Assembly: GCA_030430715.1 (NCBI GenBank)
Contig: JAUIJZ010000015.1
Coordinates: forward strand, 1 to 45,261
DNA length: 45,261 nucleotides
Source: Alphaproteobacteria bacterium
Lineage (GTDB): Bacteria; Pseudomonadota; Alphaproteobacteria; Caulobacterales; Aquidulcibacteraceae
Direction of reading: 5' to 3'
The first letter of the stretch is position 1. Every line of letters begins with the position of its first letter. Under the pieces are notes generated by a model. The model had not been told where the DNA came from. It did no database searches and saw nothing but the letters and a program-made list of their open reading frames with translations. A program made the translations under genes and the position numbers. Below are positions 1 through 45,261 of this stretch, piece by piece.

Positions 1-619
1 CGCCAGGCGGGAAGCCGGCCTCAAGGCAGAGTTCGCCAAGGCGTATGACCGTATAAGGCGCGATCTCCGGCGCTTTGACGACGATGCAATTTCCGGCGGC
101 GAGCGCGGGCGCCATCACCATGGTGGCGGCGAAGAGCGCGCCATTCCACGGCACGATCGCGCCGATGACGCCATAGGGCTCGTAATTGATGTAATCGTGT
201 GCGGGGCCGCCCCAGGTGCTGATGGTGCGGCCCTGAATCTTGTCAGCCCAGCCGCCGAAATAGCGGAATTTCTGCGCGGCATCGATCGAGAAGAAGGGCG
301 TGGTCAGGATGGAGAAGCCGTTTTCGGCTGTCGCCATCTGCGCCAATTGCTGCATGTCGCGCTCAAACAGAGTTGCGAGCTTCAGCATCATGTCGCGGCG
401 CTTGTCGCCGGGCAGCGCGCGCCAGGCGGGGAAGGCGGCGCGGGCCGCAGCTACCGCCGCATCGACGTCGGCGGCGTCCGCGAGCTTCAGTTCACGCGTG
501 ACCGCGCCGGTGCCGGGATAGATGTGCGCCCAACTTTTCCCGCGCCCCTCTCTTTTTTCGTCGCCGATCATCACGGTGTGACGCGGCAGGAGGTCGAGGT
601 TCGGGGATTGAAAGGTCAC
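1..619 (-). CDS. Aldehyde dehydrogenase family protein, N-terminal part (runs off window)
   Basis: This is the amino-terminal ~206 residues of an NAD(P)-dependent aldehyde dehydrogenase; the 3' part, including the catalytic cysteine, lies outside the window. I read it from a GTG at 619, preceded at 8 nt by GGAG; an in-frame ATG at 571 is the alternative. The reading frame gives the family landmarks in order: an early YPGTG segment, the ADVDAAVAAARAAFPAW helix, the IGAIVPWNGALF segment whose Asn stabilises the thiohemiacetal, and APALAAGNCIVVKAPE, where Lys contacts the cofactor. It lies downstream of the GntR-type regulator on the same strand with a 217-nt gap, so the regulator may control it. 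The substrate cannot be told from this part. The family call is firm. Confidence 0.9.
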   Translation of the reverse strand, partial: MTFQSPNLDLLPRHTVMIGDEKREGRGKSWAHIYPGTGAVTRELKLADAADVDAAVAAARAAFPAWRALPGDKRRDMMLKLATLFERDMQQLAQMATAENGFSILTTPFFSIDAAQKFRYFGGWADKIQGRTISTWGGPAHDYINYEPYGVIGAIVPWNGALFAATMVMAPALAAGNCIVVKAPEIAPYTVIRLGELCLEAGFPPG

Positions 620-779
620 GCGGCATGCTCCGTTGTCTTAAGAGTGGGGGAGAGCTTGGCGCATGTTGTGCGGGCCATGATTGCCACGCGCACCGCGCCA
701 AAATCTGATCCGCCGCCTCCCTTGCCGGCTCGCGGTGTGCGGGCGCTTATGCGCTAGCCAGCTTTCCTTATGTGCCGTG

Positions 780-808
780 GGAATAGAATATACTCTAATG
801 AGCGTCAA
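780..808 (-). promoter_or_regulatory. Putative promoter with near-palindrome, upstream of the aldehyde dehydrogenase gene
   Basis: On the minus strand TTGACG is followed after 17 nt by TATTCC, a passable -35/-10 pair. A 14-bp near-palindrome, TAGAGTATATTCTA (784-797, two mismatches), sits in the spacer, where an operator for the adjacent GntR-type regulator could be. This is inferred from sequence shape only. Confidence 0.3.
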
Positions 809-836
809 CGTTGGCGGATGCGATGTCGCCGCAGCG

Positions 837-1568
837 TTATTTTCGCGCTTTCGTCGATGCCTTGGCCGGCTCCCAAACATAGCGATGCCAGAGATTGCGG
901 GCGCGCCGGGCCGCGAGCACGCCGAGTTCTGGGTCGCCTTCTGCAATGGCCGTGAGTTCCAGCTCTTTTGCGGTGCGCCACGCTTCGACAAAGGCGTGGT
1001 GCGCCTCGGCATCCAGTTTTCGCGGGACGGGGAAGCGGCGCTTGGCGAAGGCCATATTGATATGAAAAATCAGCTCGATGTAGCGGCCTTTGATGAGGTC
1101 GAAGATTGCGCTGCGCGTATATTGTTCCAGCTGTGTGACTTCGCTGATCGTGGCGTCGGCTTTGAGTGACGCTACTTTTTGGCGGAGCGTTTCCGCTACA
1201 TTCCTCGCGGCTTTCGTGCGCAGGCTTGCCGCTTTGCGCATGGCCTCAACCCACAGCACGGCCGCGACAACGGTCACGTCCTCGGCGTCCATATCCAGCG
1301 TGTCCAGATAGGCGCTGGCGGCGTTTTCGATGGTTTGCTCGTCTGGGCGCGCAGCGAAATAGCCGCCATTGACGCCGCGCCGCACGCGCAGCAATCCCTC
1401 GCGCTCAAGCAGGCGTGCGACTTGGCGCAGCGTGGCGCGTGAGACGCAGAGCTTTGCGACAAGCGCTTCCTCGCCTCCAAGCAATGCGCCGTTTGGCGCA
1501 TCGGCGGCCATGGTCCGCAATTTTGCGGCGGCCGCCTCGATCGGTGAGTTCGCCTGCTTTCGGGTCAC
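837..1568 (-). CDS. GntR family transcriptional regulator (FCD-type)
   Basis: This is a 243-residue DNA-binding regulator. The winged helix spans about residues 25-75: an alanine-rich first helix, then EALVAKLCVSRATLRQVARL as the helix-turn-helix and EGLLRVRRGVNGGYF as the wing, all typical of GntR. The remaining ~160 residues are helical and fit the FCD effector domain, although the metal-binding histidine pattern is weak. It lies upstream of the aldehyde dehydrogenase on the same strand and divergent from the glycan-locus genes. A TGGTCTGACCA palindrome in the 3.8-kb intergenic region has the form bound by FadR-like FCD regulators, so it may control the TonB receptor as well. Family call good; effector unknown. 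Confidence 0.85.
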   Translation of the reverse strand: MTRKQANSPIEAAAAKLRTMAADAPNGALLGGEEALVAKLCVSRATLRQVARLLEREGLLRVRRGVNGGYFAARPDEQTIENAASAYLDTLDMDAEDVTVVAAVLWVEAMRKAASLRTKAARNVAETLRQKVASLKADATISEVTQLEQYTRSAIFDLIKGRYIELIFHINMAFAKRRFPVPRKLDAEAHHAFVEAWRTAKELELTAIAEGDPELGVLAARRARNLWHRYVWEPAKASTKARK

Positions 1569-1707
1569 GGGGCGAGGTGAAGCACAGCGAGCGGCCTGGG
1601 TCTAGTTTATGAGTGCCCTCTATTCATTCCGCCGTTAGGGCTTGGAGCGTCATCCGAACTGAGGGATAAGCTCGCTAAAAAATAAAACCTCTAGGGAGAA
1701 GCTGTAG

Positions 1708-2925
1708 ATGCACTCAGGATCGGGCTCTCAGCGTCCAGCTTGGGCGCGACGTATTTCGACTCTTGCCGGCGTTGGCGGCGCAGCGCTCTTGGCTTTCACT
1801 TTTTGGGGGCCTTCGGAAAACGCGTCTGCACAGAACGATGCGCTTACCGGGCTGGTCGTTTCCCAGATCGAGTATGCGTTGTCGGATGATTTCACTGAGA
1901 CAGGAGCTTGCCCGGCAGGTCTTTCGATAGGCTCGGTCGAGGCTTATGAACGAGGGCATCCCGATGAGAGTGTGCGGCTTCCGAATGAGACGGAGCGCGA
2001 ATATCGCGGGCGCATAAGCGCCGCTGCGCGCGTGTTGCCTGATGGGCGAAGCATTTGCCTCAATCCTGAGGCCGCCGGGCCGGATCCAAATTTTCAGACC
2101 GTTGTTGGGCGCGATATCCGCGCTTACGGCATCGATCTTGACGGTCGTGCGTCGCGCAACGACGCGCCGCCGGGCCGGGGAACATGCGCGCATAACGATT
2201 TCCGCAGCAGAAGCGGCGTCGCAGGCGTCGACAATCAATTCTACCGTGTGATGGGCTGCGTACATTCCTATCAGCCGGATGGCGCGTTCAACGCCTTCGG
2301 CGATGAAATGCGCGCGGGGGGCTTTGGAATCCTGATCGGGCTGCGCGGTGTTGATGACCTCGTGAATGACCGCGACATCGAAGTAACGTTCTATTCAAAC
2401 GCGGACCGGCTGCAGGTTGATGGCGAGCACAATGGTCTGCCATTCGTCACCTATGCGGCGGAAAACGAGCCTCGCTACATCGCTGCGACGCGCGGGCGCA
2501 TCGTCGACGGCGTGCTGACAAGCGACCCAGTGGATTTCACGTTCCGGCAGTCTGTACACAATTACGGCGTTCGCCTGGAGCGCGAGCTTCAAGATGCGCG
2601 TGTCGAGTTGACGCTTGATGCAAACGGCGCCGCCGAGGGTATTTTGGCTGGCTACACTCCGATTGATCACCTGTGGGCGAACCAGTTTTCCTACGCGGCC
2701 GCGACGGGCGGCGATCCGCCGGAACAATTGCCGGCTCTCATTCCGATGTTGCGGGATAATATCCCCCAGTCGCATGGTTATACCTGCAATGGCGTCTATG
2801 CGGCGTTGGTCGCGAATGCCGACGGAGATCCCGATCCGGAGACGGGGCGGTGCCGGTCGATTTCGATTCAGTATCGCATTAGCGCCGTTCCGGCGTTTAT
2901 CTTGCCCCCAGGGGGCGGCGAATAG
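1708..2925 (+). CDS. Uncharacterised exported protein, paralogue A (six conserved cysteines)
   Basis: This is a 405-residue protein I cannot assign to a known family. An arginine-containing N-terminus and a hydrophobic stretch (about residues 15-33) ending near ASAQ form a signal peptide, so it is exported. It is homologous along its full length to the 404-residue product at 7130-8344. Shared motifs include ETGACP-GLS, CLNP--AGPDP-F-TV-G, GIDLDG--SR, GTCAH-DFR, G-DNQF-RVMGC, GILI-L-GVDDL-ND, GRIVDGVL--DPVD and EGILAGY-P. All six mature cysteines are conserved, which suggests up to three disulfides; DLDG and NADGDPD segments could bind calcium. The start follows AGGGAG. The SGNH hydrolase begins 36 nt downstream, so the two are probably cotranscribed. 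The TonB-receptor context suggests a role at the cell surface or in the periplasm in glycan binding or processing; that is inference. Confidence 0.85.
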   Translation: MHSGSGSQRPAWARRISTLAGVGGAALLAFTFWGPSENASAQNDALTGLVVSQIEYALSDDFTETGACPAGLSIGSVEAYERGHPDESVRLPNETEREYRGRISAAARVLPDGRSICLNPEAAGPDPNFQTVVGRDIRAYGIDLDGRASRNDAPPGRGTCAHNDFRSRSGVAGVDNQFYRVMGCVHSYQPDGAFNAFGDEMRAGGFGILIGLRGVDDLVNDRDIEVTFYSNADRLQVDGEHNGLPFVTYAAENEPRYIAATRGRIVDGVLTSDPVDFTFRQSVHNYGVRLERELQDARVELTLDANGAAEGILAGYTPIDHLWANQFSYAAATGGDPPEQLPALIPMLRDNIPQSHGYTCNGVYAALVANADGDPDPETGRCRSISIQYRISAVPAFILPPGGGE

Positions 2926-2960
2926 GCGCCGCCGGGGCGTTGTGAACGACCGCTGGGGGC

Positions 2961-3803
2961 ATGATGCGAAACATCCTATCGTTGACCTGTACGCTTGTTT
3001 TGTTTGTTGCGGCGTGCGCGCATGCTGGAAGCGCATCTTTGCCGGCCGGGGCAAAATATGTCGCTATGGGGAGTTCGTTCGCGGCAGGGCCGGGCATCAC
3101 CCAGTCTGCTGACGTGCCTCAAAGCCGCTGCGGCCGATCCATCGACAATTACGCGCAGCAGATCGCGCGGCGCCGGGGTTTAGAGCTCATTGATGTGAGC
3201 TGTGGCGGCGCCATGACTGCGAATATCCTGGGGCCGTGGAGTGAATTGCCCGCGCAGATGGATGCGGTCGATGCCGATACACGTCTGGTGACCGTAACCG
3301 TTGGCGGCAACGATGTCGGCTATATTGGCGGCTTATTCGGCGCGTCCTGCGTTTTCATAGCGGATCAGCGTGGCGATGACACGCCGCGCTCTTGCCCGCC
3401 GATCACGGAGCCAGACGAGGCGGCGTTCGCGGCGCTCGAAGAAAGGATGGCGCAAATCCCGATGCAAGTGCGCCAGCGCGCGCCGAATGCGCGCGTTGTG
3501 TTTGTCGACTATCTCACCGTCCTGCCGCCGTCGGGCGCTTGCGAAGCGACGCCGATGAGCGACGCGCACGCGGATCTTGGCCGAAGCATTGCGCGCAGGT
3601 TGCGTGAGACCACGGCGCGTGCGGCGGAGCGGGGTGGTGCGGATGTGTTGAGGGCGTCGGAATTGTCGGCGGAACGTAGCGCATGCGCTGAGGAAGCGTG
3701 GATGAATGGCTTTCCTGCGCCTGAAGGCGGCAGTCCTTATCATCCGAACCTTGAGGGCATGACCGCCGTCGCCGACGCGCTGGAGCAATTGCTCTGGCCC
3801 TAA
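2961..3803 (+). CDS. SGNH/GDSL-type hydrolase, probable lipoprotein
   Basis: This is a 280-residue secreted esterase/lipase of the SGNH fold. The N-terminus is hydrophobic and ends in VAAC, a plausible lipobox with Cys19 as the lipidated residue. Block I is GSSFAAGPG with nucleophile Ser39, where Ser replaces the Asp of GDS. Block III is GGND with Asn117 for the oxyanion hole. Block V is YHPNLEGM with His261 as the base. It resembles the Streptomyces-lipase branch of the family. Such enzymes can remove acyl groups from glycans or lipids; beside a GH106 enzyme and a CE15-like esterase, deacylation of a decorated polysaccharide is a reasonable guess. ATG codons at 2961 and 2964 are both possible starts. 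Confidence 0.85.
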   Translation: MMRNILSLTCTLVLFVAACAHAGSASLPAGAKYVAMGSSFAAGPGITQSADVPQSRCGRSIDNYAQQIARRRGLELIDVSCGGAMTANILGPWSELPAQMDAVDADTRLVTVTVGGNDVGYIGGLFGASCVFIADQRGDDTPRSCPPITEPDEAAFAALEERMAQIPMQVRQRAPNARVVFVDYLTVLPPSGACEATPMSDAHADLGRSIARRLRETTARAAERGGADVLRASELSAERSACAEEAWMNGFPAPEGGSPYHPNLEGMTAVADALEQLLWP

Positions 3804-3826
3804 GCTAGCGGTGAGGTAGGCGGGGG

Positions 3827-3837
3827 TGGTCTGACCA
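3827..3837. promoter_or_regulatory. Palindrome of FadR/FCD-GntR operator type
   Basis: TGGTCTGACCA is a perfect palindrome around a central T and matches the FadR operator core (TGGTC-N-GACCA) known for FCD-type GntR regulators. A GntR-type regulator is encoded at 837-1568. Binding is inferred, not shown. Confidence 0.4.
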
Positions 3838-4107
3838 ATGGCGGCGCGTCTCCCGTAACGTCACGTTTGGCGGGAAATTACCGGTCAGTGTGGCCAATAT
3901 GACTAAAGCCTACACAAATTATGGTTAATGCGAATTCGCGCGCGCGGGGTGATTGTTGCGTTTATGCGCGCTGTTTGATCCTTCCGGCGCCTTGGATGCG
4001 GGGGTGTGTGGAGCTTGGGACACTCTTTGCCGAGAATTGCCGCCGCCACCCGTGTTGTCGGGGTTACACTATTGACCAGACCATTTGCTAATGCTCATCC
4101 TGACCAC

Positions 4108-4124
4108 TTGGCAGATGATGCCAA
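4108..4124. promoter_or_regulatory. Inverted repeat, candidate operator before the TonB receptor gene
   Basis: TTGGCA and TGCCAA are perfect 6-bp arms around GATGA, 131 nt before the receptor start codon. The size and symmetry fit a dimeric helix-turn-helix regulator. No regulator can be assigned from the sequence. Confidence 0.4.
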
Positions 4125-4255
4125 ATAAGTCTATTCGATGACATCTGTGGCGCTGAAGAGTCCTAAGGCTCGTAGAGCGTACTGGGTGAGCGAAGTTAGA
4201 ATTGCTTCAGCCTGGCGTCCTTAATTGCGCCGGGGGAGCAGGGGGAGGACACAGT

Positions 4256-7015
4256 ATGAAGATGAAGTTGGCGGCGCTGCTCGCCGGATCGAGCGTTATG
4301 GCTCTGGCGAGCCCGGCTCTCGCGCAAGACGACGACAACGCGATTGTTGTCACGGGCACGATTATTCGTGGCGTTGCGCCGGCCGGGGCGAATGTTGTCG
4401 GCTTCTCTGAAGAAGATGTGCAGGCCTCCGGCGCCAGCAATCTGAACGAGCTGATGGCGACGCTGCCGCAAGTGAGCGGCAACCTCTATGGCAGCACCGG
4501 CCAAGGCGTTCAGGGCAATTTCAACTCCTTTGTGAACCTGCCGCGGATTTCGCTGCGTGACCTTCCGGGCTCGAACCTCGGCGGCGGCATGCAGACCCTG
4601 GTTCTGGTCGACGGGCACCGTCTGATCAGCGGTGGCATCGCGCAAGTCGGCGTCGATTCTCGCGTTGTTTCCCCGATGCTGGTGGAGCGCGTTGAAGTCA
4701 TTACCGACGGCGGTTCCGCGATCTATGGTTCTGACGCCATTGCCGGCGTCATCAACTACATCACGCGCTCGGAATATGATGGCGTCGAGGCCACGGGCCG
4801 GATGTCGTTTGGCCAAAACGGCTATCAAGCCTGGAACGGCGGCGTCGCTGGCGGCACGGCTTGGGATACGGGTTCGGTTTTCGCGGCCTTCGATTATGCG
4901 ACGCGCGACGCCATGTTCGGGCGCGACTTCGATTATATCCGTGATTACGGGCGCAACCCGGCGGATCTCAGCCCGCTGCCCACCGGAACGCAGTGCGATA
5001 CCGCGACTGTTGAAGAGGGCGGCGCCTCCTATTCGCCTTCGGGCACGCCGCTCTCCTTGCTGGAAACGCGCTGCGACCTGACGGGATCGTCTGGCCGCCT
5101 TTCCGAAGAGTGGATTCACAACTTCAATGCTGGCTTCACGCAGGAACTGACAGAGTCTCTGAGGTTCGATCTGCGCGGCCTGTATTCGGATCGCACGACC
5201 GCTTCACGGTCGTCGCCGTACGGCTTCACCGCCACGGTTTCGCCAGGCAACCCAAATTACGCGATGGGTGGCGCCCTCCCTGGCGCTGGCGACCAGACCG
5301 TGCGTTTCAACTTCAGCCCCGTCTACGATCAGGGCGTGAACAAGGCCACCACCAGCCTCGTTGCGTGGCAGGTCTCGCCGTCGCTGACGTGGGATGTCGG
5401 GAACGATTGGCAGATCCGTGGCCTCGTCAGCTATGGCGAAAGCGAAACCACGGTGCGCAACACCGATCTGGTGGCGACGCGCGTCAATGATGCGATCGCC
5501 GCTGGCACGTTGAACCCGTACGATGTTGCTTCGTCCGATCCGGGCGCTCTGGCCGGTGTGCTGGGCACGAATTACCAGCAAGGCTGGAATACGCTGGAAA
5601 ACTACCGGCTCACGGCTGACGGTCCGCTGTTCGAACTGCCTGGCGGCATGATCCGCACGGCCGTCGGCGCGGAATATATGAGCAATGATTTCTCGCGGCA
5701 GCTGACGACCACAACGGATCCAACCTATCCGTTGGGCGCGCGCGAATCTTACGAGCAGACTGTCGAGTCCGTGTTCGGTCAGCTTTCGGTGCCGATCTTC
5801 GGACCGGGCAACCGTTTCTTCCTCATGGAATCGCTGCTGCTGCAGGTTTCGGCCCGCTACGACAATTATAATGATTTCGGCAGCACCGTGAATCCGATGA
5901 TCGGCGTCACCTACGAGCCGACCGATTGGCTGACGATTCGCGGCAATTGGGGCGAGTCGTTCCAAGCTGCCAGCCCGACCGATATCTTGGGCACCACAGC
6001 GCCGACCAACATTGCGCCCACGCTTCCAGGCAACGGGACGCTGGCGGACGGCAGCACCAACACGGCGTATATTGTCAGTCTGACCAATTCCGCCGTGCAG
6101 CCGCTTGAGCCGCAAACCACGACCAATTGGTCCGTTGGCTTCGACCTGCGGCCGCCGATGATTCCCGGCCTGACATTGAGCGCGAGCTATTATCACATCG
6201 AGCTCAACGGCCGGATTTCGAACGTCGCGAACGGGTCGTCGAACGCGCTGATCAACACCGTGTTCCCGAACCTTTACTATGATGCATCGGAACTGACGCC
6301 CGCGCAGTTCCAAGCGTTCCGCGATCTCACTGGAACGCTGCTCGACGATTATTACGTGGCAGGCGAAGCGCCGCGTACTAATTTGGTTGAGGCTGTCATC
6401 GACAACCGCCGCCGCAATATCGGCAACAACCTGATCGAGGGGCTCGACTTCTCGGCGCGTTATTTCCACGACACCGATTGGGGTTCGTGGGATGCCAGCA
6501 TCAGCGGCACGTTCAAGCTGACCGATGACGAGCAGGCTAGCTCTGCGGCGCCATGGATCAACAAGCTTGAGGTCCGTGATCCCACTGCGGCCAACGTTGG
6601 CCAGCTGAACGAGCGACTGCGCCTCACGGCATCGTTCGGTGTCAGCGTCGACAACTTCCGCGCCCAGGCGACGCTCAATCGCCAAGATGGCCGGGATAAC
6701 GCGTTCTACGTAACAGGCACGGGCGCGACCCAAGTGGCGGCGATACCGCCTGCGAACGCGATCTATCAGGCCGACGTTGATCCTTACCTCACGCTCGATC
6801 TGTTCTTCCGCTATAATCTGGATAACAGCGGCTGGGGCGATTGGACGAGCGACACGTCTCTGACGCTCAACATCGACAACGTCACCAATGAAGAGCCGGA
6901 CATTGTCCAGACGGGCAGCCGTAACCTGGCTGGCACCGAGAGCGCTGGCGGTTATGGCCTGTTCGGTCAGAACCTTGGCCGTGTCTTTACGGTCGGCATC
7001 AGCAAGCGTTTCTAA
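4256..7015 (+). CDS. TonB-dependent outer-membrane receptor
   Basis: This is a 919-residue outer-membrane transporter that would import oligosaccharides or other large ligands using TonB energy. I place the start at ATG 4256, not the upstream in-frame codon, because GGGAGGA precedes it and a clean signal peptide follows (residues 1-23, cut after LALA-type SPALA). IVVTG at 30-34 is the TonB box. The plug domain follows, with SNLNELMATLPQVSG and LVLVDGHRLISGG, then VERVEVITDGGSAIYGSDAIAGVIN. The rest is a beta-barrel ending in GRVFTVGISKRF, with a C-terminal aromatic residue as usual. There is no N-terminal signalling domain and no linked sigma/anti-sigma pair. It lies between two paralogous exported proteins and ahead of a GH106 enzyme, so a rhamnose-containing glycan is the likely ligand. 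A strong terminator follows. Confidence 0.93.
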   Translation: MKMKLAALLAGSSVMALASPALAQDDDNAIVVTGTIIRGVAPAGANVVGFSEEDVQASGASNLNELMATLPQVSGNLYGSTGQGVQGNFNSFVNLPRISLRDLPGSNLGGGMQTLVLVDGHRLISGGIAQVGVDSRVVSPMLVERVEVITDGGSAIYGSDAIAGVINYITRSEYDGVEATGRMSFGQNGYQAWNGGVAGGTAWDTGSVFAAFDYATRDAMFGRDFDYIRDYGRNPADLSPLPTGTQCDTATVEEGGASYSPSGTPLSLLETRCDLTGSSGRLSEEWIHNFNAGFTQELTESLRFDLRGLYSDRTTASRSSPYGFTATVSPGNPNYAMGGALPGAGDQTVRFNFSPVYDQGVNKATTSLVAWQVSPSLTWDVGNDWQIRGLVSYGESETTVRNTDLVATRVNDAIAAGTLNPYDVASSDPGALAGVLGTNYQQGWNTLENYRLTADGPLFELPGGMIRTAVGAEYMSNDFSRQLTTTTDPTYPLGARESYEQTVESVFGQLSVPIFGPGNRFFLMESLLLQVSARYDNYNDFGSTVNPMIGVTYEPTDWLTIRGNWGESFQAASPTDILGTTAPTNIAPTLPGNGTLADGSTNTAYIVSLTNSAVQPLEPQTTTNWSVGFDLRPPMIPGLTLSASYYHIELNGRISNVANGSSNALINTVFPNLYYDASELTPAQFQAFRDLTGTLLDDYYVAGEAPRTNLVEAVIDNRRRNIGNNLIEGLDFSARYFHDTDWGSWDASISGTFKLTDDEQASSAAPWINKLEVRDPTAANVGQLNERLRLTASFGVSVDNFRAQATLNRQDGRDNAFYVTGTGATQVAAIPPANAIYQADVDPYLTLDLFFRYNLDNSGWGDWTSDTSLTLNIDNVTNEEPDIVQTGSRNLAGTESAGGYGLFGQNLGRVFTVGISKRF

Positions 7016-7040
7016 GCGCTAGCTGACGGGAAGTATTGCG

Positions 7041-7080
7041 GGCCTTGTCTCTTCACTGAGGCAAGGCCTGTTTCTTTTTG
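7041..7080 (+). terminator. Rho-independent terminator after the TonB receptor gene
   Basis: GGCCTTGTCTC pairs with GAGGCAAGGCC across a 6-nt loop, followed by a T-rich run (TGTTTCTTTTT). It begins 26 nt after the receptor stop codon and also separates it from the convergent gene at 7130-8344. Confidence 0.85.
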
Positions 7081-7129
7081 GCTTTTAAATGCGATCGCGT
7101 GCTTCTGGCGCCGTCCCTAAGGCATGCGC

Positions 7130-8344
7130 TTAGTAAGAGGGCGCGCCATCGCTCCGGCTTTGTTCCAGATCGTCGTTGGCGCTGCTTGTCTCGGCTTCGA
7201 TGACGAACGCCGGGATGGCGCGGATATGATATTGCGTTGAGATTGAGGTGCAGCGGCCAGTCGCGGGATCGGGATGCCCGTCGGCGTTCTCAAGCAGGGC
7301 GTGATAGACGCCGTTGCAGGAATAGCCGAGCGTTGCGGCGCGGCCGAGCCCCGTAATGGCGCGCGCGCGCACTGGCGCCAGTTCGCCCGCCGCCGTCGCG
7401 CCGTCGCGATAGCCAAAAGTAAAATCGTACAATTCCTCCACCGGCGCATAGCCGGCCAAGATGCCTTCTAAGGCGCCGTCGCTGCCAACATTCATGCGCA
7501 AGCGAGCGTCGCGCAGCGGCCGTTCCAAATACAGACCGTTCGTTATGGAAGGAAAGCGAACGTCCACAGGATCGGTGCTCAGCACTCCATCGACGATGCG
7601 CCCGCGTGCCGTGGCGCGGAACCGGGGATCCTGAATTGCTGCGTATGTCGCGCTTGCTACGGGCTCACGCGCGGGGCTGAGCTGAATGGGGTCTGCGTTG
7701 GCGTAAATGCCGACCTGAACCTCATCATCGTTGCGCAAATCATCCACGCCTTCCAAAGCGATCAGAATGCCCCAGGCGCCGGTGAGCATTTCGATGGCAA
7801 AGCCATTGGCTTGACCGCCAGGCTGGTAGCCATTGGTGCAGCCCATGACGCGGAAGAATTGGTTGTCGATGCCGCGGCTGCCATTGGCCGCGCGGAAGTC
7901 TTCGTGCGCGCATGTGCCGGGCGCGGCTCGCCCGTTTGCGCGTGAATCCTGACCATCGAGATCGATGCCGCCGGTAAGAGGCGCGCTGTGGCCGGCGACA
8001 GTGCGAAAATCAGGGTCTGGTCCCGCACTTTGCGGATTGAGGCAGGGATTGAGCTCGGCGTCCGCAAGCATCTCGCGAAATCGTTGTTGCTGTTCTGGCT
8101 CAGCTTCGCGTCCGAACAGGTTCGCCAAGGCGTTCTGACTTAGGCCCTGAGGGCACGCGCCCGTTTCGCTGGCGTCGCCTGAAAAGACGAACGAGATGTC
8201 TGAGACGACGAAGCCTGCTTCGCCATCCTGAATAAAATTGGATTGTCCTTCGGCTGGCGTGCTCGCGCGTTCGAAAGCAAAGAGTGCGAGCCCGCAAAAA
8301 GCGAATGCTGCAGGTGCGTAGCGGATGAGGGATGAGAGGCGCAT
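7130..8344 (-). CDS. Uncharacterised exported protein, paralogue B (six conserved cysteines)
   Basis: This is a 404-residue homologue of the product at 1708-2925, also unassigned. The first ~34 residues form a signal peptide (basic start, hydrophobic AAFAFCGLALFAF, cut near AEGQ). Every long motif of paralogue A recurs: ETGACPQGLS, AGPDPDFRTVAG, GGIDLDG, PGTCAHEDFR, GIDNQFFRVMGC, GILIALEGVDDL, GRIVDGVL and EGILAGYAP, as do the six mature cysteines. The C-terminus differs: this copy ends in an acidic/serine-rich tail where A ends in PPGGGE. It converges on the TonB receptor gene and diverges from the GH106 gene. No clear Shine-Dalgarno sequence precedes the ATG at 8344. The opposite orientation to paralogue A argues for an old inverted duplication or separate acquisition rather than a recent tandem copy. 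Confidence 0.85.
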   Translation of the reverse strand: MRLSSLIRYAPAAFAFCGLALFAFERASTPAEGQSNFIQDGEAGFVVSDISFVFSGDASETGACPQGLSQNALANLFGREAEPEQQQRFREMLADAELNPCLNPQSAGPDPDFRTVAGHSAPLTGGIDLDGQDSRANGRAAPGTCAHEDFRAANGSRGIDNQFFRVMGCTNGYQPGGQANGFAIEMLTGAWGILIALEGVDDLRNDDEVQVGIYANADPIQLSPAREPVASATYAAIQDPRFRATARGRIVDGVLSTDPVDVRFPSITNGLYLERPLRDARLRMNVGSDGALEGILAGYAPVEELYDFTFGYRDGATAAGELAPVRARAITGLGRAATLGYSCNGVYHALLENADGHPDPATGRCTSISTQYHIRAIPAFVIEAETSSANDDLEQSRSDGAPSY

Positions 8345-8610
8345 GAAATTGTCATGATTGTTTTTCGCGCCAAGCGTGAGGGATGAGGCGTCCTTTGTGT
8401 CCCGAATTCCGTGTTTTGTCCTGGAATCTGCCGCGGGGTCTCTGAGAAGCGCTTTGGATGCGCCGCAATATGCCGCCTGAATTTTGATGCTTGGGCGTTG
8501 AACCTTGCGCGCTTACGGCGACAAATTCTGTCGGGTTTTGCTAGGTATCAGAGCATGTTGGCGCGTAGCGGCCAGGCGGGTCGCGCGAGGTTCTTTTTGC
8601 GGAGTAGAAC

Positions 8611-11600
8611 ATGATCCATACGTCACGCCGGGGATTTCTCGCTGGGACGGTTTGCGTCGCAGCCCTGCCGGCCATCGCGCAGGCGCAAACGCGTGACGTG
8701 CTCGCCGCCGAATTTGCAACACCGCCAGATTCCGCAAAGCCGCGTGTGTGGTGGCACTGGATGAACGGCAATGTCACGCGAGAGGGCATCGCCAAGGATT
8801 TGGCCTGGATGAAGCGCGTCGGCATTGGCGGCGTGCAGAATTTCGACGCGGCGCGCAGAACCCCGCAAGTGGTCGAGAACCGCCTCGTCTATATGACGCC
8901 TGAATGGCAGGAGACGTTTCGCTTTGCAGCGCGTCGCGCCGAAGAACTCGACATTGAACTTGCGATCGCGTCTTCGCCGGGCTGGTCGGAAACGGGCGGT
9001 CCTTGGGTAGAACCGCGCAACGCGATGAAGAAGCTCGTTTGGAGCGAGACAATCCTTGAAGGCGGCGAACATTATCAAGACGTATTGCCCACGCCGCCGA
9101 ACACGACAGGCCCGTTTCAAGACGTGCCGTTTGTGGAAACCAATTCCGTTGCGCCTGATATTGGGCCGCTGCCTGTCTATTATGCCGACGCACTCGTGCT
9201 TGCGTATCCAGTGTCATCACAGCCCGTGCGTGCGCGGGCGCTGAGTGTGAACGGCGAGGCGCTTCCGCTCGATGCTTTGAGCGGCGCCGATTTGACGAAT
9301 GGCATCGATATACCTGCCGCGCAAAATGGAGAGCCGGGCGCGGTGCAATACGATCTCGGCCGAGCGCAATCCGTCAGCGCGGCGACAGTTTTCTTGTCGA
9401 ACCAAGTGCGCGGCACGCGTCCGGCGACTTTGCAATACAGCACCAATGGCCGCACATGGCGCGATCTCGTTGGCTTGAGCCTTGGAACCGTGCCGTCAAC
9501 GGTGAGCTTCTCATCCGTCAGCGCGCGCTATTTCCGTGTGATTTTCCAAGCATCGGCGGCGTCGCCCTTTGGGGCGGCTGCGGCCGGAGGCGAGGGCGGT
9601 GGTGGCAGCGGCGGCGGCGGCGGCTTCAGCATGCCATCCGGAATTGATCCGAGCGCGCTTGGCGCAGCCTTTATCGGCCGGCCAACGCCGCCCTCCAAAT
9701 TCGTACAATTCGAGTTGTTCGCGCAACCGCGTATCAACGCGTTTGAAACGAAGGCCGGGTTTTCGATCGCTCACGATTATTTCGTGCTGGACGGCAATGT
9801 TGGCGCGGATGCTCAAGGCTTGGCGCCGGATTCCGTGCTCGACATTTCGCAGCACATGTCAGCGGACGGCCGTCTCGATTGGACGCCGCCCGCTGGGCGC
9901 TGGAAAGTTCTGCGCCTCGGCTATTCGCTGACAGGGAGCACCAATCACCCCGCTTCGGAAGAAGCCACGGGGCTTGAAGTCGACAAGTACGACGCGCAGG
10001 CCGTTGAAGGCTACATGAACACCTATCTGGACATGTATCGTGAGACGACAGGCGCGAATCTGATGGGTGGCCGCGGTTTGCGTGCGTTGTTGACGGACAG
10101 CACGGAGGTCGGTCCGTCAAATTGGACGCCGCGCATGCTCGAGCTGTTCGAGAACCTGCGCGGCTATGACGCCAAACCTTGGCTGCCGGCGCTGACGGGC
10201 GAGGTTATCGGTTCGCGCAGCCAGAGCGACGCGTTCTTGTACGATTTCCGGCGCACTCTGGCTGAACTCCACGCCACAGAGCATTACGGCACAGTGGCGC
10301 GGGTCGCACATGAGCGCGGACTGATCGTTTACGGGGAATCTCTAGAAGCCACGCGCGCGACGCTGGGAGACGATCTGGATATGCGCAGTTTTGCCGACAT
10401 CCCGATGTCGGCATTGTGGACATATAACGGCCGCCCGAGCGCGACCTATAACGCCGATGGGCGTGGCGCTGCTTCGGTCGCGCATTTGCGCGGTTCAACG
10501 CTCGTTGCATGTGAATCGCTGACATCGATCGCCGCGCCGTATTTGCATGCGCCACGCGATTTGCAGCCGATGATCGATGCGATCTTCGCGAACGGCGTCA
10601 ATCGGCCGGTCATCCATACCTCGGTGCATCAGCCGCTTGATCGCGCGCCCGGTTTATCGCTGCAGGTGTTCGGCCAATTCTTTTCGCGCTTGGAATCCTG
10701 GGCCGAATTGGCGAAGCCGTGGATCGATTACATCTCGCGCAACAGTTATATGCTGCAGCAGGGGCGCAATGTTGCCGATGTGCTGTACTTCTACGGTGAA
10801 GACACGCCAGTCGGCGCCCAGGCAAGCGATTCCTCGCTGCAAGACGCACCGACTCGCTATGCGTATGATTTTATCAGCGCCAATGGTCTGATGACGCTTT
10901 CCGTTGAGAATGGTGAGATCGTCAGCGCCGGCGGCGCACGTTACAGAGCTGTTTATCTGAACAGCAAAACCGGTCGTATGACGTTGCCCGTCTTGCGTAA
11001 GCTCGCGTCCCTCGCGGAGGCGGGAGGCATCATCATTGGCGAAGCGCCGGAAGCTTCGCCGAGCCTGCACGACGATCCGGCTGAGTTTGCGCAGATTGTG
11101 CGGCGGCTATGGAATGGCGGCGACGCTGCGGTTGGCCAAGGGCGGGTCATTCCTGGCCGCGACATTGAGGCGGCGCTCGCGCAGACAGGGCTCGGTGCGG
11201 ATTTCGAGCATTCGGCTGAAGCTGAAATCTTGTTCGTGCACCGCCGCTTCGAGGGCGGCGACCTGTATTTCGTCGCCAATCGCGCAGGTGAGGGCGTGCA
11301 GACAGAGGCGCGTTTCCGTGTTTCCGGTATGGCGGCGGAATTGTGGAGAGCGGATACGGGCGCGTCGGAGCCGGTATCGTATCGCATGGATGGCGCGCAC
11401 ACGATCGTGCCGCTGGATTTGCGCGCCCATGAATCCATTTTTGTCGTGTTCCGCACGCCGAGCTCGCAGACGGCTGTAACGGTTACGAGGCCGGACTTCC
11501 AGCAGGTCGCGGCCTTGGACGGCTCTTGGCGCGTTTCGTTTCAAGAAGGGCGCGGCGCGCCGGATCGCATTAGCTTGGATGCGCTGCAATCGCTTTCGGA

Positions 11601-11982
11601 GCATCCCGATACGGGCGTCAAATATTTCTCCGGCGAAGCCACTTATACAAAATCGTTCGATTTGCCCGAAGGCGTCAGACGCGGCGATCCTTTGCTGATC
11701 GATCTCGGCGAGATCGGCGACATTGCCGAGGTGCGTGTGAATGGGCGCCTTGCGGGCTCGGCGTGGAAGCCGCCCTACCAGGTAGATATTGGGCCGTTTG
11801 TGCGCACACGCCGCAATACGCTGCAAATCCGTGTCGCCAACCTCTGGGTCAATCGGTTGATCGGCGATCAGCAGCCGGATGCTGAGCAGATCACGTTCAC
11901 AACGATTGGCACATTTACGCGCAGCGCGCCGCTGCGCCCATCGGGGCTGATCGGACCGGTGACATTGTTGGCGCATGCATAA
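8611..11982 (+). CDS. Alpha-L-rhamnosidase, GH106 family, Tat-exported
   Basis: This is a 1123-residue exported glycoside hydrolase that would release terminal L-rhamnose. The N-terminus SRRGFLAG is a twin-arginine motif, followed by a hydrophobic stretch cut near AQAQ. Family hallmarks follow: RVWWHWMNGNVTREGI and DLAWMKRVGIGGVQNFD (about residues 46-75), SSPGWSETGGPWV, DSTEVGPSNWT around Glu499, and YGESLEATRATLGDDLDMRSF around Glu576; such acidic residues are the expected catalytic candidates. A discoidin-like segment around residues 235-320 ends in a glycine-rich insert (about 323-342). The last ~150 residues (LDGSWRVSF to GLIGPVTLLAHA) form a galactose-binding-like beta-sandwich as in GH2 enzymes. 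The CE15-like esterase starts 69 nt downstream, so the two probably form an operon. The fold-family call is strong; the exact glycan is unknown. Confidence 0.88.
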   Translation: MIHTSRRGFLAGTVCVAALPAIAQAQTRDVLAAEFATPPDSAKPRVWWHWMNGNVTREGIAKDLAWMKRVGIGGVQNFDAARRTPQVVENRLVYMTPEWQETFRFAARRAEELDIELAIASSPGWSETGGPWVEPRNAMKKLVWSETILEGGEHYQDVLPTPPNTTGPFQDVPFVETNSVAPDIGPLPVYYADALVLAYPVSSQPVRARALSVNGEALPLDALSGADLTNGIDIPAAQNGEPGAVQYDLGRAQSVSAATVFLSNQVRGTRPATLQYSTNGRTWRDLVGLSLGTVPSTVSFSSVSARYFRVIFQASAASPFGAAAAGGEGGGGSGGGGGFSMPSGIDPSALGAAFIGRPTPPSKFVQFELFAQPRINAFETKAGFSIAHDYFVLDGNVGADAQGLAPDSVLDISQHMSADGRLDWTPPAGRWKVLRLGYSLTGSTNHPASEEATGLEVDKYDAQAVEGYMNTYLDMYRETTGANLMGGRGLRALLTDSTEVGPSNWTPRMLELFENLRGYDAKPWLPALTGEVIGSRSQSDAFLYDFRRTLAELHATEHYGTVARVAHERGLIVYGESLEATRATLGDDLDMRSFADIPMSALWTYNGRPSATYNADGRGAASVAHLRGSTLVACESLTSIAAPYLHAPRDLQPMIDAIFANGVNRPVIHTSVHQPLDRAPGLSLQVFGQFFSRLESWAELAKPWIDYISRNSYMLQQGRNVADVLYFYGEDTPVGAQASDSSLQDAPTRYAYDFISANGLMTLSVENGEIVSAGGARYRAVYLNSKTGRMTLPVLRKLASLAEAGGIIIGEAPEASPSLHDDPAEFAQIVRRLWNGGDAAVGQGRVIPGRDIEAALAQTGLGADFEHSAEAEILFVHRRFEGGDLYFVANRAGEGVQTEARFRVSGMAAELWRADTGASEPVSYRMDGAHTIVPLDLRAHESIFVVFRTPSSQTAVTVTRPDFQQVAALDGSWRVSFQEGRGAPDRISLDALQSLSEHPDTGVKYFSGEATYTKSFDLPEGVRRGDPLLIDLGEIGDIAEVRVNGRLAGSAWKPPYQVDIGPFVRTRRNTLQIRVANLWVNRLIGDQQPDAEQITFTTIGTFTRSAPLRPSGLIGPVTLLAHA

Positions 11983-12051
11983 TTACCGCAGCGGAGCCGA
12001 TGAGCGCGAACTCATTGGATCGGTTTCGCTGGAGGTTTGTAGGGGGAAGTC

Positions 12052-13638
12052 ATGCTGCAAAAGATGTGTGTACGAGTCCGCAATTTAGGGCTGGCCGCGC
12101 TGGGCGCCTCGTTGTTGGCCCTCTCAGGGTGCGCCAGCACATCAGCCGATCAAGCTCAGGCGCAAGCTGCGGCGCAGGCGCGCTACAGCACATGGGCGAC
12201 GCCAATCGGGGTGTTGATCGAAGACCCAGCGGCGCGCGCGGTGATCGACAGCCATATGCCTCAATTTTCGGAAGGGCCAATGCTCGGCATGGCGCGCGGG
12301 ATGACGTTCCGGGCGATCCAGGGCTACGCGCCGGCCTTGTTTACAGAGGAAACGTTCAGCGCAATTGACGCGGACCTGGCGCGTCTGACGCCCATTCCAA
12401 CGCCCGAATGGGCCGCCAATATCCGGACGCCGAATTTCGACGAAGATAACGTGCCGCCCTATGAGCTGCCCGATCCGCTCACACTCGCGAACGGTCAGCC
12501 TGTTCGCGATGCCGAGACGTGGTGGGAACAGCGCAGGCCTGAAATTCTCGAATTGTTTCAGTCGGAAGTCTATGGCCGCTCGCCGGGCAGACCCGACGGG
12601 CAGCGTTTCGAAGTGTTCGACACTGGCACGCCGGCGCTCGATGGGCGCGCGATCCGCAAACAGGTGATCATCCATCTGGCGGACGATCCTGAAGCGCCAA
12701 CCATACAATTGGTCGAATACATACCGGCAAACGCCACTGGGCCGGTGCCGATGTTTCTTATGTTGAGTTTCGGCATGCCCGCAGATGATCCTGGCGCGCG
12801 TCCTTTCGCGCCGGTTCGCATGGGCATGACGATGCCGGCGGGAGCTGGCGACGACACGCGCGAGGCTATGGCGGAAAGCGGCGGGCTTTCGCCCATGCCC
12901 ATCGAACAATTTCTCGATGCGGGCTTCGGCGTCGCGGCGATCAATTACACCGATGTCGATCCTGATTTTGAAGGCGGCTACGATCAAGGCATTCGCGGCT
13001 ATCTCGATGGCGGCGAAGCATCGGATCGCGCGCCCGATGCGTGGGGCGCTTTGGCGGCTTGGGCTTGGTCGCTAAGCCGTGTGCAGGATTATTTTGAAAC
13101 GGATCCAGCCGTCGATACCGAGCGCGTCGCCATTTTTGGCGCGTCGCGCAACGGCAAAGCCGCGCTCTGGGCGGGCGCCGTGGATCAAAGGTTTGCCGCC
13201 GTCGTCGCCTGTTGTTCGGGCGAGGTCGGCGCCTCCTTGCTGCGCCGCAATTTCGGTAAGACGTTTGCTGTGGCGACGGCTGCGGACGCCACGTTCTGGA
13301 CCGCGCCAAATTTCGCGCAATATTACGGCCATCCCGAGCGTCTGCCGGTGGACGCGCACATGCTGCTGGCGCTTATCGCGCCGCGGCCTGTGCTGTTGCA
13401 GACGGGCGATCTTGATCTGGCTGGCGATCCGCATGGCGAATTCCTTGCCGCGATTGCCGCGAGCCCTGTCTATGAATTGCTTGGCGCGGAAGGTTTAGGA
13501 GCCGACGCGGATGCTTGGCAGCCGGAGGCGCCTATCCTCACGGATCTAGGGTATTTTGTACACGAGGGTGGTCACGGCATGATCGCCGAGGATTGGGATG
13601 TCTATCTCGCGTTCCTGAGGCGTCATCTCCAACCCTAA
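12052..13638 (+). CDS. CE15-like glucuronoyl esterase / alpha-beta hydrolase lipoprotein
   Basis: This is a 528-residue lipoprotein with the lipobox LSGC (Cys27), after a start supported by AGGGGGA. The C-terminal two thirds is an alpha/beta hydrolase of the bacterial CE15 type. The nucleophile elbow is FGASRNGKAALW with Ser365, and CSGEVGASLLRRNFGKTFA follows; IAPRPVLLQTGDLD precedes HEGGHGM, where His508 is the probable base. CE15 enzymes cleave esters between glucuronate and lignin or other groups. Residues ~45-115 form a separate small segment (TPIGVLIEDPAARAV, GMTFRAIQGYAP) that I cannot name. Downstream of GH106, it may unmask uronate-bearing, rhamnose-rich polysaccharide. A more general acetyl or methyl esterase role is possible. 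Confidence 0.8.
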   Translation: MLQKMCVRVRNLGLAALGASLLALSGCASTSADQAQAQAAAQARYSTWATPIGVLIEDPAARAVIDSHMPQFSEGPMLGMARGMTFRAIQGYAPALFTEETFSAIDADLARLTPIPTPEWAANIRTPNFDEDNVPPYELPDPLTLANGQPVRDAETWWEQRRPEILELFQSEVYGRSPGRPDGQRFEVFDTGTPALDGRAIRKQVIIHLADDPEAPTIQLVEYIPANATGPVPMFLMLSFGMPADDPGARPFAPVRMGMTMPAGAGDDTREAMAESGGLSPMPIEQFLDAGFGVAAINYTDVDPDFEGGYDQGIRGYLDGGEASDRAPDAWGALAAWAWSLSRVQDYFETDPAVDTERVAIFGASRNGKAALWAGAVDQRFAAVVACCSGEVGASLLRRNFGKTFAVATAADATFWTAPNFAQYYGHPERLPVDAHMLLALIAPRPVLLQTGDLDLAGDPHGEFLAAIAASPVYELLGAEGLGADADAWQPEAPILTDLGYFVHEGGHGMIAEDWDVYLAFLRRHLQP

Positions 13639-13705
13639 ATCATAGATGCCGGCGGCGAAGCGTTCGCTTTGCCCGTTGCCGATTTCTGCCTGCAATCCTG
13701 ACGCA

Positions 13706-13744
13706 GGCTTGATCGGGCCAGTCAGTCTGCTGGCGCGAAGCTAA
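13706..13744 (+). pseudogene. Residual 3' tail of a second GH106 gene
   Basis: This frame reads GLIGPVSLLARS and then a stop, matching the last residues of the intact GH106 product (GLIGPVTLLAHA, stop). The nucleotides also align. The upstream fragment CTGCAATCC resembles the preceding codons but is interrupted by extra bases. No start or body remains. It lies 67 nt after the CE15-like gene and just before a tRNA gene. Confidence 0.6.
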
Positions 13745-13780
13745 GCCTCGGGCGCCTCAATGATTGTGGGTGAAAGATGA

Positions 13781-13857
13781 TGGTGGTGGGGGGGAGAATT
13801 GAACTCCCGACCTCGGGGTTATGAATCCCGCGCTCTAACCAGCTGAGCTACCCCACC
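13781..13857 (-). tRNA. tRNA with CAU anticodon, probably elongator tRNA-Met
   Basis: This is a 77-nt cloverleaf including an encoded CCA end. The acceptor stem is GGTGGGG with CCCCACC, the D-arm is AGCTCAGCTGGTTAGAGC, the anticodon loop is TTCATAA and the T-arm is GGGAG TTCAATT CTCCC. The perfect 1-72 pair excludes initiator tRNA. The CAU anticodon could also belong to lysidine-modified tRNA-Ile; elongator Met is favoured by overall resemblance. Anticodon-stem positions 31 and 39 are A and C, a mismatch. Confidence 0.9.
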
Positions 13858-13924
13858 GCCGTTCCGCCGCAGCGAAGCGTTGAAGGGGCGGAGACATACG
13901 CGCGCTGCTCCGTTCGAGCAAGGC

Positions 13925-14083
13925 TCAAGCGCCCGCCATCGCGGCGGTGAAGAGGTAAGTCATCAGCCCAATGGCGGCGAGGACGCCTGCAACCGCCAGC
14001 AACCCAACGGCGTCGATGCGGCCTTCGCCGGGGGCGGGCTCGGTGTCAAAATCTTCGTCGGGGAAATCGGAGCGGTCAGACAT
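13925..14083 (-). CDS. Small single-span membrane protein, 52 residues, unknown
   Basis: The minus strand encodes 52 residues: an acidic, soluble N-terminus (MSDRSDFPDEDFDTEP) followed by one hydrophobic helix (VGLLAVAGVLAAIGLMTYLFTA). A GAAGAG precedes the ATG at 14083 at reasonable spacing. It ends 67 nt before the tRNA gene on the same strand and diverges from the Lrp/AsnC gene. The codon pattern and the clean topology suggest a real gene, but I do not recognise a family. Confidence 0.6.
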   Translation of the reverse strand: MSDRSDFPDEDFDTEPAPGEGRIDAVGLLAVAGVLAAIGLMTYLFTAAMAGA

Positions 14084-14177
14084 AGGGATCTCTTCGCAAT
14101 GAACGCTCGTCCAGGCGAAAAGTTCACTTGAGGGATAGGCAAAATTATTTCTCGTTTTGGCGAATGCCCCTTGATTG

Positions 14178-14193
14178 CGGCAATGATTTGCCG
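14178..14193. promoter_or_regulatory. Inverted repeat upstream of the Lrp/AsnC gene
   Basis: CGGCAA and TTGCCG are perfect arms around TGAT, with an outer CCCTT/AAGGG pair further out. It lies 45 nt before the Lrp/AsnC start in the divergent region, where an autoregulatory operator is often found. Confidence 0.35.
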
Positions 14194-14238
14194 AAGGGTT
14201 AAAAGAAATCGCCGGTCTTTGGTCGCTGGGAGGAAATT

Positions 14239-14736
14239 TTGCCCGATACCCTGGATGCCGTGGATATCCGTATCCTGGAAATGCTCCAGCACGACGCAGG
14301 CTTGTCTATCGCCGAGATTGCGGAGCGGGTCGGATTGTCCTCCTCGCCGGCATGGCGGCGCATTGAGCGCCTGAAGCGGGCGGGGGTAATCCTGCGTCAG
14401 GTTACGCTGCTCGATCACGAGCAATTGGGCTTGCGCTTCGAGGTGTTCGCCTCCGTGAAGCTGCAGCTGCCGTCACGCGAGAATCTGGAGAAATTCGAAG
14501 CGGCTGTGGCTGACTGGCCAGAGGTGGTTGAGTGCTCCACTGTCACCGGCACGGTGGATTACATGCTGCGCATCATAGCCCGTGACATGCACGCCTATGA
14601 TGATTTCCTGCGCGACAAGATGTTGGCCCTTGGCCTCGTCTCGGATGTGCAGTCGCGCATTGTTATGCGCACGCCCAAACGCACGACGGCCGCACCGCTT
14701 GAATTGATTACAAGCCCCGAGGGCGCCGAGGCTTAG
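14239..14736 (+). CDS. Lrp/AsnC family transcriptional regulator
   Basis: This 165-residue regulator has an N-terminal helix-turn-helix (about residues 6-55; LDAVDIRILEMLQHDAGLS, IAERVGLSSSPAWRRIERL, GVILRQV) and a C-terminal RAM/ligand-binding domain (VFASVKLQ, VVECSTVTGTVDYMLRI, LVSDVQSRIVM). Such proteins sense amino acids and control their metabolism or transport. The start is a TTG at 14239, fixed by GGGAGGAAA directly upstream; no ATG is available before the domain. It ends tail-to-tail with the C13 peptidase gene, sharing TTAG (14733-14736). The target genes are not evident nearby; the valine catabolic genes are 6 kb away. Confidence 0.93.
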   Translation: MPDTLDAVDIRILEMLQHDAGLSIAEIAERVGLSSSPAWRRIERLKRAGVILRQVTLLDHEQLGLRFEVFASVKLQLPSRENLEKFEAAVADWPEVVECSTVTGTVDYMLRIIARDMHAYDDFLRDKMLALGLVSDVQSRIVMRTPKRTTAAPLELITSPEGAEA

Positions 14737-15614
14737 CGCGCAGCGTTTTCCGCGCGGCGCAGCAATGTGGCGGCGCGGGCGCCGACATAAAGTTGCGGGT
14801 TGGAGGGGGGCGACAAATTTTGTTCGCGCTCCCAGCGCTCGATCAACACCTTAGCTTCGTCAAAGCCATTGATCAGCGACGCGCCGCCGCGAATGGCGTG
14901 ATTGAAATAAGCGTCGCCGAAGAACGTCCAATCGCGTTGTGGCTGGCATCCAAACGATGATCGATTATGGGCGGCAGCTGTAAGCACGATAGTGTCTTCG
15001 TTCATCAAGGGCGCAATGAAGGCGCCGGAGAAGCATGCGGAAACAATAACGACACGGTTTTGTACGCCCGCTTGCTGGAGCAGATCGCGCAGATGCGGCG
15101 GGCGCATGGATGCTGCAACGCGATTGTTTTCGCGCAGCGCCATCGAGCCGTCCGCGGAGCCGTGCGAAGTCAAGAAGATCACGACAAGGTCTTCATCGGG
15201 ATCAATGAGTGACCCGACTTGACCGATTGCGGCGGCGAGATTGGTTGGCGTGGCCGCGGGATAGAGCCGATCATCTTGCCCGCCCGCGCTGAGCAATATC
15301 GAGCGCCCATCCGCTTGGAAGTGCTCGCGCAAAATCGCTTCGGCCTGGGTAGCTTCGCGTTCGAACACGGGCTCGCCCCAAAACGAGGCGACGATGAGAT
15401 ATGTGTCGACTTCTCCTGGCCGTTGCGGCTGCAAATCCGCGAGCGCATCGCCCATCAACCGCGCCAATTGCGCGGCCTCGGCGGGCGGACGGCTTAGCTC
15501 AAGCGCGCCGAACTGGCCCGCAAACATGTCCCGCTGTTGCGCCAGGGCAAATCCCGGCGTCAACAGCGCAACAGTGACGATCAGGCGCAAGGCCCAGCGC
15601 GTGAGTCCTATCAT
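14733..15614 (-). CDS. Peptidase C13 (legumain-like) family exported protein
   Basis: This is a 293-residue exported protein of the caspase/legumain fold. I start it at ATG 15614, where a signal peptide follows (RWALRLIVTVALLTPGFALAQ). The catalytic dyad is visible: LVVIFLTSHGS with His151 and VVIVSACFSGAF with Cys194, each after a hydrophobic strand as in C13/C14 peptidases. Only 54 nt separate it from phyR upstream on the same strand, so it is probably read from the EcfG-type promoter of phyR. The role is unknown; a periplasmic cysteine peptidase tied to the stress response is the inference. Bacterial C13 members include lipoproteins and GPI-transamidase-like enzymes, none well defined in this setting. 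Confidence 0.85.
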   Translation of the reverse strand: MIGLTRWALRLIVTVALLTPGFALAQQRDMFAGQFGALELSRPPAEAAQLARLMGDALADLQPQRPGEVDTYLIVASFWGEPVFEREATQAEAILREHFQADGRSILLSAGGQDDRLYPAATPTNLAAAIGQVGSLIDPDEDLVVIFLTSHGSADGSMALRENNRVAASMRPPHLRDLLQQAGVQNRVVIVSACFSGAFIAPLMNEDTIVLTAAAHNRSSFGCQPQRDWTFFGDAYFNHAIRGGASLINGFDEAKVLIERWEREQNLSPPSNPQLYVGARAATLLRRAENAAR

Positions 15615-15668
15615 GCGCTCAGCTTCACCCGCGGATCGTCTCACCGCAAGCAAAGATGCGCAGCGCGC

Positions 15669-16457
15669 CTAGTTGAGTGAGCCTGTGCTCTCGAAGAACA
15701 GCGCCTGGCTGACCGCCGCCCGCACCATGTCCGGAGAATACGGCTTGGTGATGAGGAAGGTCGGCTCGGGCCGTTCGCCCGTGAGCAGGCGATCCGGGAA
15801 TGCGGTAATGAAGATCACCGGCACTTCGAAGCTGGCGAGGATATCCCGCACCGCATCGATGCCTGACGATCCGTCCGCCAATTGGATATCCGCCAGCACC
15901 AGATCGGGCCGCTCGCGTTTGGCCGCGCTGACCGCACCGGAGGCGGTTGTTTCCATGGCGCAGACATCGTGGCCGGCATCGGTGACCAGATCGTTCAGGT
16001 CCATGGCGATCACGGCTTCATCTTCGATGATGAGGATACGGGCGCGTGTTTGCGCATTGAGATCTTCCAGCGCTTCCTCGATGAGCGCGCTGACCTCGTT
16101 CAAGGGGCGGCCAAGGATTTCGCTGGTTTCTTGTTCGGTGAAGCTTTCAAGCGTCGTCAGCAACAAAGCTTGCCGGCTGAGTGGCGAAAGCTGCCGCAGC
16201 CGTTCCTGCGCCTTGCGCGCGCCGCTGTCGCCTTCTTCAGCATCGACTTCGACCAAAGCGCTCGACCAGATGCGGTGAAAGACTTGGTAGAGCCCAGCGC
16301 GAGGCTCAGCCTTGCGCGGAAATTCGTCTGGTTCGGCGACGATGGCTTCCAATGTCGCCGCCACGAAGGCGTCGCCGCTTTCCTGCGCGCCCGTCAGCGC
16401 GCGCGCATAGCGGCGCAGAAGCGGAAGATGGGGGGCAATTTCCCTCGCCAAAGACAT
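15669..16457 (-). CDS. phyR: PhyR, general stress response anti-anti-sigma response regulator
   Basis: This 262-residue protein is the switch of the alphaproteobacterial general stress response. Residues ~1-135 are an EcfG-like sigma domain lacking DNA-binding function (HLPLLRRYARALTGAQESGDAFV, LSPLSRQALLLTTLESFTEQETSEILG). Residues ~140-260 are a receiver with IIEDEAVIAMD and phospho-acceptor Asp190 (LVLADIQLADG), plus ITKPYS at the C-terminal end. When phosphorylated it binds NepR and frees EcfG. The start at ATG 16457 is set by AAGGGG upstream and by family length. It diverges from nepR-ecfG and has its own GGAAC-type promoter. The C13 peptidase gene follows in the same direction. Confidence 0.97.
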   Translation of the reverse strand: MSLAREIAPHLPLLRRYARALTGAQESGDAFVAATLEAIVAEPDEFPRKAEPRAGLYQVFHRIWSSALVEVDAEEGDSGARKAQERLRQLSPLSRQALLLTTLESFTEQETSEILGRPLNEVSALIEEALEDLNAQTRARILIIEDEAVIAMDLNDLVTDAGHDVCAMETTASGAVSAAKRERPDLVLADIQLADGSSGIDAVRDILASFEVPVIFITAFPDRLLTGERPEPTFLITKPYSPDMVRAAVSQALFFESTGSLN

Positions 16458-16541
16458 ATAATACCCCTTGTTTTGATTGGATTTTTCCTGAGCGCCTGGC
16501 TCGACCTGCATGACATTCTCCCATCCCGGACGACTTGGGCA

Positions 16542-16566
16542 AACTCCATTGTCTGAAAAAAGTTCC
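16542..16566 (-). promoter_or_regulatory. EcfG-type promoter of phyR
   Basis: On the minus strand GGAAC is followed after 17 nt by GTT, the spacing of the GGAAC-N16-CGTT consensus with C replaced by A at the first -10 base. It lies about 85 nt before the phyR start and implies feedback control by EcfG. Confidence 0.7.
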
Positions 16567-16574
16567 TGGCTTTC

Positions 16575-16599
16575 GGAACACCCCCCGTCATTGGGCGTT
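16575..16599 (+). promoter_or_regulatory. EcfG-type promoter of nepR-ecfG
   Basis: GGAAC (16575-16579), exactly 16 nt, then CGTT (16596-16599): a perfect match to the general stress response consensus. It lies 73 nt before the nepR start and is oriented to read nepR, ecfG and the kinase. Confidence 0.85.
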
Positions 16600-16672
16600 G
16601 GGCTCTCCACAAGCGGGCGGAACACAGTCCGGGCACTTGGGGACGAAATGTGTTAAGCGGCGGAAGGATGAC

Positions 16673-16864
16673 ATGGAGCACTTGGTGACCAAAAAGCCGC
16701 CCTCCGGGGAGGGGGCCGCTGAGGCAGGACGCAAGCCTACGGTGGCTCAAAAGGCGCTCATTACGCGCAATCTGCGGCTCGCCTATGGCGAAGTTGCGAG
16801 CGAGCCTGTGCCTAAGCATTTGCTCGAATTGCTGAACCGCATCGATGAAGGCGACAAGTCATGA
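16673..16864 (+). CDS. nepR: NepR anti-sigma factor
   Basis: This 63-residue protein holds EcfG inactive until phosphorylated PhyR captures it. The conserved core is ALITRNLRLAYGEVASEPVPKHLLELL, matching the two NepR helices around the QIG..LR..Y-type motif, followed by a short acidic end. The start at ATG 16673 is supported by GGAAGGA; a longer upstream reading frame covers the promoter and is unlikely to be translated. The stop overlaps the ecfG start in ATGA (16861-16864), so the two are translationally coupled, as is usual for sigma/anti-sigma pairs. Confidence 0.95.
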   Translation: MEHLVTKKPPSGEGAAEAGRKPTVAQKALITRNLRLAYGEVASEPVPKHLLELLNRIDEGDKS

Positions 16865-17406
16865 AGGCGCCTGCTGCCTTTAAGGCTGAGCTGATCGAGC
16901 TCTTACCGAGTTTGCGCGCATTCGCGCGTTCGCTCGCGCGAAACCCGGCTCAAGCCGACGACCTTGTACAAGATACGCTTGTCAAAGCGCTTGCCAATGT
17001 CGACCGGTTCGAACAGGGCACCAATCTGCGCGCATGGCTCTTCACGATTTTGCGCAATCATTATTATTCGCAGCTTCGCAAGGCCAAGCGTGAAGTCGAG
17101 GATGTAGAGGGCCGTTTTGCTGCGCGCCTTGCATCGCGGCCGGAGCAGGACGGATCGGTGGATCTTGAGGACTTCAAGGTCGCGTTTGCACGCCTTGCTC
17201 CCGATCATCGTGAAGTGCTGACGCTCGTGGGCGCATCCGGCTGCTCCTACGAAGAGGCGGCGGAGATTTGCGGCTGCGCGGTCGGCACCATCAAGAGCCG
17301 CGTCAATCGTGCGCGCAAGAAACTCACCGGCTTGCTCGGGTTGGATGAAGGCGAAGCGCCTATTCCGGCTGAAGCATTGCTCATGCAGGATTCAGCAAGC
17401 GTGTGA
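16861..17406 (+). CDS. ecfG: EcfG family RNA polymerase sigma factor
   Basis: This 181-residue ECF sigma factor directs the general stress regulon. Region 2 is visible at residues ~15-75 (LRAFARSLARNPAQADDLVQDTLVKAL, then RAWLFTILRNHYYS). Region 4 is at ~115-165 (APDHREVLTLVGASGCSYEEAAEI, GTIKSRVNRARKKL). A short C-terminal tail follows. It is coupled to nepR upstream and overlaps the kinase start by GTGA downstream. Matching promoters occur at its own operon, at phyR and at the DUF1328 genes further on. The placement beside NepR and PhyR makes the subgroup certain. Confidence 0.96.
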   Translation: MKAPAAFKAELIELLPSLRAFARSLARNPAQADDLVQDTLVKALANVDRFEQGTNLRAWLFTILRNHYYSQLRKAKREVEDVEGRFAARLASRPEQDGSVDLEDFKVAFARLAPDHREVLTLVGASGCSYEEAAEICGCAVGTIKSRVNRARKKLTGLLGLDEGEAPIPAEALLMQDSASV

Positions 17407-19112
17407 GAGCGAGCGAGGATCGAGGGTGGAGCTTTTGGCCCCGCGCATTGTCTTTAAAGTCAATGCGCGGGCGCATGGCGTTATTGCTCGCCATCGCCAT
17501 GTTGCCGGCAGGCGCCATCGCCATGCAGGTCGGCCTCAACGCCGTTGAGACGCAACGAGCCGTTTATCGCGAAGCTTTGAGCCGGCAGGCGATACAGAGC
17601 ATTGCCGATGAACGCGCCGTTGTTGATGAAATGCGTGAGATGCTGCGTGTGCTGAGTGCCACGCCGGCGCTTCAGCAGATTGAGCGCGGCGATTGCCGTG
17701 AATGGCTGGGCAGCGTCGTTGAGCGCTATTCGTATCTGACAGCGCTGGCTGTGACGACGCCTTCAAACTCTGTGCTGTGCAGCGTGCCTGCGGTTGCGCC
17801 TGGTTTCTCGGCGCCGGATACGGCGGTGCGCCGGCGCGCGCGTGAGCGCAACGCTTTTACGCTGGGGCTCATTGAGCGCGGAGCGCTCACGCAACGCCGG
17901 GTATTGGCCGCGATGGAGCCCATTCGCGATACGCGGGGGCAGCGCCTCGGCTTCATTGGCGCATCCATAGAGGTTGATTACTTGCACGGGCTGTTGGCTC
18001 AGGAGAGCGGTCCGGGCGTGCGTACGGCTATTGTCGATTTCGACGGTCGCGTGATCGCCGATTCCGTTGATGACGAAGGTGGGGATGAGCCGCCGCCCTT
18101 GCCATCTACCGAGCAGATGCAGCGCCACTTCACGGATAGCGCAACGTTCGTCAGTCTTAAGGGCGCGTCCGCTGTCATTGCGCCGCTTCACGCGCCGGAC
18201 ATCTATGTTGTGATGTCATGGGCGGCCGAGCCGCCGACTTGGCAAAGCTGGGGCGGCCTCGCCATTTCGATTGCGGCGCCATTATTGATCTGGATGTTTG
18301 CGATCGGCGCAGGCTGGCTTGCGATCGAGGTTTTCGTCACCCGGCCGCTTTCCGAACTCGAGGGCGCGGCGCGTTCCTTCGCGCGCGGCGAAGAGGTGAT
18401 CGACTCGCCGGCGCTGGCCAATGCGCCGGTGGAGGTGCGCGCGCTGCGCCGGACTATGGCGGCGATGGCGAAGACGCTGCGCGGACGTGAATTGCGGTTG
18501 GTAGAGGCTCTGGCGGAGGAGCGCGCGCTGCTGCGCGAAGTGCACCACCGCGTGAAGAACAATCTGCAGATGGTCGCCAGCCTGCTGAACATTCAAGCGC
18601 GCGGCGCACGCGACGATAGTGAAGCCTGGGGGCTGGCGCGCGCGCATGACCGGGTCCAGTTGCTCGCCCTGGTGCATCAGCGGGTCTATTCTTCTGGCGA
18701 GGTGCGGGATTTGCGTCTTGATGAGCTGACCGCCGAAATGACGCGCCAAATGCTCAATTCGCGCAGCTTGCAGGCAGCGCGGGTGACCTTCGATTTCGAG
18801 CCCGCGCGCGTCCAGGCGGATCGCGCCGTTCCGCTGACATTCCTGATTGGTGAGGGCGTTTCCGCTGCGCTGGATGCGTTGCGCGAAGCCGAGCAGACGA
18901 CGCTAACGCTGCATTTGCGGCAGGACGAAAACGGCGAGGTTCGGTTTGCCGTTGAGGCGGCTGGCGCCGGTCACATACGACAAGCGCCCCCCATCAACGC
19001 GCGCCTTGTGGAGGCCTTTGCGCGTCAATTGGGGGGCGCGGTAGGACGTTCGCCAGCGAGGCCGCTTGATCTGTGGGTGCGTGTGCCCCCGCAGGCGGCC
19101 GTAGCTGCTTAG
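17403..19112 (+). CDS. PhyK-like membrane sensor histidine kinase with degenerate ATP-binding domain
   Basis: This 569-residue sensor is placed where PhyR-controlling kinases occur. It starts at GTG 17403, overlapping the ecfG stop. A first membrane segment (about 25-45) and a second (about 280-308) bracket a periplasmic domain of ~235 residues; a HAMP-like linker (VTRPLSELEGAARSFARG) follows. The HisKA_2 dimerisation domain is intact: REVHHRVKNNLQMVASLLNIQ, with His381/His382. The catalytic domain is not: where NELVTNAL is expected it reads GEGVSAAL (residues 483-490), and the DDGVG-type box is replaced by EAAGAG. It may act as a PhyR phosphatase or scaffold rather than a kinase. It ends tail-to-tail with the DUF883 gene, sharing TTAG. 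Confidence 0.88.
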   Translation: MRASEDRGWSFWPRALSLKSMRGRMALLLAIAMLPAGAIAMQVGLNAVETQRAVYREALSRQAIQSIADERAVVDEMREMLRVLSATPALQQIERGDCREWLGSVVERYSYLTALAVTTPSNSVLCSVPAVAPGFSAPDTAVRRRARERNAFTLGLIERGALTQRRVLAAMEPIRDTRGQRLGFIGASIEVDYLHGLLAQESGPGVRTAIVDFDGRVIADSVDDEGGDEPPPLPSTEQMQRHFTDSATFVSLKGASAVIAPLHAPDIYVVMSWAAEPPTWQSWGGLAISIAAPLLIWMFAIGAGWLAIEVFVTRPLSELEGAARSFARGEEVIDSPALANAPVEVRALRRTMAAMAKTLRGRELRLVEALAEERALLREVHHRVKNNLQMVASLLNIQARGARDDSEAWGLARAHDRVQLLALVHQRVYSSGEVRDLRLDELTAEMTRQMLNSRSLQAARVTFDFEPARVQADRAVPLTFLIGEGVSAALDALREAEQTTLTLHLRQDENGEVRFAVEAAGAGHIRQAPPINARLVEAFARQLGGAVGRSPARPLDLWVRVPPQAAVAA

Positions 19113-19438
19113 CGATTACGGCCGCGCGAGAGCAGCATGCCGATGAGCATGCCGGCGCCGAGCGTGATGCCAACGGTCGCGGCAGGGTGTTCGCGCACTT
19201 GGTCGCCAACATAAGCGGCGCCGTTGCGGGCGCGGGTTGTCAATTGCGTGCGCGCACGGCTCAAACGATCGCCGGCAGTGGACATCTCCGATCGCGCCGC
19301 TTTTGACGCTGCGTCAGTCAGGCGCGAAACGTCTCGACGTAAATCGGCGAAGTCAGACATCACATCGTCCGCACGAGAGCGAAGCGCGCGAAGGTCGTGT
19401 CCATTGCGGCGCGTCCGGTGAGTATCAAGCTGAGCCAT
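19109..19438 (-). CDS. DUF883 (ElaB/YqjD-like) membrane-anchored protein
   Basis: This 109-residue protein has a long amphipathic, charged helical part (residues ~10-80; [38 protein letters not shown]) and one C-terminal hydrophobic anchor ([15 protein letters not shown]) ending in RGRNR. YqjD/ElaB relatives are inner-membrane proteins that bind ribosomes under stress. GGAGG precedes the ATG at 19438; other in-frame upstream codons are unlikely starts. A slightly over-spaced EcfG-type promoter lies in front, divergent from the DUF1328 promoter, so both genes are probably stress-induced. Confidence 0.9.
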
Positions 19439-19480
19439 CTTTGCCTCCATAAAAAATTTTTCCCGCCCCGTTGCGCCATC

Positions 19481-19506
19481 AACCCGCCAGCTCGGGCGGA
19501 TGTTCC
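19481..19506 (-). promoter_or_regulatory. Weak EcfG-type promoter of the DUF883 gene
   Basis: On the minus strand GGAAC is followed by GGTT after 17 nt, one base longer than the other EcfG-type sites here and with G replacing C. It is about 43 nt before the start codon and lies back to back with the next site. Confidence 0.45.
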
Positions 19507-19515
19507 CCAAATGCC

Positions 19516-19540
19516 GGAACGTTCGGGGCAGGGGGGCGTT
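19516..19540 (+). promoter_or_regulatory. EcfG-type promoter of the first DUF1328 gene
   Basis: GGAAC (19516-19520), 16 nt, CGTT (19537-19540): a perfect consensus match 25 nt before the DUF1328 start codon. Confidence 0.85.
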
Positions 19541-19565
19541 CTGTTCGCATTCTGGAGGATGTAAA

Positions 19566-19739
19566 ATGCTCGGTTGGGCGCTGACTTTTGTCGTTTTGGC
19601 TATCGTTGCTGGCGTTTTGGGCTTCGTTGCTCTTGCCGGTCTGGCTGCGGGCATCGCCAAAATTCTCTTTTTCCTATTCCTGGCGCTGCTTGTGCTGAGC
19701 TTTGTCGGGCGCGCGCTGCGCGGCAAATCGGTGCTTTAG
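19566..19739 (+). CDS. DUF1328 small membrane protein, copy 1
   Basis: This 57-residue protein is almost wholly hydrophobic, with two membrane helices ([24 protein letters not shown] and [19 protein letters not shown]) and a short basic end. This is the YtjA/DUF1328 pattern. GGAGG precedes the ATG at 19566; the longer in-frame upstream codon would run through the promoter. An EcfG-type promoter lies directly ahead. Sod starts 73 nt downstream and could be partly cotranscribed. Members are commonly induced by stress; their function is not known. Confidence 0.9.
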
Positions 19740-19812
19740 AAAGCGCGTGGTTGAATCGAAACGTGCGGCGCATAACATCTGGCCCGAGCTTCAAAGCTAA
19801 AGGATGTCAGAT

Positions 19813-20448
19813 ATGTTTAAGTTGCCGCCCCTTCCTTTTGATCAAGGCGCGCTCGCGCCGCATATGTCTTCGGACACGCTTGCGACGCACCATGGCAAGC
19901 ACCATGCGGGGTACATAAAAAAGTTGAACACGGCTCTGGAGTCTCGGAAAGACGCTCCGGCCGCGCTGGAGGATGTGGTCCAGCTCGCGGTGCGTGAGAA
20001 GGACGGCGGATTGTTCAACAATGCCGCGCAAACGTGGAATCATGGCTTCTTCTGGCAGAGCCTTTCCGCGGAAGCGCAGCCGCAGCCGACCGGGAAGCTG
20101 GGCGCCGCAATCGATAAGGCGTTTGGCTCATTTTCCAGTTTCCGTGACGAGTTTCTCTCGCGCGGCGAAAAGCATTTCGCGTCCGGTTGGGTCTGGCTCG
20201 TCGCCGGCGCAGATGGGGCGGTGAAGATTGTCGATACCCACGATGCAGCTACGCCGATCGTTGAGGCTGGCGTTACGCCGCTGCTGACCTGTGATGTGTG
20301 GGAGCACGCTTATTATATCGATTACAAGAACGACCGCGCCGCGTTTCTCAAAGCGTTCTTCGACAAGCTCGCGAACTGGCAATTCGCCGCGCAACAGCAT
20401 GAAGCAGCGCTGGCCGGCGGCAAAGGCGGCTGGACCTTTCCAACCTAA
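19813..20448 (+). CDS. sodB: Iron superoxide dismutase
   Basis: This 211-residue cytoplasmic enzyme converts superoxide to hydrogen peroxide and oxygen. The metal ligands are visible: His26 in [10 protein letters not shown], His77 in WNHGFFW, and the Asp and His of [27 protein letters not shown] is of the iron type. I choose ATG 19813 because AAAGGA sits 8 nt before it; the ATG at 19804 overlaps that ribosome-binding site. It is flanked by two DUF1328 genes that have EcfG-type promoters, but I see no such promoter of its own, so stress control may come by read-through. Confidence 0.95.
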
Positions 20449-20451
20449 GCT

Positions 20452-20476
20452 GGAACCGGCGCCGTGAGCATGCGTT
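20452..20476 (+). promoter_or_regulatory. EcfG-type promoter of the second DUF1328 gene
   Basis: GGAAC (20452-20456), 16 nt, CGTT (20473-20476): a perfect consensus match that starts just after the sod stop codon and lies 31 nt before the next start codon. Confidence 0.82.
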
Positions 20477-20507
20477 TCCAAAACAGAGTAAAGTTTTGGA
20501 GGACATC

Positions 20508-20672
20508 ATGCTCTCTTGGGCGCTTATCTTTTTCGTTGTTGCCGTTATCGCGGCGATTTTTGGGTTCGGCGGCATTGCCTCGGCTTCGGCCGGCATCGCG
20601 CAAATCCTGTTCTTCCTTTTCCTCGTCCTGTTCGTGGTCAGTCTGATCATGGGCGTGGCGCGTAGGGGATAA
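20508..20672 (+). CDS. DUF1328 small membrane protein, copy 2
   Basis: This 54-residue protein has two membrane helices ([20 protein letters not shown] and [19 protein letters not shown]) and ends in ARRG. It is a clear paralogue of the gene at 19566-19739. GGAGG precedes the start. With its own consensus EcfG-type promoter, it belongs to the stress regulon. Confidence 0.9.
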
Positions 20673-20766
20673 CGGGTCGCACGCCAGCTTCCGGCGGAGG
20701 CATTTACGGAGGGTGGTTTTGGCTCCATAAGGACGGCCAAATCCACTAATCCGGGAGCCTTCGCCG

Positions 20767-22263
20767 ATGCGGGCGATCCAAAATTTCATCAATGGCGCCA
20801 GCGCGTCCGTTTCCAGCGGGCGCGCTGGCGTTGTTTTCAACCCCAATACTGGCGCGCAGCAGGCCGAAGTCGCCTTCGCCGCGGCCAAAGACATCGATAA
20901 AGCGGTTCAATCCGCCTTGGCGGCGTTCCCCGGCTGGGCGGCGACCAATCCGCAGCGCCGCGCCCGCGTGATGTTCAACTTCAAGGCGCTGATCGAACAA
21001 AATATGGACGAGCTGGCCCACTTGCTCTCGTCCGAGCACGGCAAGGTCATCGCCGATTCCAAGGGCGATATTCAGCGCGGCCTGGAAGTGATCGAATTCG
21101 CCTGCGGCATCCCGCATGCCCAAAAAGGCGAATACACCGAAGGCGCCGGCCCCGGCATCGACGTCTATTCGATGCGTCAGCCGCTGGGCGTTTGCGCAGG
21201 CATCACGCCGTTCAACTTCCCGGCGATGATCCCGTTGTGGATGTGCGGTGTCGCGATCGCGTGCGGCAACACCTTCGTGCTGAAGCCGAGCGAAAAGGAT
21301 CCGAGCGTTCCGGTGCGCCTGGCCGAACTTTTCATCGAAGCCGGCGGCCCGCCTGGGGTGCTCAATGTCGTACATGGCGACAAAGAAGCGGTCGACGCCA
21401 TCATCGCTCACCCCGACATCAAAGCGATCAGCTTTGTCGGCTCATCCGATATCGCGCAGTACATTTACGCTGGCGGCACTGCCAATGGTAAGCGCGTGCA
21501 GGCCATGGGCGGCGCGAAGAACCACGGCATCGTTATGCCTGACGCCGATTTCGATCAGGCGACCAAGGACATTATCGGGGCCGCTTACGGCTCGGCCGGC
21601 GAACGCTGCATGGCGTTGCCTGTCATGGTCGCGGTCGGCAAGAAGGCCGCCGACGAGATGCGTGAGCGTCTCCTCGTTGAGATCGAGAAGCTGAAGGTCG
21701 GCATCTCCACCGATCCCGAAGCCCAATATGGCCCGGTGATTTCCGCCGTGCACAAGGCGAAGGTCGAGGACTATATCCGCATCGGTAAGGACGAAGGCGC
21801 CGAGCTGGTTCGCGATGGCCGCGGCTTCAAGCTGCAAGGCTATGAGAACGGCTACTTCATCGGCCCGACGCTGTTCGACAATGTGAAGCCGGGCATGAAG
21901 ACCTATGTCGAAGAAATCTTCGGCCCGGTTCTTCAGATCATGCGCGCCGAGACGCTGGAGGAAGCCATCGCGCTCCCGAGTCAGCACCAATACGGCAATG
22001 GCGTCGCCATCTTCACGCGCAACGGCCGCGCCGCGCGCGAGTTCGCGGCGAAGGTCAATGTCGGCATGGTCGGCATCAACGTGCCGATCCCGGTGCCGGT
22101 GGCGTATCACACCTTCGGCGGCTGGAAGCGCAGCGCCTTCGGAGACACCAACCAGCACGGCATGGAAGGCGTGAAGTTTTACACCAAGGTCAAAACCGTC
22201 ACCGCCCGCTGGCCGGAAGGCGCGCAAGAGGATTCCAGCTTCGTCATTCCGACGATGCAGTGA
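20767..22263 (+). CDS. mmsA: Methylmalonate-semialdehyde dehydrogenase (CoA-acylating)
   Basis: This 498-residue aldehyde dehydrogenase oxidises methylmalonate semialdehyde to propionyl-CoA in valine (and thymine) breakdown. It has the MmsA form: NFINGASA at the start, CAGITPFNFPAMIPLWM, ACGNTFVLKPSEKDP, then MGGAKNHGIVMPDAD and GSAGERCMALP with catalytic Cys281. EEIFGPVLQIMRAETLEEA follows near the C-terminus. GGGAG precedes the ATG. The other valine-degradation genes, the hydrolase and mmsB, lie downstream in the same direction but are separated from it by one opposite-strand gene and a strong terminator, so they are probably not cotranscribed with it. Confidence 0.95.
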   Translation: MRAIQNFINGASASVSSGRAGVVFNPNTGAQQAEVAFAAAKDIDKAVQSALAAFPGWAATNPQRRARVMFNFKALIEQNMDELAHLLSSEHGKVIADSKGDIQRGLEVIEFACGIPHAQKGEYTEGAGPGIDVYSMRQPLGVCAGITPFNFPAMIPLWMCGVAIACGNTFVLKPSEKDPSVPVRLAELFIEAGGPPGVLNVVHGDKEAVDAIIAHPDIKAISFVGSSDIAQYIYAGGTANGKRVQAMGGAKNHGIVMPDADFDQATKDIIGAAYGSAGERCMALPVMVAVGKKAADEMRERLLVEIEKLKVGISTDPEAQYGPVISAVHKAKVEDYIRIGKDEGAELVRDGRGFKLQGYENGYFIGPTLFDNVKPGMKTYVEEIFGPVLQIMRAETLEEAIALPSQHQYGNGVAIFTRNGRAAREFAAKVNVGMVGINVPIPVPVAYHTFGGWKRSAFGDTNQHGMEGVKFYTKVKTVTARWPEGAQEDSSFVIPTMQ

Positions 22264-22284
22264 GGCATCGGTCGATTGATTGCG

Positions 22285-22314
22285 AAAGGCGCGCCTCATG
22301 GGCGCGCCTTTTTT
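22285..22314 (+). terminator. Rho-independent terminator after mmsA
   Basis: AAGGCGCGCC and GGCGCGCCTT form a GC-rich stem around a 5-nt loop, followed by TTTTTT. The convergent gene ends only a few bases further on, so it may also slow transcription coming the other way. Confidence 0.88.
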
Positions 22315-22318
22315 GTGA

Positions 22319-23224
22319 TTATTGCAGTGTGCGGAGGAAATTATAGCTGATCCGCGCCGCTTCGATTTCGGGGCGCTCGAACGGCGGTTCTTGCTCCACG
22401 AAGAAGTGCTCAACGCCTGCATCGCGTCCGGCTTGCAGGATGGCGGGCCAATCCTGGATGCCGCTGCCGACCTCGGTCGGGTCCATACGCAACGCGAAAT
22501 TGGCTTCGGTTGAAGCTTTGAGATCTTTCACATGCAGTAGCCGCACGCGCGCGCCGTGTTGGCGGATGAAGGCCGCCGGATCGAGACCCGCCGCTTTGAC
22601 CCAGCCCACATCGAGTTCAAGTTTGACCAGCGCAGGGTCGGTATTGGCGAGCATGAAATCCATGATCGTGCCGCCTTCGAACGGCGCGAACTCAACATTG
22701 TGGTTGTGATAAAGATATTTCAGACCGCCTGCATGATAGGCGGAGGCCGTCGCATTTAGAATTTCGCAGACGCGGCTCCAATCGTCGCGCGTCGAGGTGC
22801 GCACGACATTGGCGATCATTTCGCGGAAATCCGTTCCCCCGCCCATTGGACGCACGAACGGGAAGAGGGAGGGGCCAGCATAGCTCGCGCCCACGCCGTT
22901 CGCATATTCGAGCGTGCGCGCCGCGGCTTCGGCGACATCGGTGGTCGGGGGTGAATTGGAATGCAGCGCGGCGCATGTCAGGCCGGCGCGCGCCAATGCG
23001 GCGCGTACTTCCGCTGCGGGCTTGGTACCCTCGGAAATTTCGACTTCTTGATAGCCGATTTCAGCCAGTGCGCCGAAGGTGGCGTCGAGATCGTCATAGG
23101 CGTTGGGGCCAAGCGCATAGAGCTGGATGCCGATCTTTTGGCCGGCGAGAGGCTTGTTGCTCATGGTCGCGCACGCTCCAAGCGCAAGAACGCTTCCGCA
23201 GAAAAGCCGTCTGTTGACCCGCAT
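22319..23224 (-). CDS. Exported sugar phosphate isomerase/epimerase-like (xylose isomerase-type TIM barrel) lipoprotein
   Basis: This 301-residue protein has an AP-endonuclease-2/xylose-isomerase-like barrel: IGIQLYALGPNAYDDLDATFGALAEIGYQEVEI, YLYHNHNVEFAPF, KLELDVGWVKAAGLDPAAFI, VRLLHVKDL and EHFFVEQEPP near the end supply the expected metal-binding Glu, Asp and His residues. Unlike cytoplasmic members it begins with a signal peptide, RRLFCGSVLALGAC, with a lipobox (LGAC) at Cys18. The start ATG 23224 follows GGGAGGG. It lies on the opposite strand between mmsA and the valine hydrolase gene, with no obvious link to them. Exported homologues are frequent in bacteria that degrade complex glycans. 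The exact reaction is unknown. Confidence 0.85.
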   Translation of the reverse strand: MRVNRRLFCGSVLALGACATMSNKPLAGQKIGIQLYALGPNAYDDLDATFGALAEIGYQEVEISEGTKPAAEVRAALARAGLTCAALHSNSPPTTDVAEAAARTLEYANGVGASYAGPSLFPFVRPMGGGTDFREMIANVVRTSTRDDWSRVCEILNATASAYHAGGLKYLYHNHNVEFAPFEGGTIMDFMLANTDPALVKLELDVGWVKAAGLDPAAFIRQHGARVRLLHVKDLKASTEANFALRMDPTEVGSGIQDWPAILQAGRDAGVEHFFVEQEPPFERPEIEAARISYNFLRTLQ

Positions 23225-23326
23225 TTTGTCCCTCCCGGCTGAATGGGCATGTTTCCAGCGCATTTGCGCTTCCACCTGGGTCTAACCGGGATTGCCGGGC
23301 GCGTCCACGCGCCTTAAGCCACGGCC

Positions 23327-24370
23327 ATGAGCGATGTCCTCACTTCTATTTCGGGCGGTCTTGCGCGCATCACGTTGAACCGGCCCAAGGCTCTGCACGC
23401 GCTGAACCGCGATATGTGCGCGTCGATGATCGAAGCGTTGCTGGCTTGGCGCGAGGATGCCGCCGTGCGCGCGGTCATACTCGATCACGCAGAAGGGACG
23501 CGTGGGTTTTGCGCGGGCGGCGATATTCGCCTCATTGCCGATTCCGGCGCTGGCGACAGCAGCGCCGCGCGCGATTTCTTTTTAACCGAGTATCGCCTCA
23601 ATCATTTGTTGTTTGAATATCCCAAGCCGATCGTCGCTTTCATGGATGGCGTCACGATGGGCGGAGGCGTCGGCTTATCCATGCCGGCGCGTTATCGCAT
23701 CGCGACCGCGAACACGACGTACGCGATGCCGGAAACGGGGATTGGTTTGTTTCCCGATGTGGGCGGCGGTTGGTATTTGCCGCGCAAGCCCGGCGAGATC
23801 GGCATGTGGCTGGCGCTGACTGGCGCGCGGCTGAAGGCTGCCGATTGCGCCATCGCGGGCATCAGCACGCATTTTGTCGATGCGTCGCGGCTGGAAGATC
23901 TGAAGCAAGCGCTTCACGAGGGCGAGCTTGAAGCATCGCTTGCTAAATTTGCATCGTCGCCTGGTGCGCCAAAAGATCTGACGCCGGAAAATGTTGCGCG
24001 GATCGACCGCATCTTTGCACTGGATAGCGTGGAAGCCATCTTCGCCGCCTTGGAGGCCGACGGCTCGGATTGGGCAGGCGCGCAGCTGGCGACGTTAAAA
24101 ACGAAGTCGCCTCAGGCGTTGAAGGTGAGCTTCCGTCAGTTGCGCGAGGGCGCGAAGCTGCAAAGCTTCGCCGACGAAATGCGGATGGAATACCGGCTTG
24201 GCGCGCGCGTGGTATCGCGTCACGATTTTCAAGAAGGCGTCCGTGCGGTGATCATCGATAAGGACAATAAGCCGGTGTGGAACCCGCCCACATTGGAAAC
24301 TGTCGAGGATACTGTGCTGGACGAGCTGTTTGCGCCATTGCCGGCGAACCAAGAATGGACGCCGCTTTGA
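23327..24370 (+). CDS. 3-hydroxyisobutyryl-CoA hydrolase (enoyl-CoA hydratase superfamily)
   Basis: This 347-residue protein fits HIBYL-CoA hydrolase, which frees 3-hydroxyisobutyrate from its CoA ester in valine catabolism. The crotonase core shows ITLNRPKALHALNRDMC, RGFCAGGDIRLIAD for the oxyanion hole, and YAMPETGIGLFPDVGGGWYL with its Glu and Asp. A C-terminal ~120-residue extension (LKVSFRQLREGAKLQSFADEMRMEYRL, FQEGVRAVIIDKDNKPVW) is characteristic of the hydrolase as opposed to plain enoyl-CoA hydratases. mmsB begins 15 nt downstream, which supports the call because its product is the next enzyme. No strong ribosome-binding site precedes the ATG. Confidence 0.92.
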   Translation: MSDVLTSISGGLARITLNRPKALHALNRDMCASMIEALLAWREDAAVRAVILDHAEGTRGFCAGGDIRLIADSGAGDSSAARDFFLTEYRLNHLLFEYPKPIVAFMDGVTMGGGVGLSMPARYRIATANTTYAMPETGIGLFPDVGGGWYLPRKPGEIGMWLALTGARLKAADCAIAGISTHFVDASRLEDLKQALHEGELEASLAKFASSPGAPKDLTPENVARIDRIFALDSVEAIFAALEADGSDWAGAQLATLKTKSPQALKVSFRQLREGAKLQSFADEMRMEYRLGARVVSRHDFQEGVRAVIIDKDNKPVWNPPTLETVEDTVLDELFAPLPANQEWTPL

Positions 24371-24385
24371 TATCGGAGACATAGC

Positions 24386-25270
24386 ATGACCCGCATCGCA
24401 TTCATCGGTCTCGGCAATATGGGATCGGGCATGGCCGCCAATCAGGCGAAGGCCGGGCGCGAGGTCATTGCTTTCGACCTTTCCGCTGAAGCGCTCAAGC
24501 GCGCTGAAGAAGCTGGTATGAAGAGCGCATCCAGTGTGGCCGATGCGGTCAAGGATGCGAACGCGATCGTCACGATGCTGCCGGCCGGAAAGCATGTGCG
24601 CGAAGTTTACGAGACGATCATAGCGCATGCGCCCAAGGATGCGCTTTTGATTGATTGCTCCACCATCGACGTGGATAGCGCGCGCACCGTGGCGCGTGAT
24701 GCGTCAATGCAAGGCTTTCGCGCCGCGGATGCGCCCGTTTCCGGCGGCACGGCGGCAGCCGAAGGCGGTTCGCTTACCTTCATGGTCGGTTGCCGCGAGC
24801 AGGATTTCGCCGAGGTCGAAGAGCTTCTGAAGCCGATGGCGAAGGCCGTCATCCATGCTGGCGCGTCCGGTGCGGGGCAGGCGGCGAAAATCTGCAACAA
24901 TATGTTGCTTGGCATTTCCATGATTGGCGTGTGCGAAGCGTTCGCGCTCGCAGAACGGCTCGATCTCGATGCGCAGAAATTTTTCGACATCGCGTCGCAA
25001 GCGTCGGGCCAGTGCTGGTCGTTGACGTCCTATTGCCCGTCGCCAGGGCCGGTGCCTGCAGCGCCCTCTAATCGCGACTATGAGGGCGGTTTTGCCGCCG
25101 CGATGATGTTGAAGGATCTGAAATTGGCGCAGGACGCCGCTGAAACCGTCGGCGCCGGCACGCCGCTTGGCGGCGCCGCCGAGGCGCTTTACGCCGAATT
25201 GGTGCAGCGCGGTTTTGGCGCCAAAGACTTTTCTTTCATGCTGGAATTGTTGCGCGGACGCGCGAGCTAA
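24386..25270 (+). CDS. mmsB: 3-hydroxyisobutyrate dehydrogenase
   Basis: This 294-residue NAD-dependent enzyme oxidises 3-hydroxyisobutyrate to methylmalonate semialdehyde, the substrate of MmsA. It has the Rossmann start IAFIGLGNMGSGMAANQAKAG, the substrate loop DAPVSGGTAAAEGGSLTFMVGC, and GASGAGQAAKICNNMLLGISM, whose Lys is the catalytic residue of the beta-hydroxyacid dehydrogenase family. It is cotranscribed with the hydrolase gene upstream. Its TAA stop shares bases with the stop that the convergent response-regulator gene would have if its frameshift were repaired. Confidence 0.95.
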   Translation: MTRIAFIGLGNMGSGMAANQAKAGREVIAFDLSAEALKRAEEAGMKSASSVADAVKDANAIVTMLPAGKHVREVYETIIAHAPKDALLIDCSTIDVDSARTVARDASMQGFRAADAPVSGGTAAAEGGSLTFMVGCREQDFAEVEELLKPMAKAVIHAGASGAGQAAKICNNMLLGISMIGVCEAFALAERLDLDAQKFFDIASQASGQCWSLTSYCPSPGPVPAAPSNRDYEGGFAAAMMLKDLKLAQDAAETVGAGTPLGGAAEALYAELVQRGFGAKDFSFMLELLRGRAS

Positions 25271-25297
25271 GACGCGTTAAGGCCGCGCTGGATGGCT

Positions 25298-25654
25298 TCA
25301 AGCAATGCGCGCGCGCTGATCGGTTTCACCAGAACGCCATTCGCTCCGGCGGCGCGCGCGCTCAGCCAAGGCTGTATCCGCATGACCTGAAATCAGCAGG
25401 ATGCACGTGCGCGCATGACGTGGGTCGGCGCGCAATGCGCCAATAAGCTCGACCCCGCTCATGCCCGGCATGCTTTGGTCGCAGAGGACCAGGCCTGCGC
25501 CGGACTCATCGAGCAGAGTGATCGCCTCGGCTGCCTGTCTAGCTTCGCGTATGCTGGCCACTACGCCGGATTTTTCCAATATCCTTCGCATCATCACGCG
25601 CATAGGCGCGTGGTCGTCGACGATCAGGGCGTCGAGAGGCGGGCTGGCGCTCAT
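25298..25654 (-). CDS. Single-domain response regulator, C-terminal part frameshifted
   Basis: This encodes a CheY-like receiver: ALIVDDHAPMRVMMRRILEKSG with the acidic pair and LVLCDQSMPGMSGVEL with Asp59. After HADTALAERAR the frame leaves the family pattern and stops at 25298. In the next frame the expected end is intact: AAGANGVLVKPISARALLEAI, with the conserved Lys, reading to a stop at 25267-25269. The break is in an alternating GC run (25352-25361), consistent with a small insertion/deletion or a sequencing error. The start ATG overlaps the cutA stop in ATGA, so translation is coupled to cutA. A related receiver is encoded at 26938-27489. Confidence 0.8.
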   Translation of the reverse strand: MSASPPLDALIVDDHAPMRVMMRRILEKSGVVASIREARQAAEAITLLDESGAGLVLCDQSMPGMSGVELIGALRADPRHARTCILLISGHADTALAERARRRSEWRSGETDQRARIA

Positions 25655-25971
25655 CCTTCTGTCTCGCGTGCGATCCAAGCGGTGAAGGCCGGGTTCGATC
25701 CGGCTGCGCCTATGCTCATTTCGAGCACGCAGGGCGTGTCGTAGGGGTGTGCGGCGAGCAGGGCGTCACGCGCTGCAATGGCCTTGGCGGCTGTGGTTTT
25801 GGCGAACATGATCACCTCGTCATCGCGCTGGATCGCATCCTCCCAGCGATAGATGGCGCGCGCTCCGGGAACGATGTTCACGCACGCGGCCAGTCTGCCT
25901 GCGACGAGCGCTTCGCCCGCCGCTTCGGCGCTCTCCAGGTCCGGCCAAGTCGAATAGAGGCTCACATTCAT
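25651..25971 (-). CDS. cutA: CutA-like divalent-ion tolerance protein
   Basis: This 106-residue cytoplasmic protein forms the ferredoxin-like trimer of the CutA family. Visible features are the first strand and helix ([33 protein letters not shown]), [20 protein letters not shown] and [13 protein letters not shown]. The ATG at 25971 has AAGGAG at good spacing. It diverges from queC and its stop overlaps the downstream response-regulator start. CutA proteins are linked to copper tolerance, but the molecular role is not settled. Confidence 0.95.
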
Positions 25972-26006
25972 CGCGCGCTCCTTTGTGTGCGAGTATAACC
26001 AAGACC

Positions 26007-26693
26007 ATGAGCGACGCCGCCCTTGTCTTGTTTTCCGCCGGCCAGGATTCGGCCACCTGCCTTGCCTGGGCGCTGGCGCGCTATCAGCGCGTTGAGACGG
26101 TCGGCTTTTTCTACGGCCAGCGCCACGCCGTGGAGATGACGCAAAGGCAGGTGCTCCGCCGTGCATTCCTTGATCGCGGCGCGGCAAATCTTGGCGAGGA
26201 CCATGTTGTCGATCTTGCCGGCTATGGCGCGGTGGCTGAGAGCGCGCTGACAGCGGATCGCGCCATCGCATTGGCCGAAAGCGGTTTGCCCACCACATTC
26301 GTGCCGGGGCGCAATTTGGTCTTTCTCAGTGTGGCCGCCGCGATCGCGTATCGGCGTGACATTGGCGTGTTGGTCGGCGGCATGTGCGAGACTGATTATT
26401 CCGGCTATCCCGATTGCCGCCGTGAAACCATCGATGCGATGCAACAGGCGCTATCACTTGGTCTTGCTACGGCGATTGGCATTGAAACGCCGCTCATGCA
26501 TCTCACCAAGGCGCACACCTGGGCGCTCGCGCATGAGCTTGGCGGCGATGCGCTCACCGATCTGATCATTGAGCACAGCCACACCTGCTATGAGGGTGAC
26601 CGCACACAGCGTCATGCATGGGGTTATGGTTGTGGCGCCTGCCCGGCGTGCGATTTGCGCGCGCGAGGTTTCGAGGCCTGGCGGCGCGCTTAG
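26007..26693 (+). CDS. queC: 7-cyano-7-deazaguanine synthase QueC
   Basis: This 228-residue ATP-dependent enzyme converts carboxydeazaguanine to preQ0 in queuosine biosynthesis. It carries the PP-loop [17 protein letters not shown] (Ser10-Ser15; the family usually reads SGGQDS), [31 protein letters not shown] and the C-terminal zinc-binding cysteines in CYEGDR and [11 protein letters not shown] start at ATG 26007; a TTG 24 nt upstream is in frame but less likely. No other queuosine genes are in the window. It diverges from cutA with 35 nt between starts. Confidence 0.95.
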
Positions 26694-26699
26694 GCGGCC

Positions 26700-26870
26700 T
26701 TAGTCGTCGTCATCGTCGCCGGGAATGGCCGCGCCCACCACTGCGCCGGTTGTGTTGACCGCCGCGCCCGCTACGGCGCCGGCGGCGCCGACAGTTGCGC
26801 CCACAACAGCGCCCGCGAGGCATCCCGCCAGCGGTAGCGCCATCAATAACGCCGCAAGTGCTTTAAGCAT
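26700..26870 (-). CDS. Small glycine-zipper lipoprotein with poly-Asp tail
   Basis: This 56-residue protein has a signal peptide with lipobox (ALLMALPLAGC, Cys17), then a Gly/Ala/Val-rich stretch with repeated G-x3-G spacing (AGAVVGATVGAAGAVAGAAV) able to pack in a membrane, and a terminal GDDDDD. GGGAG precedes the ATG at 26870. It lies 6 nt from the convergent queC stop. Such small lipoproteins are common in the outer membrane of alphaproteobacteria; no function can be given. Confidence 0.8.
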   Translation of the reverse strand: MLKALAALLMALPLAGCLAGAVVGATVGAAGAVAGAAVNTTGAVVGAAIPGDDDDD

Positions 26871-26937
26871 TCGATCTCCCACCGCTCTGCGAACCGGCTT
26901 GCCTGCTCATTTGTTGTTCTGCAATGCCGCACCGCAC

Positions 26938-27489
26938 TTAAGCGCTGCGGCGGATGTCCGAGCCGTCATCAATATCGATGTCGATGAGGGCTTCATCACC
27001 GCCGGGGTCGGTGCAGCGGCGAAACGGTCCGCGGTAGTACGCGGTGGCGGAATGGCGCCGGTCGGGGCCGAAATAATCGTCGGTGCGCACGAAAACCCGG
27101 TTGTCCGTGAGTGCGCTGGTCATCCGTTCGAACAGCACGCGCGTGCTGATGGGCTTCTTGACGAAGCCTGTGACGCCAGCATCGCGGGCGGCGGCGACGC
27201 GCGACGCTTCCGTATGCGCAGTTAGCATAAGCACGGGAATGTAGGGGTTGGGGCTATTGGAATCCCGGCGCACCATGCGCACGAAGGCGAGCCCGTCGGT
27301 GGGGTTCATTTTCCAATCGGCCAGCACCAAACTGACTGGACTGCAGCGCAATATATCGAATGCCTGCTCAACCGTTTTGGCTTCGCTAATGCTCATGACG
27401 CCGCCCGCACGCAGCAGGCAGCGCAGCAAAAAACGCATCTGATCGTTATCGTCGACGATCAGTACGTGCAGGTCGCTGAGCGAAGTCAT
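26938..27489 (-). CDS. CheY-like response regulator with C-terminal extension
   Basis: This 183-residue protein has one receiver domain (residues ~7-128): VLIVDDNDQMRFLLRCLLRAGG, LVLADWKMNPTDGLAF with Asp58, LMLTAH and GFVKKPIS with Lys112. The remaining ~50 residues (TDDYFGPDRRHSA, then an acidic end) carry no known output domain, but YFGPDRR-type tails recur in alphaproteobacterial regulators. It resembles the frameshifted receiver at 25298-25654. No kinase is adjacent, so its partner is unknown. Confidence 0.92.
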   Translation of the reverse strand: MTSLSDLHVLIVDDNDQMRFLLRCLLRAGGVMSISEAKTVEQAFDILRCSPVSLVLADWKMNPTDGLAFVRMVRRDSNSPNPYIPVLMLTAHTEASRVAAARDAGVTGFVKKPISTRVLFERMTSALTDNRVFVRTDDYFGPDRRHSATAYYRGPFRRCTDPGGDEALIDIDIDDGSDIRRSA

Positions 27490-27671
27490 TTCAGGTGGTG
27501 CTCGCTATAGTTCCCTCCCACCAGACACTGGAACGGCAAACAGGTGGTAAATTTTCCCGGCCGGGCGAGAGGGAACTTGTTGCCCAACAGTAAATTGCTG
27601 TGCCGATATAATGGGCATCGGCGCTTCTGCTTCATGGAAGCTTTTATACTGCTGAGGCGGCTTTACTCATC

Positions 27672-28376
27672 TTAGGGAGAGTCGACGAATACGACCTCCG
27701 TATCTTCGCTTGCTTGGATGCGCACGAGCTTTTCGTCACGGATCGCCGCGCCGTCTCGCGGGCCCAGTTCGATTCCGTTGATTGTCGCGCGGCCTTTCGC
27801 AAGCGCGAGATAGCCGTGCCGCCCCGCGTCTAATTCATAGTCCACGCTTTGGCCGTTTTGCAGAGTTGCGGCCATGACGCGTGCGTCCTGCCGGATCGGC
27901 AGCGCGCCGGCGTCTTGATCGCCGGCAAAGCCGGATGCGAGCGTCACCAGGGCGCCGGCCCTGTCGTCTTTTGGAAACTTAGCCGCGCCCCAATACGGCT
28001 TGCCGCCGCGTTCCTTGGGGATGATCCAGATCTGGTAAAGTGTCGTGGCCTCATCCTCGAGATTGTATTCGGCATGCGTCACGCCCGCGCCGGCGCTCAT
28101 CACCTGCACGTCGCCCGCTTCGGTGCGGCCTTTATTGCCCATGCTGTCCTGGTGCGTGATCGCGCCGGTGCGGACATAGGTGATGATTTCCATGTCGTTG
28201 TGCGGATGGGGCGGAAAGCCGGTCTTGGGCTGGATGGTGTCGTCATTCCACACCCGGAGCGCGCCCCAATGCACGCGCGCGGGGTCGTGATAGCCCGAGA
28301 AGGAGAAATGATAGCGCGCGGCGAGCCAGTCGGCGTCGTGGCGGCCAAGGCTGTCAAAGGAGCGTTTTTCAATCAT
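27672..28376 (-). CDS. Pirin family protein
   Basis: This 234-residue bicupin has all four iron ligands of the pirin family: His57 and His59 (PPHPHNDMEI), His101 and Glu103 (AGVTHAEYN). The C-terminal cupin carries YELDAGRHGYLALAKGRATING. Bacterial pirins such as YhhW show quercetin 2,3-dioxygenase activity or modulate enzymes; which applies here cannot be told. AGAGGT precedes the ATG. The ~180 nt beyond its stop, up to the response-regulator start, contains GTTCCCTC (27510) and GAGGGAAC (27569) as a distant inverted repeat but no gene that I can see. Confidence 0.93.
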   Translation of the reverse strand: MIEKRSFDSLGRHDADWLAARYHFSFSGYHDPARVHWGALRVWNDDTIQPKTGFPPHPHNDMEIITYVRTGAITHQDSMGNKGRTEAGDVQVMSAGAGVTHAEYNLEDEATTLYQIWIIPKERGGKPYWGAAKFPKDDRAGALVTLASGFAGDQDAGALPIRQDARVMAATLQNGQSVDYELDAGRHGYLALAKGRATINGIELGPRDGAAIRDEKLVRIQASEDTEVVFVDSP

Positions 28377-28508
28377 CGTAGGACCTCTTCGCGTCTCATG
28401 TGAGAGGCCCGCAGAGACGGCTCAAGGCACACGGGCGTTACCGCCGCCCAGCTTGCCCTTGACGGGAGAGGGCATTCGGCGTGGTTTAGCGGCCCTGGGA
28501 GGAGCCAA

Positions 28509-28976
28509 ATGAAAAAATTCATCCTTGCCGCCAGTATTTTGGCGCTCGCTGCTTGCGGGCAACCCGCCGAAGCGCCGGAAGCAGAAGCGCCCGAGGCGCC
28601 GCCAACCGCACTCGCGCAATTGCAATCGCGGGGCGCGGAGGAGCAGCCCGTCTTTGCCTATCAGCAATTGGTCGCTTACCAGCAAGCCAATCCGGAAGTG
28701 CAGCCGGCGTGCAGCAGCATTCGCGGCGCCGAAGCGCGCGGCGTGATCCCTGAGAACATCGCGCCGGATAGCATTTACGCGCCTTATGTCGGCTCAACCG
28801 TGTTCGCAATCCAGTGCGGCCCGCAGCTCACGACCGTCCAAGACGATCCGCGCGAGCATTGGCTCGTTGTGTTCACGCCCGGAGCGGAGGCGACGACCGT
28901 TGTGAATTGCGCGCAGCCGAACGGACGCGATCCATGCCGCGGCCGCCAATTGCCAACGACTGACGCGACGCCTTAG
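28509..28976 (+). CDS. Hypothetical lipoprotein, 155 residues
   Basis: The N-terminus MKKFILAASILALAAC is a lipoprotein signal with Cys16 as the lipidation site, followed by a Pro/Glu/Ala-rich linker (PAEAPEAEAPEAPP). The rest (~110 residues) has four further cysteines and no motif I recognise. GGGAGGA sits just before the start. It ends tail-to-tail with the META-domain gene, the stops overlapping in TTAG (28973-28976). Confidence 0.8.
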   Translation: MKKFILAASILALAACGQPAEAPEAEAPEAPPTALAQLQSRGAEEQPVFAYQQLVAYQQANPEVQPACSSIRGAEARGVIPENIAPDSIYAPYVGSTVFAIQCGPQLTTVQDDPREHWLVVFTPGAEATTVVNCAQPNGRDPCRGRQLPTTDATP

Positions 28977-29356
28977 GGCGCGCGCAGGAAGGTCGCGATC
29001 TCGCGATCGTTGTCGTCAAACAGAACAAGCGTGTCGCCGCTCACGCGCGCGGCGCGCGTCTGCTCGATCACATGCAGGAAATTGCGTTCGATCGTCATTT
29101 CCGGATCTGGGCACGCCATGCGCGTTGCGCCTGCGGCGGAAAAGTTGAGCGCATCGCCTTCACGCGTGGTTTGCGCGAACCAGCGATTGCAACCGGCAAA
29201 GCCCGTTGCGCCGTCATCTTCAAAGCGGATGGTCGGCGGTCTTAACGCGCGTGAGGCCATGATCCACTCGCCGTCCAGCGATGTGGCGGGCGTTGCCAAG
29301 CCGGGAGCGGTGCAGGACGTGAGCAGGCACGCGGCGGCAAGTAAGGCGGTGCGCAT
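28973..29356 (-). CDS. META-domain (HslJ-like) lipoprotein
   Basis: This 127-residue protein has a signal peptide with lipobox LLTSC and one META domain: LDGEWIM near the start, FEDDGATGFAGCNRWFAQ and TRMACPDPEM, which match the (S/T)GxxGCNxxxG and TxMACP signatures of the HslJ family. E. coli HslJ is a heat-inducible outer-membrane protein linked to novobiocin resistance. The gene overlaps the convergent lipoprotein gene by 4 bp. Confidence 0.9.
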   Translation of the reverse strand: MRTALLAAACLLTSCTAPGLATPATSLDGEWIMASRALRPPTIRFEDDGATGFAGCNRWFAQTTREGDALNFSAAGATRMACPDPEMTIERNFLHVIEQTRAARVSGDTLVLFDDNDREIATFLRAP

Positions 29357-29392
29357 GGCCGCAACATAGGGTCATTGCGTTGCGGGTGAAAG

Positions 29393-30724
29393 TCACGCTT
29401 TCGGTAATGAATCCGCCGGCGGCGCGCGTGCTTCCGCGCTGAGTTCGAACCCGTCAGCTTTGCGCAAATGCGGGAACAGGCGCATCCATGCCGCTGAGGC
29501 TATAATCGCGCCCACGCCGCCAATCGTAACCGCCAAAACCGGACCGAATATCCGCGCCATGAGGCCGGCTTCAAAATCGCCGAGCTCGTTGGAGGCGGAG
29601 ATGAAAACGAAGCTCACGGCGGAGACGCGCCCGCGCATCTGATCTGGTGTCGCGAGTTGGATCAGAGATTGCCGCACGAACACGGAAATCATGTCGACGC
29701 CGCCCGCGAAAGCCAGCGCCAGCGCCGTCAGCCAGAGATATTGCGAGAGCCCGAACACGATGGTTGCGACGCCGAACAGGATCGTTGAGCCGAACATCCA
29801 TAGGCCCACGCGCTGGCGCAGCGGTTTCACCGCAAGAAAAAGCGCAACGGCCGCCGCTCCAACCCCCATTGCAGCGCGTAGAACGCCAAGCTCGCTTGGT
29901 CCTGCGTGCAAGATGTCGCGCGCGAACACGGGCAAGAGCGCCACGGCCCCAGCGAGCAGCACAACGACGAGATCGAGCGAGATCGCGCCGAGCACGATCT
30001 TGTTGCTCCAGACATAGCGCAGGCCCTCGACGATCAAGCCGATTGTGCGCGCTTGCTCTACGGGCGGTTGGGGCGGCGGCTTCAGGGCAAACGCGACCAG
30101 AAGCGCGACCGCCATCAGCGCAAATGCGCTGAAATAGGGGACGGCGACGCCAAGTCCGTACAACAAACCGCCCAAGGCGGGTCCGACAATCAAGGATGTT
30201 TGAAACGATAGCGAACTCCATGCGATGGCTTTGGGCAGTTCGCTGCGCGGCAGCAGCATCGGCATGAGCGCTGAGGCCGCCGGAGGCAGAAACGCGTTTG
30301 TCATGCCTGCGCCGATTGCGGCTATGAAAATCGCGGGAATGACGACATCCGCTCCACGTTCGGATACCAGCGTAAGGCCAAGCGCGATCGTTGCCTTGAC
30401 GGCGATGCATGCAAGGATGATCAGCCGGCGATTGTAACGATCCGCCGCCTGGCCGCCGAACAGCGACAGCACCAGGAGCGGCAGAAATTGCGCAAGCCCG
30501 ACCAGGCCCAATACGAACGCTGCTTCGGCGATCGATTGTCCGTGAGCGCGTGCGGCATCATAGACCTGCCAGCCCATCGCCGTTGATTGCATCTGCACAG
30601 CCAGACTTGAGAACCAACGCACCGCCATGAATTGGGCGAAGAGGCGATGGTTGAATATTTCCAGCGAGGGGATGCGCAGCGCGGCCAAGGCGGGGGACCA
30701 TAGAACGTAGCGCGGGGCGCGCAA
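29393..30724 (-). CDS. MFS transporter, enterobactin-exporter-like (MFS_3)
   Basis: This is a 12-helix major facilitator, up to 443 residues. The loop motif FGGQAADRYNRRLIILACIAVKA after helix 2 and the central linker (ALKPPPQPPVEQARTIGLIVEGLRYVW) resemble the EntS-like branch of small-molecule exporters. The N-terminus before FNHRLFAQFMAVRW lacks an ATG; I take the TTG at 30724, with AAGAGAG in front, but a TTG at residue 14 is also possible. It diverges from the GNAT gene. The substrate is unknown; no siderophore genes are nearby. Confidence 0.85.
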   Translation of the reverse strand: MRAPRYVLWSPALAALRIPSLEIFNHRLFAQFMAVRWFSSLAVQMQSTAMGWQVYDAARAHGQSIAEAAFVLGLVGLAQFLPLLVLSLFGGQAADRYNRRLIILACIAVKATIALGLTLVSERGADVVIPAIFIAAIGAGMTNAFLPPAASALMPMLLPRSELPKAIAWSSLSFQTSLIVGPALGGLLYGLGVAVPYFSAFALMAVALLVAFALKPPPQPPVEQARTIGLIVEGLRYVWSNKIVLGAISLDLVVVLLAGAVALLPVFARDILHAGPSELGVLRAAMGVGAAAVALFLAVKPLRQRVGLWMFGSTILFGVATIVFGLSQYLWLTALALAFAGGVDMISVFVRQSLIQLATPDQMRGRVSAVSFVFISASNELGDFEAGLMARIFGPVLAVTIGGVGAIIASAAWMRLFPHLRKADGFELSAEARAPPADSLPKA

Positions 30725-30830
30725 CTCTCTTGCCGCTGGCGGGGCGTTGTTCTCCTGCGCCTTTCACTTGCGTGAGATTGACGTGGGGGGCGCATCGCCC
30801 TATGCGCTCCCGCCTCGCAAGGGGCGTTGT

Positions 30831-31331
30831 GTGGCCTACAAATTTGTCGCCGAAACACTGGAGCACGCTGACGCAATTGAGCGCGTGCTTGACCGCGCCT
30901 TTGGTCCGGGCCGCTTTGCCAAGACCAGCGAGCGCGTGCGCGAACGCGGTGCGCTGCTTGAGCCCGGCCTTTCGCGCCTGGCGCTGGACGAGGCGGGCGA
31001 CGTCATCGGCGTTTGCCGTATCTGGCGCGCTGAAGCCGGCGCGCCAATTTATTTTCTCGGACCGCTCGCCGTTGACCCGGCGGCGCAGCATGCCGGCCTG
31101 GGGCTGGCCGTGACGCAGGCTTCGGTTGCCGCGTGCCGCGCTTCTGGTGCGTGCGAGGCGGTGATCCTTGTCGGCGCCGAGACCTTCTTCCGGCCCGCTG
31201 GTTTTTCAGTCGTGCCGTCTGGACTTTTGACATTGCCCGGCCCGGTCAATCCCGCGCGTCTGTTGTGGTGCGAATTGAAACCGGGCGGTTTGGATCATGT
31301 GCGTGGCGACGTGCGCGCGCCCTCGCGCTAA
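30831..31331 (+). CDS. GNAT family N-acetyltransferase
   Basis: This 166-residue acetyltransferase resembles YhbS-type members: VRERGALLEPGLSRLALDEAGDVIGVCRIWR, then FLGPLAVDPAAQHAGLGLAVTQA, the acetyl-CoA-binding A motif with Q/R-x-x-G-x-G/A, and VILVGAETFFRPAGFSVVP. The GTG at 30831 is chosen as start because AAGGGG precedes it at six bases and the family begins there; the frame is open further upstream. Its TAA overlaps the stop of the convergent transporter gene (CTAA, 31328-31331). Confidence 0.88.
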   Translation: MAYKFVAETLEHADAIERVLDRAFGPGRFAKTSERVRERGALLEPGLSRLALDEAGDVIGVCRIWRAEAGAPIYFLGPLAVDPAAQHAGLGLAVTQASVAACRASGACEAVILVGAETFFRPAGFSVVPSGLLTLPGPVNPARLLWCELKPGGLDHVRGDVRAPSR

Positions 31332-32698
31332 CCGCCGCCGCCGATCTGCTCTAGCAAGAGCTCGAAGTTAGCGGCCAGCCCTGGCGCATGCTGAACAAGC
31401 CCGAACACCAGAACCAGGGCAATCCCGGCCGGGGCGATGAACTGGATCGCGATAGGCCATAATTTTTTCGTCAATTGCGCTTTCTCGCCGAGTTCGTCGG
31501 TCAGAGCTTTGCGTACCGCCCATCCGGCGAACAATGCGATCAGCAGCCCGCCCAAGGGCAGGCCGATCCCTTCGGTGGCGCCGTCGAGCAGGTCAATGAG
31601 CGCGGGATAGAAAACATGCGCCACGCCAACCAGCCAGACGATGCCGCCAATCAACAGCGTTGCGCTTAGCCGGCTCCAGCCTTGCTTGCCGGCAAGCCAC
31701 GCCACGCCAATTTCGAGCAACGAAATGGAGGAGGTGAAGGCGGCAAACAGCGCCAGCGTGAAGAAGGCGCCGCCAACAAATGCGCCGAAGGGCATTTCCG
31801 CAAATGCAATCGGCAGAGTGACAAAGAACAGACCCGGCCCGCCCGCTGGGTCCAAGCCAAATCCAAAAACCAAAGGAAACAGGGCGAAACCGGCGATGAT
31901 CGCCACGAGCGTATCCGTGCCGACGACGACCGTGGCCGATCCGGGAATGTCCTGATCCTTGGACAGATAAGCGCCGTAGGTCAGCATCAATCCGGCGCCA
32001 ACGCCGATCGAGAAAAAAGCTTGGCCTACGGCCGAAAGGAATGTGCCCGCTGTGACTTCGCTAAAGTCAGGTTGCAGAAGGAACGCCGCCGCCGCGCCAA
32101 AGTCGCCAATGAAAGCGGCGTAGATGACCATGCCGAGCAACATAAGAAAGAAAATCGGCATCAAGATTTGTACGGCGATTTCGATGCCTTTGGTGACGCC
32201 GCGCGCAACGACAACAACATTCGCCAGCACAAACAGCGCGTGCGCGATGAGCACTTGCGGCGCGTTGGAAATGGTCGCGCCGAAATGCGCGCCGATATCT
32301 TCTGGCCTCATTCTGTCGAACAGGCCTGAGAACGTCGCGGATATGTAGAGCACGATCCAAGCGGCGATGACGCAATAGAACGTCACGATCAACGTGCCAG
32401 AGAGACCGCCGACCCATGCGCCCACCATCCAGAGCGGGCTTTTGCCGTTTTCGCGCGCCAGCGAAAGGAAGGATGCCGTCGCTGAGCCGCCGCCGCGGCG
32501 TCCAATTGTGTATTCGGCGATGAGGATGGGGAGGGCGATCAGCAGCGCGCAGCCGACATAGATGAGCACGAATGCGCCGCCGCCATTTTCGCCTGCCGTG
32601 TATGGGAAGCGCCAGAAATTGCCGAGCCCGACGGATGAGCCGACCGCCGCCATGATGAATGTAAATCGCGACGTCCAAAATTCCCGCTGCACCGTCAT
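31328..32698 (-). CDS. Sodium-dependent transporter of the NSS/SNF family
   Basis: This 456-residue LeuT-fold symporter carries the family signature WTSRFTFIMAAVGSSVGLGNFWRFPYTAGENGGGAFVLIY in helix 1, where the unwound region binds sodium and substrate. Further helices include FFSIGVGAGLMLTYGAYLSKD in the helix-6/7 region and the FAAFTSSISLLEIGVAWLAG helix. Such transporters take up amino acids or related amines. It is the last gene of the minus-strand run that includes the DUF3500 gene (67 nt gap). Confidence 0.93.
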   Translation of the reverse strand: MTVQREFWTSRFTFIMAAVGSSVGLGNFWRFPYTAGENGGGAFVLIYVGCALLIALPILIAEYTIGRRGGGSATASFLSLARENGKSPLWMVGAWVGGLSGTLIVTFYCVIAAWIVLYISATFSGLFDRMRPEDIGAHFGATISNAPQVLIAHALFVLANVVVVARGVTKGIEIAVQILMPIFFLMLLGMVIYAAFIGDFGAAAAFLLQPDFSEVTAGTFLSAVGQAFFSIGVGAGLMLTYGAYLSKDQDIPGSATVVVGTDTLVAIIAGFALFPLVFGFGLDPAGGPGLFFVTLPIAFAEMPFGAFVGGAFFTLALFAAFTSSISLLEIGVAWLAGKQGWSRLSATLLIGGIVWLVGVAHVFYPALIDLLDGATEGIGLPLGGLLIALFAGWAVRKALTDELGEKAQLTKKLWPIAIQFIAPAGIALVLVFGLVQHAPGLAANFELLLEQIGGGG

Positions 32699-32765
32699 GC
32701 AAAGCCCCCATCAATGACGCGCGCAGAAGATTTCAGAGCCTGACCGGCGCCGCAAGCGAGAAGCA

Positions 32766-33962
32766 CTATTCGTGCGGATGTGCGTGCGTGTGGCCGTGAT
32801 CTGGGTCATCGGCGTGCGCCTCATAGTGCTGACGCAGCAGATCTGCCCCATAATCGTTGCCATTGGGGGTCCGGACCACGGTATGGATATGTCGGCGTGT
32901 GGGGATCGTGCGGTCGCCCTCCAAAGCAACCGGGCCCTGATGGTCGAACTCGATCAACAGCACGGGGCTATGGATGCGATAGTAGAAAACAGAATCCGTC
33001 TCGAATCCGCCGATCCAGCCGAAATAGGTCTCGTCCAGGTGCTCGCGCACCTCGTCCATTTTCACGGCGGCGTGGCCATCACGCATATTGCCGACATAAA
33101 GCCCGATGACTTCGAGCAGCGCCTCGCGTTGTGAGTCGTTCATGCTGTCCGCGCGCAGCCCTTCATAGGGAATGGCGACATTGTCGCTGAACATTTCCGC
33201 TTGATTGTTGCCGCGCCGCTTTTCCGTAGGGATCAGCGCCTGCTCTTGGAGCGCGCCCGGCAATGCTTGCATGAAGGCGAGCGCTTGCGCCTGTTCCGGT
33301 TCGAGAATGGCGGCGCCCTCATAGAGGCCGGACTGAGCGGTGATTGGTTCCGAGCCCATGAAAGTCGGCGTCATCACCACTTGATCGCCCATCACGAAAT
33401 AATTGATCACGAGGTGATGGCCGTCGATTTGCCAGCCCCAAGGTTCGTGCTCGGAGGGTTCTCCCATGAGCGTGAACCAATAGAGATGCTCGCCATATTC
33501 ATCGAAATTCGAGACGAGTTCCGCTAGGTGATGATTGAGGCGCATGATGTCGCGCGAGGTTTCATAACCCTTGGCGCTAAGCGAAGCGCGCAACAGCGTG
33601 TAGGCGGCTTCGCGCTGGGCTTCTGTCATTTCCGCCAGCGAAACGCCTTGCCGTTCGAAACGGTGCACATTGGCCCAGTTGCGCCATTCGGTGTCGTCGA
33701 CAGGAAACAGCGCGCGCGGACGTTGCTGCTCGTCGAGCGCGCCAATGAAATCACGCGCGGCTTCGATCACGGGCGCGGTCGATACGCCGGTGCTTTCGAT
33801 CGTGAAAAGCCCGCTCCGCACCGCGCCATCGGTCGTAACGCCCACAAATGGTTGGGATAATGCTTCACGAGCGCGCGCCGCGAATGGTCCTGATTGCGCG
33901 GCGGCTGAAGATGCCCAAAGGCTTAGCACCGCGGTCAAAATCAATAAGCGGCTATGTCGCAT
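32766..33962 (-). CDS. DUF3500 exported protein with His-rich tail
   Basis: This 398-residue protein begins with a signal peptide (RHSRLLILTAVLSLWASSAAAQ) and matches the DUF3500 family: RALFPVDDTEWRNWANVHRFERQGVSL, LMGEPSEHEPWGWQIDGHHLVINY, and RIHSPVLLIEFDHQGPVAL with HIHTVVRTPNGNDYG close to the end. The abundance of conserved His, Glu and Asp suggests a metal site. The C-terminus DHGHTHAHPHE is His-rich. GGAG precedes ATG 33962. It lies 30 nt after the VWA-type gene, so it is probably part of that operon. Its function is not known to me. Confidence 0.9.
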   Translation of the reverse strand: MRHSRLLILTAVLSLWASSAAAQSGPFAARAREALSQPFVGVTTDGAVRSGLFTIESTGVSTAPVIEAARDFIGALDEQQRPRALFPVDDTEWRNWANVHRFERQGVSLAEMTEAQREAAYTLLRASLSAKGYETSRDIMRLNHHLAELVSNFDEYGEHLYWFTLMGEPSEHEPWGWQIDGHHLVINYFVMGDQVVMTPTFMGSEPITAQSGLYEGAAILEPEQAQALAFMQALPGALQEQALIPTEKRRGNNQAEMFSDNVAIPYEGLRADSMNDSQREALLEVIGLYVGNMRDGHAAVKMDEVREHLDETYFGWIGGFETDSVFYYRIHSPVLLIEFDHQGPVALEGDRTIPTRRHIHTVVRTPNGNDYGADLLRQHYEAHADDPDHGHTHAHPHE

Positions 33963-33992
33963 CACGATCTCCATCCCTATTTTTTTTGCAGC

Positions 33993-36038
33993 TTACACTG
34001 CCTCGCGCCGCCAGCCCAGCATAAGCAAAGCCATGCCCGCGATTGACCATGCCCAGCCTGGCCCAAGCGGCGTTGCTTGCGCGGCGCGCACCACATAAGC
34101 GCCGTTGCGTTCAATGCCGATCCAGTCGCCGCCCTCCGCGCGCGCGCCGCGATCGACGCGCCGCACTTGCGGCAGATCGCGTCCGTCTTCGCCGGTCAGC
34201 ACAACACCGCCGCCCGTGGCTTGCGCGAAGGGACGCAAAATTTCCGGATCAGCGTTCAGCGCCGCTGCTTCGCGCGGATTAAGCGGACCCACCGCCGCGA
34301 AAGCACGCAGGTTTCCGCTGCGCGCTTCCCACAAACCTTGTTCCGGCGCCGGCGTATCGCCGCGATAAACGCCGGGCGCGTTTTCGCTGAAGGGCGCGGT
34401 GGAGCGCGCGCCGGACGGTGCGATCAATTCCACCGGGCCTGGTGCATTGCCCAGAGTGGCGCGTTCAAACTCAAGACCGGCCGGCGTTGAATCGAGCGTC
34501 AGGCGTTCGTCTTCCAATTCCGGTTCTTGCATCAGCCAATGCGCGAGGCGGCGCAATAATTCGCCGTGTGGGCCGCCGCCATCATAGCCGCGCGCCCACA
34601 GCCAGGCTTGATCCGACCAGAGCTGCGCCACGCGTCCTTCGCCTGCGCGATCCAGCACAAGCAATGGCCGTCCATCCGCGCCGGCGAGCACGCTCTGTCC
34701 ATCGGTGACGCGCGCATCCACTTGCATGCTCCAGCGTCCCCAGCGTTCTGGCGACGGCAGACCGCGCACGACCGGGTGACGGCTGCCGATTTGCGTCGGC
34801 GCCGGCCGATAAGCGCGGCGGATCACATTGCCCGTTGGCTGTGACGGCAAAATACCGGCGAGCGCGGTGCGATAGAGTCCGTCCATGCCCGCTTCGCCTG
34901 GGCCCGCCGTGATGAGCAAAGCGCCGCCTTGTTCGATGCGCCGCGCTATCGAAGCAAAGTAGTAAGCCTGCAGAATGCCGCGCCGGTTGTAGCGGTCGAA
35001 GATAATCAGATCGAATTCGTTCAGCCTGCGTTCGAACAATTCCTCGGTGGGGAAGGGGATCAGCGCCAATTCATGCAGCGGCGTAAAGTCCTGCTTTTCC
35101 GGCGGACGTAAAATCGTGAAATGCACCAGATCCACGGCGGGATCGCTCTTCAACAGATTGCGCCACACGCGCGCGCCTTGATGCGGCTCGCCGGTGACGA
35201 GCAACACGCGCAACCGGTCGCGCACGCCATTGGCGGCGAAGGCAGCGCGATTGTTGGCGAGCGTGATCTCTTGCGGGCCCTCGTCGGCTTCGACGATCAC
35301 CATGTTGCGGCCGCGCTTGCGCAGCGTCACATCGATCGCGAAGGGCTGATTGGCGCGCACCAGCGTTTCAGTCGCGCGCACGCCGTCGATCGAAACGCGC
35401 ACGCGCACTTGCGCGTTGCCGCTGGTGTCGATCACGCGCCCGGTGACGCGCATCGGCTCGCCGACGATGCCGAATGTCGGCGCCGATTCCAATTCCAGTC
35501 TGCGATCGCCGCGATCCGGATCGCCGACGATTAAAATGTGGGCTGGCCCCAGTTCGGCAAGTCGATTGGGCTCTTGCGGCGGATCGGCGGCTTGGCCGTC
35601 CGTGACGATGACCACGCCGCCAATGCGGTCGCGCGCAACGTCCGCAAGCGCGTCCTCCACACTTGTGGTGATAAGCGTCCCGTCTCCAGTGCTGCGCACC
35701 TCGCGCACACGCACATCGAGCCCGGGCTGTTCGGCGAGTTGTTGTGCTATGGCTTCGCCCGCAGTGCGCGCGGCTTCGCTGCGGCCGGCGAGCGCAAGGC
35801 TCTCGCTCTGGTCGATGACGACGAGCGCGACATCTTCAGCCGGTTCACGCGTTTCGCGCACATATTGCGGTTGCATCAGCCCCGCGAACAGAAGCGCGAG
35901 GCCGGCTGCGCGCGTAATCGGCGCCGCGCCGCCGCGCCACGCGTAAAACGCAAGCGCGAGCGCCGCGAGTACGGCAAGCGCAATCAGCGCCGCCATCGGC
36001 AGCGCCGGATCAAAACCGATGCGCGCGCCCGCGATCAT
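33993..36038 (-). CDS. VWA-like membrane protein with glutamine-amidotransferase-like domain
   Basis: This 681-residue protein has N-terminal membrane helices (about 15-35 and 40-57), then a von Willebrand A-like domain with an intact MIDAS start (VVIDQSESL, Asp76), a beta-sandwich segment, and a class-I amidotransferase-like region (RLRVLLVTGEPHQGARVW, DLIIFDRYNRRG, GGALLITAGPGEAG) without an obvious catalytic Cys. A C-terminal helix (PGWAWSIAGMALLMLGW) anchors it. It overlaps the upstream gene by ATGA (36035-36038), which fixes the start. It belongs to the MoxR-linked set that is thought to chaperone or assemble envelope proteins; the specific client is unknown. Confidence 0.88.
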   Translation of the reverse strand: MIAGARIGFDPALPMAALIALAVLAALALAFYAWRGGAAPITRAAGLALLFAGLMQPQYVRETREPAEDVALVVIDQSESLALAGRSEAARTAGEAIAQQLAEQPGLDVRVREVRSTGDGTLITTSVEDALADVARDRIGGVVIVTDGQAADPPQEPNRLAELGPAHILIVGDPDRGDRRLELESAPTFGIVGEPMRVTGRVIDTSGNAQVRVRVSIDGVRATETLVRANQPFAIDVTLRKRGRNMVIVEADEGPQEITLANNRAAFAANGVRDRLRVLLVTGEPHQGARVWRNLLKSDPAVDLVHFTILRPPEKQDFTPLHELALIPFPTEELFERRLNEFDLIIFDRYNRRGILQAYYFASIARRIEQGGALLITAGPGEAGMDGLYRTALAGILPSQPTGNVIRRAYRPAPTQIGSRHPVVRGLPSPERWGRWSMQVDARVTDGQSVLAGADGRPLLVLDRAGEGRVAQLWSDQAWLWARGYDGGGPHGELLRRLAHWLMQEPELEDERLTLDSTPAGLEFERATLGNAPGPVELIAPSGARSTAPFSENAPGVYRGDTPAPEQGLWEARSGNLRAFAAVGPLNPREAAALNADPEILRPFAQATGGGVVLTGEDGRDLPQVRRVDRGARAEGGDWIGIERNGAYVVRAAQATPLGPGWAWSIAGMALLMLGWRREAV

Positions 36039-38686
36039 CGGCCTTGGCCCATGCGATCGAGCAGTGCGGGCACATGCACCTGATCGGCTTTGTAATTGCC
36101 CGTCAGCGCCACCATCACGAGATTGACGCCGAAGCGCAGCGCTAATTCGCGTTGCCGCGAGCCGATGCCGGCCTCGCCGGCCCACGCCGAGGCCCAATCG
36201 CCATTGCCGACGAATATAGCCGCGACCTCATCGCGCGCGGACGCGGCGGCGGGGGTCTCGCCCCACAATTGCGCGGCCTGATTGCGGCCTGGAAAACTGC
36301 GCATCAAATAGAAGGAGCGCGCGAGCACGTGTTCGTCCGTGACGATTTCAAGCGGCGGCACGTCAACGCCCGCCAGCATCGTCGCGGCGGGCCGGCTGTT
36401 TTCGCCGGCGCCGACGCTGCGCGTGTCGACAAGCAGAAGTCCGCCAATCGCCAAATAGCGGTCGATATTGGCCAGCGCTTGATCGGAAAGCGTGCGCGGC
36501 GACGCTGTCGCCGGCCAATAGAGGAAGGGATAGGGCGAAAGATCGTCGCGCGCGAGATCGACGGCGACGCTAGGGCCTGGTTCGACCGAGGTGCGCGCGG
36601 TGAGCGTGGCGCGAAGCGATTCAAGCCCAGCGTTCGATTGGCGGTCGAGGCGCGTATCGCCCGTGCGTACATAAGCGAGGCGCACGACCAGCGTTGGATC
36701 GTCGCTCTGCTGTGCGTTGGCGTCATGCGGCGTAAACGCCAGCAGAATCAGCGCCGCCGCGCCGCCGCGCGCAAAGCGCGGCAACCGTCCCGCCAGCATC
36801 AGGGCGATGAGCAAGTCCGCCGCCAGCATCAGCGCCGCCGCGCCGAACAACCATCCCGAAAGCGGCCGCTGCACCTGTGCGCCCAAGCCCGCGCGCGCGA
36901 TGCTATTTGGCAAATCGATTGGCGCCAGCGTTTCATCTGGGCGCGCTGCGTCGAGCGCCGCGCTCACGCCCGCGCGTTCGTACAAGCCCGGCGGCGACGC
37001 AGGCGAAGGCTGCGCTAGCGCGAACGCTTCCGCCGCGATGGTCGGCGCGTCGGGCGGCGGCGGCGCGAGCGATCCGAACCCATCGAGCAGACGTTGTGGT
37101 GCAAACGGTCCGCCCGCGATTTCGCGTTCACCTGCGCCATCCGCGCGCGCGGAGAACGCCAGCGTCCGCCGCAGCATTTCCACGAACAGGCCTGAAAGCG
37201 GCAGGTCGGACCATTCCGGACCGGCGCTCACATGAAACAGCACGACCAAGCCGCTGCCGCGCGCGCGCGCCGTCACCAGTGGCGAATTATCCGAGAGCGT
37301 CGCCCAGACTTGCGCTTCGTTGAGCGAGATTGGTTCGGCGAGAATTTGCCGCCGCACGTTGACGTCGTCCGGCGGTGCAATGCCGGCAAACGGGGAATCG
37401 TTCGCAAAGGCCGACAAGCCGAGCGGCGTCTCCCATGCCAACGCGCTGCCGAGCGTGCGCGACCCAGGGCGTAAACGCACCGGCACGAATTCATCGGCTT
37501 CATCGGCAAGGCGGGGGCCCGCGAAACGCACCAGCAAACCGCCATTGTCGAGCCAGCGCTCTAATTCGTTGCGATCAGTCGCGCTGATGCTCGCCGCATC
37601 GGGCAGGATCAGCGCTTGCGCGCGCGCGGCGATCAGTTCGCTGATGCGGCCACGATGCAAGCTGGCATACGGCGTCAGCGCGCGCTCAGCGTAAAACAAT
37701 TCCGAGAGCAACGGCTGGCCCGCGCCGCCGGGATCGATCAAGCCGACAAAGGGGCGCCCGGCGCCGGCGGAGAGTAGGCGCACGGCGCCTGCGCTCTGTT
37801 CGCCGATCATGCGCACGCGCGCCGCGCGCGCGGCGATTTCCGGCGGCAGTTCGATCCGCGCCGTAGCTGTCAGCGCATCGCCGGCAAATTCTGTTTCGGC
37901 CGCGCCGAGTGAACGTCCGTCCGCGGTTTCAGCGGCAACGCCGAGCAGGCGCGATCCATTATTGGCGCGGCGCGCTTCCACCACCACGCCATCCGGCGTG
38001 ACGGAAGCGGAGATCAGCGCGCGCGCCGTGCGCGGGGGAATGCGTGCGGTCACCGGCGCGCGCCTGCGCAGCGCTTCGGCGAGCACGGCGGCGCCTTCAT
38101 CCTGAAGCCCGTCCGTGATCCACACGATGCGATCGAACTCCGCGCGCGTTTGCGACAGGCGTTCCGCCGCAGCGGTGCGGTCAGGCCGCCACGGGCGCGG
38201 CTCCAGCCGTGCGATGCGTGCGCGCGCATCGGCTGCTGTCAACGCTTCGCCCGGATCGCGCGGGCGCGCGGCGGGCGCCGTCAGCAAAAGAAAAACCGGC
38301 GCGTTCACTTGTTCGGCTTCGCTGACAGCCGCCAAGGCGGCGGAGCGTGTTTCGCTCCAAAGCGGCGCCGAGGTCCAGCCATCGTCGATCACGATCAGAG
38401 TGCGCCCCGCGCCGGTCACCGCTTCCGCCGCGCTGGGCGTCAAACTCGGGCGCGCAAAAGCGAGGATCAGCAATGTCGCGGCAAGCGCGCGCAACAGCAC
38501 CAGCCAAAGCGGCGCGCGTTCGCGGCTCTGTTCTTCCGTGCGCAGGCCCATCAGCAAGCGCAGCGGCGGAAAGGTTTGCCGCTGCGGCGCGGGCGGCGTC
38601 GCGCGCAAAATCCAGAACAGCGCCGGCAGCGCGATGAGCGCGGCCAACGCCCACGGTGCGGCGAACATGAACGGCCCGAACGTCAT
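36035..38686 (-). CDS. BatA / DUF4159 domain membrane protein
   Basis: This 883-residue protein starts with the BatA N-terminal region (FAAPWALAALIALPALFWIL, LWLVLLRALAATLLILAFARP), then a VWA-like fold whose MIDAS is replaced (LIVIDDGWTS, residues 97-106, in place of DxSxS). A middle amidotransferase-like part (LERWLDNGGLLVRFAGPRLADE) follows, then a helix pair near 635-675 and the DUF4159 domain (LVVRLAYVRTGDTRLDRQSNAGL, PFLYWPATASPRTLSD, GGLLLVDTRSVG). It overlaps genes on both sides by ATGA. This architecture is typical of alphaproteobacterial MoxR operons. Confidence 0.92.
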   Translation of the reverse strand: MTFGPFMFAAPWALAALIALPALFWILRATPPAPQRQTFPPLRLLMGLRTEEQSRERAPLWLVLLRALAATLLILAFARPSLTPSAAEAVTGAGRTLIVIDDGWTSAPLWSETRSAALAAVSEAEQVNAPVFLLLTAPAARPRDPGEALTAADARARIARLEPRPWRPDRTAAAERLSQTRAEFDRIVWITDGLQDEGAAVLAEALRRRAPVTARIPPRTARALISASVTPDGVVVEARRANNGSRLLGVAAETADGRSLGAAETEFAGDALTATARIELPPEIAARAARVRMIGEQSAGAVRLLSAGAGRPFVGLIDPGGAGQPLLSELFYAERALTPYASLHRGRISELIAARAQALILPDAASISATDRNELERWLDNGGLLVRFAGPRLADEADEFVPVRLRPGSRTLGSALAWETPLGLSAFANDSPFAGIAPPDDVNVRRQILAEPISLNEAQVWATLSDNSPLVTARARGSGLVVLFHVSAGPEWSDLPLSGLFVEMLRRTLAFSARADGAGEREIAGGPFAPQRLLDGFGSLAPPPPDAPTIAAEAFALAQPSPASPPGLYERAGVSAALDAARPDETLAPIDLPNSIARAGLGAQVQRPLSGWLFGAAALMLAADLLIALMLAGRLPRFARGGAAALILLAFTPHDANAQQSDDPTLVVRLAYVRTGDTRLDRQSNAGLESLRATLTARTSVEPGPSVAVDLARDDLSPYPFLYWPATASPRTLSDQALANIDRYLAIGGLLLVDTRSVGAGENSRPAATMLAGVDVPPLEIVTDEHVLARSFYLMRSFPGRNQAAQLWGETPAAASARDEVAAIFVGNGDWASAWAGEAGIGSRQRELALRFGVNLVMVALTGNYKADQVHVPALLDRMGQGR

Positions 38687-39522
38687 GCGAAGCGTTCCGA
38701 TACCAGCGCCAGCAACATGGCGAGCGCCGGCGCCGGGGGATGGTCCGTGCGATGCAACAATGCTGGAAAGCCCAGCCGCGCGCTCATTTCGCGCAAGGCG
38801 TGGCGATGCGCTTCCAGACGCTCCGCATAAAGCGCGCGCGCATTCTCCGCTTTACCCAGCAGCGCCTCGCTGCGACCGCTCGGATCGAGGAACAGCGTGC
38901 GGCCCTCAAACGGAAAGTCTTCTTCCGCCGGATCCGCGATCATCACCAGCGCGCCGGTCGCGCCTGCGCCGGCCGCCGCGGCGAGACGCACGCGCCACGT
39001 TTCGACCGATTCATAGAAATCGCTGAGGAAGATGATGCAGCTGTTTGTCGGCGCTTCGGCGTCGCGCTGCGGCGTCATGAGATCGTGCGCCAACCTCTCC
39101 GCTGCGCGCGCGCCGCCGCGTGGCGGTTGCCCTAAGGCGCCGACGCGTTCGCCGCCGCGCGCCAGCAAAATCGCCATCGCCAGCGCCAGCGTTTGCGCAC
39201 GGCGCAATTTAGTCGTGCGTTGCGGATCGCTGGTCCAATTGAAGCCGGGCGCCGGATCGATCCAGAACCAGCCCGTTTGCGCGGCTTCGCGTTCGCGCTC
39301 ACGCACATAGAAGCGGTCGCCGCGCGCCGAACGGCGCCAATCCACCAGACGCGCGCCATCCTCGGCGCGGTGATCGCGATATTGCCAGAACGCTTCGCCT
39401 TGGCCCGAGCGTCTGCGCCCGTGCACGCCCGGCGCGCTCGCCGCGAGGCGTTTTGCGTCGAGCAGCACGCCCGGCAGATCGCCGGCGAGCGCCAGCGCGT
39501 CGAGGCGCGCGCGTTCCGGCAT
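38683..39522 (-). CDS. DUF58 domain protein
   Basis: This 279-residue protein has the DUF58 signature GVHGRRRSGQGEAFWQYRDHRAEDGARLVDWRRSARGD, with the D-x-R-x-IDW-type block, and a degraded VWA-like remainder (CIIFLSDFYES, ALVMIADPAEEDFPF). DUF58 genes almost always accompany MoxR ATPases. The start overlaps the moxR stop (TAATG) and the stop overlaps the next start (ATGA), so the operon is tightly coupled. Confidence 0.93.
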   Translation of the reverse strand: MPERARLDALALAGDLPGVLLDAKRLAASAPGVHGRRRSGQGEAFWQYRDHRAEDGARLVDWRRSARGDRFYVREREREAAQTGWFWIDPAPGFNWTSDPQRTTKLRRAQTLALAMAILLARGGERVGALGQPPRGGARAAERLAHDLMTPQRDAEAPTNSCIIFLSDFYESVETWRVRLAAAAGAGATGALVMIADPAEEDFPFEGRTLFLDPSGRSEALLGKAENARALYAERLEAHRHALREMSARLGFPALLHRTDHPPAPALAMLLALVSERFA

Positions 39523-40517
39523 TAGGCCGCGCGTTCCGCCAATTCGTCGACCAGCGTATCGATGTCCAAACCTTCCGCGCGCGCGCCGAAGGAAAGCTGC
39601 ATGCGGTGCGCCAGCGCGGGCCGCGCCAACGCCGCCACATCATCCACTGACGGCGCCAAGCGTCCGCGCAGCAGCGCACGCGCACGCACGGCCAGCATCA
39701 GCGCTTGGCCGGCGCGCGGGCCGGGGCCCCACGCGACATGCTGGTTCACGCGCGGATCGTGGCTCGTGCCCGGCCGCGCCGAACGCACCAGTTCAAGAAT
39801 GGACGCCAGCACTTTCTCGCCCACCGGCATCGATCGCACCAGACGCTGCAAGCGCATCAGCGCATCCGGATTGAGCACGGCCTGCGGTTCGACATCGGCG
39901 AGGCCCGTTGTTTCGATCAAAATCTTCCGTTCGATTTCCGCATCCGGGTAGGGCACGTCCACCTGCAACAAGAAGCGATCGAGCTGCGCTTCCGGCAGCG
40001 GATACGCGCCTTCATGCTCGATCGGGTTTTGCGTCGCCAACACATGGAACGGCGTCGGCACGTCATGCGCTTGCCCGCCGATCGTCACATGATGCTCCTG
40101 CATCGCCTGCAGCAACGCCGATTGCGTGCGCGGGCTGGCGCGGTTGATTTCGTCCGCCATCAAAAGCTGCGTGAAGATCGGCCCCTGCACGAAGCGGAAA
40201 TGGCGCCGCCCGGCTTCGTCCTGATCCAGAACTTCGGAGCCGAGAATATCCGCCGGCATCAGATCGGGCGTGAATTGCACGCGCGCCCAGTCGAGCCCCA
40301 GCACGCGCGCCATCGCTTCCACCAGCCGCGTCTTGGCCAGGCCCGGCGCGCCCACAAGCAGAACGTGTCCTCCGCCCAGGATCGCCGCCAATGTCAGTTC
40401 GATGACGCGTTCTTGGCCGAATACCGCCTTGCCGATCTCGTCGCGCACGCGCGCCAGCGTCTCGCCGGCGGCTTCCGCATCGGCAACCAGAGCCTCGGGA
40501 GTGTCGGATTTGCTCAT
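39522..40517 (-). CDS. MoxR family AAA+ ATPase
   Basis: This 331-residue ATPase has Walker A GAPGLAKT (residues 56-63), Walker B LLMADEINRA, sensor 1 VLATQNP and PEAQLDRFLLQVDVPYP, with the usual MoxR lid domain at the C-terminus. MoxR proteins act with VWA partners as chaperones for metal insertion or complex assembly; the partners here are the three genes downstream. The start at ATG 40517 fits family length; the longer open frame upstream overlaps the divergent DUF1285 gene and is not credible. Confidence 0.95.
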   Translation of the reverse strand: MSKSDTPEALVADAEAAGETLARVRDEIGKAVFGQERVIELTLAAILGGGHVLLVGAPGLAKTRLVEAMARVLGLDWARVQFTPDLMPADILGSEVLDQDEAGRRHFRFVQGPIFTQLLMADEINRASPRTQSALLQAMQEHHVTIGGQAHDVPTPFHVLATQNPIEHEGAYPLPEAQLDRFLLQVDVPYPDAEIERKILIETTGLADVEPQAVLNPDALMRLQRLVRSMPVGEKVLASILELVRSARPGTSHDPRVNQHVAWGPGPRAGQALMLAVRARALLRGRLAPSVDDVAALARPALAHRMQLSFGARAEGLDIDTLVDELAERAA

Positions 40518-40586
40518 ACGCTTGAAGCTCGCTTGTATGGGGGCGGTTTTATGGCGCTCGGCGCCGCTATCGGGTTCGGCGCTATC

Positions 40587-41156
40587 ATGAACGACGGATC
40601 GTCCCTGGAGCAATTGCTCGCTGCGCTCAAGGCGCATGCGGGGGACGGGTCTTCGCCCGAAAAGCGCCTTCCCCCAGTCGAGAAATGGAATCCAGCCCAT
40701 TGTGGCGAAGCCGGCCTCGAAATTCTTGCCGACGGAACCTGGCTGCACGAGGGGACGCGCATCACCCGAGAGCGCCTGGTCCGCCTGTTCGCCTCCATCC
40801 TGCGCAAGGACGAAGACGGCGAAACGTATTTGGTAACGCCTGTGGAGAAGATCAGGGTCCGTGTCGCCGATGCGCCGTTTCTGGCGATCCGCGCCGACCG
40901 TCACGGACATGGGCGCGACCAGACCTTGGCATTCACCACAAATCTGGGCGATGTCGTGACCGCGGGGCCGGAACATCCGCTGCGCGTGGCTTACAACAAC
41001 GACGAACCGCGCCCTTATGTACATGTGCGCGGGCGCCTGGAAGCGCGCATCCTGCGCGCGCCGTTTTACGAACTCGTGGAATGGGCCGAAGCGCGCGACG
41101 GCAAACTCGGCGTGTGGAGCGGCGGCGTGTGGTGGGAGCTGGGCGCGGCGGGGTGA
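40587..41156 (+). CDS. DUF1285 domain protein
   Basis: This 189-residue protein matches DUF1285: PPVEKWNPAHCGEAGLEILADGTWLHEGTRITRERLVRLFASILRKDEDGETYLVTPVEKIRVRVADAPF and a C-terminal PYVHVRGRLEARILRAPFYELVEWA segment, shortened here. I start at ATG 40587; an ATG at 40551 with GGGGGCGG upstream would add 12 residues and cannot be excluded. It diverges from moxR. In related genomes DUF1285 usually adjoins the NUDIX and CCA-adding genes, which here lie 1.2 kb away. The function is unknown. Confidence 0.88.
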   Translation: MNDGSSLEQLLAALKAHAGDGSSPEKRLPPVEKWNPAHCGEAGLEILADGTWLHEGTRITRERLVRLFASILRKDEDGETYLVTPVEKIRVRVADAPFLAIRADRHGHGRDQTLAFTTNLGDVVTAGPEHPLRVAYNNDEPRPYVHVRGRLEARILRAPFYELVEWAEARDGKLGVWSGGVWWELGAAG

Positions 41157-41200
41157 GCTTTTCTGAGAGGGGACGCAATTCGCCGGAAACAGAGGCCCGT

Positions 41201-41240
41201 GCTCTCCCATTTGGGAGAGCTGTCAGCGCGTAGCGCTGAC
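41201..41240. repeat. Two adjacent perfect hairpins (intergenic repeat module)
   Basis: GCTCTCCC-attt-GGGAGAGC (41201-41220) is followed at once by GTCAGCGC-gta-GCGCTGAC (41222-41240) and TGAGAGGG. Both have 8-bp perfect stems. The layout resembles the CTCTCCC-GGGAGAG intergenic repeats scattered in many alphaproteobacterial genomes. Confidence 0.6.
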
Positions 41241-41289
41241 TGAGAGGGCGGCGTCGATGCTTGCAAGCCATCGCGCTCACCCCTCCGTC

Positions 41290-41329
41290 GCGTGCTCGCG
41301 CACGCGCCACCTCCCCCTATCGGGGGAGG
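41290..41329. repeat. Second pair of hairpins in the intergenic repeat module
   Basis: GCGTGC-tcgc-GCACGC (41290-41305) and CCTCCCCC-tatc-GGGGGAGG (41310-41329) are perfect stems of 6 and 8 bp. They lie 50 nt after the first pair and appear to be part of the same composite repeat. Confidence 0.55.
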
Positions 41330-41333
41330 ACGG

Positions 41334-41363
41334 GCGTTTCTGCTTTTCGCCGATTGCGGACGC
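41334..41363. repeat. Imperfect palindromic repeat, copy 1
   Basis: The segment contains TCTGCTTTTCGCC...GCGGACGC, an imperfect inverted repeat. It resembles copy 2 at 41723-41750 (shared TCTGCTT, GCC, GC-GAC and CTA) and ends at the stop codon of the small ORF between them. Confidence 0.45.
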
Positions 41364-41644
41364 TAGCGAAAGCGCAACAGCGCGGCTCCCGCGCCTTCAC
41401 CCCATCCAAATCCGTAGGCCGACATCGCCTCAACAATCAGCGCGTGCTGTTCAGTCTCGGTAAGCTGCATTTCGTCCGCTGGCTTGTGCCCTACCGCAGT
41501 GATCTGCCACTCGGTAGCATATCCATCGTTGCGCTCTACCAATGGGTCTTTCCAGGGAATCCTCTTCGCTGTGAAAACAACGTGAGCGCTGGAAACATGG
41601 ACGATACGGAAGTTGGTAACATCCATCGAATGCTGAGCGGTCAT
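41363..41644 (-). CDS. Hypothetical protein, 93 residues, lower GC
   Basis: This open frame gives a protein-like sequence (MDVTNFRIVHVSSAHVVFTAKRIPW, ATEWQITAVGHKPADEMQL) that I cannot assign. Its DNA is visibly less GC-rich than the neighbours, suggesting acquisition or weak selection. ATG codons at 41644 and 41626 are both possible starts; no strong ribosome-binding site is present. It lies between two copies of a short palindromic repeat. Confidence 0.5.
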   Translation of the reverse strand: MTAQHSMDVTNFRIVHVSSAHVVFTAKRIPWKDPLVERNDGYATEWQITAVGHKPADEMQLTETEQHALIVEAMSAYGFGWGEGAGAALLRFR

Positions 41645-41722
41645 TTCCCAACCGCGCTCCACATCCGCTACTCGATGTTTCGACCTTTCCGCCAAGAATG
41701 GCATCGCAACTCCATGAGCGTG

Positions 41723-41750
41723 AACGTCTGCTTCCGGCCCAAAGCCGACC
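41723..41750. repeat. Imperfect palindromic repeat, copy 2
   Basis: GTCTGCTTCCGGCCC...AAAGCCGACC has arms GTCTGCTT and AAGCCGAC with one mismatch. It is related to copy 1 at 41334-41363 and to the GTCTGCTTTxGGCC-type intergenic repeats I recall from many proteobacterial genomes. Confidence 0.45.
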
Positions 41751-42164
41751 CTAACGCAACTTATCCCACACTGCACCGACCTCCCGCCCTGATTTTTCAA
41801 CGCCCCGCACAAAATCTATCCGCCCCCTTTCAGCCCGCGCTTATGCTCGCGCCATCGCCTCCGCATGAGGGCCATTGGATCAGAGCTGAGAGCCAAGCGC
41901 GAGGCGAGGTGATTGAGCGTGAAGCTTTGACGAAGTGAAACTCGAGTCAGGCAATCCATTCTTCGCCGTAGAGGAGTTCCGGATTGGGCGCGCAGCTGCG
42001 AATGGCGCCGCGTAGCTCTTCCGGGTCGCGTCAAAGCCAAGCCCGCGCGAACCAAAGCGCGGGGAGTCACCGGGGACCGCGAACAAGCGCGCGGCCCGCA
42101 CGCCGCCGGCGCGCCATCACGGGTGTGAAAAACCGCCCCGCTTGGCGCCGGCGCCGCAACAGCA

Positions 42165-42239
42165 CGGGACGCGGATTTTACGCGTCATAACGCGCCGAAC
42201 CAACGGCGCCTTTCTCTGGCGCGTAATGTCCGCGTCCCG
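42165..42239. repeat. 75-nt long inverted repeat / structured element
   Basis: Outer arms CGGGACGCGGA (42165-42175) and TCCGCGTCCCG (42229-42239) are perfectly complementary over 11 bp. Inside them ACGCGCC (42190-42196) pairs with GGCGCGT (42218-42224). No open reading frame overlaps it convincingly. It could be a structured RNA, or a repeat, lying about 130 nt upstream of the NUDIX gene. Confidence 0.5.
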
Positions 42240-42364
42240 GCCCTCGTTTGGGGCAAGGTGTTTTTCCGATCGCAAGATCAACAAGGATCACGCATGTACG
42301 CGTGCCTGCGCTGTTCCACACGCGCCGCACATGATGGATTGCGCCAGCCTCTATCCGCGCATAC

Positions 42365-42988
42365 TTGAAGGGGGTGCCCAATCGCAAAGACATAGAAGCC
42401 CGCCTGCGCGCGCGGCTCGATCCGCTGGACCGCTTAAGCGACCGCGTGCGCGGCGATCACGATCTCAATCCCGATTGGGATTGGCCGCTGTCTGAAGTGC
42501 GCGCCGCTGCCGTGCTGGCGCCGATCATCAAGCGTCCCGAAGGCTGGACCATGCTGTTCACGCAGCGCACCGAGGAAACGCCGGCGCATCCTGGGCAAAT
42601 CTCATTTCCAGGTGGGCGCGTGCAGGAAGAAGATGGCGGTCCGCTGCAAACCGCGCTGCGCGAAACCGAAGAGGAGATCGGCCTCACGCGCGGCTTCATC
42701 GAGCCGCTCGGCGCGTGGGATTTGTATCAAACCGGCAGCGGCTTTCGCATTACGCCCGTGGTTGGCCTGGTCGAGCCCGGCTTTGAGCTGACGCTGTGCG
42801 ACCGCGAAGTGGCCAGCGTATTCGAAGCGCCGCTGGCCTTCCTGTTCGATCCGGCCAATCACGAAAAGAATGGCGCGATGTGGAATGGGCGCGAGCGCTA
42901 TTATTGGGCGATGCATTATCAGGACAAGCGCATCTGGGGCGTCACCGCCGGCATGCTGCACGCGCTTTATGAGAGATTGTATCTCTAG
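42365..42988 (+). CDS. NUDIX hydrolase, CoA pyrophosphatase type
   Basis: This 207-residue protein has the CoA-pyrophosphatase form of the NUDIX fold: MLFTQRTEETPAHPGQISFPGGRVQEEDGG, then LQTALRETEEEIGL, giving the REx2EExG metal-binding core, with the UPF0035-like HPGQISFPGG lead. It would hydrolyse CoA to phosphopantetheine and 3',5'-ADP. The start is uncertain: TTG 42365 or GTG 42374; no ATG is available upstream of the domain. The CCA-adding enzyme follows after 48 nt and is probably in the same operon. Confidence 0.9.
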   Translation: MKGVPNRKDIEARLRARLDPLDRLSDRVRGDHDLNPDWDWPLSEVRAAAVLAPIIKRPEGWTMLFTQRTEETPAHPGQISFPGGRVQEEDGGPLQTALRETEEEIGLTRGFIEPLGAWDLYQTGSGFRITPVVGLVEPGFELTLCDREVASVFEAPLAFLFDPANHEKNGAMWNGRERYYWAMHYQDKRIWGVTAGMLHALYERLYL

Positions 42989-43036
42989 CTCTAGAAGCGC
43001 TTGCGCAACGCTCTGCGCGCTTTACCAAGCTAAGCC

Positions 43037-44272
43037 ATGAAAGCTTCCATCGCCCAAGCGCCTTGGCTCGCCGCGCCGGAAACGCGCGCCGTGATGGCCG
43101 CGCTCGAAGCCGCGCGCGCGGGCGGTTCGCGTTTCGTCGGCGGCTGCGTGCGCAATGCGCTGATGGGGCGCGATGTGGACGACATCGATATCGCCACCCA
43201 GCTCATGCCCGATGAGGTGACGCGCGTCGCGCGCGAGGCGGGCTTCGGCGCCGCGCCCACCGGCATCGAGCACGGTACGGTTACGGTGATCGTCAATCAC
43301 AAACCGTTCGAAGTCACGACGCTGCGCCGCGATGTGTCCACCGATGGCCGCCGCGCCACGGTCGCGTTCACCGACAAATGGGAGGAGGACGCACAGCGGC
43401 GCGACTTTCGCCTCAATGCACTCTACGCCGATGCGAACGGCGACATTCACGATCCAACCGGCGGCGGCCTCGACGATGCGGATGCGGGGCGCGTGATTTT
43501 TATCGGCGACGCGCATACGCGGCTGCGCGAGGATTATCTGCGCATTCTGCGCTTCTTCCGCTTCAATGCTTGGTACGCGAAGGGGCCGCTCGATCCGCAT
43601 GGGCTTTCCGCGTGCGCCGAACTCGTTGCCGGTCTCGATACGCTGTCCGTTGAGCGCGTTTGGAAAGAAGTCAAAAAGCTGCTCGGCGCGCCTGATCCGC
43701 GCGCGGCCTGGGAAGCCATGAACGCGATCGAAGTGCGCGCACGCGCTTTGCCGGAAATGGCCGATAGCGTGCGCCTCGACGCGCTGATTGCGCTTGAGGC
43801 GGATCTTGGTCTGCCGGTCGACGCCATGACGCGCACAGCGGCGGCGCTCAAGGATGCGGACAGCGCACGCGCATTGGCGCGCTGTTTGAAGCTGTCCAAT
43901 GAAGAACGGGAGCGTCTCGTCGCCGCGCTCGGCGATGGCGCCGAAATCTCAGAGCATATGAGCGAAACGGATATGCGCCGCGCCGTTTATCGGATCGGTC
44001 ACGCGGCGTTTCACGATCGCGCCATGCTGGCTTGGGCCAGCGCGGGCGGCGCTGCCCAACACTGGCGCTCGCTGCTCGGTCACGCGCAACTCTGGACGCC
44101 GCCAAAGCTCCCCTTATCCGGCGAGGAGATCATGGCCGCGGGCGTCGAAGCTGGCCCGAAAGTCGGCCAAGTGATGCGCGCTGTCGAAGCGTGGTGGATC
44201 GAGGCCGATTTTCCCGCCGACAAGCGCGCCATCATGGCGCGCATGCAGGCCGCAATTCAGGCGCTCAGCTAA
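43037..44272 (+). CDS. cca: CCA tRNA nucleotidyltransferase
   Basis: This 411-residue class II nucleotidyltransferase adds or repairs the tRNA 3' CCA. The catalytic head is clear: FVGGCVRNALMGRDVDDIDIAT with Asp49 and Asp51, TVTVIVNHKPFEVTTLRRDV, and EEDAQRRDFRLNALYAD, then the RNA-binding EDYLRILRFFRFNAWYA. The C-terminal ~200 residues are the helical body. No HD domain is obvious. Its end overlaps the convergent acyltransferase gene by 8 bp (44265-44272). Confidence 0.94.
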   Translation: MKASIAQAPWLAAPETRAVMAALEAARAGGSRFVGGCVRNALMGRDVDDIDIATQLMPDEVTRVAREAGFGAAPTGIEHGTVTVIVNHKPFEVTTLRRDVSTDGRRATVAFTDKWEEDAQRRDFRLNALYADANGDIHDPTGGGLDDADAGRVIFIGDAHTRLREDYLRILRFFRFNAWYAKGPLDPHGLSACAELVAGLDTLSVERVWKEVKKLLGAPDPRAAWEAMNAIEVRARALPEMADSVRLDALIALEADLGLPVDAMTRTAAALKDADSARALARCLKLSNEERERLVAALGDGAEISEHMSETDMRRAVYRIGHAAFHDRAMLAWASAGGAAQHWRSLLGHAQLWTPPKLPLSGEEIMAAGVEAGPKVGQVMRAVEAWWIEADFPADKRAIMARMQAAIQALS

Positions 44273-45261
44273 CTTCCGCTGCTTGCGCCGTACGGCGGCG
44301 CGGCAGTTCGAGCTTGCGGATCCACTTCCGCGCCGGTTCTTCGATCCAAAGGTAAGCCACAGCCGAAGCAGCGATGCAGACGACGAACACGCCGGCGACC
44401 GCGCCGATGCGCAGTGCGAGGTCGCTCGTTTCCGTCACGCCCAGGCGCTCAAGCGCATGGAACCAGACGATGTCGATCGGCAGATGGATCATATAGAGTG
44501 CGTAGCTTGCCGCGCCGAGAAAAACGAAGATGCGTCCGCTCATCGGCGCGTCGATGCGATGGCGCGACGTTTCCGCCAAGCCGTACAACATGCCCGCAAA
44601 GCCGAACCAGACGAGGCCGGGCCACATGCCGAGCGTCAGCACCGCCGCGATCCAAGCTGCCGAAACCAGCACAAGCGGCCAGGCCCAACTCTTCGGCGCC
44701 GGATGCGCGCGTCCGAACGCATAAAGCGCCACGCCAAACAAGAACGAAGGCAGGATGCGCAGCGCGCCGATCTGCGCCGTCATTTGAGAGAAGTCTTGGC
44801 CCACCCACGGCAGCACTTGATGCAGATTGTCGAGCGCCGCGAACGAGACGAGGCAGAGCGCCAGCGCGCCCGCCGCCATCGCCGCGCCAGCGCGCGCTTT
44901 CAGCACAAACATCGCGACCAGCGGAAACAGCAGATAGGCCGCCCATTCGGCGCTGATCGACCAGGACGGAAAATTCCAGCCCACGGCCTCTGTCGCGCCC
45001 CAGGCGTGCACCATGAAGAGATGGGCCGGCAGGTCGGAGAGTTTGAAGGCGTCCGGAGAGCCAACGCCGGCCCCCAACGCGGACGCCCCTGCGAACAGCA
45101 CGATCATGGCTCCCAGGGCGGCCAGGTGCATCGGATAGACCCGCGCCAGCCGGTTCTTCAGGAAGCCGCCATAGCCGAAGCGCTTGGCCTCCAGATCGGC
45201 CAGATAGACGTGCGCCAGGATGAAGCCGGAGAGGGTGAAAAACAGGTCCACCCCCAAATAG
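44265..45261 (-). CDS. Acyltransferase 3 (OafA/YrhL-like) membrane protein, N-terminus outside window
   Basis: This open frame continues to the right edge, so the first residues (including the usual H-x-x-x-P-like segment) are missing. What is present reads YLGVDLFFTLSGFILAHVY, NRLARVYPMHLAAL and NFPSWSISAEWAAYLLFPLV, with about nine membrane helices and an ending in YLWIEEPARKWI, all typical of integral acyltransferases that O-acylate surface sugars. The substrate is unknown. TTG 45257 is in frame but unlikely to be the true start. Confidence 0.92.
   Translation of the reverse strand, partial: YLGVDLFFTLSGFILAHVYLADLEAKRFGYGGFLKNRLARVYPMHLAALGAMIVLFAGASALGAGVGSPDAFKLSDLPAHLFMVHAWGATEAVGWNFPSWSISAEWAAYLLFPLVAMFVLKARAGAAMAAGALALCLVSFAALDNLHQVLPWVGQDFSQMTAQIGALRILPSFLFGVALYAFGRAHPAPKSWAWPLVLVSAAWIAAVLTLGMWPGLVWFGFAGMLYGLAETSRHRIDAPMSGRIFVFLGAASYALYMIHLPIDIVWFHALERLGVTETSDLALRIGAVAGVFVVCIAASAVAYLWIEEPARKWIRKLELPRRRTAQAAEVS

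Follow-up and report, generated by a model that had tools for sequence, protein, structure and literature searches.

We describe a family of exported proteins, hitherto undescribed and unnamed, whose genes are linked in other genomes to those for a DUF1592-type protein and a DUF1552 protein. This linkage suggests that the family is a new third part of the unexplained DUF1592–DUF1552 redox system. Two of its members, hereafter A and B, are encoded in the window, i.e. the whole stretch of 45,261 nucleotides of an alphaproteobacterial contig that was analyzed (Table 1).

A pair of paralogous exported proteins around a TonB-dependent receptor

The genes for A and B occupy the positions given in the original prediction, and their products align, as it had claimed, over nearly their full length, with 182 of 398 positions identical (46%; BLASTP, E=1e-101). 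This alignment contains the predicted motifs DNQF-RVMGC, GRIVDGVL and EGILAGY, as well as all six shared mature cysteines, namely C64, C101, C145, C169, C343 and C365 in the numbering of the 404-aa copy, which displays an extra cysteine (C17) within its leader. Across the sequences of the family, pairs of these cysteines are jointly present or absent; hence, we predict three disulfides, 64-169, 101-343 and 145-365, for the family, the proteins of which are probably stabilized by these bonds. Between A and B lie a GDSL-type gene and, as had been proposed, a TonB receptor gene; the proposed GH106 and glucuronyl-esterase-like genes follow. The receptor shows 32% identity to that of L031, a gammaproteobacterial locus considered below. 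Judging from its sequence, the GntR-like protein encoded divergently from A is no more than a possible local regulator.

Table 1. Genes of the window locus around the pair, with positions in the window
Feature	Position	Strand	Remarks
Family member A, 405 aa	1708..2925	+	Sec-type leader by eye; six cysteines in the mature part
Family member B, 404 aa	7130..8344	-	Sec-type leader by eye; six cysteines in the mature part
GDSL-type esterase/acylhydrolase	2961..3803	+	PF13472, 67.5 bits; between A and receptor
TonB-dependent receptor	~4256..7015	+	PF00593/PF07715
GH106 alpha-L-rhamnosidase	8611..11982	+	PF17132, 982 bits
CE15-like (glucuronyl esterase-like) alpha/beta hydrolase	12052..13638	+	PF22244, 111 bits
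GntR-like regulator	837..1568	-	PF00392 at its cut-off, 27 bits; divergent from A

The claim that the pair belongs to no known family withstood searches of Pfam, NCBIfam and the PDB, including a scan of 36 members, none of which recovered a credible relative. Up to E=1, A has no match in Pfam or NCBIfam, and B has none in Pfam, NCBIfam or the PDB (phmmer, 0 matches). The best E-value among the 36 members was 0.027 in Pfam, for one member only; the best for the family in NCBIfam was 0.17, with matches at chance level or limited to single members; and that of a PDB search with a 36-row family profile was 0.62. SusD or CBM models matched 0 of the 36 members, and curated profiles of known CAZyme families gave no credible match to members of the family. 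Two AlphaFold2 models, built from three-row alignments, have a mostly beta core but are of low confidence (pLDDT 41.6 and 45.2), and Foldseek against the PDB yielded nothing at E<=0.001 (best 0.029); hence, we assign no fold to the family. The viral contigs and phage records that were searched contained no relatives of the family.

The DUF1592–DUF1552 cassette in other genomes

Genetic coupling of the family to a DUF1592–DUF1552 cassette is well shown. In 21 genomes other than that of the window, both DUF1592 and DUF1552 genes occur within ~7 kb of 45 of the 49 family copies found; these copy counts are lower bounds, two of the genome searches having scored only the best <=6 and best <=5 candidates per genome, while family copies were counted in the last search, of five genomes. 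Among the four copies without both partners, one is on a stretch that ends at a contig end (G681) and another lies ~0.6 kb from one (G559). A short and weak match in a further genome (G707, C1:312451-312579; E 9e-6) was left out of the counts. Across 293 genomes of one order, 16 carry the family and 36 have DUF1552, the latter being present in 14 of the 16 carriers versus 22 of the 277 non-carriers (Fisher p=1.4e-12, uncorrected for kinship); these 22 thus have DUF1552 without the family. The proposal that GH106 and TonB receptor genes are the main setting of the family therefore gives way to one in which the DUF1592–DUF1552 pair is the recurrent neighbor outside the window's genome, and we reject adjacency to GH106 as a constant setting.

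The usual cassette comprises the family member, in one to three copies (three in L131; two in L047, L079, L080, L082, L084 and L135), the DUF1592-type protein and the DUF1552 protein. The DUF1592-type protein contains a single c-type heme motif toward its C-terminal side (CXXCH in 19 of 19 neighbors examined), and the two that were scanned match the PF07631, PF07627, PF07637, PF07624 and PF07626 models. The DUF1552 protein displays a twin-arginine leader by eye. Sequence searches of the PDB with the L031 proteins gave no match for DUF1552 and nothing below E 0.047 for DUF1592. Certain cassette loci additionally code for a cytochrome c', a cytochrome b561 and a TonB receptor. An operon of Sphingobium encodes the receptor, an AraC-type regulator, the family member, DUF1592, DUF1552, cytochrome c' and cytochrome b561, and L031 unites a TonB receptor, a Rieske oxygenase, the cassette and GH106. 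The family is also matched by 13 plasmid records; three of the four examined hold the cassette, with a cytochrome c gene and that for cytochrome b561 directly behind it in two of them. Plasmids of Sphingobium from tomato bear both GH106 and the family.

Conservation among the three proteins was lowest for the family member in all 66 pairs drawn from 12 cassettes, the median identities being 31.2% for the family member and 45.7 and 48.0% for the other two. Such fast divergence is also compatible with weak constraint.

Fifteen dispersed copies in the window's genome

A and B are not a lone pair; rather, they represent two of 15 copies dispersed over 13 contigs of the window's genome. These copies are mutually 35-73% identical (median 46%) and keep their cysteines, which indicates that they are old and look selected. 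The glycan/TonB setting that had been proposed for the family holds for about six of them, namely the two in the window and those of L020, L023 (beside a TonB receptor), L025 (beside GH78) and L027 (beside GH106), and fails for the other nine, which lie beside unrelated genes, although this tally is our own reading and some of the nine negative stretches end at contig ends. The placement of A and B around a receptor next to GH106, together with the L023, L025 and L027 neighborhoods, could be taken to mean that the family provides a rhamnoside-utilization locus with its glycan-binding protein, at the surface or in the periplasm, as a SusD-like partner of the TonB receptor. We consider this unlikely, given the nine copies with neither a glycan-related nor a TonB neighbor, the constancy of DUF1592/DUF1552 as the neighbor in other genomes, the distance of ~139 kb on the TomTYG74 plasmid between the best of the GH106 places listed and the cassette's family gene, and the lack of a lipobox, as seen by eye, in the family.

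The L018 copy is a single-gene gain, inserted between lysS and the gene for a PLP decarboxylase, which adjoin each other without the family gene in the three siblings fetched, their aligned ends being ~744, 11 and 299 bp apart. This gain, along with the absence of the family from all 29 congeners searched, might point to a mobile or selfish single gene that disperses irrespective of its neighbors. Such a reading is improbable: a crude count of words up- and downstream of 14 of the copies recovered no common flank but only G+C-rich words, the mutual divergence of the copies with retention of their cysteines speaks for old and apparently selected genes, and elsewhere the gene remains within the cassette. 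We view as very improbable the idea that contaminating foreign contigs bearing the family entered the genome bin during assembly. It would account for the 29 congeners that lack the family and for a DUF1552 of this genome with 78% identity to its gammaproteobacterial counterpart from L031, but the lysS and decarboxylase genes on either side of the L018 copy are conserved neighbors in the congeners, and the genome (G000) is rated as 1.29% contaminated, yet has its copies on 13 contigs. By virtue of these conserved neighbors, contamination is rejected for the L018 copy alone.

This DUF1552 is the only one of the window's genome and is unlinked to any family copy, and no DUF1592 was found in the genome. 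Neither occurs in the stretches fetched around the 15 copies (0/15), several of which were short or ended by contig ends. The family members of the genome, for their part, are 37-49% identical to those of L031. With no DUF1592 found and no linked DUF1552, the role of the family in the cassette cannot hold unchanged in this genome. The persistence of the family here without a detected DUF1592 would suit an alternative in which it is itself an enzyme (e.g. a periplasmic hydrolase, lyase or isomerase) acting on the product or substrate of DUF1592/DUF1552, with the copies representing different specificities. Eight columns are invariant over the 36 members, including D130, D160, N161, D355 and S369, which could be catalytic or metal-binding. 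Against this, the profile searches tied the family credibly to no known enzyme, and the invariant residues lie mostly in Gly/Asp-rich loops that would be equally fit for binding Ca2+; hence, we regard an enzymatic role as rather unlikely.

A proposed role and its relation to known systems

We tentatively favor, as a reading that is plausible if somewhat short of probable, that the family is the third component of the DUF1592–DUF1552 locus, i.e. a fast-evolving and probably substrate-facing exported component of a redox system. Its biochemical role in the cassette, as we infer it, would be as follows. The DUF1592/DUF1552 pair may constitute a redox enzyme of the periplasm that is connected to the quinone pool via heme c, cytochrome c' and cytochrome b561, with the family member as its variable, substrate-facing subunit, which might present plant glycosides or their aglycones. 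In the window's genome this variable component would have been multiplied to 15 dispersed single genes versus one DUF1552 and no detected DUF1592, and A and B would serve the TonB/GH106 rhamnoside-using locus of the window. A broader and more speculative proposal, which we hold to be doubtful, is that of an undescribed periplasmic redox machine of Proteobacteria with a constant core of the monoheme DUF1592 protein and DUF1552, linked to the quinone pool by cytochrome c'/b561, and the rapidly diversifying three-disulfide family as its exchangeable component for substrate recognition; the organism of the window would then represent a one-to-many version, with one DUF1552 serving 15 dispersed family members, of which some are located in rhamnoside/TonB loci.

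For PSCyt/PSD-type systems, a third partner that evolves fast and can occur in as many as three copies in a cassette offers a handle, and what the DUF1592–DUF1552 system recognizes might be readable from the family member. The operon of Sphingobium is a compact unit amenable to deletion tests in culturable strains.

SusD-like proteins work with a TonB receptor in Bacteroidetes. Like these and other surface glycan-binding proteins, A and B are exported, and their genes neighbor those for a TonB receptor and for glycoside hydrolases; however, the family has no SusD or CBM match and its constant partner is different. The window also resembles the sphingomonad rhamnosidase loci, exemplified by the SpGH106-1 and SpGH78-1 genes of Sphingobium sp. 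RC1 (PMC10653915), in having GH106 beside a TonB receptor, whereas the family goes unmentioned in the available passages of that account. Some bacteria have PSCyt/PSD genes in large numbers, with nothing known of their functions according to PMC5615132, and a literature search pairing DUF1592 with DUF1552 found no paper. The constant neighbors of the family are such proteins, namely the DUF1592/DUF1588/DUF1595/DUF1585/DUF1587 (Planctomycete-specific PSD/PSCyt3) type, paired with DUF1552 (HXXSHH). Unlike the PSD/PSCyt3 proteins, the family has no CXXCH heme motif (0/36 members) and does not match their five Pfam models (0/36 up to E=1), and it thus stands beside them as a third, separate protein.

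The two window proteins and their family

The paired open reading frames lie where the original prediction placed them, and their end-to-end paralogy was confirmed, with 46% identity across 398 aligned positions (E=1e-101). The locus runs from the GntR-like regulator (-) through member A (+), the GDSL hydrolase (+), the TonB receptor (+) and member B (-) to GH106 (+) and the CE15-like gene (+). The regulator, a Pfam match at the cut-off, is divergent from member A and could regulate the locus. Elsewhere in the window, an ORF with no Pfam match at E<=1e-5 sits between DUF3500 and BatA/DUF4159 genes, near a MoxR-type ATPase gene. Both A and B begin with a hydrophobic Sec-type leader, with no lipobox apparent in either; from these leaders, judged by eye, we infer that the family proteins are exported.

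Coordinates of family genes, partners and neighboring features (C, contig; L, fetched locus)
Feature	Location	Strand	Length
Family member A	window 1708-2925	+	405 aa
Family member B	window 7130-8344	-	404 aa
GntR-like regulator	window 837-1568	-	
ORF between DUF3500 and BatA/DUF4159 genes	window 33993-36197	-	734 aa
DUF1552 gene, window's genome	C58 14594-15925 (L042:8595-9926)		
Phage-lysozyme-like gene (PF00959)	L022:264-1316		
Abhydrolase_10 (PF20091)	L027:6150-7622		
Abhydrolase_10 (PF20091)	L117:7556-9124		
Family gene, Sphingobium herbicidovorans pMSHV	L044:11462-12807		
Locus without cassette, Sphingobium sp. TomTYG65	L046:11443-20990		

No Pfam or NCBIfam model matched A or B, and no PDB chain matched B, up to E=1. 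Single scans of the 36 members of our alignment (A3) recovered only isolated matches, each confined to one member (best E 0.027 in Pfam and 0.17 in NCBIfam), and the 36-member profile retrieved nothing credible from PDB (best E 0.62). Therefore, the claim that this is an undescribed family stands within these libraries. Two AlphaFold2 runs with three-sequence input yielded a mostly beta core at pLDDT 41.6 and 45.2, and Foldseek returned nothing significant with these low-pLDDT models.

Eight alignment columns are invariant (G126, D130, D160, N161, C169, G294, D355 and S369, numbered as in member B). Beyond C169 (36/36 rows), C64 is present in 35/36, the sole exception (L029) being truncated at a contig end. 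C101 and C343 share the same state in 35/35 rows with letters at both columns; C145 and C365 are jointly present in 22 of 36, the remaining 14 showing a gap at column 145 and a non-cysteine at 365. The 101/343 pair is kept without 145/365 in L077, L045 and L046, and the opposite pattern occurs in L078. As the two pairs vary separately, each being jointly present or absent, disulfides 64-169, 101-343 and 145-365 are predicted from cysteine co-occurrence, in which related rows are not independent.

Genomic context outside the window's genome

The family is genetically coupled to DUF1592 and DUF1552, and the cassette formed by one or more family genes, a DUF1592-type monohaem protein gene and a DUF1552 protein gene is its defining context. 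The genes adjoining the family gene in G037, the only one of 31 other relatives searched with a copy, and in the gammaproteobacterial MAG G446 (loci L030 and L031) match the PSD4/PSCyt3/PSD5/PSD2/PSD3 models (DUF1592/1588/1595/1585/1587) and HXXSHH (DUF1552). Outside the window's genome we found 49 copies in 21 genomes: 16 carriers among 293 genomes of the order of G446 (at most six candidates scored per genome), along with G037 and, in a search of the window's class (385 genomes), G825, G862, G958 and G1031, with all copies counted in these five. One weak G707 match (short, E 9e-6, 18 kb from that genome's cassette) was omitted. For 45/49 copies found, the fetched stretch includes both partners, no more than about 7 kb from the family gene; these 45 are not independent, several loci being near-identical between related genomes (e.g. 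L079, L080, L082). The misses are the second G559 copy (~0.6 kb from a contig end), a G681 copy cut by a contig end, a partial gene in G470 and one of nine G958 copies.

Searching the 293 genomes with both queries placed the family in 16, DUF1552 in 36 (35 over the curated cut-off) and both in 14 (Fisher p=1.4e-12, uncorrected for relatedness). DUF1552 also occurs in 22 genomes that lack the family, which therefore marks only some of the DUF1552 systems. It is a real family, undescribed in the libraries searched and uncommon, with carriers making up 2/398 genomes in a phylum-wide sample (narrower profile) and 6/385 in the class, the window's own included in each.

Thirteen plasmid records have a family match, and three of the four examined carry the cassette (L043-L045). 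Two Sphingobium plasmids encode, in this order, a TonB receptor, an AraC-type regulator (opposite strand), the family protein, DUF1592, DUF1552, cytochrome c(c') and cytochrome b561; the G707 locus (L078) also has the cytochrome c'–b561 pair, and that of G037 a cytochrome c'. The annotation of pMSHV splits the family gene into two overlapping hypothetical ORFs, and the gene may be broken in the strain or in the record. The TomTYG65 family gene lacks the cassette and lies beside GH39 and an annotated 3-beta-hydroxysteroid dehydrogenase gene; this locus also has an annotated NADH:flavin oxidoreductase and, further on, a sulfatase annotation. Four loci of the order of G446 (L079, L081, L084 and L089) encode, next to the family protein, a possible fourth component: a secreted-repeat protein with Lipoprotein_15 (PF03640).

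Across 66 pairwise comparisons of 12 cassettes, the family member was always less similar than either partner (66/66), with a median identity of 31.2% against 45.7 and 48.0% for its partners. Two family genes accompany one DUF1592–DUF1552 pair in L047, L079, L080, L082, L084 and L135, and three do so in L131. All 11 copies in G1031, and eight of the nine in G958, are in cassettes.

Multiplication in the window's genome

Protein searches recovered 15 copies in the window's genome, spread over 13 contigs (46-61% identical to member B; 35-73%, median 46%, among themselves over 105 pairs); the 29 congeners, incomplete bins among them, yielded no copy. In the tree, these 15 cluster with three of the four G446 copies in a single supported group (18 members). 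The tandem L047 copies fall into different own-genome subgroups, indicating that part of the diversification predates the split of these lineages or gene exchange between them.

At L018, a conserved chromosomal site differs by one gene: lysS and the PLP decarboxylase gene, which flank the copy here, adjoin without a family gene in the three fetched siblings G022, G005 and G020 (aligned ends about 744, 11 and 299 bp apart, respectively). Contamination as its source is countered by this shared site, for this copy of the 15. The 15 copies have mixed neighbors. The window has GH106 with a TonB receptor, L027 has GH106 followed by Abhydrolase_10, L025 carries GH78 and a tannase-like gene, L023 encodes a TonB receptor and a Kelch protein, and L020 a TonB-receptor-like protein; lysS, MgtE, PhoX, acetyl-CoA-synthetase-like and DUF445 genes also occur beside copies. 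A glycan or TonB neighbor is present for about 6/15 own copies (our count, without a background rate), whereas elsewhere the cassette defines the context. In a second genome (L117), Abhydrolase_10 immediately precedes the family gene, and the phage-lysozyme-like gene is directly downstream of an own copy.

The window's genome, alone among 30 of its genus, has a DUF1552 gene over the cut-off, a single one 55 bp from a contig end, whose product shares 78% identity with the L031 protein across 442 aa. No DUF1592 lies upstream of it; that side is occupied by a divergent long ORF, glutamate-synthase-like by eye. DUF1592 was not found in this genome by a profile search, which gave no match anywhere, or by a protein query that gave 3, 1 and 1 matches in the controls G446, G638 and G037; none of the 15 copies has DUF1592 or DUF1552 in its fetched stretch (up to about 8 kb, shortened by contig ends in L020, L022, L023, L027, L028 and L029). 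This absence is not proven, since the assembly is at draft level (172 contigs), with a completeness rating of 98.8%.

Proposed role and comparison with known systems

A haem motif is present in 19/19 DUF1592 proteins examined and in 0/36 family members. We tentatively prefer, at slightly under even odds, to see the family member as the substrate-facing subunit of the DUF1592–DUF1552 system. Electrons would pass between the DUF1592 haem, cytochrome c' and cytochrome b561 in a periplasmic redox system, whose substrate-facing part the family member would form. Rieske oxygenase, P450, GH106, GH78, GH39, GH79-like and esterase genes neighbor several loci and may point towards plant or aromatic/terpenoid glycosides. 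Tomato-root Sphingobium GH106 and GH78 enzymes are reported to act on steroidal saponins (PMC10653915), and PSCyt2 and PSCyt3 genes of freshwater Verrucomicrobia are reported usually to adjoin two families of unknown genes, some PSCyt genes encoding carbohydrate-binding modules, with nothing known of PSCyt functions (PMC5615132). L031 combines a TonB receptor, Rieske oxygenase, cassette and GH106; hence, the window's TonB–GH106 locus resembles it without DUF1592 and DUF1552, the two receptors being 32% identical.
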